Of a DNA stretch of 37,459 nt, positions 1 to 37,459 are shown in pieces. Location of the stretch: the NCBI RefSeq assembly GCF_016888135.1, contig NZ_JACSWB010000134.1, positions 1 through 37,459 of the forward strand, given 5' to 3'. The position numbers and the translations under genes are program-made. Every line of letters starts with the position of its first letter. Within the stretch, counting starts at the first letter, position 1. Source of the DNA: Leptolyngbya sp. CCY15150 (lineage in GTDB: Bacteria; Cyanobacteriota; Cyanobacteriia; RECH01). The notes under the pieces are model-generated. The model saw only the letters and a program-made list of their open reading frames with translations. It had not been told where the DNA came from and searched no databases.

Positions 1-2
1 AA

Positions 3-224
3 CAACGTAGCCGCTATCTCAATGCCTTTAGTTATTGTTATCAACGGCAATATCCACCTCGAATTTCTGAAGGCGATCGCCAACGTCTTGACCAACTGGC
101 TCAAGACTGGCTCTTAAAGTCGCCCAAGGTTCAGTCCATCGAGAACGATTTTATTCAAACGGTTCAGTCAATTATTGAAAAATACGAAGCAGGACTCAAG
201 CGTCATGTATACAAAGAAGATTGA
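3..224 (+). CDS. C-terminal end of a helical-repeat protein (5' truncated by window)
   Basis: An open frame runs from base 3 to a TGA at 222-224; its start lies outside the window. The 73 visible residues are charged and probably helical. They show a spacing (L..LA..W.L....V..IE..F) like the repeat units of the next gene, so this is probably the tail of a related adaptor or effector protein. The next gene's ATG at 205 lies inside it, a 20-base overlap that implies translational coupling. The function cannot be read from this stub. Confidence 0.6.
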   Translation, partial: QRSRYLNAFSYCYQRQYPPRISEGDRQRLDQLAQDWLLKSPKVQSIENDFIQTVQSIIEKYEAGLKRHVYKED

Positions 225-3200
225 CCTTCGCGAGTCCGATATTGTAAATCTTCGTCAAGATACGGGGATTGACAGTCTTAACCTCAATGAATCGTTTCTA
301 GAAATGATTGAGCGTGGGGTTGTTGAGAAACTGATTAAGGATAAACAGGAGTACCGAATACAATATGCTGCAGCGTTGCGGAAAAATGGGAGTCTGAATC
401 AACGCGATCGCACGAAGCTTTTGGCACTTCAGGCAGAGAAAGGACTTGGAAATGTCATTATCCAGACCATCACGGCTGAGGAAGATCAAGCCTTTGAGCA
501 TGATCAACATCTGTATCGGCAGGCCTGTGCAGATTATTTTCATCAAACAGCAGCGAGTATAGATGAGGCAAACCAATATCTTCAGCCCCAAGCGAAGAGT
601 TTTCAGTTTGGGCGTGCCGTTGTCAATGCCATCCTGGAGCAAGAGCAAGAGTATTTTGAGAAGAATCGGCAAAGCTATCGTTCTCAAGCAAAAGAGCAGC
701 TTTTTGGGCATGGGAGATTTAACCAAGCTCTGCTAACCAAACAACAGGCTGAATTAAAGCTTGGCGATCGCGTTGTTCAATCGATCGAAGATGAGGTTAG
801 CCACACCTTTCAAGATATCCGTCATGCCTATGCTGATCTCTACAAGGCTGATTTATATGATGATGAGGCTGTTGAACGCGCGCATTTACGAGATCATCAG
901 CGTGATTTTCCGCTAGGCGATGAGGTTGTTATTCAGGTTCATCAAGACATCCAGGATGAATTTCAGCGCGATCGCCAAACGTACTATGATGCTGACTTTG
1001 CTGACTTGCATGATGATGGGCAGCGAGACATAGAGCGTTTGAAGGTACTTCAACGCCAACTGGGACTTGGGGATATTGTCATCCAGTCGGTGCAAGTCAA
1101 TGTTGATCAACAATTCCGCGAACATTGGTCTGACTATAAAAATGCCTATCAGATAGATTTATATGAGGATGGGCACTGTAATCAGGAGGTCTTGCGCGCT
1201 CGCCAGCTCAAACTCCATTTAGGTTATGAGGTGATCAAAGCGATCGCCCAGACGGTCGCTGAAGACTTTGATAGCGATCGCCAACGATATGGCCAGCGAG
1301 CTGCAGATCAACTGCATAGCTCAGGAACCTTCAACGAAGGGGAGTTATCATCACTTCAGCAAGAGTTAGGACTAGGCGAAACGGTTTGCCAGGATCTTGA
1401 AGATAAAGCACAAACTGCCTTTAATGAAGATTGTGAAACCTTTAAGGCAGAGGTTTTCGAACATCTACACCAGTGGGGTGAGGTGCAAGATCATCAGTTG
1501 CTGGAGCTTCAGTTAGGTCTAGGAAAAGCAGTTAAAGATAGCATTATTCAAGAGGAGAGCGATCGCTTTCAATCTGAGGTGACGATCTTGGCTGAAGTTA
1601 TAGCACAACAGTTGCATCAGCATGATACATGGCAATCTGATCAACTCACTCAAATGCAGGCAGAGTTTCAGCTCAGCGATAGCATTGTAGAGCATATCGT
1701 AGCTGAGCAACAGGATATTTATCATAGCCATCGTCGAACGTATCGTTTGGTCTACAGTCAAGCAACGCGCGAGATAACTGGATCAACCCTCAGTGCAGAT
1801 GCAGCGGTCAGATTAGCACAACTTCGGGATGAGTTAGGGCTGAGTGGTAAGGTTAGTCATGGCATTAAGCAGGCCTATCATTACGCTCAGCTACAGTATC
1901 AAAATACGTTTGACAGCGTATTGCGGCGGTATGATTGCAGCAACAACCAGACTCTCAGTATTGACGCAAGCGATCGCTCGTCTCTCCATGAGTTGCAGAC
2001 GTCACTGGATCTTGAAGCTGAAGACATTCAGATGATTGAGCGAGATGCAGAACAAGACTATCGTCATAGTTTAGATGACTACGAAGAAGAAGTGCGATCG
2101 CTCTTGCGTGACAATGCTGAACTCGTGGATAGTGATATGGCTACCTTGAAGCAGCTTCAGCAAGAGTTATATATTCAGCCGAATGTCGCTGACTGCATTA
2201 AGTCGAGAGTTTTGGACGATCTAGGACTTCAGGTTGAAGCCCCTGTTATGTCTCCGGTTATCTCTCAGGAAGATTTATCATCGCTTCAGCAAGATTTAGG
2301 ACTAGGCGAAACGGTTGGCCAAGATCTTAAAGATAGAGCAAACATTGCCTTTAATAAAGAGCTAAAAGCTGCTTCTGAGAAAGTCACTTATATCGTTTTG
2401 TTAAATAGTTCTAAAACTATAGTTTCAATTGGCGAAGAGTTAGAGATTGCTATCAAACTTCAAGATTTTCGAGATGTCAGTGAACATAACCATCTCATTG
2501 AGATTCCATCTAACGAGATAGCTGGTAATGAAATTAATATACTTCTAAATGCGACTGGCTTTCAAGTCAAAGGAGACAGTGTAGCCAGCTTCCCACTTGG
2601 CTTACATATGGCCACTCAACAAATCTCCCAAACAGCCAGCTTTCGATTGGTAGCTCTTCGCCCTGGCACTTCTACTATCACTGCCGAACTCTACCAAGGG
2701 GATACATTTACAACAACCCTGGAAGCCACCGTTCAGGTCATTGGCTTAGAAGAATCCACCTTCCTCAACACCAGCATCAAAGCTGAACCTCGTCCTGTTT
2801 CCCAGCCTGATCTGGTTCTCCAGGTTCAAACTCTGTGGAACGAAACTGCTTCAGTCTGCACCTTCCGTTACCATCTCAGGAGCTTTCGCGCTTCATCACT
2901 CCTAACTCCTGGCATTAGCTACCAATCCCAGCCCCTATCAGCTTCCTGGCTAGAACAGGTACATGAACTCTTGCAAACCGAACTTGAAACCCTATCTGAT
3001 ACGCTTCCCACCGATGGACGCTCCCATCTCACCTCACTAGGCCAATATTTATTCCAACATCTGTTCCCCTCCGAACTGCAAACCGACCTCCGCAACCTAA
3101 ATCGTTATCAGGCACTCACCCTGCTAATCCTTGCAGACCAGGATGCTCAGTTTCCCTGGACACTGCTCCACAACGGACAAGAGTTTTTGGGTGAGCGGTT

Positions 3201-4227
3201 TATCATAGGGCACTGGCTTTGGGATCTCAACAACGCCCACCCCTACGAATTCCCCGTCGGTGCCATTAACATTGCCCATTACGCCAACGTCGAGCAGCCC
3301 GAAGTCTGGGCGACCCTGCTGGAGCCTCCGGGTGCGCCCCCGCCCCTAATTCTGACAGGCGGTGTCTTGGATGATTTGGCTACCACCGAGGCCATGCGAG
3401 GCTTACACCTGATCCGTATGGGGCAATCAACCGCAGATGCAGACCGCCAGGATGCCCCCGTTCCGCTGGATATTGCTGTGGCAGAGGTGGACATCGACCA
3501 GAAAATTCGCCCCATCAAACTTAGCCTGCGCCGCAACCACCCCCTTATCACCCTAAGCTATCTCCGCCAGGATCAGCCTGAACTCACCCACCTGCAACAA
3601 ACCTGGGCTGCTACCTTCATTCGAGCTGGATGCAGTGCCTTTGTCGGTTCTCTTTGGGCAGTCAACCCTGCAACCGAAGCTGCTTTTGTGAGTAGCTTCT
3701 ACCACGCCCTCTGGAAAGGCGATTCTCTGGGAGGAGCCTTCCAAACGGCTCGTCGGCTTGCCCGTGCCGCCGTCCCGGATTCCCTTGACTGGCTGGCGTA
3801 TCTCCTCTTTGGCGACCCCATGGCACGCCCCTACCGACCCGTCCAGGGGCAAGGCTATGCTGTGGTAGAACCCATCGGTCAGGACATCAACGATCCCGTC
3901 CCTCCCGGTTCTACCATCCGATTCAAGGTTAGTCTCCGGCGCACACCTCCCGTCTGGCATGAGGAGCGCGTGATCGAAGTGGCAGAAAACCTTACGTTCG
4001 GTGATTTACAGGCGAGCATTTCAGCCTCTGGCTTGGAAGTTATGCCAAGTGCATCGATTCCGCTCAGAATTCTGCCTAACGGCAATTACTTAGGCTGGTT
4101 TAATCTTGCTGTGCCAACAGACATTACTGAGGAATCTGCTTTGATCCAGGTCTATTTTGTGGATGGAAGGCGACTGGTTCAGAGTCTGACCTTTGCCCTC
4201 AATATTAACTATGGGGGAAATTGCTGA
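205..4227 (+). CDS. Helical-repeat protein with degenerate (inactive-looking) CHAT domain
   Basis: This is a 1340-residue protein. I chose ATG 205 because an AGGA lies about 10 bases upstream; a TTG at 175 is possible but weaker. Residues 1 to about 725 form roughly 13-14 units of 50-56 residues with the pattern L..LQ..LGLG..V...I.....F...R..Y. A beta-rich segment follows (about 735-865), then a CHAT (caspase-like) fold (about 930-1220, ending near LDWLAYLLFGDP), then a second beta-rich tail. At the CHAT catalytic positions the sequence reads GLHLIRMG (residues 1066-1073) and LITLSYLR (1114-1121). In the neighbouring CHAT protein the same blocks read MLHFACHC and LIFLNACQ. Both the catalytic His and Cys are therefore replaced (Met1072 and Leu1120). 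Inference: a scaffold, sensor or pseudo-protease partner of the active CHAT protein encoded 2 bases downstream. The repeats resemble helical repeats seen in cyanobacterial signalling proteins, but I cannot name the family. Confidence 0.85.
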   Translation: MYTKKIDLRESDIVNLRQDTGIDSLNLNESFLEMIERGVVEKLIKDKQEYRIQYAAALRKNGSLNQRDRTKLLALQAEKGLGNVIIQTITAEEDQAFEHDQHLYRQACADYFHQTAASIDEANQYLQPQAKSFQFGRAVVNAILEQEQEYFEKNRQSYRSQAKEQLFGHGRFNQALLTKQQAELKLGDRVVQSIEDEVSHTFQDIRHAYADLYKADLYDDEAVERAHLRDHQRDFPLGDEVVIQVHQDIQDEFQRDRQTYYDADFADLHDDGQRDIERLKVLQRQLGLGDIVIQSVQVNVDQQFREHWSDYKNAYQIDLYEDGHCNQEVLRARQLKLHLGYEVIKAIAQTVAEDFDSDRQRYGQRAADQLHSSGTFNEGELSSLQQELGLGETVCQDLEDKAQTAFNEDCETFKAEVFEHLHQWGEVQDHQLLELQLGLGKAVKDSIIQEESDRFQSEVTILAEVIAQQLHQHDTWQSDQLTQMQAEFQLSDSIVEHIVAEQQDIYHSHRRTYRLVYSQATREITGSTLSADAAVRLAQLRDELGLSGKVSHGIKQAYHYAQLQYQNTFDSVLRRYDCSNNQTLSIDASDRSSLHELQTSLDLEAEDIQMIERDAEQDYRHSLDDYEEEVRSLLRDNAELVDSDMATLKQLQQELYIQPNVADCIKSRVLDDLGLQVEAPVMSPVISQEDLSSLQQDLGLGETVGQDLKDRANIAFNKELKAASEKVTYIVLLNSSKTIVSIGEELEIAIKLQDFRDVSEHNHLIEIPSNEIAGNEINILLNATGFQVKGDSVASFPLGLHMATQQISQTASFRLVALRPGTSTITAELYQGDTFTTTLEATVQVIGLEESTFLNTSIKAEPRPVSQPDLVLQVQTLWNETASVCTFRYHLRSFRASSLLTPGISYQSQPLSASWLEQVHELLQTELETLSDTLPTDGRSHLTSLGQYLFQHLFPSELQTDLRNLNRYQALTLLILADQDAQFPWTLLHNGQEFLGERFIIGHWLWDLNNAHPYEFPVGAINIAHYANVEQPEVWATLLEPPGAPPPLILTGGVLDDLATTEAMRGLHLIRMGQSTADADRQDAPVPLDIAVAEVDIDQKIRPIKLSLRRNHPLITLSYLRQDQPELTHLQQTWAATFIRAGCSAFVGSLWAVNPATEAAFVSSFYHALWKGDSLGGAFQTARRLARAAVPDSLDWLAYLLFGDPMARPYRPVQGQGYAVVEPIGQDINDPVPPGSTIRFKVSLRRTPPVWHEERVIEVAENLTFGDLQASISASGLEVMPSASIPLRILPNGNYLGWFNLAVPTDITEESALIQVYFVDGRRLVQSLTFALNINYGGNC

Positions 4228-4229
4228 TT

Positions 4230-5417
4230 ATGGGCGGACTCACTAGTGCTATCCAGCCTCAGATCATTTCCTCTTACCTACCGATTACAATTTTCAAAGA
4301 GGAATATCGGATTTCTCACTATCCATTCCCCTTTGACAGAACTTCAAGTGATGACGAACTCCTAAAGTTCACAAGCAGCATATTGCAATGCTTTAGGCGT
4401 TTAGAAGTAAAATCTAAAAAAAGTTTGGATTTAGACCCAGACTTTTGTCAGCAACAACTCATTGAACTTGCTAAGTGGGGAACATTAGCCTATCAAAGAT
4501 TCTTTCGGGATGAAGAGGCGCGCCAATTATTGACCGATCAGCTTCAGATGACCGCCAATCCAATCCCTGCCCCAACTTTTGTCTCTAGCTCAATTCCCTT
4601 CCCTTGGGAAGTTCTGTATCAAGGCAAAGAACACAATGATCCTCAACGAGAGATGTTTTGGGGATTCTGCTATACCCCCGCTCGGATTCTCACCCCCAAA
4701 CGTGATATTTCTCGTCATGCCAAGGAACATAATCTACCCTTGGATATGCTATTTTGCATCCACCAAACCTTGAGCCAATCGCATGAGCAAGAGTGGCCTG
4801 CCATTCGCAAATTAATTGCTGTCACCAAGCAAGATAACTGTTGTTTGCTCAATTTGTCTGGCGGGCGATCACAGGTTAAGGACGGTGAAAGCCTGTTGCA
4901 GTATCTAAACACAGCCAGCCATAATATGCTCCACTTTGCCTGTCACTGTAAACCCAAAGAAGCTGAAATTGACACCTTATTGATTTCTATATTGTTAGAT
5001 GATCTTGAAGAAACAATTACAACTGATCTCCCGGTGATTGAGTTAAGCGCATTCACCTTCGATTTAGTAAGAGGACAATTCCAGCGCAACCCTTTAATTT
5101 TTCTGAACGCCTGCCAGTCAGCCGGTGGAGGCGATCAAGTGCGCAAAACTTTAAACCTGCCTGAGATGTTTGTTCAGCAAGGAGCGGCTTCAATCATTGC
5201 CACAGCTTGCCCAGTTCCCGATCTGTTCGCTGCGGCTTTTGCCAAGCAATTCTACACCTTCTTTCTAGAACAGCGGATGCCAGTGGGGCAGGCACTTCGT
5301 GAAACTCGTCTATATTTTCTAGAAAAGCATCATAATCCCCTGGGGCTAGCATACGGACTTTATAGTCCTGCTCATTACCGCCTCGCCCAATCTCCGATGA
5401 TGGAAGGAGTCGCCTGA
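4230..5417 (+). CDS. CHAT-domain protease, catalytic dyad intact
   Basis: A 395-residue protein. ATG 4230 sits 2 bases after the preceding stop and has GGGGGA about 11 bases upstream. The N-terminal part (about 1-200) is unassigned and includes the IPFPWEVLY segment usual just before CHAT cores. The core carries LHFACH with His239 and LNACQS with Cys295, the expected caspase-like dyad, followed by the usual QQGAASIIATACPVPD and ALRETRLYFL helices. The family is known as clan CD proteases that act as effectors or activators in bacterial conflict and programmed-death systems. Inference: this is the active protease of the operon, and the larger pseudo-CHAT protein upstream is its likely partner. 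The substrate is unknown; the coiled-coil, propeller and Hsp70 neighbours are candidates. The stop overlaps the next ATG (TGATG). Confidence 0.88.
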   Translation: MGGLTSAIQPQIISSYLPITIFKEEYRISHYPFPFDRTSSDDELLKFTSSILQCFRRLEVKSKKSLDLDPDFCQQQLIELAKWGTLAYQRFFRDEEARQLLTDQLQMTANPIPAPTFVSSSIPFPWEVLYQGKEHNDPQREMFWGFCYTPARILTPKRDISRHAKEHNLPLDMLFCIHQTLSQSHEQEWPAIRKLIAVTKQDNCCLLNLSGGRSQVKDGESLLQYLNTASHNMLHFACHCKPKEAEIDTLLISILLDDLEETITTDLPVIELSAFTFDLVRGQFQRNPLIFLNACQSAGGGDQVRKTLNLPEMFVQQGAASIIATACPVPDLFAAAFAKQFYTFFLEQRMPVGQALRETRLYFLEKHHNPLGLAYGLYSPAHYRLAQSPMMEGVA

Positions 5418-6181
5418 TGACAGACTCAACCTCAACCCAAACCATTACCCAGCAGGATATTGATATTCTGCTGGAGCGACTGAAGGCACTCCGTGCCGAG
5501 ATCCAAACAGCTAGAAAGGCGATTTCTCCTCTGGAGGAGAATCTGAAACTTGCGTTCGAGGCTTTTCAGATCGTTGTTGGGGGAGCCCGTCGCCACTGCA
5601 GGCGGCTCCAAGCCGAAATTGGCAATCTTCGTACCCGCATCCACAGTTTAAATGGCCAGGATGATGACTTGCTCGATTTTGATTTGATCGAAGAAGACAC
5701 CCGTGATGACGTTTTGGAGACGACTCAAGTAGAGAAAGACCCGGAAGCGGTAGAAAAGGATATCTTGTACGAGCACCTTTTGAACGTCCTAGATTCCATT
5801 GATGATGCCGATCTCTTCGCCAACCTGCAAACCCTTTGCCAAGACCCTACTGTTAGCCTAGCAGAGGTTTTGGAGCAGTCCCCCTGGGAATTGGTCTGGC
5901 AAGCAAGACCTGTTCAAGAAAGCTTGCTGGATCAGCACCGCCGCCTCCAACGTTGGGAAGCCTCTTTACTACGACAAGTGGAAACCCTAACCCGCGTCGA
6001 AGACCGATTGCGCAACGATTCTCGTTATGGTCTCTGGCAACAGCAGCAGAAAGGGGCTGAAGTCTGGGAGCAGTTTTTACAGCAAGCTCTAGAGCAACAG
6101 GAAGACCAGAACCAAGAACTTGAGGCCGAACTAGAAACCCTCCGCCAGGAGTGGGAGCAGTTGCGGAGTGCCTTGCTATGA
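5417..6181 (+). CDS. Coiled-coil protein, function unknown
   Basis: A 254-residue protein whose ATG overlaps the CHAT gene stop by one base. Residues about 12-78 and 165-254 are heptad-rich (leucine, glutamate, arginine and glutamine), predicting long coiled coils. They flank an acidic middle section (DDDLLDFDLIEEDTRDD). No enzyme motif, signal peptide or membrane segment is visible, and there is no J-domain HPD motif despite the Hsp70 gene downstream. Translational coupling on both sides places it firmly in the operon. Inference: a structural linker, oligomerisation platform or co-chaperone-like partner. Similar coiled-coil proteins are common and hard to assign, so no function is claimed. 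Confidence 0.8.
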   Translation: MTDSTSTQTITQQDIDILLERLKALRAEIQTARKAISPLEENLKLAFEAFQIVVGGARRHCRRLQAEIGNLRTRIHSLNGQDDDLLDFDLIEEDTRDDVLETTQVEKDPEAVEKDILYEHLLNVLDSIDDADLFANLQTLCQDPTVSLAEVLEQSPWELVWQARPVQESLLDQHRRLQRWEASLLRQVETLTRVEDRLRNDSRYGLWQQQQKGAEVWEQFLQQALEQQEDQNQELEAELETLRQEWEQLRSALL

Positions 6182-8052
6182 GTAGCCAAAACTATACCAA
6201 CGATTTGCCGGTTCTTCTCCGAACGGATGACTTACCGATTCCTGCTCCAGATGCCGCTCCTCAGCATGAACTAGCCGCTCCCAGCTACCCAGACTGGCTC
6301 AACCTCGCTAGCCAATGCCATATTCGTAACCTGTCGCTTGATTCTTCAACTGGAGACCTTTGGCTCGCGACCGGCGGAGGCATTCTACATTGGCACTCCG
6401 GTATGGAGCGTTTCACCCGCTACAGTAGTGAGCATGGCTTACCCGGTAACTCCATCAAATTGGTAGCTGTGGATGGAAATAGCCAACCCTGGGTGGCTCA
6501 CGAAAATAGTGGACTTAGTTATCTCGACGGCGAAACCTGGCAGCCCTACCTTACCTTATCTGATGCTCATGTCAGTTGTTTTACTCTTGATCAAACCGGG
6601 CATTTGTGGGTAGGAGCCGATACGGGACTTTACAAACTGACCCATCCAACAAAAGAACCCACGTTAGTTGAATTGCCACTCCACAGCACTCCTCCTCGAT
6701 CCCTTGCCATTACAACCTCAAATGACATCTGGCTCTGTACGGCCCAAGGGGTGTTCCATCGGCAGGAAGATTGGCAACGCTATAATACCTCCCCAAGAAT
6801 TCTTACCCTGACAAGGCAGGCTAATAACCTTTGGCTAGGGACTTTAGATGGCTTAGTTCGCATTGATTTGTTAACAGATAAACTCCATCCAGTAAAGGTA
6901 TGTCGTGCCGAGGTTTCAGCCCTAGCGCCAATAGAAAACGGTGTATGGGCCGCTTGCGGGAAAACCGTGGGGTTGGCAACCGAAACAGATTGGACACCCG
7001 TTAATGGTAAAGCTTGGGACTGGGTTACTAGCCTCATCCCTGCTAGTGGCGAAGGCATTTGGATTGGCACCCACTCGGGACTTCAGTTTGCCAGTTCAAC
7101 CACCAATCGTTCCCAGTTAACCGACGCTCCACCGGATGTCATTGGTGTGCGATCGCCCCACCAACCACCCATCATGTTTAGTAACCTGATCCAGGATCTA
7201 ACAATTCAAAAGACATCTAACACGACCCTGCTCTGGATAGGGACAGCACGAGGAGTATTTCGAGTCGACTTATCCACTGAAACCTGGAGACGGTTAGGAA
7301 AGCTCGGGAACCAAGATATTCGAGCGTTAGCAGTAAGCGAGTCAGGGCAAAATTTGTGGGTTTCCAGTTTTATCAATGGTTTGTACGACGCCCAGCAGCC
7401 CTCCGACTTGAAACTAGCCCCGGAAGTTTTGGGGCCTATTACTGCTCTAGAGTGCGGAGTTAACGCCAGTTTTTGGGCGGGTGGCTTAAATGGAGTCTAT
7501 AACTATGGTGGTGGGACCTGGCAGTTGACTCTTCCAGCCAAGAAGCTACCCAATGCCGCCTGGATTCGGGCGATCGCCCAAGCCAAACCAGACTGTGTAT
7601 GGCTTGGCACCTCCGTCGGGTTGTTGTCATTCAATCCTGAGACTCAAATTGCCTCACTGGTGCCTGGTTCCTTAGGCGGTGTCCATATTCAGTCCCTTCT
7701 AGCTCTTTCCAACGAAGAGAAAAGCTTGATTTGGGTGGGAACTCAACGTGGCCTTTATTTGGGACAGGGGGATGATTGGCAACCTGTAACAACCCTCGGA
7801 AATCGCTCAATCACTGCGCTGGCTGCAGATTTGATGTCTGAAAAGGTTTGGGTAGGTACAAATCGAGGGTTATGGTGCCTGCATAATCTACAGGGGAATT
7901 GGGAGATTTTGGAAGAATTCACCGTAGATAGTAGTGGACTAGCCCACAATCGAATTACCGCACTTACCCTCGATACCAGTTGTACAGGGGAAAAACGTCT
8001 TTGGGTCGGTACCCCCTGTGGTTTGAGTGTCTATACTTATGAATCTGGATAG
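6178..8052 (+). CDS. Two-component-regulator-type beta-propeller protein (about 14 blades)
   Basis: A 624-residue protein starting MSSQNYTND. ATG 6178 overlaps the preceding TGA (ATGA). About 14 units carry the propeller signature (L/I)W(V/L/I)GT..GL, for example LWLATGGGI, HLWVGADTGLY, GIWIGTHSGLQ, LLWIGTARGVF and RLWVGTPCGLSVY. This fits two seven-bladed propellers of the kind found in the sensor part of hybrid two-component regulators (PF07494-like). No histidine kinase, transmembrane segment or signal peptide is present, so it is a stand-alone cytoplasmic propeller. Inference: it is the ligand- or protein-recognition module of the operon, playing the part that WD40 repeats play in STAND proteins. 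Confidence 0.88.
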   Translation: MSSQNYTNDLPVLLRTDDLPIPAPDAAPQHELAAPSYPDWLNLASQCHIRNLSLDSSTGDLWLATGGGILHWHSGMERFTRYSSEHGLPGNSIKLVAVDGNSQPWVAHENSGLSYLDGETWQPYLTLSDAHVSCFTLDQTGHLWVGADTGLYKLTHPTKEPTLVELPLHSTPPRSLAITTSNDIWLCTAQGVFHRQEDWQRYNTSPRILTLTRQANNLWLGTLDGLVRIDLLTDKLHPVKVCRAEVSALAPIENGVWAACGKTVGLATETDWTPVNGKAWDWVTSLIPASGEGIWIGTHSGLQFASSTTNRSQLTDAPPDVIGVRSPHQPPIMFSNLIQDLTIQKTSNTTLLWIGTARGVFRVDLSTETWRRLGKLGNQDIRALAVSESGQNLWVSSFINGLYDAQQPSDLKLAPEVLGPITALECGVNASFWAGGLNGVYNYGGGTWQLTLPAKKLPNAAWIRAIAQAKPDCVWLGTSVGLLSFNPETQIASLVPGSLGGVHIQSLLALSNEEKSLIWVGTQRGLYLGQGDDWQPVTTLGNRSITALAADLMSEKVWVGTNRGLWCLHNLQGNWEILEEFTVDSSGLAHNRITALTLDTSCTGEKRLWVGTPCGLSVYTYESG

Positions 8053-8124
8053 CTGCTTGTGTTGACCCGATGATGTGGTGGATCAAAATTCCTTAGAACG
8101 GTAAGAAGCGAACAGGAGTCACTC

Positions 8125-9900
8125 GTGGCAGACATTAATATTCTTGGCATCGATCTGGGTACAACTAACTCAGCGATCGCAATTTGGGATTTAGAAGCCG
8201 GGCAGCCCAGAGTCCTCAGCAATAAGGAGGGTGAGCGGCTTACTCCATCTGTTGTCATGTTCGATGCCGCTGCTCAAGCATTTGTGGTCGGTCGGGCCGC
8301 CATTGAACAAATGATCGAACAACCTACTAATGTTGCCTACTCAGTGAAACGGTTTATTGGTCGAACCTTCAGCGATATGCAGGTATTGCAGGATCAGAGA
8401 AACGTCACCTACACCATCGAGGAGGCTGAGAAGCACAAGGTCGTGGTTCGACTAGGCAATCGCAGATGCACCCCACCTCAAATTTCAGCAGAAATTCTGC
8501 GCAAACTGAGGGAGGACGCAGAAGTAGCTTTGGGGGGTAGCCCTATCGCTCAGGCGGTGATTACCGTTCCTGCCTACTTTAATGAGTCTCAGCGCCAAGC
8601 GACCAAAGAAGCTGGAGAGCTTGCTGGCCTGCGAGTTCCTCGTATTATCAATGAACCTACCGCTGCAGCCCTAGCCTTCGGGCTAGGGGCAGAGCCCCAA
8701 ACCATCGCCGTCTATGACTTGGGAGGAGGCACTTTCGATGTTTCTGTCCTTCGTATTGAGCATGGTGTCTTCAGAGTTAAGTCAACCAGCGGTGATACTC
8801 ATTTAGGTGGAGATGATTGCGACCAGGCCATTGTGGACTGGATTGCCACGGCCTTTAAAACCCAGCACGGACAGGAATTACCCCTCTCATCCAATGCCCA
8901 ACTCTATGCATTGCTTCGAGAGGAGGCTAAGAAAGCAAAAATTGCCTTAACCAATTCGCTAGATTATGTAATCAGCCTATCGAACCGACTTACAAAGGAT
9001 GCTCCAACCTTCGACCTCAATGTAACTCTTACCCGTTCTGACTTAGATGAGTTGGTTCAACCGCTGATCAAACGCTCCTTAGCAATCTGCGATATTGCCC
9101 TAAACAAGGCAGGACTGACTGCCAGCGATATTGATCAGGTTCTACTCGTGGGTGGGCAAACCCGGATGCCTGCGGTCAAAGCGGCAATTCGGGAGCACTT
9201 CAACTGCAAAGTCAATGATTCCATCAACCCCGATGAGGCAATTGCCCGTGGAGCATCTATCCTAGGTGCGCGCTTATGTGGCCATCTAAAAGACAAAGTC
9301 AAACTGTGGGACGTGATCCCGCTTTCCTTAGGGCTTGAGCTGGCAGACAGAAGAATGGATCAGATCATCTCAGCCAATCAGCAAATTCCCTTCAAAAGCC
9401 AGCCTAAGTATTTCACCACACAACGAGACGGCCAAGAAACCATTCGCTTTTGTGTTTACCAGGGAGAACGCCCTATCGCTAAGAACAATGTGTTCATCGG
9501 CGAAGTCACTTTGAGCTTAACGACCTCCCGACCTGCAGGAGAACATCGCATCAAATGCGTCTTTTCAGTAGACCAAGACGGCATTCTTCACGTTCTGGCA
9601 GAAGATACCAATACAGACGGTGAACCTGTTGAAGAAAAATTTGACCATGTCTACCGCATGACTCAGCAGGAAATCGATGCAGTGCTCGAAGCAGCAAACA
9701 CTCATCAGGACGAAGATGCTCTAACTACTCAACTCTTCCATCTGCAAGAAGAGTTGCAACAGCTGCAGCAATGGTTGGATCAAAAGAAGCTAGTTAATCC
9801 TGCTATCTCGGAACAGGTAAAAGCATTTGAAAGAGCTGTGAGCGATCGCGATATAGAGACTGCTGAAAAAGTCATTGCCAAACTCAAAGATATGCTTTAG
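8125..9900 (+). CDS. Hsp70/DnaK-family chaperone paralogue
   Basis: A 591-residue protein with a GTG start preceded by AGGAG at 8114-8118 (6-base spacing). The nucleotide-binding domain shows all three Hsp70 signatures: GIDLGTTNSAIAIW near the N-terminus, VYDLGGGTFDVSVL, and VLLVGGQTRMPAVKAAI. The substrate-binding half is present, but the protein is shorter than a housekeeping DnaK (about 640 residues) and ends in a short lid helix without the usual acidic C-terminal tail. Only 72 bases separate it from the propeller gene, so it is probably in the same operon. Family knowledge: an ATP-driven peptide-binding chaperone. Inference: it is dedicated to this CHAT module, holding or releasing the pseudo-CHAT or propeller partner, rather than general folding. 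No DnaJ or GrpE gene lies nearby. Confidence 0.93.
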   Translation: MADINILGIDLGTTNSAIAIWDLEAGQPRVLSNKEGERLTPSVVMFDAAAQAFVVGRAAIEQMIEQPTNVAYSVKRFIGRTFSDMQVLQDQRNVTYTIEEAEKHKVVVRLGNRRCTPPQISAEILRKLREDAEVALGGSPIAQAVITVPAYFNESQRQATKEAGELAGLRVPRIINEPTAAALAFGLGAEPQTIAVYDLGGGTFDVSVLRIEHGVFRVKSTSGDTHLGGDDCDQAIVDWIATAFKTQHGQELPLSSNAQLYALLREEAKKAKIALTNSLDYVISLSNRLTKDAPTFDLNVTLTRSDLDELVQPLIKRSLAICDIALNKAGLTASDIDQVLLVGGQTRMPAVKAAIREHFNCKVNDSINPDEAIARGASILGARLCGHLKDKVKLWDVIPLSLGLELADRRMDQIISANQQIPFKSQPKYFTTQRDGQETIRFCVYQGERPIAKNNVFIGEVTLSLTTSRPAGEHRIKCVFSVDQDGILHVLAEDTNTDGEPVEEKFDHVYRMTQQEIDAVLEAANTHQDEDALTTQLFHLQEELQQLQQWLDQKKLVNPAISEQVKAFERAVSDRDIETAEKVIAKLKDML

Positions 9901-10000
9901 TTTTCTGCCTTTTGGGCCATCTGCTTATATTCTTATTTTGCTTAACAGTTTGTGCAAGTATCATCTATCGAAAACTTTGTCCCTATAGTGAGGATGCTTT

Positions 10001-10315
10001 ATGGATACGAACACTCCCAACACAATTGATATCATCGCCCGTGAGGATGAAAACCTTAGCCGTGGTGATAGGCTCGAAGTCGTTAGCAAAACTCTTCCGG
10101 TCAGCGAACTTCGAGAAAAATTCAAGCAGTTTATGAGCAGCCTGCAAGAAATTATCGAAGAAGATGCTGCTAGTAGTGGACCATTCCATCTCAGCGAGGT
10201 TCAGTTTAGCGCAGAAATAACAGGTAGTGGAGATTTCAAGCTTCTTGGTATCGGATTGGGTGGGCAAGTGAGTAACGCGATTACTTTTACCATGACTCGC
10301 AAGGAAAAGAGTTGA
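10001..10315 (+). CDS. Small Pepco-like protein
   Basis: A 104-residue protein with GAGGA 7 bases before the ATG. The layout is an N-terminal strand (IDIIARED), a central helix (VSELREKFKQFMSSLQEII) and a C-terminal strand block (LSEVQFSAEITGSGDFKLLG followed by AITFTMTRK). This resembles the Pepco/Trypco class of small alpha+beta domains described as companions of bacterial conflict proteins. The match is by eye and from memory, so the family name is tentative. Known context for such domains is next to protease or STAND effectors, which fits here. It is the last intact gene before the IS scar and may be the end of the operon. Confidence 0.6.
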   Translation: MDTNTPNTIDIIAREDENLSRGDRLEVVSKTLPVSELREKFKQFMSSLQEIIEEDAASSGPFHLSEVQFSAEITGSGDFKLLGIGLGGQVSNAITFTMTRKEKS

Positions 10316-10326
10316 GCAGTATTATC

Positions 10327-10625
10327 GTGCCTTTTACGGTGGAGGGTTCCTGTTATCGCATTGTTTTTGAGGTGTGGGGAAAACCTGTTTGGTGTCGCAA
10401 TTACGTCCTGAGGAGTTGGTGGTCTTGGATAATGCGACGTTGCATTATGGGGGACGGATCTCTGAGCTGATTGAGGCGGCTGAGTGTCAACCACCCTGTT
10501 CCCCGAACTTGAATCGGATTGAGAGGTGCTAGGCGTGGCTGAAAAGCTGGATTCGTTGCGTATTGGCGAACGTTCCAAGTTTACGAGAGGGTATGGAGCT
10601 TGTGCTCAAGAAGGCTACGTCCTAG
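10327..10625 (+). pseudogene. IS630-family transposase 3' remnant
   Basis: One frame reads LVVLDNATLHYGGRISELIE from 10416, then PPCSPNLNRIERC, a stop (TAG 10530-10532), then AWLKSWIRCVLANVPSLREG up to a second stop at 10623-10625. This is the C-terminal part of an IS630/Tc1-type DDE transposase: DNA...H, then the P.SP..N.IE block and the W..LK helix. The internal TAG sits where these proteins normally have a Trp. Upstream, FTVEGSCYRIVFEVW (from about 10333) matches the preceding part of such proteins but lies in another frame. It therefore carries at least one frameshift, one nonsense mutation and a 5' deletion. No terminal inverted repeats were recognised. Confidence 0.8.
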
Positions 10626-10705
10626 CTAGAAAGAATCAAACTATACTATATGCTCCCTAGATACTCATCAACACGCCCATGGGGTATCTATGTGAGATTT
10701 GCTGT

Positions 10706-10780
10706 ATGACCTTCAGCCCAGACAGACAATTTCTTGCCATCGGTGGCGACGATCTTGAGATTCTGCTGTGGGTAGTATAA
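10706..10780 (+). pseudogene. Orphan WD40-repeat fragment
   Basis: A 24-codon open frame reads MTFSPDRQFLAIGGDDLEIL then LWVV and a TAA stop. This is the FSPDG.LA.G..D..I.LW signature of a WD40 blade with no gene attached. It lies between the IS630 scar and the next protease gene. It is probably the last trace of a WD40-STAND gene destroyed by insertion and deletion. Confidence 0.6.
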
Positions 10781-10781
10781 T
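10755..10781 (+). promoter_or_regulatory. Candidate sigma-70 promoter for the caspase/CHAT gene
   Basis: A perfect TATAAT at 10776-10781 is preceded by TTGAGA at 10755-10760 with a 15-base spacer, shorter than the ideal 17. Transcription would start near 10788 and give a leader of about 30 bases to ATG 10818. The -10 box uses the TAA stop of the WD40 fragment. Confidence 0.4.
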
Positions 10782-10817
10782 TATGGCTTCAGTGCATCAG
10801 CCTATCTGGGCAAAACC

Positions 10818-11978
10818 ATGAAGAAGATTTTGATTCTGGCTGCCAACCCAAAAGACACTAATCGTTCCCGTCTGGATCAAGAAGTTAGAGATATCCAAGA
10901 GGGTCTCAATCGCGCCCAACGCCGGGATGATTTTAAGCTCATCTGTAAATTTGCTGTTCGCCCCAGAGATATCCAAAGAGCCTTACTAGATGAGACTCCA
11001 CAGATAGTACATTTCTCCGGACATGGAGACGGTGAAGAAGGATTAATTTTTGAAGATAATTTAGGCTATGTAAAACTCGTTAGTGGCGAAGCACTAGCCA
11101 CTCTCTTTAGTTTGTTTGCCAGTGAGATTAAATGCGTCTTACTCAATGGTTGTTATTCAAAACTTCAGGCTGAAAGCATTAATAAGCATATTGACTATGT
11201 AATTGGCATGAGTCAGGCTATTGGTAGCAATGCAGCTATTGAATTCTCAGTTGCTTTTTATGATGCCCTCGGAGCTGGTCGGCCCTATGAGTTTGCTTAC
11301 AAGTTAGCTTGTGCAGCTATCCAATTAAATTCATCTGTTTCTACAAGTTTTGATGATACTCGCAAAAGCCTAACTCTTGATGCCGAGCCTCCTCAGGAGG
11401 AATATCTTACGCCTTTATTGCTGAAGCGGCAAGGGCTAGAAGAAGCAGGCGGTGCTACACCTGTCTCAGGACTTAACTTGCTAATGGATGCTCAACTCAA
11501 AAAAGAGACTTTAGAAGCAACTTTGTCTAAAGTAGAGCAGGCAGGTCAAGGTCGCTTAGAAATTCTGAATAGGCAGATTTCCGAAGAAGAAAGAAAACTC
11601 CAGAATACACTTTCAACAAACTTGAAAGAACTGCTGGAGTGGCTTAAAAACAACCAGAGAGAGCTTTCTCACTCTGCCTTCAGATATATGTCAGAACAAA
11701 AAACGAGTTTAATCAATGGATTATCGAAGGAAGAGCAGGAAGATTTTCAGTGGGATATTGAAAAATACGTGGAGTCAGTATACTTTTCAATATTATCTAA
11801 CTCCTTCACTCTACTAGACGAGCCAGCGATTGAACCAGCGATCAATTCCCCTGAAGCATATGAAGCAGCATTCGCATTCATCAAGCAAAAAGCGCCAGGG
11901 AGATTTAATCAAGAGGTTGTCGGACTGATGTCAAGTCGCTTTGATTATCTTCTCGAAAGACTATTTATTACTCTATGA
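10818..11978 (+). CDS. Caspase-like (CHAT clan) protease with coiled-coil C-terminal half
   Basis: A 386-residue protein. Residues 1-180 begin KKILILAANPKDTNRSRLDQ and contain IVHFSGHG with His69 and CVLLNGCYS with Cys112, then IGMSQAIGSNAAIEFSVAFY. This is the stand-alone CD-clan protease domain common as an N-terminal effector in cyanobacterial STAND and repeat proteins. Both catalytic residues are present. Residues about 225-270 form a charged coiled coil, and the last 110 residues are an unassigned helical domain. The gene is downstream of, and co-oriented with, the CHAT/Hsp70 operon, but IS debris and a private promoter separate it. It may once have belonged to that module or to the lost WD40 gene. 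No clear Shine-Dalgarno is seen. Confidence 0.85.
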   Translation: MKKILILAANPKDTNRSRLDQEVRDIQEGLNRAQRRDDFKLICKFAVRPRDIQRALLDETPQIVHFSGHGDGEEGLIFEDNLGYVKLVSGEALATLFSLFASEIKCVLLNGCYSKLQAESINKHIDYVIGMSQAIGSNAAIEFSVAFYDALGAGRPYEFAYKLACAAIQLNSSVSTSFDDTRKSLTLDAEPPQEEYLTPLLLKRQGLEEAGGATPVSGLNLLMDAQLKKETLEATLSKVEQAGQGRLEILNRQISEEERKLQNTLSTNLKELLEWLKNNQRELSHSAFRYMSEQKTSLINGLSKEEQEDFQWDIEKYVESVYFSILSNSFTLLDEPAIEPAINSPEAYEAAFAFIKQKAPGRFNQEVVGLMSSRFDYLLERLFITL

Positions 11979-12777
11979 GTTATCAGTCGACATGAACGAA
12001 TATCAATCTTCTGTTACTCTCAATTCCCGATGAGTGGCTGAATATTGTCTAATTCTTTTCTTATTTCTCTTATCTTTTCACCACTGTCCTTCTCAGACTT
12101 TATTATTCGATTAATTTTCCGAAGAGCCGTTTGCAACTGTATTCTTTCACGTGCCAAGGAAGTGAGATCATTCACGGGAGTTGATCAGAAAGCTTCTGTC
12201 AAAACTTCTGTTCAACTCGCCAGGATCAGGATGCTTTAGGTTTTCCTTAAAGAATCTTTAAAGAACTAGTGACCTCACCCACGCTTGATCTGCCTGAGAT
12301 GCTTTTCCTCTCGCTGCTTTTCAACAACGAGGCTTTGCAAGGTTTGCGAAGAAGAGCCGTTAGAATCAATCTGTTTGGGAGATTGCTGTGTCATGGGTAA
12401 TACCTCAAAGAATAGTGGATTCCATCATTCGGATAGCTAGACTATCCAGAACAAGTCAAATTTAGTACAATTGAACTATCGCAGCATAGCGCGCGAGCAC
12501 CAGATAGATCAAATGTACTATTCGGTGGTTTTAAGCCAAATTCTGGGCTTCGGGGGCGCAAAAAAGATTTTTGTTGAGTCTGTTGCTATTTTTCTTGGCT
12601 TAATTCCTGAATCCGGCTAGAAAGCTGCATTCGAAGGCAATGCCTTGGGATCAGGTTTTGTTTAGATGCATAGGGCAGTACTAAACAAACGTGAAGAGTC
12701 GCAAGGGTTGGGGGCATGAGCTGTTAACTTGGCTAAGTTGTAGATACCGCACTCTATCTGAGACCCAAGTCTTGCCC
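11979..12777. other. About 0.8 kb gap with no convincing gene
   Basis: This is a low-GC stretch between the protease gene and the DISARM-like island. It holds only short open frames: a 64-codon + frame at 12045-12239 with unlikely composition, a 39-codon minus frame at 12275-12394 (listed separately) and a 35-codon + frame at 12513-12620. The last is hydrophobic and lacks a ribosome site. No IS end, tRNA or clear terminator was recognised. The promoter of the downstream island should lie here, but no convincing -35/-10 pair stood out. Confidence 0.5.
12275..12394 (-). CDS. Possible 39-residue hydrophilic protein
   Basis: An ATG at 12394 (minus strand) has GAGG eight bases upstream. The frame encodes MTQQSPKQIDSNGSSSQTLQ then a charged tail ending QIKRG and TGA. 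It is divergent from the DISARM-like genes. The ribosome site and hydrophilic composition are the only support; it may be the truncated start of a lost gene. Confidence 0.25.
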   Translation of the reverse strand: MTQQSPKQIDSNGSSSQTLQSLVVEKQREEKHLRQIKRG

Positions 12778-15700
12778 ATGATCCGCAACAGCAGACCAGA
12801 GACCGCCTCTTCCTCCGTGCCCCAGGTGGGTATGCTCGCCACCCTGCGTAATCGTCGAGCACTGATCGCCGCTGTCGAGCCTTTCGGCTCTGGCGTTGAG
12901 GGACAAACTCATCTAGTGCGGCTGGAGTACATCGATTCCGATGGCCCGCCTGAAGACAGTCTGATCTGGGAGCGAGAAGTCAACAAAACCCTGCTTGAAC
13001 CGACAGCTCTACCGCCCATTGAAAACTCAGACCCTGTGCCCTTGTCCGAGTACGATGCCCTGCTGCGGGCGACCCGGTGGACAGCGCTTACTCCGTTTTT
13101 GACCTTCGATCGCACCTCTGCCCAAGTCCAGCCCCCCATCTCCTCCCCCTTCTTTGGTGCCGTCCAGGTCGAAGACTTTCAGCTGGTGCCGCTGCTCAAG
13201 GCGCTTCAGATGCCGCGTATCTCCCTCTTGCTGGCGGATGACGTGGGGCTGGGCAAAACCGTAGAGGCAGGACTGATTCTGACTGAGCTGTTGCTGCGTC
13301 GTCGCATTCGGCGGGTGTTGATTCTCTGTCCTGCAGCGCTGCGGCAACAGTGGCAGCAGGAAATGAAAACCAAATTCTCCCTGTCCTTTGATGTGATCGA
13401 CCGGGCCGAGACCCACACTCTACAAAAGCGATTGGGGCTCGATGCCAATCCTTGGCGAACGTTTCCGCGCATTGTCACCTCTTACCACTACCTGCGGCAG
13501 CCCGATGTGTTAGAGCAATTTCGTGCCGCCTGCCAGCAGCCGGAGGGGTCAGCCCAGCTACCCTGGGATTTACTGATTGTGGATGAATGCCATAATTTGA
13601 TGCCTTCCAACTTTGGGGAAGACAGTGATTTGTCGAAGATGCTGCGGGCGATCGCCCCCTGGTTCGAGCACAAGCTTTTCCTCAGCGCTACCCCCCACAA
13701 TGGTCACACCCGCTGTTTTTCAGGCCTGCTAGAGCAGCTTGATCCGGTGCGTTTTACCCAAACCAGCGACTTCACCCCCGACATGCAGCAGCGCATTCAA
13801 GAGGTGGTGATTCGGCGGCTAAAAAAAGAGATTAACGCTCTGGACGAGCAGGAAGGTCGCACGCCCCGCTTCTGCCGGCGGCTGACGGAGCCCGTGCCCC
13901 TGTATTTCTCCAGGGAGGAGCGGCGGCTCTCTGAAGCGTTTGCAGCTTTTCGCAGTGCGGTTAAACGTTTAATTGCGGCCTCTAGCAAAACCGATCAGCT
14001 TGCAGGAGGGTTTGCAGTGGAGGTGCTGAATAAGCGCCTGCTATCGTGCCCCTACACCTTTGCCAATTCCTGGTTTCGGTTTCGGGAAGGCAACGCCCAG
14101 GATGAAGGGGCTGAGGTGGGCGCGGTGCAGGCCGCTCGACGGGCTACCCAAGAAGACCTAGACGATGACCAAGAGGCCGAGGGTCGCTTCCAACATGCAG
14201 CCAAAACCACCGGGGCCTGGTTTCAGCCTTTGATTCCCCACCTTCAGGCGGAAATTACAGCGGTGGATGAGGCTCTAGACATCCTTAACCTTTCTCCTAA
14301 TGCCGAGGAGAACCTACCCTTGCCGAGCATAGATGAACGGTGGGAGAAGCTGCTTGACACCATCGAAAAGTACCTGCGGGTGGGCACCCAGTGGAAAGGA
14401 TCTGACCGGATTGTGGTTTTTACTGAATATAAAACCACCCTCGATTATCTGAGGCGACGACTGCTGGAGAGCTATGCCCATCAACCCGAAGTGGTGCGCG
14501 AACTCTACGGTGGTATGGACGATCGCCAGAGAGACGAGGTTAAGCAGGCCTTTAATGACCCCGACAATCCGGTGCGGGTATTGTTGGCGACTGATGCCGC
14601 TTCCGAAGGGCTCAACCTGCAAGAAACGGCCCACATCGTTTTGCACTACGACATTCCATGGAACCCAGCTCGCCTAGACCAGCGCAATGGCCGTCTCGAT
14701 CGCCATGGTCAGGCCCAGGATGTATTTGTGCTCCACTTTGCCAGTGAGGATGATGCTGACCTGAAGTTTTTGGCGCGGGTGGTGGAAAAGGTCAACACCA
14801 TCCGGGAAGAACTAGGTTCTATGGGTGAGGTGTTTGATGCTGCGTTCCAGCGGCGCTTTGTGGAACTAGAGGACACCGATCGCGTCCTGCGCGGCCTAGA
14901 TGATGCCGTGAACTATCGCCGGGGGCGATCGCGCATTCCCAGCTCTGAAGAGATCGCAGCGGGGCAGGCGGCAGCAGCAGCTCTGCATACCCTAGAGCAG
15001 GAGCTAGACCTCACCCCCACCACCCTGGCCCAAACCCTAGAAATTGCCTTGGGCATTGGGGTAGGTCTACCCCGGTTTGAAGCGCCCGACGACCAGGGTC
15101 GCCTGCGATTAAAGATGCCCATTCCCCCCAAATGGGATGCGGCAGTCGATGACCATCTGCGGCTGGGCAGCACCCATGGATACCAGGGAGCACTGCCTGC
15201 CATTGTGTTTGATTCCCAGCACTTTATCCAGATCAAAAACAATCGCCCCGTTTACCGCCCCGCCAAAGACACGGTACTCATGCACCTGGGGCATCCCATG
15301 TTTCACCAGGCGTTGGGCATGTATGCCCGTGCCCGATTCCCCGGTGGTGGTGGGGATGCTGGCCAGAGCAGTCGCTGGACGGTGCGCTATGGCCTGGTGC
15401 CCGAGGGAGCTGAGGCGCTGTTGTTGCTAACGGTGGAAGAACTGGCGGTGAATGAGCTGCGAGAGCCGTTTCACCATTGGGTGCGCACGCTCCGCTACCC
15501 AATCCAAGGGGGTGAGCTAGGGGAGGCATTGCCCCATCTGGCGGCGGGTTTAGACGTGGTAGAGCCGCAGGCGGTGGATCGGGTGGCGGCAGACCAGGCT
15601 AGCGACCTGTGGGATGAGATTAAGCCCGATGTGCAGGTGGTGTTGAGGCAGCTGATTGAATCGCTGACCAGCCAGATTCAATCAGAGCTGGCCAACCGCC

Positions 15701-16059
15701 AGGCAATTGCTTTACAGGACGAGAGCGATCGCTTTAAGCATCGACTCAAAGAGGTGGAGCGGGCGATGAAAGAAACCACCCTACAAAAGCTGGAGAAGGA
15801 GCGCGACAAACTGCTGGAAGATATGCAGCAGCTCTCGCTGATTCCCGACGAGCGGCGATCGCAGGAAGACCGCCTACGAGATTTAGACGATGAGATGAAA
15901 CGGCGGCGGGGCCACTACCAAGACTTAGCGGAGCAGTTGAAAAAGGAGCAGACCCGCGTTCTCACCCAAATTTTACCCAAGCGCTATACCCTGCGCGGCA
16001 TAGCCCAGGTGTTTCCTGTTACGGTAGAGATTCGCTTACCAGAGATTCCTAGGATGTAA
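12778..16059 (+). CDS. drmD: DISARM-type SNF2-like helicase DrmD
   Basis: A 1093-residue protein from ATG 12778. The open frame extends to a GTG at 12691, but family members begin just before the (Q)VGMLATLRNRR block, so I prefer the ATG. The SNF2-type SF2 motor shows Walker A DDVGLGKTVEAG (Lys160), a DECH box (Asp269), the motif III segment LSATPHNGHT, and a C-lobe with VVFTEYKTTLDYL, LLATDAASEGLNLQ and QRNGRLDRHGQ (motif VI). The last 170 residues are a long coiled coil. Family knowledge: DrmD is the signature gene of class 1 DISARM and is normally next to the adenine methylase DrmMI, as here. It is a DNA translocase of an anti-phage complex. SNF2 proteins of related R-M-like systems are the alternative, and the neighbours favour DISARM. 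Confidence 0.82.
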   Translation: MIRNSRPETASSSVPQVGMLATLRNRRALIAAVEPFGSGVEGQTHLVRLEYIDSDGPPEDSLIWEREVNKTLLEPTALPPIENSDPVPLSEYDALLRATRWTALTPFLTFDRTSAQVQPPISSPFFGAVQVEDFQLVPLLKALQMPRISLLLADDVGLGKTVEAGLILTELLLRRRIRRVLILCPAALRQQWQQEMKTKFSLSFDVIDRAETHTLQKRLGLDANPWRTFPRIVTSYHYLRQPDVLEQFRAACQQPEGSAQLPWDLLIVDECHNLMPSNFGEDSDLSKMLRAIAPWFEHKLFLSATPHNGHTRCFSGLLEQLDPVRFTQTSDFTPDMQQRIQEVVIRRLKKEINALDEQEGRTPRFCRRLTEPVPLYFSREERRLSEAFAAFRSAVKRLIAASSKTDQLAGGFAVEVLNKRLLSCPYTFANSWFRFREGNAQDEGAEVGAVQAARRATQEDLDDDQEAEGRFQHAAKTTGAWFQPLIPHLQAEITAVDEALDILNLSPNAEENLPLPSIDERWEKLLDTIEKYLRVGTQWKGSDRIVVFTEYKTTLDYLRRRLLESYAHQPEVVRELYGGMDDRQRDEVKQAFNDPDNPVRVLLATDAASEGLNLQETAHIVLHYDIPWNPARLDQRNGRLDRHGQAQDVFVLHFASEDDADLKFLARVVEKVNTIREELGSMGEVFDAAFQRRFVELEDTDRVLRGLDDAVNYRRGRSRIPSSEEIAAGQAAAAALHTLEQELDLTPTTLAQTLEIALGIGVGLPRFEAPDDQGRLRLKMPIPPKWDAAVDDHLRLGSTHGYQGALPAIVFDSQHFIQIKNNRPVYRPAKDTVLMHLGHPMFHQALGMYARARFPGGGGDAGQSSRWTVRYGLVPEGAEALLLLTVEELAVNELREPFHHWVRTLRYPIQGGELGEALPHLAAGLDVVEPQAVDRVAADQASDLWDEIKPDVQVVLRQLIESLTSQIQSELANRQAIALQDESDRFKHRLKEVERAMKETTLQKLEKERDKLLEDMQQLSLIPDERRSQEDRLRDLDDEMKRRRGHYQDLAEQLKKEQTRVLTQILPKRYTLRGIAQVFPVTVEIRLPEIPRM

Positions 16060-16077
16060 AGGATTTTGGGCAATACT

Positions 16078-16494
16078 ATGCGCTACTGGGTGCAGTATCA
16101 CAACTACGAAAAGCTGGGCCAACTTCCTGGTGAGGGCTGCGGCATCAGCACAGATAAACAGGATGTGCTCGACACCGTCGGCGACACTATTTTTCTGATC
16201 GTCGGCATTTCAGAAACCCCTAGACAGTACCTACTGTGGGAACAGTTCGTCTGTGAGGAGGTGTTGGATGATTGCCCCAAGCCCTGGCGGTTTGCGGCCC
16301 TGGGTGATGGCTGGTTCCTAGTTCAGCGGCGAGGCCGAGAACCCCTGCTAAACGTGCAGCCTGGTTTTAAAGAATATCTAGAGTACACCGGCAGATTTGC
16401 CCGAGGATTCCACGAAGTCACGGATCACCCATTTTTAGAGACCTTGCTACAACTATCCGAAAAGTGCAAGCCTCGGACTAAGAAACCTATCTAA
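16078..16494 (+). CDS. Small hypothetical protein between drmD and the methyltransferase
   Basis: A 138-residue protein, MRYWVQYHNYEKLGQLPGEG onward. ATG 16078 has AGGA about 15 bases upstream; a TTG at 16066 would add four residues. The composition is beta-rich with many aromatics (YWVQYHN, DTIFLIVGI, YLLWEQFVCEEV). The strand pattern, and the GD..FLI.G segment followed by ..YLLW..F, recall PUA/EVE-like base-reading domains, but this is a weak impression. It is 18 bases downstream of drmD and 32 bases upstream of the methyltransferase, so it is cotranscribed. Function unknown. A modified-base reader would make sense in this place but is speculation. Confidence 0.6.
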   Translation: MRYWVQYHNYEKLGQLPGEGCGISTDKQDVLDTVGDTIFLIVGISETPRQYLLWEQFVCEEVLDDCPKPWRFAALGDGWFLVQRRGREPLLNVQPGFKEYLEYTGRFARGFHEVTDHPFLETLLQLSEKCKPRTKKPI

Positions 16495-16498
16495 CCCA

Positions 16499-16526
16499 GA
16501 CTCCCGGCTCCCAATTCCCTACTCCC
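16499..16526. repeat. STRR heptamer array before the methyltransferase ATG
   Basis: Degenerate GACTCCC/ATTCCCT/ACTCCC units end directly at the ATG 16527. No Shine-Dalgarno is left in this leader, so the array may affect translation of the methyltransferase. Confidence 0.7.
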
Positions 16527-19500
16527 ATGCCACCCACCCACTTCCACACACCCACAACCCACGACGACTGGTGGATCTCCCTCAAGCATGGGGGGCTGCT
16601 GATTGCGCCGTCAAAGCTGGAGGAATTTTTTGTTTCCAGCCAGCTAGCGCCCCTGTCGCGCTACGTCGAAGATAAGCTGCGGCGCGATGTTACCCGCTTG
16701 CGGGATGGCGACCAGAGCCAGCTTGGCACCCTGCTGGATACGGTGCTGGAAGAGGTGCTGGGGCTCTCTAAGGACTTTTGGCAGAAGGGCACCTCCGTCG
16801 AGCGTGATTGGGCACAGCAAGCCATTACCCGCGAGCAAATTAAGCCCCGTCGGGTTTGGCAAGATGATCGAGGTGCTGTCCTTCCTGTATTTGTGTCCGA
16901 TGGCCAGGAGCGGGGCGGCCAGGCGGCACGCCTGGGCATTGGCCGAGGCAAGCGGGCCGTATCGCGGGTGATTGAGTGGCTGCGAAAGGCAGATCAAAAG
17001 GTGGCGTTGCTCACCAATGGCTACCAATGGCGGCTCATCCATGCCGGGGCAGACTACGATGCCTGGTGCGAGTGGGATATCAACCTGTGGTTTGAGGAAG
17101 GGCGACCGGGGCCGCAGGTGACGGCCCTCCGGCTGCTGCTGGGGGAAGCGTCCCTTCGTCCCGAAAAGGCTGAGGTGCCCAGTCCGTTGATGGCGGCGAT
17201 TCAGTCATCGCGTCAGGGGCAGGCAGAACTGTCGGATGTATTGGGGGAACGGGTACGGAAAGCGGTAGAGCTGCTGATTCGGGAGTCTTCGGCAGCGTTG
17301 GATGAAATGTTTGAGCGGGAGTCGGGGGTCGGGCGGGAGTCGGGAGTCGGGAGTCGGGAGTCGGGGAATGTCCCAGAATTATCGGGAACTGCGGGTTTGG
17401 AGCGAGGGTATCACGCTGGTGGAGATGTGCTACCGCCTGACCAAAGCGTTTCCGAAGGAGGAAATTTACGGGATGACGTCTCAGATTCGGAGAGCAGCCG
17501 TGTCAGTGCCAGCGAATATCGCCGAGGGCTACGGACGGGAGAACCGGGGGGAGTACATTCAGTTTCTGAAAATAGCCCAGGGATCTCTCAAAGAATTGGA
17601 AACCCACCTAATCATCTCGGAACGGGTACAACTGGCGACACCTCAGACCATCGCCCCGATCATGACTCAGTGCGAGACGGTGGGGAAAATGCTGCGTTCT
17701 CTAATCCGCACCCTACAACAGAAGCAATAACGGGAGTCGGGAGAAGTGCGGGAGTCGGGAATCGGGAGTCGGGAATCGGGGCAGAACAAAATCCCGACTT
17801 ACGACTCCCGACTTACGACTCCCGACCTATGACTCCCGTTTCTCCCAAAGACATTTACATCGCCGCCAGCCGTATCATCATGCGTTGTGTGGTGATTTTG
17901 TTCGCTGAGGCCCGTGAGCTGTTGCCTCGGGAAAATCCGATCTATCACAATTCTTACGGCATCCAGGGGTTGCGAGAGCAGTTAGACCGCATGGCTGGAG
18001 GGCGAGCCTCGGAGCGGTTGCGGAATCGCCATAGCGCTTGGCCTAGGCTGCTGGCGTTGTTTCGGTTGGTGTATGAGGGGTCGGCCCATGAGGCGATTCC
18101 GGTGCCGCGCTATGGGGGTGGGTTGTTTAGACCAGGCTTGGATGCCGCAACCGACCCCGTATTACGTGCCCTAGCTGCTTTAGAGAACCCGATCTATGGG
18201 CCATCGGATGCGGTGGTGACTCAAATTTTGGATCTGCTGTGTCGTAGCAAGGTAAAGGTGCGCCAGGGGCGGCGGAATACTTGGGTAGAGGCTCCGGTAG
18301 ACTTCTCCGATTTGTCGTCGGAGTACATTGGCATTCTCTACGAGGGCCTGCTCGATTTTGAACTGCGCCGGGCTGCTGCCGATGATCCGATGATTTTTCT
18401 CAACCTGGGCGATCAGCCTGCCTTACCCCTGACGCGGCTGGAGGGGATGGATGATAATGCGCTGTCATCGCTGGTGGAGAAACTGAAGCAGGCCGCCAAG
18501 CCCAGCGCTAGCGAAGAGGAAGACGCTGGAGAGGAAGACGCCGAAGCCGAGGAGGAAATTGAAGCCGAGGCCGAAACGGAGGAGGAAGACGCTGAGCCAG
18601 ATGAGATCGAAGATAGTCAGGATGACCTGATTCAAAACCTGCGGGAAAGGGCTCATCAGTGGGCCATCCGGGCGGTGAAGGCAGGCAAGCTGGTGAATAA
18701 GCCCCGCAGCAAGAAGGCGGATGCCCTAGCGGCCTATGAACAGCAGGTGAGTAAGATGGCCGATCGCCTGATTGCTAAAACTATCTTGCCAGGGGAATGG
18801 TTTCTGGTGCGTTGGGGCGGTACCCGCAAGGGTTCAGGCACGTTCTATACGCGACCACAGTTGGCGGTGCCGACGGTGCAGCGAACGTTAGAGCCGTTGG
18901 TGTATGAGAAGGTGGGAAGGGCGGGAGTCGGGAATCGGGAATCGGGAATCGGGGCGGAACATGATCCCGACTTACGACTCCCGACTTACGACTCCCGACC
19001 TAACGACTCCCGATTCCCCAAATCTCCCGCCACCATCCTCGCCCTCAAAGTCTGCGATCCCGCCTGTGGCTCGGCCTCCTTCCTCATTGCCGCTCTGCGC
19101 TACCTTACCAATGCCCTGTGGGAAAGTCTCTTTGCCCATGGCTGGCTGATCGAAGATGGCGATCAGATTCGGGCGGGCATCCCGGATGATGCTCAGCCGG
19201 AGTGGTTTGTGGAATGTGTGAAGAACCTGCCGCTGACGGTGGAGAAGGCGGAGGAATATTCCAAGCCCCGGCTGAAGCGGTATGTGGTGGAGCGCTGCAT
19301 CTATGGAGTGGATATTAACCCGCTGGCGGTGGAGCTGGGGCGGTTGGCGCTGTGGGTGGAGACGATGGACAGGTCGCTGGCCTTTAGCTTTCTCGACCAC
19401 AAGATTAAGCCAGGAAATTCGCTGGTGGGCTGCTGGTTTGATCAGTTTCAGGATTACCCGATTATGGCCTGGGAGCGGGAGGCCGGGGATGCTACCCACA

Positions 19501-22349
19501 AGGGGGTGCATTTTGGACAAAAGGTGTGGACGAAGGAAATTAAGCGCCTCCGCAATGACATCGTTAAAGAGGAACTGCGGGAACTGCTGGCGGGGGGCGT
19601 GCAGCTCTCAATGTTTGAGAATCGGCTGATTCAATTGCCAGAGCAAACCCACGACGAGCTACAGACCACGGTGGAAGCCATTCACATGGCGGTGCTGAAC
19701 CCAGAGCAGCAGGCAGAGGCTTATGACCAATCGGTGCAGCAAAAGCAGGCGCTTCAGGAGCTTGAATGGGCGTTTGATTGTTGGTGTGCGGTGTGGTTTT
19801 GGAAAGGAAACGACATGGAGCTGTCGCCCACGCCAATGCAGTTTGTCGATCCGTCGCCGGAGGTGAAGGCGGCGGTAGATCGGGTGGCTCAGGAGTATCA
19901 GTTTTTCCATTGGGAGCTGGAGTTTCCTGATGTGTTTTGTTCCCCGGAGGCCGTTTTTCCGACTCCCGACTCCCAACTCCCGACTCCCGCAATCCCCGGA
20001 TTCGATGCCATTGTGGGCAATCCTCCGTGGGAGATTCAAAAGCCCAACTCTAAGGAATTTTTCTCGAATATTGACCCGCTGTATCGTACCTATGGCAAGC
20101 AGGAGGCGCTGAATTATCAACGGCAATATTTTGAGGCTGATCCCACTGTTGAGGAAGATTGGCTGGCCTATTGTGCGCGGCTAAAGGCGTTGTCGAACTG
20201 GAGTAAGTATGTTGCCTATCCTTTTGGGGATGATGAGGCGGCGGGTAGCAGATTTTCGCTATCGCGGCGGAAGGCGGAGGCAGAACAACTGGCGACGGAA
20301 TGGCGCAGGCAGCGGGCTAAGCGAAAGGGCTATAGCGATCCAGAGCATCCGTTTCGCTATCAGGGATCGGCGGATGTCAATACCTACAAGATGTTTGCAG
20401 AGCTGGCCCACGCCCTAACCCGTGAGGGGGGACGGTTTGGGCTGATTATTCCGTCAGGAATCTATACCGATAAGGGATCTGGTTCACTGCGCAGGCTGTT
20501 TCTTAACCGTTGCCAATGGACGCACCTCTACGCATTTCAGAATGAGCGGTTTATATTTAGCGCTATTGACCATCGCAACAAAATGGTGATCATCAGCGTG
20601 AATAAGGGTGGCCACACAGAATCCATCGCCACCCGCTTTCGGTTGGGGCCAGGGGATTCGCCTGAGGCCCAAGAATTGATGACCGATGCTCTAGATGATG
20701 CCCGCTTTTTGTCGGTACCTGCGGCGCAAATCAAGCGCTTTAGCCCCAACACAGGCGCTCTGCTAGAAGTTCGCACCGATCGCGACCTCAAGATTCTCGA
20801 AAAGATGTACGCCAATGGCGTGCTGCTGGGCGACGATAGCCCCCAAGGCTGGGGCATCCAGTACGCCACCGAGTTCCACATGACCAACGACTCCAAACTC
20901 TTCCCCCCTCGCCCCAAGTGGGAAGCGCAGGGGTATAAGCCGGATGAGTATGGGCATTGGCTGAAGGGGAATTGGCAACCCTATGGAGGGGAGTCGGGCA
21001 TCGGGAGTCGGGAGTCGGGAGTGATTTTGTCGGCAGATGGCAGCGAGGCGATTCACGTTGATGAGGTTGAAGACGTTGCCCTGCCACTCTACCAGGGCGT
21101 GATGGTCGGCCAACTAGAAAGCAACCGGGCTCAGTGGGTGTCTGGTTCTGGCAACCGCGCTATGTGGGACAAAGATTTGCCTCCTGGTTCGTCGTTTGGC
21201 CCACAGTTTCTTATTTCCAAAAAGTCTGTAGTTGAAAACTGTCCTGGCGCATTGCGATCGCGCTATCTTTTTCGCAATATTGCCCGATCTACTGACTCTC
21301 GAACCATGATTGGCAGTCCCGCACCAGGTTTTCCTGCTGGAAATAGCCTCGCGGCGCTATCTCTAGAGACTCAATCAGTCTGGGATACTTGGCTTTTAGG
21401 GAGTATTCTGAGTAGCTACATTTACGACTGGGCACTTCGTCAACGTCTTGGAGGAACCAATCTTAACTGGGTCTTCCTGGATGAGACGTCAACTTTATCG
21501 AGGCAAGAAATGTCGATATTAATAGCGATATTAACTCTACGATTATCTGGCGTAGGTTCTATTTTTTCTCGACAGTGGCTCAATCTAAGAGGAGTGCTAC
21601 CAAAAATTGAAAAACATTACTGGAAACAGCTTTGGGCTGTAACAGCCTATGAAACCCTACGATTAAAGGCAATGCTTGATGCTCTCGTCGCTTATTATTA
21701 CGGGCTAGATAAGACAGATCTAGGCTGGATTTTGCGAGACTGCGACTACCCAACTAGGGATGTAAATGATGGAGCTATCAATCGCAATTTTGACCCAAAA
21801 GGCTTTTGGCGAGTCGACAAAGAAAAAGACCCTGAACTGCGCCACCCCATCCTCTCCCTCATCGCCTTCCACGACCTCAAACGCCTCGGCCTCGACGCCT
21901 TCCTCAACCTCAACGACGGCGAAGGTTGGATGCTACCCGAAACCCTCCGCCTCGCCGACTACGGCCTAGGGCATGACGACCGCGCCCAGGAACCGCAACC
22001 CGTCGCCGCTAGAATTGGGGCAGAAACGGCAAAACTTTGGAATGCGGTCGGGGCAGAATCAGATCCCGACTCCCGACTTACGACTCCCGACTCCCGTCCT
22101 AGCCACTTACGACTTACGACTCACGCCCAATATCGCTTCCTCCCCTGGCAACTCCAAGGCACCCCCGAAGACTCCTGGGCCGAATGCGAAATGCACGCCG
22201 AAAACCTGCGCCGGCTGCTGGGTACCCCAACCACGGAAATCGAGGACGAGTCCCCCCCCGACTCCCAACTCCCGACTCCCGATTCCCGGCCTACTCCACA
22301 ACAGCTCAACCTCATCCCCCCCGACGAAGAACAACTCAACCTCTTTTAA
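16527..22349 (+). CDS. drmMI: Giant PglX/DrmMI-type DNA adenine methyltransferase carrying in-frame repeat insertions
   Basis: A 1940-residue protein, several hundred longer than typical relatives. The N-terminal part (about 1-260) resembles type IIG/PglX specificity-nuclease-like regions. The core has IYIAASRIIMR, SAM-binding motif I VCDPACGSASF (Asp844) and catalytic motif IV IVGNPPWE (Asn1165), giving the N6-adenine (gamma) class. An acidic run lies near residues 660-695. The C-terminal third is the likely target-recognition part. Low-complexity inserts such as GVGNRESGIGAE and PDLRLPTYDSRP occur twice, near residues 410-435 and 800-825. Shorter ones precede NPPW and lie in the C-terminal third. 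All come from GGGAGTC/GACTCCC arrays that keep the frame. The first insert also holds a separate gene (17368-17730). The protein ends EEQLNLF, a beta-clamp-type pentapeptide. Family role: self-marking methylation, and possibly activity regulation, in DISARM or BREX. The name drmMI rests on the adjacent drmD. Confidence 0.85.
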   Translation: MPPTHFHTPTTHDDWWISLKHGGLLIAPSKLEEFFVSSQLAPLSRYVEDKLRRDVTRLRDGDQSQLGTLLDTVLEEVLGLSKDFWQKGTSVERDWAQQAITREQIKPRRVWQDDRGAVLPVFVSDGQERGGQAARLGIGRGKRAVSRVIEWLRKADQKVALLTNGYQWRLIHAGADYDAWCEWDINLWFEEGRPGPQVTALRLLLGEASLRPEKAEVPSPLMAAIQSSRQGQAELSDVLGERVRKAVELLIRESSAALDEMFERESGVGRESGVGSRESGNVPELSGTAGLERGYHAGGDVLPPDQSVSEGGNLRDDVSDSESSRVSASEYRRGLRTGEPGGVHSVSENSPGISQRIGNPPNHLGTGTTGDTSDHRPDHDSVRDGGENAAFSNPHPTTEAITGVGRSAGVGNRESGIGAEQNPDLRLPTYDSRPMTPVSPKDIYIAASRIIMRCVVILFAEARELLPRENPIYHNSYGIQGLREQLDRMAGGRASERLRNRHSAWPRLLALFRLVYEGSAHEAIPVPRYGGGLFRPGLDAATDPVLRALAALENPIYGPSDAVVTQILDLLCRSKVKVRQGRRNTWVEAPVDFSDLSSEYIGILYEGLLDFELRRAAADDPMIFLNLGDQPALPLTRLEGMDDNALSSLVEKLKQAAKPSASEEEDAGEEDAEAEEEIEAEAETEEEDAEPDEIEDSQDDLIQNLRERAHQWAIRAVKAGKLVNKPRSKKADALAAYEQQVSKMADRLIAKTILPGEWFLVRWGGTRKGSGTFYTRPQLAVPTVQRTLEPLVYEKVGRAGVGNRESGIGAEHDPDLRLPTYDSRPNDSRFPKSPATILALKVCDPACGSASFLIAALRYLTNALWESLFAHGWLIEDGDQIRAGIPDDAQPEWFVECVKNLPLTVEKAEEYSKPRLKRYVVERCIYGVDINPLAVELGRLALWVETMDRSLAFSFLDHKIKPGNSLVGCWFDQFQDYPIMAWEREAGDATHKGVHFGQKVWTKEIKRLRNDIVKEELRELLAGGVQLSMFENRLIQLPEQTHDELQTTVEAIHMAVLNPEQQAEAYDQSVQQKQALQELEWAFDCWCAVWFWKGNDMELSPTPMQFVDPSPEVKAAVDRVAQEYQFFHWELEFPDVFCSPEAVFPTPDSQLPTPAIPGFDAIVGNPPWEIQKPNSKEFFSNIDPLYRTYGKQEALNYQRQYFEADPTVEEDWLAYCARLKALSNWSKYVAYPFGDDEAAGSRFSLSRRKAEAEQLATEWRRQRAKRKGYSDPEHPFRYQGSADVNTYKMFAELAHALTREGGRFGLIIPSGIYTDKGSGSLRRLFLNRCQWTHLYAFQNERFIFSAIDHRNKMVIISVNKGGHTESIATRFRLGPGDSPEAQELMTDALDDARFLSVPAAQIKRFSPNTGALLEVRTDRDLKILEKMYANGVLLGDDSPQGWGIQYATEFHMTNDSKLFPPRPKWEAQGYKPDEYGHWLKGNWQPYGGESGIGSRESGVILSADGSEAIHVDEVEDVALPLYQGVMVGQLESNRAQWVSGSGNRAMWDKDLPPGSSFGPQFLISKKSVVENCPGALRSRYLFRNIARSTDSRTMIGSPAPGFPAGNSLAALSLETQSVWDTWLLGSILSSYIYDWALRQRLGGTNLNWVFLDETSTLSRQEMSILIAILTLRLSGVGSIFSRQWLNLRGVLPKIEKHYWKQLWAVTAYETLRLKAMLDALVAYYYGLDKTDLGWILRDCDYPTRDVNDGAINRNFDPKGFWRVDKEKDPELRHPILSLIAFHDLKRLGLDAFLNLNDGEGWMLPETLRLADYGLGHDDRAQEPQPVAARIGAETAKLWNAVGAESDPDSRLTTPDSRPSHLRLTTHAQYRFLPWQLQGTPEDSWAECEMHAENLRRLLGTPTTEIEDESPPDSQLPTPDSRPTPQQLNLIPPDEEQLNLF
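17316..17366. repeat. STRR heptamer array (GGGAGTC), left flank of nested gene
   Basis: About seven copies of GGGAGTC, some imperfect, stay in frame inside the methyltransferase and end two bases before the nested gene's ATG at 17368. The final GGGG may serve as its ribosome site. Confidence 0.85.
17368..17730 (+). CDS. Four-helix-bundle protein (23S rRNA IVS / bAvd family) nested inside drmMI
   Basis: A 120-residue protein, MSQNYRELRVWSEGITLVEM onward, ending TAA at 17728-17730. It has the family hallmarks in order: YRELRVW, a helix with YRLTKAFPKEE, IYGMTSQIRRAAVSVPANIA, EGYGR, EYIQFLKIAQGSLKELETHL. This is a full-length member of the family first known from intervening sequences in bacterial 23S rRNA and from diversity-generating retroelements (bAvd). 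It lies wholly within the methyltransferase gene, on the same strand but in another frame. The methyltransferase frame also stays open through it, reading a Ser/Gly/Asp-rich peptide. GGGAGTC arrays flank both sides, and GGGG lies just before the ATG. Inference: an IVS-like insertion into a protein gene. Whether both products are made is unknown. Confidence 0.9.
   Translation: MSQNYRELRVWSEGITLVEMCYRLTKAFPKEEIYGMTSQIRRAAVSVPANIAEGYGRENRGEYIQFLKIAQGSLKELETHLIISERVQLATPQTIAPIMTQCETVGKMLRSLIRTLQQKQ
17731..17839. repeat. STRR hairpin repeat, copy 1 (right flank of nested gene)
   Basis: GGGAGTC/GGGAATC units (17731-17789) are followed by a short spacer and inverted GACTCCC and CTTACGACTCCCGA units (17802-17839). 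The two halves can form a long imperfect hairpin. About 95 bases are nearly identical to 18921-19019. Confidence 0.85.
18921..19019. repeat. STRR hairpin repeat, copy 2
   Basis: This has the same arrangement as copy 1: GGGAGTC/GGGAATC units, a spacer GGGGCGGAACATGAT, then inverted CCCGACTTACGACT units. It is in frame inside the methyltransferase, about 12 codons before SAM motif I. Differences from copy 1 are a few substitutions in the arms and spacer and a one-base indel near the 3' end. Confidence 0.85.
19958..19999. repeat. STRR array just upstream of motif IV codons
   Basis: Five or so GACTCCC-type units encode TPDSQLPTPA and insert directly before GFDAIVGNPPWE, that is, in the loop leading to the catalytic motif. 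The frame is kept. Confidence 0.8.
20988..21023. repeat. STRR array in the methyltransferase C-terminal third
   Basis: GGGAGTC and GGGCATC units encode GESGIGSRESGV within an otherwise conserved-looking region, left of an AT-richer block (about 21190-21830). Confidence 0.8.
22045..22127. repeat. STRR hairpin-like repeat, diverged copy 3
   Basis: It starts GCGGTCGGGGCAGAATCAGATCCCGA, like the centre of copies 1 and 2, followed by GACTCCC and ACTTACGACT units. The left arm is mostly missing. The methyltransferase stays in frame across it. Confidence 0.75.
22255..22289. repeat. STRR array near the methyltransferase C-terminus
   Basis: CCCGACTCCCAACTCCCGAC units encode PPDSQLPTPDSRP, about 15 codons before the terminal EEQLNLF. 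Confidence 0.8.
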
Positions 22350-22365
22350 TCCCCAACCCTTGACT

Positions 22366-22611
22366 ATGAATAATCCCCAACTCCGCCAAACCATTAACCA
22401 CTACCTAGATAGGCTGTCAAGCGATCGCCTTCGCCTAGTTGCCGACTTCCTCAACTTCCTGGTTCACACCGAGCACCAAGAACAAACCCTACCCCCAGAA
22501 ACCCCCGACTTTCGACCACCCACCGGAGGCTCCCTACTCAGCCACACCGAAACCTGGGCAGGCGACGACTTTGAAGAATGCCTGGAAACCGTTTACGAAA
22601 CGCGCTCCTGA
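22366..22611 (+). CDS. Small antitoxin-like protein (DUF2281-like)
   Basis: An 81-residue protein, MNNPQLRQTINHYLDRLSSD onward, ending GDDFEECLETVYETRS. The frame is open further upstream, but this ATG follows the methyltransferase stop by 16 bases. The N-terminal helix (L..L...RL..VADFLNFLV) and the C-terminal W.GDD.EECL..VY..RS are typical of small cyanobacterial antitoxin-like proteins, often paired with PIN-domain toxins. No PIN gene is present here; the next gene is a Uma2 nuclease. It could be an orphan antitoxin carried as cargo between repeat arrays. The family call is from memory of the pattern. Confidence 0.65.
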   Translation: MNNPQLRQTINHYLDRLSSDRLRLVADFLNFLVHTEHQEQTLPPETPDFRPPTGGSLLSHTETWAGDDFEECLETVYETRS

Positions 22612-22637
22612 TTCCCGACTCCTAACTCCCAACCCCC
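22612..22637. repeat. STRR array before the Uma2 gene
   Basis: ATTCCCGACTCCTAACTCCC units fill the whole 26-base spacer and end at the ATG 22638, as in the leader of the methyltransferase gene. Confidence 0.7.
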
Positions 22638-23216
22638 ATGAATGCTTACACTATCGACCTCAGCCCAATCGCCCGTCTCGACGCCACCCAGTTCGAGCAA
22701 CTTTGTGCTGCCAACCCCGAGATCAAATTTGAACGCACCCCCACCGGAGCCCTCGTGATTATGTCCCCCACAGGCGGCGAAACGGGTAACCGCAACATTG
22801 AAATTGCGGCTGATTTTGTCATTTGGAATCGTCAAAGCAAGCTGGGTTATCTGTTCGATTCCTCCACCTGCTTCAAATTACCCGGCGGTGGCGATCGCTC
22901 TCCTGACGTTGCCTGGGTCGAAAAATCACGCTGGGACGCCCTCACCCCAGACCAACGCCGGAAATTTCCGCCCCTCTGTCCTGATTTTGCCCTGGAACTC
23001 GCCTCACCCAGCGATAACCTTGCCACCCTCCGCGCCAAAATGCAGGAATACCTCGACAGCGGCCTGCGCCTGGGCTGGTTGATTAACCCGCAAGATCAAC
23101 AAGTGGAGATCTATCGACCGCAACAGCCACCCGACTGGGTCGCAACCCCCAGCACCCTCAGCGGCGAAACCGTTCTACCTGGCTTTGAACTCAATTTGGC
23201 TTGGCTCTGGTCGTAA
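22638..23216 (+). CDS. Uma2-family PD-(D/E)XK endonuclease
   Basis: A 192-residue protein. It shows the Uma2 layout: helical start (LDATQFEQLCAANPEIKFER), the LVIMSPTGGETGNRN block, SPDVAWV with the active-site Asp, FALELASPSD with the Glu, then LRAKMQEYLDSG with a Lys and the LGWLINP strand. The length is normal for the family. Uma2 genes are present in many copies in cyanobacteria and their role is mostly unknown; they are restriction-endonuclease-like folds and often travel with mobile DNA. Here it sits inside the DISARM-like island, but it could be a passenger. Confidence 0.9.
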   Translation: MNAYTIDLSPIARLDATQFEQLCAANPEIKFERTPTGALVIMSPTGGETGNRNIEIAADFVIWNRQSKLGYLFDSSTCFKLPGGGDRSPDVAWVEKSRWDALTPDQRRKFPPLCPDFALELASPSDNLATLRAKMQEYLDSGLRLGWLINPQDQQVEIYRPQQPPDWVATPSTLSGETVLPGFELNLAWLWS

Positions 23217-23499
23217 GCGCTCTACTACGGCCATTCCCTGAAATGTCTTAGATTTTGGCGATCGCCGCCGCTAATTGAGCGCAGATTGGGAACATTAGGC
23301 CAAGGGACTGCGCTCTCCATCCCTCCACATCAGTCTTTAGGTATGCCATTATCCCCCCGCAGTACCGATCACCCGCCAACTTAATCCGATGGCTTTAGCC
23401 CTTTTGAGGACGAGTCGGTTCAGCTCAATTTGTTTGATGCCGTTTGAGCTAATCGCCGTAGATTAATGTCGCGATCGCCCACTTCACCGCCCCCACCCC
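23217..23499. other. Intergenic stretch with a C-terminal gene remnant (QLNLFD)
   Basis: This 283-base spacer precedes the large helicase gene. At 23385-23447 one frame reads DGFSPFEDESVQLNLFDAV then TGA, much like the C-terminus of the upstream methyltransferase (EEQLNLF). It is probably the tail of a lost gene or of a duplicated methyltransferase end. Nothing else was recognised. A HIP1-containing stretch lies at about 23259-23266. Confidence 0.45.
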
Positions 23500-26400
23500 A
23501 TGTTGAATCCCATCGTCTACACCGAGAAAGTCGTCAGCGATTTTCTTCGCTACCAGCTCACCGCCTACCCCTTCGCCGACACCAATCTCTACGAGCAGAT
23601 GCGAAACCTGCTCAACCTAGAAACTACCCGCTCCACCCCCCTACTTAAAGGCCCCTACATCAGCCTTAGTCGAATCTTTCAGCAAGGAACCACCGTAGAC
23701 GATCTGATCCAATTGGGGATTTTCCATCCCTTCATGAAACAGCTAATCCCGTATCCCGCCGTCTACGGGCACCAAGAAACTGCCATTCGCGCCATCCACC
23801 AAGGCAAAACTACCCTCGTTTCCACCGGCACTGGCTCCGGCAAAACCGAGTGCTTTCTCTACCCCATCATTAGCCACTGCCTCAACCTGCGCGACCAAGG
23901 CGCACCTGACGGTATCGCCGCCGTCATCGTTTACCCGATGAACGCCCTAGCCGAAGACCAACTAGGCCGCCTCCGGGGGCTACTGGCGGGCACCGGCATC
24001 ACCTTCGGTATGTATGTCGGCAAAACCCCCGAGCAAACCTCCCAAGCCTCCGGCCTGCGCCTTAAACCTGGAACCTCCAGAGCCGACTACGAAGCAGCCA
24101 CCGCCCGCGCCCAGTGCGAAAAACGCCCTGACCCCGTCTTCCCCGCCGAAGAACGCGTCTCCCGCGAAGCCATGCGCGAAAAGCCTCCCCGCATTCTGCT
24201 CACCAACGTCAAACAGCTAGAGCTGTTGCTTACGCGCCAGCGGGATATCTCTCTCTTCGACAACGCCTCCCTAGACTTTCTCGTCTTCGACGAAGCCCAC
24301 ACCTTCAGCGGCGCAAATGGGGCAGAGACTGCCTGCCTGATCCGCCGCCTGCGCACCTTCTGTGGCAAATCCCCCACTGAAACCGTCTGTATTGCTACCT
24401 CCGCCACCATCGCCGACCCCAACACCCAGACAGGGCTAGCGGTAGCCCAGAACTTTGCTACCCGATTCTTTGGCGTGGCTAAAGACCAAGTGGCCCTAGT
24501 AGGCGAGCAATATCAAGATGATGTGTGGTCGCCCCAGCGCCACCTCCCCCAGCCACTCACCGCCGACCCCGCTACCCTGCTGCAATACGTCCTCGCCGCC
24601 GTTGAAAAAGATGACGCAGGCCCCTCCGTTAGCCACATCTACCGCCAAATTACCGGCGTCAGCCTCGATCCCCACCAGTGGGAAGACCAACTCTACGATG
24701 CACTAGCCGCCAACGAGCTGGTCTACCAACTCACCGTCGCCCTCCACAATCCCCGCCACCTCACCGACCTGCTGCGCCAGCTTGAGACCATTATTAATCG
24801 CCCCATTACCGAAGAAGAAGCGCTGATCTGGCTGGCCCTGGGGGCTGCCTCTCGCAAGGATGGACGCCCCCTGCTGCGCCCTGTGGTTCACGGCTTTGTA
24901 CGCGGTGTTGGCGGTGCTGTGGTTACCTTCCCAAAAGACCAAGATCGCCCTAAGCTGTGGCTCTCCGCCGAAGATACGGCAGGTACCAACCAGGACGATC
25001 TGTATCGGCTGCCGGTGTTGACCTGCAACACCTGCGGTCAGCACTACTTTTCCCACTGGGTGGCTGACCTTAAGCTCACCGACAAACATCCCTCTGGTGG
25101 CCAAGCCCATGGTGATAGCATCCTCTGGGAACCCCTTGCCGCAGAACTAGAGGGCGATCGCCTGCTTTTAGTCGATCGTCTAATCACCCAAGACGACACC
25201 GACGAAGACACAGCCCCCCGCAGCCATCCTCGTTCGACATCCCCCATTCATTTCTGTCGAGCCTGTGGCACCCTTCACTCTGAGACGGGCGATCGCTGCG
25301 GTAGCTGCGGCCGCAAGGGAAAATTAGTGCCGCTGCTGGCGGTGCGCCAAAACCCCAAGCATCCAGGAATGCTCGCGTCCTGTGTAGCCTGTCAGGCCGC
25401 AGGGCGCAGCTCCTTTGGACGCTACCGAGAACCTGCTCGCCCCATCCGAGCCACCACCGTCTCCGACGTGCATGTGCTGGCGCAGAATATGCTCCACCAT
25501 GCCGAGCGTCGACGGCTGCTAGTCTTTGCCGACAACCGCCAAGATGCAGCATTCCAGGCAGGCTGGATGCAAGACCACGCCCGCCGCTATCGCCTGCGCA
25601 GTCTGATGTACGACCAGATGAGCACTGGCTCCATCTCCATCGGTGATCTGACCGCCCGCCTTGATGTGCTGCTCGATGGTGATGACGACCTTAGCCGTTC
25701 CCTAATTCCAGAGGTGTGGCGAGTCCACCGCAAAGAGGCTGAAGGACTTAAACATGCCGAAGAGCGCAAGCGATTTTTGCGCATTCAGGTGCTGCGCGAA
25801 ATTACCACTGGGGTGAAACAGCGCATTGGCCTAGAGCCTTGGGGCCGCCTACACATTGACTATCGCGGCCTCACCACCGACTTGCCGTTTATCCAACACT
25901 GGGCACCCAGGTTGGGACTGCCCGCCGCCGACTTGGTGAATGGCATTGCGGCACTGCTGGATATTACTCGCCGCAATAATATTTTGCTAGATCGTGAAGG
26001 CCAAATTTTCTCTAAAAAATGGAAAGAAGGCGACTTTGAGATTCAGCGGGGCTACATGCCTATTTTGGTTGGCGTTCCTAGGGGGCTAAAACTCACCCGC
26101 GATGCCGCAGATAACACATCCCGCGTGCAGCAGTGGCTCAGCCCCAAGGGAGACACTGTGCCCCGCCAGGCCGCCCGCAGATGGGGTGTCTCTCCAGAAG
26201 ATATGGATGTCTTCTTTCAGGAGCTCTGGTATTGCTTGAAGGATGAGCTGAAACTGCTGGTGCCTAGTGTCTTAAAAAATGCCTGGAAGCAGACCCTTAA
26301 AGGGTGTGACGGGGTTTACCAACTTGATGCTGATAAGCTACGGATTACGCCTGGGCAGGGCGTTTACCGCTGCAATATTTGTCGCCGGGCCCACCCGCGG

Positions 26401-29244
26401 CCCACGCCGCGCATGGCCTGCATTACCTGGCGCTGTGATGGCACCATCGCCTTTGAGCCCGAGAGTGCTGACGATTATGACCTACGCGTGTTAGACGAGC
26501 AGTTTGAAATGCTGCGGCCCGAAGAACATTCAGCCCAAGTGCCCTACGAAACCCGCGATCGCATCGAGCGCATCTTCAAAGGCGACGGTGAACTGATCAA
26601 TGCCTTGGTCTGCACTCCCACCCTCGAAATGGGCATCGATATTGGCTCCCTAGATTCTGTCCTTATGCGCAACGTACCGCCGCTTCCGGCCAATTACTGG
26701 CAGCGTGCAGGCCGTGCGGGTCGTCGTCACCGCATGGCCGTCAACCTCACCTATGCCCGAGGGGCCAGCCACGATCGCTCCTATTTTGCTGATCCCCTGC
26801 GCCTCTTAGATGGGCTGATCGAACCCCCCAAGCTCAATCTCCGCAACACCCTGATGGTGGGTAAGCACGTGCGGGCAGCGGTGCTTACCACGCTACACCA
26901 GATGGCCCGCACCGGCCACAGCACCCCCCAGGGCGATCGCGACACCATTCAGACCATCCTAGAGACCTGCTTCCCCGGCCAGGTCAAAAACTACCTGTTT
27001 GATGACAGTGGTTTTGTGCGCTCCGAGCCTCTGGATGTCAGCAGCCTAACCGAGCTGATTCAAACCTATGCGATCGCCCTCTACAAGCATGTTGATCAAG
27101 TTTTTGTCCAGGCTTGGCCCGAAGGCGATGCCATGGCTGTCAAAGAAGATGAGCTCAAGCGCCACATTGTCTCCATGGGCGATGAGCTAGCCAATGTCAT
27201 TCTGACCCTGTGGAAACGCCTGCAGTGGGCTATGGGGCAGCTCCGGCGGCTCAGTGAAGAACGCATCCTCAAGGGGGCACTCGATCCGGAAGATGATGCC
27301 TTGTTTCGCCGCTGCGATCGCCTAGTTAAACGCCTCAAAGGGCAGACCTTGAGAAAGGGCAGCGATGCTGAAGGGGTTGACGACACCATCACCTACAGCG
27401 TTCTCGCTGCCGAGGGTTTTCTCCCCGGCTACGGTCTTGATGGCGGTCATATTCAGGGGACAGCCCAAATGCCCCGCAGCATCACCTGGATGTCAGACTT
27501 TGACCTGCCCCGTCCACCCAGTGTAGCCCTGCGGGAATACGTCCCTGGCAATTTGATCTACGCCAACGGCCAGCGCTTTGTGCCCCGCTACTTCCACCTA
27601 GAACCCGAAGATCCTACCTACTTCCAAGTCGATATTGCCAGCGAAGCCATTAAGGAAATCGGCAGCGGGCAGCAGCTCTCGTCCAGTTTATCTTCAGCGT
27701 CCATCAAAGCCGTCCCCATGTGCGATGTGGATCTGTCCCACCAGTCCAACATCTCCGATGAAGAAGACAACCGCTTCCAAATGCCGGTCACCATCCTGGG
27801 CTATGAGCAAGGGCGGCACAGCGGCGGTAGCGCCTTTCAGTGGAAAGACCAAACGGTTCAACTACGCCGAGGGGTTCATCTACGATTAGTCAACGTTGGT
27901 CCTGCTAACCTGGTACGCACCGGAGACCTAGGCTATACCGTCTGCGTGGTTTGTGGCCGCAGCCGATCTCCCTTCACCTCAGACCATGATCTAGAGCTGT
28001 TCAAAACCGATCATGAAAACCGCTGCCGCACCAAAATTGAGCCTGTAGGCTTTTTCGCCGATGTTATTGCCGATGCTCTCAGTCTTCAGGACTGCGAAAA
28101 CCGTGAAGTGGCCTACAGCGTGATGGAAGCCCTTCGCCATGGAGCCAGCAACGTTTTAGAAATGGAGCTAGAAGACCTCCAAATCCTCACCATCGGTCAT
28201 TCCGGCAGTGAGCAGGTAGACGTGTTGCTCTACGACCCTATGCCAGGTGGTTCGGGATTGCTAGAGCAACTGTTGGCTAAGTGGACAGCGGTGGTTGAAG
28301 CGGCCATCTTAGTGGTCAGTGATTGCACATCTCGCTGCCAAACCGCCTGCATCGACTGCCTGTTTAACTTCCGCAATGCTTACTACCACAGACACCTTAA
28401 TCGGCATACAGCGCTGAAAAAACTGCTGCAGTGGGAAGATATCCTCACCCAAAGCCACCCCATCCCAGCCAACCTGCCCAGGCATGAAGAGGATGATGAG
28501 CACCGTCCGGTCAACCATGCTGAGGCGTTGCTCCAGACCATGCTGAGACGAGCTGGTTTTCCCGACCCCATCCCCCAGCACAGCATTGACTTGGGCAGAC
28601 CTTTGGGCACCACTATCCCAGATTTTTTCTACCCCGATCCCACCGGTATCAAGGAAGGCGTCTGTATTTATCTCGATGGTATGAGCCGCTCTCTCCACGG
28701 CAATGCGGATCGCCAGGCCAAAGACCAAGCCATCCGCGATGAGCTGAGCAACGAAGGCTATGAAGTGATGGCTATTCCCGCAGGTGATTTAGACGATCGC
28801 GATCGCATGGCAAAATATTTCTTTCGCCTAGGCAGAATTTTATTAGACAGGCCCAAGGCTGATGCCATTCGCAATTCGTCAGATTGGTTTGTTACCCAAC
28901 CGGAGGTTTCTACCCCTGCTGCATCCCCCTCAGACGGTTCAGGCAATACTGACTTACAAGAAACCCTTGAACTCTTTGAACCTGAGTGGAGATCCTTGAT
29001 CAAAGCCCTGGCTCAGCACGGTGATATTCAAGTCGATAGTGGCAGCGATGTGGAAGTCAATGGTCAAGTTGTCGGCACTTATACGGCCCAAATCTGTCGA
29101 GGCACTGCTCTCATTTACCTGGTCGATGCCAGAGCTGACGATGGAGACGATCTGCGATCGGCCCTAGCTGCCCAAGGCAAATCAGTTCTCACCATTAACC
29201 CCACAAGCCCTCAGTCCATAGACACCATCCTCCAGGCGCTGTAG
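23500..29244 (+). CDS. DEAH-box helicase with DUF1998 and C-terminal nuclease-like domain (DrmA/DrmB- or DruE-like)
   Basis: A 1914-residue protein. The SF2 motor has STGTGSGKTE (Lys115), DEAH (264-267), a SAT motif, LVCTPTLEMGIDIGSLD and QRAGRAGRR. Zinc-binding pairs occur at CNTCGQHYF, CRACGTLHS...CGSCGRK and CNICRRAHP. A DUF1998 module follows, with LLYDPMPGGSGLLEQL and the cysteine cluster CTSRCQTACIDCLFNFRNAY. After that, PDFFYPD, VCIYLDG and KDQAIRDELSNEGYEVMAI follow the order of Vsr-like (DUF559/MTES_1575) nucleases, then comes a 120-residue tail. In classical DISARM the helicase (DrmA) and DUF1998 (DrmB) are separate; here they are one chain, as in Druantia DruE or MrfA-type proteins. 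Inference: the principal DNA-translocating effector of the island. The next gene starts 8 bases downstream. Confidence 0.82.
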   Translation: MLNPIVYTEKVVSDFLRYQLTAYPFADTNLYEQMRNLLNLETTRSTPLLKGPYISLSRIFQQGTTVDDLIQLGIFHPFMKQLIPYPAVYGHQETAIRAIHQGKTTLVSTGTGSGKTECFLYPIISHCLNLRDQGAPDGIAAVIVYPMNALAEDQLGRLRGLLAGTGITFGMYVGKTPEQTSQASGLRLKPGTSRADYEAATARAQCEKRPDPVFPAEERVSREAMREKPPRILLTNVKQLELLLTRQRDISLFDNASLDFLVFDEAHTFSGANGAETACLIRRLRTFCGKSPTETVCIATSATIADPNTQTGLAVAQNFATRFFGVAKDQVALVGEQYQDDVWSPQRHLPQPLTADPATLLQYVLAAVEKDDAGPSVSHIYRQITGVSLDPHQWEDQLYDALAANELVYQLTVALHNPRHLTDLLRQLETIINRPITEEEALIWLALGAASRKDGRPLLRPVVHGFVRGVGGAVVTFPKDQDRPKLWLSAEDTAGTNQDDLYRLPVLTCNTCGQHYFSHWVADLKLTDKHPSGGQAHGDSILWEPLAAELEGDRLLLVDRLITQDDTDEDTAPRSHPRSTSPIHFCRACGTLHSETGDRCGSCGRKGKLVPLLAVRQNPKHPGMLASCVACQAAGRSSFGRYREPARPIRATTVSDVHVLAQNMLHHAERRRLLVFADNRQDAAFQAGWMQDHARRYRLRSLMYDQMSTGSISIGDLTARLDVLLDGDDDLSRSLIPEVWRVHRKEAEGLKHAEERKRFLRIQVLREITTGVKQRIGLEPWGRLHIDYRGLTTDLPFIQHWAPRLGLPAADLVNGIAALLDITRRNNILLDREGQIFSKKWKEGDFEIQRGYMPILVGVPRGLKLTRDAADNTSRVQQWLSPKGDTVPRQAARRWGVSPEDMDVFFQELWYCLKDELKLLVPSVLKNAWKQTLKGCDGVYQLDADKLRITPGQGVYRCNICRRAHPRPTPRMACITWRCDGTIAFEPESADDYDLRVLDEQFEMLRPEEHSAQVPYETRDRIERIFKGDGELINALVCTPTLEMGIDIGSLDSVLMRNVPPLPANYWQRAGRAGRRHRMAVNLTYARGASHDRSYFADPLRLLDGLIEPPKLNLRNTLMVGKHVRAAVLTTLHQMARTGHSTPQGDRDTIQTILETCFPGQVKNYLFDDSGFVRSEPLDVSSLTELIQTYAIALYKHVDQVFVQAWPEGDAMAVKEDELKRHIVSMGDELANVILTLWKRLQWAMGQLRRLSEERILKGALDPEDDALFRRCDRLVKRLKGQTLRKGSDAEGVDDTITYSVLAAEGFLPGYGLDGGHIQGTAQMPRSITWMSDFDLPRPPSVALREYVPGNLIYANGQRFVPRYFHLEPEDPTYFQVDIASEAIKEIGSGQQLSSSLSSASIKAVPMCDVDLSHQSNISDEEDNRFQMPVTILGYEQGRHSGGSAFQWKDQTVQLRRGVHLRLVNVGPANLVRTGDLGYTVCVVCGRSRSPFTSDHDLELFKTDHENRCRTKIEPVGFFADVIADALSLQDCENREVAYSVMEALRHGASNVLEMELEDLQILTIGHSGSEQVDVLLYDPMPGGSGLLEQLLAKWTAVVEAAILVVSDCTSRCQTACIDCLFNFRNAYYHRHLNRHTALKKLLQWEDILTQSHPIPANLPRHEEDDEHRPVNHAEALLQTMLRRAGFPDPIPQHSIDLGRPLGTTIPDFFYPDPTGIKEGVCIYLDGMSRSLHGNADRQAKDQAIRDELSNEGYEVMAIPAGDLDDRDRMAKYFFRLGRILLDRPKADAIRNSSDWFVTQPEVSTPAASPSDGSGNTDLQETLELFEPEWRSLIKALAQHGDIQVDSGSDVEVNGQVVGTYTAQICRGTALIYLVDARADDGDDLRSALAAQGKSVLTINPTSPQSIDTILQAL

Positions 29245-29252
29245 GCAACCCT

Positions 29253-31292
29253 ATGAATGTACTGATCTGTAAATCGCTATTTCAATCCCTAGTTAGCTTG
29301 AGTGGCACAGAAGTCAAACGGGCCAACGACTTTATTCTCAAATTTCAGGACAACCCGGCCCAGCCCAGCCTCAGTTTGGAGCGCATTACCAAAACCAAAA
29401 ACGATAACCTCTGGTCAGCGCGCATTACTCAGGATTTGCGGGCAGTTATTTACAAAGATGGTGATACCTGGGCACTGCTCCATGCTGGACACCATGACGC
29501 TGCCTACCACTGGGCCAGCAACCGCAACGTTGAGCTGAACAACAAAACGGGAGCCCTACAGATCGTCGAAGTCGTTGAGTCCGTCGAAGAAATCGTCCCC
29601 AGGCGAGAATCTTGGCAGGTTGGTTTGTTTGATGCCTTCGAAGACGATTACTTGCTGAGCTTGGGAGTGCCCAATGACTGGCTGCCCGTGCTGCGGCAGC
29701 TGATCACCGCCGATGACCTGCTCAACATCATTGAGAGACTGCCCGAAGAAGTCTCCGAACGGCTGCTGCAACTGGCATCAGGGGAACTGGTGGCTCCCCC
29801 GGTTACACCCACCTCCAAGGCTGTGGCTGAGAATGCCGACACCCAGCGCCGCTTTATTACCGTGAAAAGCCAGGGCGAACTGGAGAAAATGCTTCAGGCC
29901 CCGCTAGCCACCTGGATTGGGTTTCTCCATCCCTCCCAGCGGCGGCTGGTGATCGGACATTTTAATGGCCCTGTCAAGGTCACGGGTTCTGCAGGCACAG
30001 GCAAAACTGTCGTCGCCCTCCATCGAGCCCGGCACCTAGCCCGCCAAGGCAAAAAGGTACTCTTGACGACCTTCGTTAACACCCTGTGCGACAACCTAAA
30101 GCATAATCTCCAACTCCTCTGTACCCCAGAAGAGTTGGACAATATCACGGTCACCTCCGTAGCCAGTCAAGCCAGTTCCGTCTTGGGCAAAGCCAAACAG
30201 GGCTGTCGTGCCATCAGTGATAGCGACGTCAAACCTCTTCTGGAACTCTACAGATTGCCCTCTTGCCCCCTTGATATTGCGTCCATCTGGCAGGAGTGGC
30301 GCTTAGTCATTCAGCCCCACGGCATTCTCACCTGGGATGAATACCGTTCTGTCAGCCGAAAAGGACGCGGCACGTCCCTCACCGTGCGCGATCGCCGCCA
30401 GGTCTGGCAGGTGCTCGAAAAAGTTCTCGCTCACCTCGATCACGAGCACAAAGCCGATTGGGGCCACTATTTCCGCCAGGCTAGCGATGTTCTAGTTGCC
30501 GGGCTGGTTAACCAGGGCTATGACGCCGTGATTGTCGATGAAGTCCAAGACCTCCGTCCCCAAGAGCTCAGATTCCTTGCTACCCTAGCTGGCGATGGCC
30601 CCAACCGCTTCATGATGGTAGGCGATGGGGGGCAGCGTATTTATCAAGGTAAATTTTCCCTCAAGTCTTTAGGTATTAATGTTCAGGGGCGATCGCGCAC
30701 GCTCAAGATCAACTACCGCACCACTGAGCAAATTCGCCGCTTTGCCGACCGCATTACAGACCTCGAAAGCGATGACTTAGACGGTAGCCGCGAAACCCGC
30801 AAGGGCACCGTCAGCCTACTTCAAGGCCCAGAACCTATTCTCACCGCCTTTGATAGCTCTGAGCAGCAAGCCCAATTCGTTGCCAAAGAAGTCCTAAACC
30901 TAACTGAACGAGGCCTTTTGCTATCTGAAATAGGCATATTCGCTAGAACTCGCTATCTTCTATCTCCAGTTCAAGAGCATTTACAGAGCCTGCAGATTCC
31001 TTACACCCATCTAAACAGTCAAGACAACGAGTCAGACCTTGGCGTCCGCCTAGGCACCATGCATCGTGCTAAAGGACTAGAGTTTAAAGCAGTCTTCGCC
31101 ATCGATCTTTCAGATAACATTTTGCCGCTCCCTAAAGCACTTTTGGAAGCCTCCGATGACGAGGTCAAAGCAGAATCTATCGAACTGGAACGGCATTTAC
31201 TTTACGTCACCATCACCCGCGCCCGCGACTTTGTCTACCTGTGCTGGCAAGGAAATCCCACACAATTTCTGGTGTTGCCCAATGTCAAATGA
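29253..31292 (+). CDS. RelE/ParE-like domain fused to UvrD-type SF1 helicase
   Basis: A 679-residue protein starting 8 bases after the preceding stop. Residues 1-100 follow the RelE/HigB toxin fold pattern (NDNLWSARITQDLRAVIYKD, then LLHAGHHDAAYHWASNR). The rest is a UvrD/PcrA-like motor: GSAGTGKTVVALHRA (Lys251), VIVDEVQDL, VGDGGQRIYQ, the helicase segment KINYRTTEQIRRFA, and LGTMHRAKGLEFKAVF. Proteins with this toxin-like head on a UvrD motor are a recurrent architecture. The head may bind the ribosome or RNA, or may serve as an interaction module; the residues do not decide. UvrD is not a core DISARM component, so this is an accessory of the island or a replacement for the missing DrmC. 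The 3' end faces the STAND gene. Confidence 0.85.
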   Translation: MNVLICKSLFQSLVSLSGTEVKRANDFILKFQDNPAQPSLSLERITKTKNDNLWSARITQDLRAVIYKDGDTWALLHAGHHDAAYHWASNRNVELNNKTGALQIVEVVESVEEIVPRRESWQVGLFDAFEDDYLLSLGVPNDWLPVLRQLITADDLLNIIERLPEEVSERLLQLASGELVAPPVTPTSKAVAENADTQRRFITVKSQGELEKMLQAPLATWIGFLHPSQRRLVIGHFNGPVKVTGSAGTGKTVVALHRARHLARQGKKVLLTTFVNTLCDNLKHNLQLLCTPEELDNITVTSVASQASSVLGKAKQGCRAISDSDVKPLLELYRLPSCPLDIASIWQEWRLVIQPHGILTWDEYRSVSRKGRGTSLTVRDRRQVWQVLEKVLAHLDHEHKADWGHYFRQASDVLVAGLVNQGYDAVIVDEVQDLRPQELRFLATLAGDGPNRFMMVGDGGQRIYQGKFSLKSLGINVQGRSRTLKINYRTTEQIRRFADRITDLESDDLDGSRETRKGTVSLLQGPEPILTAFDSSEQQAQFVAKEVLNLTERGLLLSEIGIFARTRYLLSPVQEHLQSLQIPYTHLNSQDNESDLGVRLGTMHRAKGLEFKAVFAIDLSDNILPLPKALLEASDDEVKAESIELERHLLYVTITRARDFVYLCWQGNPTQFLVLPNVK

Positions 31293-31344
31293 CACAGCGT
31301 TGAGGGAAGCCATCATGAACGGTTCTCATTGCGCCAGCCACAAC

Positions 31345-31376
31345 ATTGTCAAGAATAGGTATTGTCAAGAATAGGT
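31345..31376. repeat. Perfect 16-base tandem duplication
   Basis: ATTGTCAAGAATAGGT occurs twice, head to tail, in the 167-base space between the convergent helicase and STAND genes. No hairpin terminator was recognised there. Confidence 0.9.
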
Positions 31377-31459
31377 GCTGATGGCTTTATGTGAGGCGAT
31401 AGTTACAGAACTTACCGCCTATTGAATTCAACCTACCCCACATCAATCAAGGTGCAGGA

Positions 31460-34400
31460 CTACTCATTGCCGCCGAAAAGACCGACTTCATAGGTGCCGG
31501 AGAGTGAGTCACTAGAGATTAGCCAGTGTTGGTGAGGTTCTGGAGTTAGACTACTGCTGTTTGGTTGGTGTCTGTCTGCAGTAGAGATAAAGTGAGCTTG
31601 GATAAAAGCAGTGAGTGGACTGAGATCGGCTAAGGATTGGGTGGTGTCAGGTTCATAGCCATCACAAATATCCCGGCGTCCTTCCATGTTGGGATTGTTG
31701 CGAATATAGTCTATGCCGACCCAATCACAAGCATATTGCATCCAAACATTAATATCAAGCGGATACAGCTTCACGCTGCTGTCCAAACTGCCGGTTGCGA
31801 GGGTTTGCCCATCGGGAGAAAAGGCGATTGTAAAAACCTCAGACTGATGGTCGTTGAGGGAGATAATCAGAGTGCCATCGTTGACCCGCCACAGCTTCAC
31901 GGTGCTGTCGCGACCGCCGGAGGCGAGGGTCTGCCCATCGGGCGAAAAGACGATTGTCCAAACTTCATTCTGATGGTCATCGAGGGAGGTGATCAGTTGC
32001 CCATCGCTGACCTGCCATAGCTTCACGGTGCTGTCGCCACTGCCGGAGGCGAGGGTTTGCCCATCGGGCGAAAAGGCGAGGGTAAGAACCGCAGACTGAT
32101 GGTCATCGAGGGAGGTGATCAGAGCGCCATCGCTCACCCGCCATAGCTTCACGGTCCTGTCGAAACTGCCGGAGACGAGGGTCTGCCCATCGGGAGAAAA
32201 CGCGATTGTCCTAACCTCATTCTGATGGTCGTCGAGGGAGGTGATCAGTTGCCCATCGCTCACCCGCCACAGCTTCACGGTCCTGTCGCTACTGCCGGAG
32301 GCAAGGGTCTGCCCATCGGGAGAAAAGACGATTGTCCAAACCTGATCCTGATGGTCATCGAGGGAGGTAATGAGCGCGCCATCGTTGACCCGCCATAGCT
32401 TCACGGTGCTGTCCACATTACCGGTTGCGAGGGTCTGCCCATCGGGAGAAAACGCGAGGGTAAGAACCCCATCCTGATGGGCATCGAGGGAGGTAATGAG
32501 TGCGCCATCGCTGACCCGCCACAGCTTCACGGTGCTGTCGCCACTGCCGGTTGCGAGGGTCTGCCCATCGGGAGAAAACGCGAGGGTCGCAACCGCATTT
32601 TGATGGTCGTCGAGGTCGTAAAAATCTCGCCAATCCTGATGTAGACTGTCATAAAAATTACCAAGGCTGGATGCTGGCATTTCATAGCTGGGCAAGCTAT
32701 TGGTCACCGCATGGGCTGCCATTGTGGTGAGCAAGGCCTCAAATTCCTGCCCATCTCTGGCCAGGACGTTACTACTTTCGAGCAGAGTGAGCGCCCGTTG
32801 GTATTCAGATGCTTCCTGACTGCGTTGGGCCTCCTGGGTTTTCAGCCAGGAAAATCCCCCGAACCCCGAACTGATCACCAAACCAGCACTCAGCACCCCC
32901 GTCAACCGCTGCCGCTGCCGCCGCTTCTCCCGCTCTCGCTCCAGTACCGCCTGCTGCTCTGCCTGCTCCAACTCCACCGACGCCTGCAAAAATGCCTGCT
33001 GCTGGGGCGACAGCAATTCCGCCTTCTCGTCATGAAACTCTTTCAGCAGGTCTAGCTTCGGGCTACGCCATAAACTGCCCGCTGGTCGCTGCAGGTCATT
33101 CCACTCCTTGATGGCGGCATCCAACTGCCGCAAAAAGCGTAGATCCTCGCGGTGCTTATCCACCCACCCTTGCAATAGCCGCCAGTGCTCCAACAGCGCC
33201 TCATGGGTCAATTCCACCTGCACCGTCGCATCCTTTTTGTTCCCCCATACGGTAATCAACCGCTGCCGGGTAAACACCTGCAACACCTGATCCAGCACCG
33301 TGGAATCATGCCGCTTTTGCAAGTCATCGCGCTGCACTCGCCGCCGCGTATCTCGGCTGCCTTCCCCCAACTGCACCAACTCCAAAAAGACCCACTTCGC
33401 CACCGTGCGATGGGTGTCGGACGGCAGCGCATTGAAATGATCATCCGCTGTCTGCGCCAACGCCCCACTAATGCCACCCAACTGCGTCAGCGCTTGGGCA
33501 GGCGGAACATCCCGTGCCGCATAGTCCCAAATTTTCCGCAAGGCAAATTGCAACAGCGGCAATGCCCCCTCCCGGTCAATCGCCTGCTCCAACAAGCGAT
33601 CCACTGTTGATTCATCCAGCGCATAGCCCGCATCCTTCGCCGGAAAGCTAATGGCCTCCCGCAGTTCCTCTCGGTTCATCATCGGCACCAACATCCCCTG
33701 CCGAGAGAACAGGTCATTGAGGTCGGTATGGCGCTGGGTTTCCTTCAAAAAATCACTGCGCAACGTCACCACCACCGACAGTTGCCGTGACGGATGCTGA
33801 GAGGCATAGAGCAAATTTTCAACCAATGCCGTCTGCTGCTGCCGATCCTTACATAGCGAGTACAGTTCCTCAAACTGGTCGATAATCAACACCAGCGGTG
33901 CTTTCAGATAAGGATGCAACACATTCACGACTTTCTGCAGACAATCGTAGGTGTCACCTTTGGGTTGCCCCAACTGAGCCACCAGTTCATCTAAATGCTT
34001 GAGCATGCGGCGATTTCCTTGAGCCACCACCTGCAGCGTATGGGCAAGATTCTGCAGGGGATCGGCTCCTGGCGTGAACACCGCCACCTGCACCGTGCCC
34101 TCATGCTCCTGGAAGCGCAACTGCCGCAGCTCTGGAATCAACCCTGCCCGCACCAGCGATGACTTGCCCGCACCCGACGGCGCATAGACACAGAGAAACC
34201 GAGCCTGCCCGGTGGTCTTGTAGAACGACAGCAACTGGTCAGACAATAGCGACACCAAGCGATCGCGCCCAAAATATTGACGGTAGTTAGCTTCAGTGAA
34301 GCTGGCTAATCCCACATAGGGATTATGGTCGGGATCTGGACGTACCGCCTGGTGGAGTTCTTGAACCTTCTGGCTAAAATCCAGAACCAGTTTGCCACTG

Positions 34401-34489
34401 TCCGTGCTGCCATGATTGACGTAGACAATAACGCAGTTGTTGGGATTATTGACGAGCTGATTGCGATCGCCGCTAATTGGCTGATTCAT
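31460..34489 (-). CDS. nSTAND NTPase with seven WD40 repeats
   Basis: A 1009-residue protein. Residues 4-25 (ISGDRNQLVNNPN...VIVYVNH) are a short polar/beta motif shared with the protein encoded upstream. The STAND core starts at NPYVGLASFTEANYRQYFGR, with Walker A YAPSGAGKSSLVRAGL, Walker B LVLIIDQFEELY and a downstream winged-helix-like region. A hydrophobic segment (TGVLSAGLVISSGFGGFSWL) then precedes a helical linker. Seven WD40 blades of 42 residues each (LDDHQ..V.T.AFSPDGQTL) form one propeller, followed by a tail with CDWVGIDYIRNNPNMEGRRD. Family knowledge: STAND ATPases oligomerise on ligand sensing by the repeats and recruit an effector. No protease or TIR domain is attached, so the effector must be separate. 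Nothing upstream looks like a strong Shine-Dalgarno. Confidence 0.92.
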   Translation of the reverse strand: MNQPISGDRNQLVNNPNNCVIVYVNHGSTDSGKLVLDFSQKVQELHQAVRPDPDHNPYVGLASFTEANYRQYFGRDRLVSLLSDQLLSFYKTTGQARFLCVYAPSGAGKSSLVRAGLIPELRQLRFQEHEGTVQVAVFTPGADPLQNLAHTLQVVAQGNRRMLKHLDELVAQLGQPKGDTYDCLQKVVNVLHPYLKAPLVLIIDQFEELYSLCKDRQQQTALVENLLYASQHPSRQLSVVVTLRSDFLKETQRHTDLNDLFSRQGMLVPMMNREELREAISFPAKDAGYALDESTVDRLLEQAIDREGALPLLQFALRKIWDYAARDVPPAQALTQLGGISGALAQTADDHFNALPSDTHRTVAKWVFLELVQLGEGSRDTRRRVQRDDLQKRHDSTVLDQVLQVFTRQRLITVWGNKKDATVQVELTHEALLEHWRLLQGWVDKHREDLRFLRQLDAAIKEWNDLQRPAGSLWRSPKLDLLKEFHDEKAELLSPQQQAFLQASVELEQAEQQAVLEREREKRRQRQRLTGVLSAGLVISSGFGGFSWLKTQEAQRSQEASEYQRALTLLESSNVLARDGQEFEALLTTMAAHAVTNSLPSYEMPASSLGNFYDSLHQDWRDFYDLDDHQNAVATLAFSPDGQTLATGSGDSTVKLWRVSDGALITSLDAHQDGVLTLAFSPDGQTLATGNVDSTVKLWRVNDGALITSLDDHQDQVWTIVFSPDGQTLASGSSDRTVKLWRVSDGQLITSLDDHQNEVRTIAFSPDGQTLVSGSFDRTVKLWRVSDGALITSLDDHQSAVLTLAFSPDGQTLASGSGDSTVKLWQVSDGQLITSLDDHQNEVWTIVFSPDGQTLASGGRDSTVKLWRVNDGTLIISLNDHQSEVFTIAFSPDGQTLATGSLDSSVKLYPLDINVWMQYACDWVGIDYIRNNPNMEGRRDICDGYEPDTTQSLADLSPLTAFIQAHFISTADRHQPNSSSLTPEPHQHWLISSDSLSGTYEVGLFGGNE
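31760..32615 (-). repeat. Seven tandem 126-base WD40-coding repeats
   Basis: The blades of the STAND protein are nearly identical at DNA level; for example, the segment encoding FSPDGQTLA recurs with few changes. Such uniformity points to recent amplification or ongoing gene conversion, as in other self-renewing WD40 sensors. Confidence 0.9.
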
Positions 34490-34617
34490 AGGTGAGATGG
34501 GGCAAGGGGGTGTTTGATTAAAACTAAGACGACAAAACCATCCGCAATATTACGCATTTCAGCCCATCGTCTAGCTCTTCCGGATGATCAATCCCCACCC
34601 ATCCAACAACTTGTGCT

Positions 34618-35574
34618 TCAGAAGGAAATCGAAATCGTGCCGCTATTGTTCGACTGTTCGAGATACACCACTTTGTTATGGTTGCCCGACCCGACTACTT
34701 GATTGCGATCGCCCTGGATACGAATGCCCGATTGCGTTTGTTCGGGTTCAACCAGCAAGATCCGCGATCGCATTCCTGGAACTGATAGTGCCTCTCGGAT
34801 AGCATCATGGTGTACAGCCTTGAGAACCACCAAGATCTGCTGCTGCAATAACCTGTCTCTGAACATCGACAGCAAGGTCTTGGGTGGCTCTGGAATGCTT
34901 AGGTGGGGATCCAACTGTTGCATCCACTGCCGCAATAGAGGTTCTAGTGCAGACAACTCTTCGACGTCTGCAACTGTTCCCTGCACAATGCCGTGCTGAA
35001 AGTGAGCCTGAATCTGCGGATCGGCTAATAAATCGGCCGCAACCGCATTCGAGACATGGATAATGCCATCGTCGCTGGTCGATTCATGAAGCAATTGCTG
35101 TTCGAGCGATGTTGGCTGCGCATCCTGTTCCTTGGACTTGGGCGATCGCTTTTCGTCCCATAGCGTTTCTAAGGCGCGGCAATTGGTTTCAATCTGCTGT
35201 GACCATAGTGTTAGCGTGAAATAGCGATCGCCGATGCCCTGTTGATCAAGGGTATGGCTGGTGAGGATGCCCAAAAAATCGGGGAGGTAGTGCCGCAGGA
35301 CATCGCCAATCTGCCCATCTGACATGGATGTTCCAGACTGCTGAAGTAAATAACTTAGGGTTTTGAGCGTTGTCCGTACCCATAGCTCTGGTGTGGATGT
35401 TGTTTCATGTTTCCATTGATGCCACCAGTGTAGTTCCGGTTGAGGAGCCTCCCATTCAAAGGGCGACATCCTTTGCTCTGCCACGAACGTAAGCATCGTG
35501 CGCAGCAGATGAACCGTGCGGGCTTTGGGCAATGGGCCATAGGTATATCGATTGCGATCGGATGCGGATGTCAT
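34618..35574 (-). CDS. Probable STAND-partner protein with C-terminal signalling motif
   Basis: A 318-residue protein from ATG 35574. The frame extends to a GTG at 35610, but a TATACT box immediately upstream of that GTG suggests it lies near or before the transcript start. The N-terminal 170 residues (RTVHLLRTMLTFVAEQ, then WVRTTLKTLSYLL and DRYFTLTLWSQQIETNCRAL) look like a diverged copy of a helical module common at the N-termini of cyanobacterial STAND/WD40 proteins; I cannot name it. A second helical domain follows. The last 38 residues contain IQGDRNQVVGSGNHNKVVYL, which aligns without gaps to the N-terminus of the STAND protein encoded 128 bases downstream. No catalytic motif was found. 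Inference: the effector or adaptor half of a homotypic STAND pair. Confidence 0.72.
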   Translation of the reverse strand: MTSASDRNRYTYGPLPKARTVHLLRTMLTFVAEQRMSPFEWEAPQPELHWWHQWKHETTSTPELWVRTTLKTLSYLLQQSGTSMSDGQIGDVLRHYLPDFLGILTSHTLDQQGIGDRYFTLTLWSQQIETNCRALETLWDEKRSPKSKEQDAQPTSLEQQLLHESTSDDGIIHVSNAVAADLLADPQIQAHFQHGIVQGTVADVEELSALEPLLRQWMQQLDPHLSIPEPPKTLLSMFRDRLLQQQILVVLKAVHHDAIREALSVPGMRSRILLVEPEQTQSGIRIQGDRNQVVGSGNHNKVVYLEQSNNSGTISISF

Positions 35575-35610
35575 GGCTGGAATGGGGCGAGTGGGAACTA
35601 CGTTGGGCAC

Positions 35611-35616
35611 AGTATA
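35611..35616 (-). promoter_or_regulatory. Candidate -10 box (TATACT) for the STAND-partner gene
   Basis: On the minus strand TATACT lies 36 bases before ATG 35574. No good -35 hexamer was seen at the usual distance, so this is only a weak call. It helps to reject the GTG 35610 start. Confidence 0.3.
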
Positions 35617-35760
35617 ACCAAAGTCAACGCTGAGACTTCAGAACACTTCTGCAATTTTTGTCGCCCCCCACAAACCCCTACAGGTACACATACCGACCTT
35701 AACTGTAGATGCCACAAGCAGTTGACCAATTTGCTGTCGCCTCTAGCCTTTGAGGACTAC

Positions 35761-36975
35761 ATGCCAGAGATAACGGGATTGTTCATCCATGACGGAGTTC
35801 AATCCATGATCTTTAACAACACTTCAAATCGGTCTAGTGGCACACTCAACCCTCGCGATACGATGAAGCGCGACCTACCAGATTGGCTGCAACCGTTGCT
35901 GACGATTGTGACCGCTAAACCCTACACCGGAGAAATGGTGCGGTTTCGGCGTACCCCATTACAGCATCTTGCTGGGGCAGTCGTTTCGACGATACTCGGT
36001 ATCAGCATCAGCAGTTTAGGCATGATGCTTGGTGCGGGTGGGGTCAGTCTAGTTCCCATTGGCTGGGGATTGACCGTTCACGGAACCCATAAGCTATATC
36101 TAACGTTGCGCCATGCTTGTGCCCATTACACCGTAACGGGGCATCGTCGGTTGGATGATGCGATCGGCAATGCGATTTCGGTTCTGACGCTGTCGCTCAA
36201 CCATCGTGCCTATCAGCGGCGATATCTCCAGGTGCACCATGCAGCTCGGCTGCTAAAACCGGGTGACGGCACTTATGACTTTTTGATTCAGACGGCGGGT
36301 CTTCGTCCAGGCAAATCCTTATCTTGGCTATGGCGGAAGGTGATCCTAACGTTGATTTCTCCTCGCATTCATTTGCGTCGTCTGCTCGATCGCCTGTCGG
36401 GATGTTTCTTTTCGGATGATTGGGTGCATAACCTAGTGGCGCTGGTGTGGTGGGGACTGGTCACAACGGTGGTGACGCTGGGGCAGGTCTGGCTGCCGTT
36501 CTTGGTGGTGTGGGGCATTCCCATCACGGTGTTGTTCAATGTGGTGACGGCGCTACGCCTTTTTGTGGAGCATCGCTGGCCCCATCCGCAGTATCGAAAT
36601 GCGCGTCATCGTCGGGCGTTGGCGGAGATGACAGCGGCGATCTTTTTTGGCGAGGCGACGCCGGAGTTTTCGGGTGCCGAGCCGGGATGGGTGCGGGTGT
36701 ATCGCTGGGCGCTGTGGTGGGGGCGGTTGTTGGGCTATCACCTCCCGGCGCGGGCGCTGGTGTTGACGGGGGACGCACCCTGTCATGATTACCATCATCG
36801 CCATCCATCGTCTCGCGATTGGAGTAATGCCAGTGTGGCGCGTCAGCAAGACCTAGAAGCAGGGTGTCCGGGTTGGCCGATTTCTTATCTGGAGAATTGG
36901 GGGCTTTGTGCGGCGATTCAGGATAGTTTGATGTCGTTGAGTCGGCAGTCGTCGGATGTTCTGAATCATCGCTAG
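35761..36975 (+). CDS. Membrane fatty-acid desaturase/hydroxylase-like protein
   Basis: A 404-residue protein if read from ATG 35761, which has GAGG about 7 bases upstream; ATG 35806 and 35863 are alternatives. The histidine boxes expected for a di-iron membrane desaturase are visible: RHACAH (HxxxH), VHHAAR, VEHRWPH and the C-terminal HDYHHRHP. Hydrophobic stretches (GAVVSTILGISISSLGMMLG and LVALVWWGLVTTVVTLGQVW) fit membrane spans on either side. Family role: O2-dependent desaturation or hydroxylation of acyl chains or other lipids, in the membrane. It is divergent from the STAND pair and may be ordinary metabolism next to the island, although lipid-modifying neighbours of STAND genes could be effectors. 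The substrate cannot be told from the sequence. Confidence 0.75.
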   Translation: MPEITGLFIHDGVQSMIFNNTSNRSSGTLNPRDTMKRDLPDWLQPLLTIVTAKPYTGEMVRFRRTPLQHLAGAVVSTILGISISSLGMMLGAGGVSLVPIGWGLTVHGTHKLYLTLRHACAHYTVTGHRRLDDAIGNAISVLTLSLNHRAYQRRYLQVHHAARLLKPGDGTYDFLIQTAGLRPGKSLSWLWRKVILTLISPRIHLRRLLDRLSGCFFSDDWVHNLVALVWWGLVTTVVTLGQVWLPFLVVWGIPITVLFNVVTALRLFVEHRWPHPQYRNARHRRALAEMTAAIFFGEATPEFSGAEPGWVRVYRWALWWGRLLGYHLPARALVLTGDAPCHDYHHRHPSSRDWSNASVARQQDLEAGCPGWPISYLENWGLCAAIQDSLMSLSRQSSDVLNHR

Positions 36976-37083
36976 TTTGATATCAGTTGCCGGTTGTATG
37001 AGGTGCGATCGGCACTGTTTTTATTGGAGGTGAGAACTGTGAAACTAGCGGGTTGAGATATGGAGTAAGGAAGCAAGTGGTGA

Positions 37084-37459
37084 TCAGAGATTAGGAATGA
37101 AGTGAGTTCGAATAAATGAGGTGAGTTGATTGAGATAGGTTGAGATCTGCTGGGTTGTGTCGGTTTCATAGCCATCACAGATATTTCGTTTATCTTCCAT
37201 GTTGGGATGTTTGCTAATGTAGCCCATACCCACCCAATCACAGGAATATTTCATCCAAACGTCGATGTTGAGCGGATACAGCTTCACGCTGCTGTCCTTA
37301 CTGCCACTGGCCAGGGTCTGCCCATCGGGAGAAAAGGCGATTGTAATAACCTCATCCTGATAGTCGTCGAGGGAGGTGATCAGTTGCCCATCGCTGACCC
37401 GCCATAGCTTCACGCTGCGGTCTTCACTGCCACTGGCCAGGGTCTGCCCATCGGGAGAA
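37084..37459 (-). CDS. 3' part of a second WD40/STAND paralogue (5' cut by window)
   Basis: A minus-strand frame enters the window at its right edge and ends with TGA at 37084-37086. It contains at least two WD40 blades (FSPDGQTLASGS.D..VKLWR) and a tail with CDWVGMGYISKHPNMEDKRN. This matches the tail of the STAND protein encoded at 31460-34489. It is therefore a close paralogue, probably another nSTAND-WD40 protein, whose NTPase part lies outside the window. Confidence 0.85.
   Translation of the reverse strand, partial: SPDGQTLASGSEDRSVKLWRVSDGQLITSLDDYQDEVITIAFSPDGQTLASGSKDSSVKLYPLNIDVWMKYSCDWVGMGYISKHPNMEDKRNICDGYETDTTQQISTYLNQLTSFIRTHFIPNL

Follow-up and report, generated by a model that had tools for sequence, protein, structure and literature searches.

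Probable dual coding of IVP gene cassettes inserted into anti-phage DNA methyltransferase genes

Sequence comparisons across cyanobacterial and Chloroflexota genomes make it probable that cassettes carrying an IVP gene (S23/IVP family, four-helix-bundle proteins) have entered permissive loops of anti-phage DNA methyltransferase genes on repeated occasions, in the sense direction and with a shift of one phase, and that host and cassette would there be dual-coding by read-through. The case described here in most detail resides in a stretch of 37,459 nucleotides of Leptolyngbya sp. CCY15150 (the window), whose relevant features are collected in Table 1.

The nested gene, its host and the origin of the cassette

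Table 1. Features of the methyltransferase locus (positions within the window; L018 to L021 are loci with homologous genes)
Feature	Position	Strand	Evidence or remark
SNF2 helicase, DrmD-like, upstream neighbour	12691..16059	+	PADLOC DrmD 2e-199
Host ORF, Eco57I-type DNA methyltransferase, DISARM DrmMI/type IIG-like, 1940 aa, intact	16527..22349	+	PF07669 5e-20; PADLOC
Whole insertion in host frame, host residues ~264-437	17316..17837	+	missing from two relatives
5' heptamer array (GGGAGTC units), left arm of insertion	17316..17367	+	absent in L018, L019
Candidate Shine-Dalgarno GGAG of IVP, within last array unit, 7 nt before ATG	17357..17360	+	sequence
IVP/four-helix-bundle gene, nested in phase +1	17368..17730	+	PF05635, TIGR02436; dN/dS 0.033 vs L020
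Second direct heptamer array (GGGAGTC/GGGAATC), directly after IVP stop	17731..17783	+	sequence
Spacer and inverted heptamer array (GACTCCC units), right arm of insertion	17784..17839	-	sequence
Heptamer-array hairpin without IVP, site B, just before motif I DPACGS	18922..19018	+	L021 has IVP here
In-frame heptamer array, host gene	19959..19989	-	sequence
In-frame heptamer array, host gene	20989..21022	+	sequence
In-frame heptamer array, host gene	22064..22096	-	sequence
In-frame heptamer array, host gene	22257..22288	-	sequence
Large DEAD/MZB helicase, DruE/DrmA-like, downstream neighbour	23500..29244	+	Pfam and PADLOC profiles

The 120-aa product of the nested ORF matches PF05635 (E=1.1e-37, 105 of 106 profile positions, 129 bits against a cut-off of 33.8) and TIGR02436 (8e-37, 125.7 bits against a cut-off of 24), i.e. 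it belongs to both families above their curated cut-offs and over its full length. The solved structures 2gsc (3e-25) and 2rld are relatives by sequence match. The ORF begins at the second position of a host codon (phase +1). The preliminary description of this DNA had recognized a full-length gene of the intervening-sequence (IVS) type, placed in another frame of a methyltransferase gene that stays open across all 363 bases, bounded by STRR arrays, and residing in a protein-coding host instead of a 23S rRNA gene; all of this is borne out by the profile matches, by the uninterrupted host ORF and by the GGGAGTC arrays on both sides. The label "bAvd-type" applies to a related four-helix fold; the bAvd profile (3e-5, 24.9 bits) falls under its 40-bit cut-off. 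The DivGenRetAVD profile (20.7 bits) likewise falls under its cut-off of 80 bits, and neither a reverse transcriptase nor template/variable repeats were found among the scanned neighbour genes. The GGGG said to precede the ATG is present, but the GGAG listed in Table 1 is the better candidate for a Shine-Dalgarno motif. The genome of the window (G000) also contains a second, weak PF05635-like ORF (L002, G000:C289:149573-149860; 1e-4, below the cut-off).

The host protein is matched by the PADLOC models REase_MTase_IIG (1338 bits) and DrmMI (1e-127), the type IIG profile scoring above DrmMI. Together with the DrmD-like helicase upstream, the locus thus contains the drmD and drmMI genes of a DISARM class 1 system, while the large downstream helicase is matched better by DruE than by DrmA. 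Between the methyltransferase and this helicase lies a gene of the Uma2 family (PF05685; window 22638-23216), and farther downstream (window 31765-32615) there is a 126-bp tandem repeat (~6.8 copies, 83% matches), possibly a minus-strand gene for a repeat protein. An AlphaFold model of host residues 1-720 has a mean pLDDT of 40 and predicts no secondary structure for the insert, which is suggestive of a loop at a confidence too low for proof.

Two relatives of the host protein, L018 (1717 aa) and L019 (1754 aa), align with it on either side and lack host residues ~264-437. Because the whole array-IVP-array block is missing from both, the block is an insertion and not an ancestral part of the methyltransferase, the case that had been named as contrary to the original idea. 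At this position (site A) the DNA between the anchor motifs measures 54-63 nt when empty, 564 nt in the window and 483 nt in L020, which also carries its IVP gene there. In L021, an IVP 95% identical to that of the window occupies a different array site (site B) of the homologous gene. Site B is native in L018 and L020, holds arrays without an IVP in the window, and has a different array in L019. The placement of a near-identical IVP at site A or site B indicates that the cassette has moved between array sites of one gene family. A target-site duplication of the window cassette is not definable at sites A and B, as the flanks of the empty relatives are too diverged, and neither a transposase nor a transposition mechanism was found for this cassette.

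Throughout the 5.75-Mb genome of the window, an 18-mer of GGGAGTC units (one mismatch allowed) occurs only in the host gene; it is restricted to one contig in G280 and spread genome-wide in G263 (152 matches). GGGAGTC arrays in the genome of L020 are likewise limited to this gene or contig. The host gene was probably transferred together with its arrays. Their confinement in the window and L020 genomes also shows that having an IVP was not enough to spread arrays there.

IVP cassettes occur in other surroundings as well. Genome G323 contains about ten near-identical cassettes (L321-L328, L111) in dispersed elements with terminal inverted repeats (TIRs) of the sequence CTGAYGTTACGCA; these elements measure 430-870 bp between the TIRs and have 7-bp target duplications of the TTANTAA type. 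Being enclosed in them, cassettes can also travel as passengers. An IVP gene duplicated on two Calothrix plasmids (L319, L320) was rejected as a mobile copy, given that gene order points to a shared plasmid backbone and that no element ends were found. A phage collection searched for IVPs yielded no match.

Recurrence and the fate of the two reading frames

IVP genes were collected from the class to which the window belongs (390 genomes), from its nearest relatives among the GTDB genomes and from one class of Chloroflexota (199 genomes). Twenty-two of the 242 distinct IVPs (two of them from the separate Chloroflexota survey) are nested in sense orientation within ORFs of at least 380 aa, in the same manner as in the window, and all 22 are in phase +1. 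Without exception, the hosts are DNA methyltransferases of cyanobacteria and Chloroflexota, with about six insertion sites: three (A, B and C) in Eco57I/IIG/DrmMI proteins, and others in DUF1156/HmaB (site D), type III Mod (site E) and PglX (L130) proteins. At site D, the empty loop of ~18 homologues is 75-99 nt long (about 81), and in six homologues it is replaced by 492-588 nt comprising arrays and an IVP gene, always in frame. In the phylogenetic tree of the IVPs there are at least 11 changes between the nested and the free state. Long antisense ORFs over several IVP genes of Rhizobiales (L046, L078, L080, L082, L088) were set aside as likely products of chance in GC-rich DNA.

Site D, studied in the DUF1156 methyltransferases L230-L259, is also a hotspot for other small palindromic repeats, which are present in frame in L240, L247 and L254.

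One PADLOC model of PglX (PDLC02522, positions 294-395) matches the host-frame, or shadow, peptide of the IVP gene of L211 (residues 4-105; 4e-7). Annotated PglX proteins thus apparently carry a nested IVP too, and the match suggests that the seed proteins of this model contain the shadow peptide and probably hold an unannotated nested IVP gene.

In the window copy considered alone, an open host frame is unremarkable (P about 0.04 after resampling of synonymous codons), but over all nested copies it is remarkable: 20 nested IVPs have no host-frame stop against 77.1 expected from the same resampling, a contrast that does not amount to 22 independent trials because nested copies share ancestry. 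The ratio of observed to expected stops is 0.87 in 167 other IVPs. When loci were recognized by methyltransferase homology on both flanks, with openness ignored, 21 of 22 were open and continuous (the exception is L228), which lessens, but does not abolish, the bias of a set gathered partly by openness. The second sense phase (phase 2) has a probability of being open close to 0 in most nested IVPs; this explains why only phase +1 is found and indicates that insertions were filtered for readability.

The two frames are under different kinds of selection. In the comparison of the window with L020, the IVP gene has a dN/dS of 0.033, and the host has 0.059 upstream of it and 0.22 downstream; IVP values range from 0.03 to 0.11, i.e. 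purifying selection on the IVP is strong. Differences in the IVP gene fall mainly at its own third positions. Conservation of the shadow peptide does not exceed that of the unused phase; it has been kept open but not conserved in sequence. Selection thus acts on the IVP as a protein and on the host frame for openness, and the shadow peptide resembles a linker that is tolerated. Synonymous divergence (dS) of the IVP gene is about half that of its flanks, which is compatible with a double constraint. Both frames are thus open, and both proteins are under selection, as expected of dual coding.

According to the mechanism that we propose, the host mRNA would be translated through the cassette, and the methyltransferase would gain a disordered linker of ~115-175 residues, rich in Gly, Ser, Asp and Arg. 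For the IVP, ribosomes would start internally on this mRNA, close to where the 5' array ends, and the purine-rich array units could furnish a Shine-Dalgarno sequence. A clear motif of this kind precedes only 12 of the 22 nested genes, which speaks against the model; among free IVP genes it precedes 84 of 207. The arrays, stop-free in the phases used, would provide homology for moving cassettes between sites. Survival of a cassette would depend on the methyltransferase remaining readable and on the carriage of defence methyltransferases between genomes. By analogy with bAvd, the IVP itself may be expected to act as an oligomeric nucleic-acid binder.

Heptamer arrays and competing explanations

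The association of IVP genes with heptamers extends beyond the nested copies. Arrays of period 7 are present upstream (within 160 nt) of 32% of the IVP genes, downstream (within 200 nt) of 37% and on either side of 49%, against 1.6% in control stretches and 9.6% (either side) for other genes of the same loci; arrays of other periods are nearly absent near IVPs (some have period 8). On the IVP strand, 44 of 49 upstream arrays are purine-rich and 59 of 66 downstream arrays pyrimidine-rich. Where both sides carry arrays, the units match as inverted copies (at most one mismatch) in 71% of the loci and in 11% after loci are swapped. Such matched inverted arrays bracket IVP genes in cyanobacteria, alphaproteobacteria and Chloroflexota, and in these three bacterial groups the genes may form a general repeat-partner system. 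This pattern can be counted in favour of a bolder and rather doubtful reading, namely that IVPs are the cognate proteins of heptanucleotide arrays, in a REP/RAYT-like manner: they might bind the arrays or help to copy and move them, with one branch dual-coded in anti-phage methyltransferases that it may regulate.

It had initially been suggested that the nested gene could be a tolerant mobile element, a dual-coding gene or an intervening sequence removed from the RNA. The first two readings are supported jointly, the former by the relocation and recurrence of the cassette and the latter by the maintenance of both frames. If the third applied, RNase III would cut the stem formed by the inverted arrays and the IVP ORF would be removed, leaving the methyltransferase to be produced from what remains or in two chains. 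The IVSs of 23S rRNA genes are built alike, having terminal inverted repeats and an S23/IVP ORF, and are excised by RNase III (PMC4990558). The termini of the window cassette, i.e. its inverted GGGAGTC arrays, are complementary, with 63 flank-to-flank pairs predicted, and pairing of 9-83 base pairs is predicted in 21 of 23 nested folds, though two folds show none. However, the host frame is open and the phase fixed, neither of which removal would require, and this disfavours it as an obligatory step; moreover, 23S rRNA stays in pieces after IVS excision (PMC4990558), and the same process would cut an mRNA. Removal therefore seems a very unlikely explanation of the cassette as a whole, although it may take place as a side reaction, given the ability of the arrays to pair into a stem like that of 23S IVSs. 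Still less probable is that the methyltransferases are dead and the insertions merely tolerated. Lesions do exist in four nested loci: a host stop and a frameshift in L228, host breaks downstream in L216 and L162, and stops in both the array and the IVP gene of L229. The last of these had been taken for a dead IVP in a living host, an interpretation dropped because the stop in the array is also in the host frame, i.e. the locus has decayed. Against general decay stand the full-length ORF in the window, with a dN/dS of 0.06-0.22 on either side of the cassette, and the ~18-20 nested hosts that are open throughout or up to a contig edge.

Repeat-driven phase variation of methyltransferases is well established, and a unit of seven nucleotides is not a multiple of three, so gain or loss of units could toggle the gene between read-through, an N-terminal fusion to the IVP (minus one unit) and an early stop. 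The arrays directly precede the IVP gene, and outside the cassette the density of heptamer arrays in nested hosts (0.184 per kb) exceeds that in control ORFs (0.0049 per kb) 37-fold; nevertheless, the arrays are short and imperfect, and the nested copies all share the read-through state, so that a switch of this kind appears unlikely. A passive role of the IVP, as a passenger of array recombination in permissive and often-transferred genes that does nothing for its host gene, is a real possibility, if a less than probable one, and is compatible with the dual-coding anatomy. Arrays also occur without an IVP, other small repeat elements occupy the loop at site D, and the genome-wide presence of GGGAGTC in G263 and its confinement in G000 and G280 suggest that the gene brought the arrays in. 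What speaks against mere hitch-hiking is the strong purifying selection on the IVP gene, together with the restriction to methyltransferase hosts in about seven IVP lineages, which is more than permissiveness alone predicts. Repeated insertion followed by read-through dual coding is the reading that we prefer.

Relation to known elements and significance

The cassettes resemble 23S rRNA IVSs in several respects: an ORF of the PF05635 family lies between terminal inverted repeats able to pair, in a tolerant place of a larger gene, and the distribution is sporadic, with horizontal acquisition. They differ in having a protein-coding host that would be read through in a second frame, and ends consisting of heptanucleotide arrays. 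Furthermore, while the S23 ORF of Coxiella burnetii is reported to be decaying, with no product made in vivo (PMC4990558), the nested IVP ORFs are under purifying selection. Tandem arrays of 7-nt units, often in inverted pairs, have been described as cyanobacterial STRRs, as GGGAATC repeats of Xanthomonas and Nostoc (PMC4692102) and as TAACTGA repeats (PMC4679880). No partner gene is named in the passages of these two papers considered here, whereas the arrays described above flank genes of one particular family and are situated in frame within coding sequence; the work on TAACTGA repeats raises the idea that the mobile element might be a protein that binds the repeats (PMC4679880).

Inteins and self-splicing introns likewise place a selfish ORF within a conserved gene, but the IVP element is kept readable rather than removed; the Pfam scan of the host revealed no intein or endonuclease domain. 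REP palindromes and their RAYT genes offer a further parallel, in which a small protein gene is bracketed by inverted repeats that are also found alone. The IVP, however, is a four-helix bundle and not a transposase, and we know of no mobilising activity of such proteins. The bAvd proteins of diversity-generating retroelements share a related four-helix fold, the IVP remaining under the bAvd cut-off.

Both the S23/IVP proteins and the heptanucleotide repeats have long been puzzling features of bacteria, and to our knowledge neither has an accepted function. Reports of nested IVP genes or of an association of IVPs with heptamers were not found in the literature searched, which was not exhaustive. 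The results presented here link this protein family and these repeats to each other and to anti-phage DNA methyltransferases. They also serve as a warning for annotation, since one gene of a nested pair can be missed. The approximately 22 overlapping gene pairs, of several separate origins, form a rare set in which a foreign gene occupies the second frame of a defence gene, and nested cassettes are present in the cultured strains Nodosilinea sp. LEGE 07298, Phormidium sp. FACHB-1136 and Chloroflexus islandicus.
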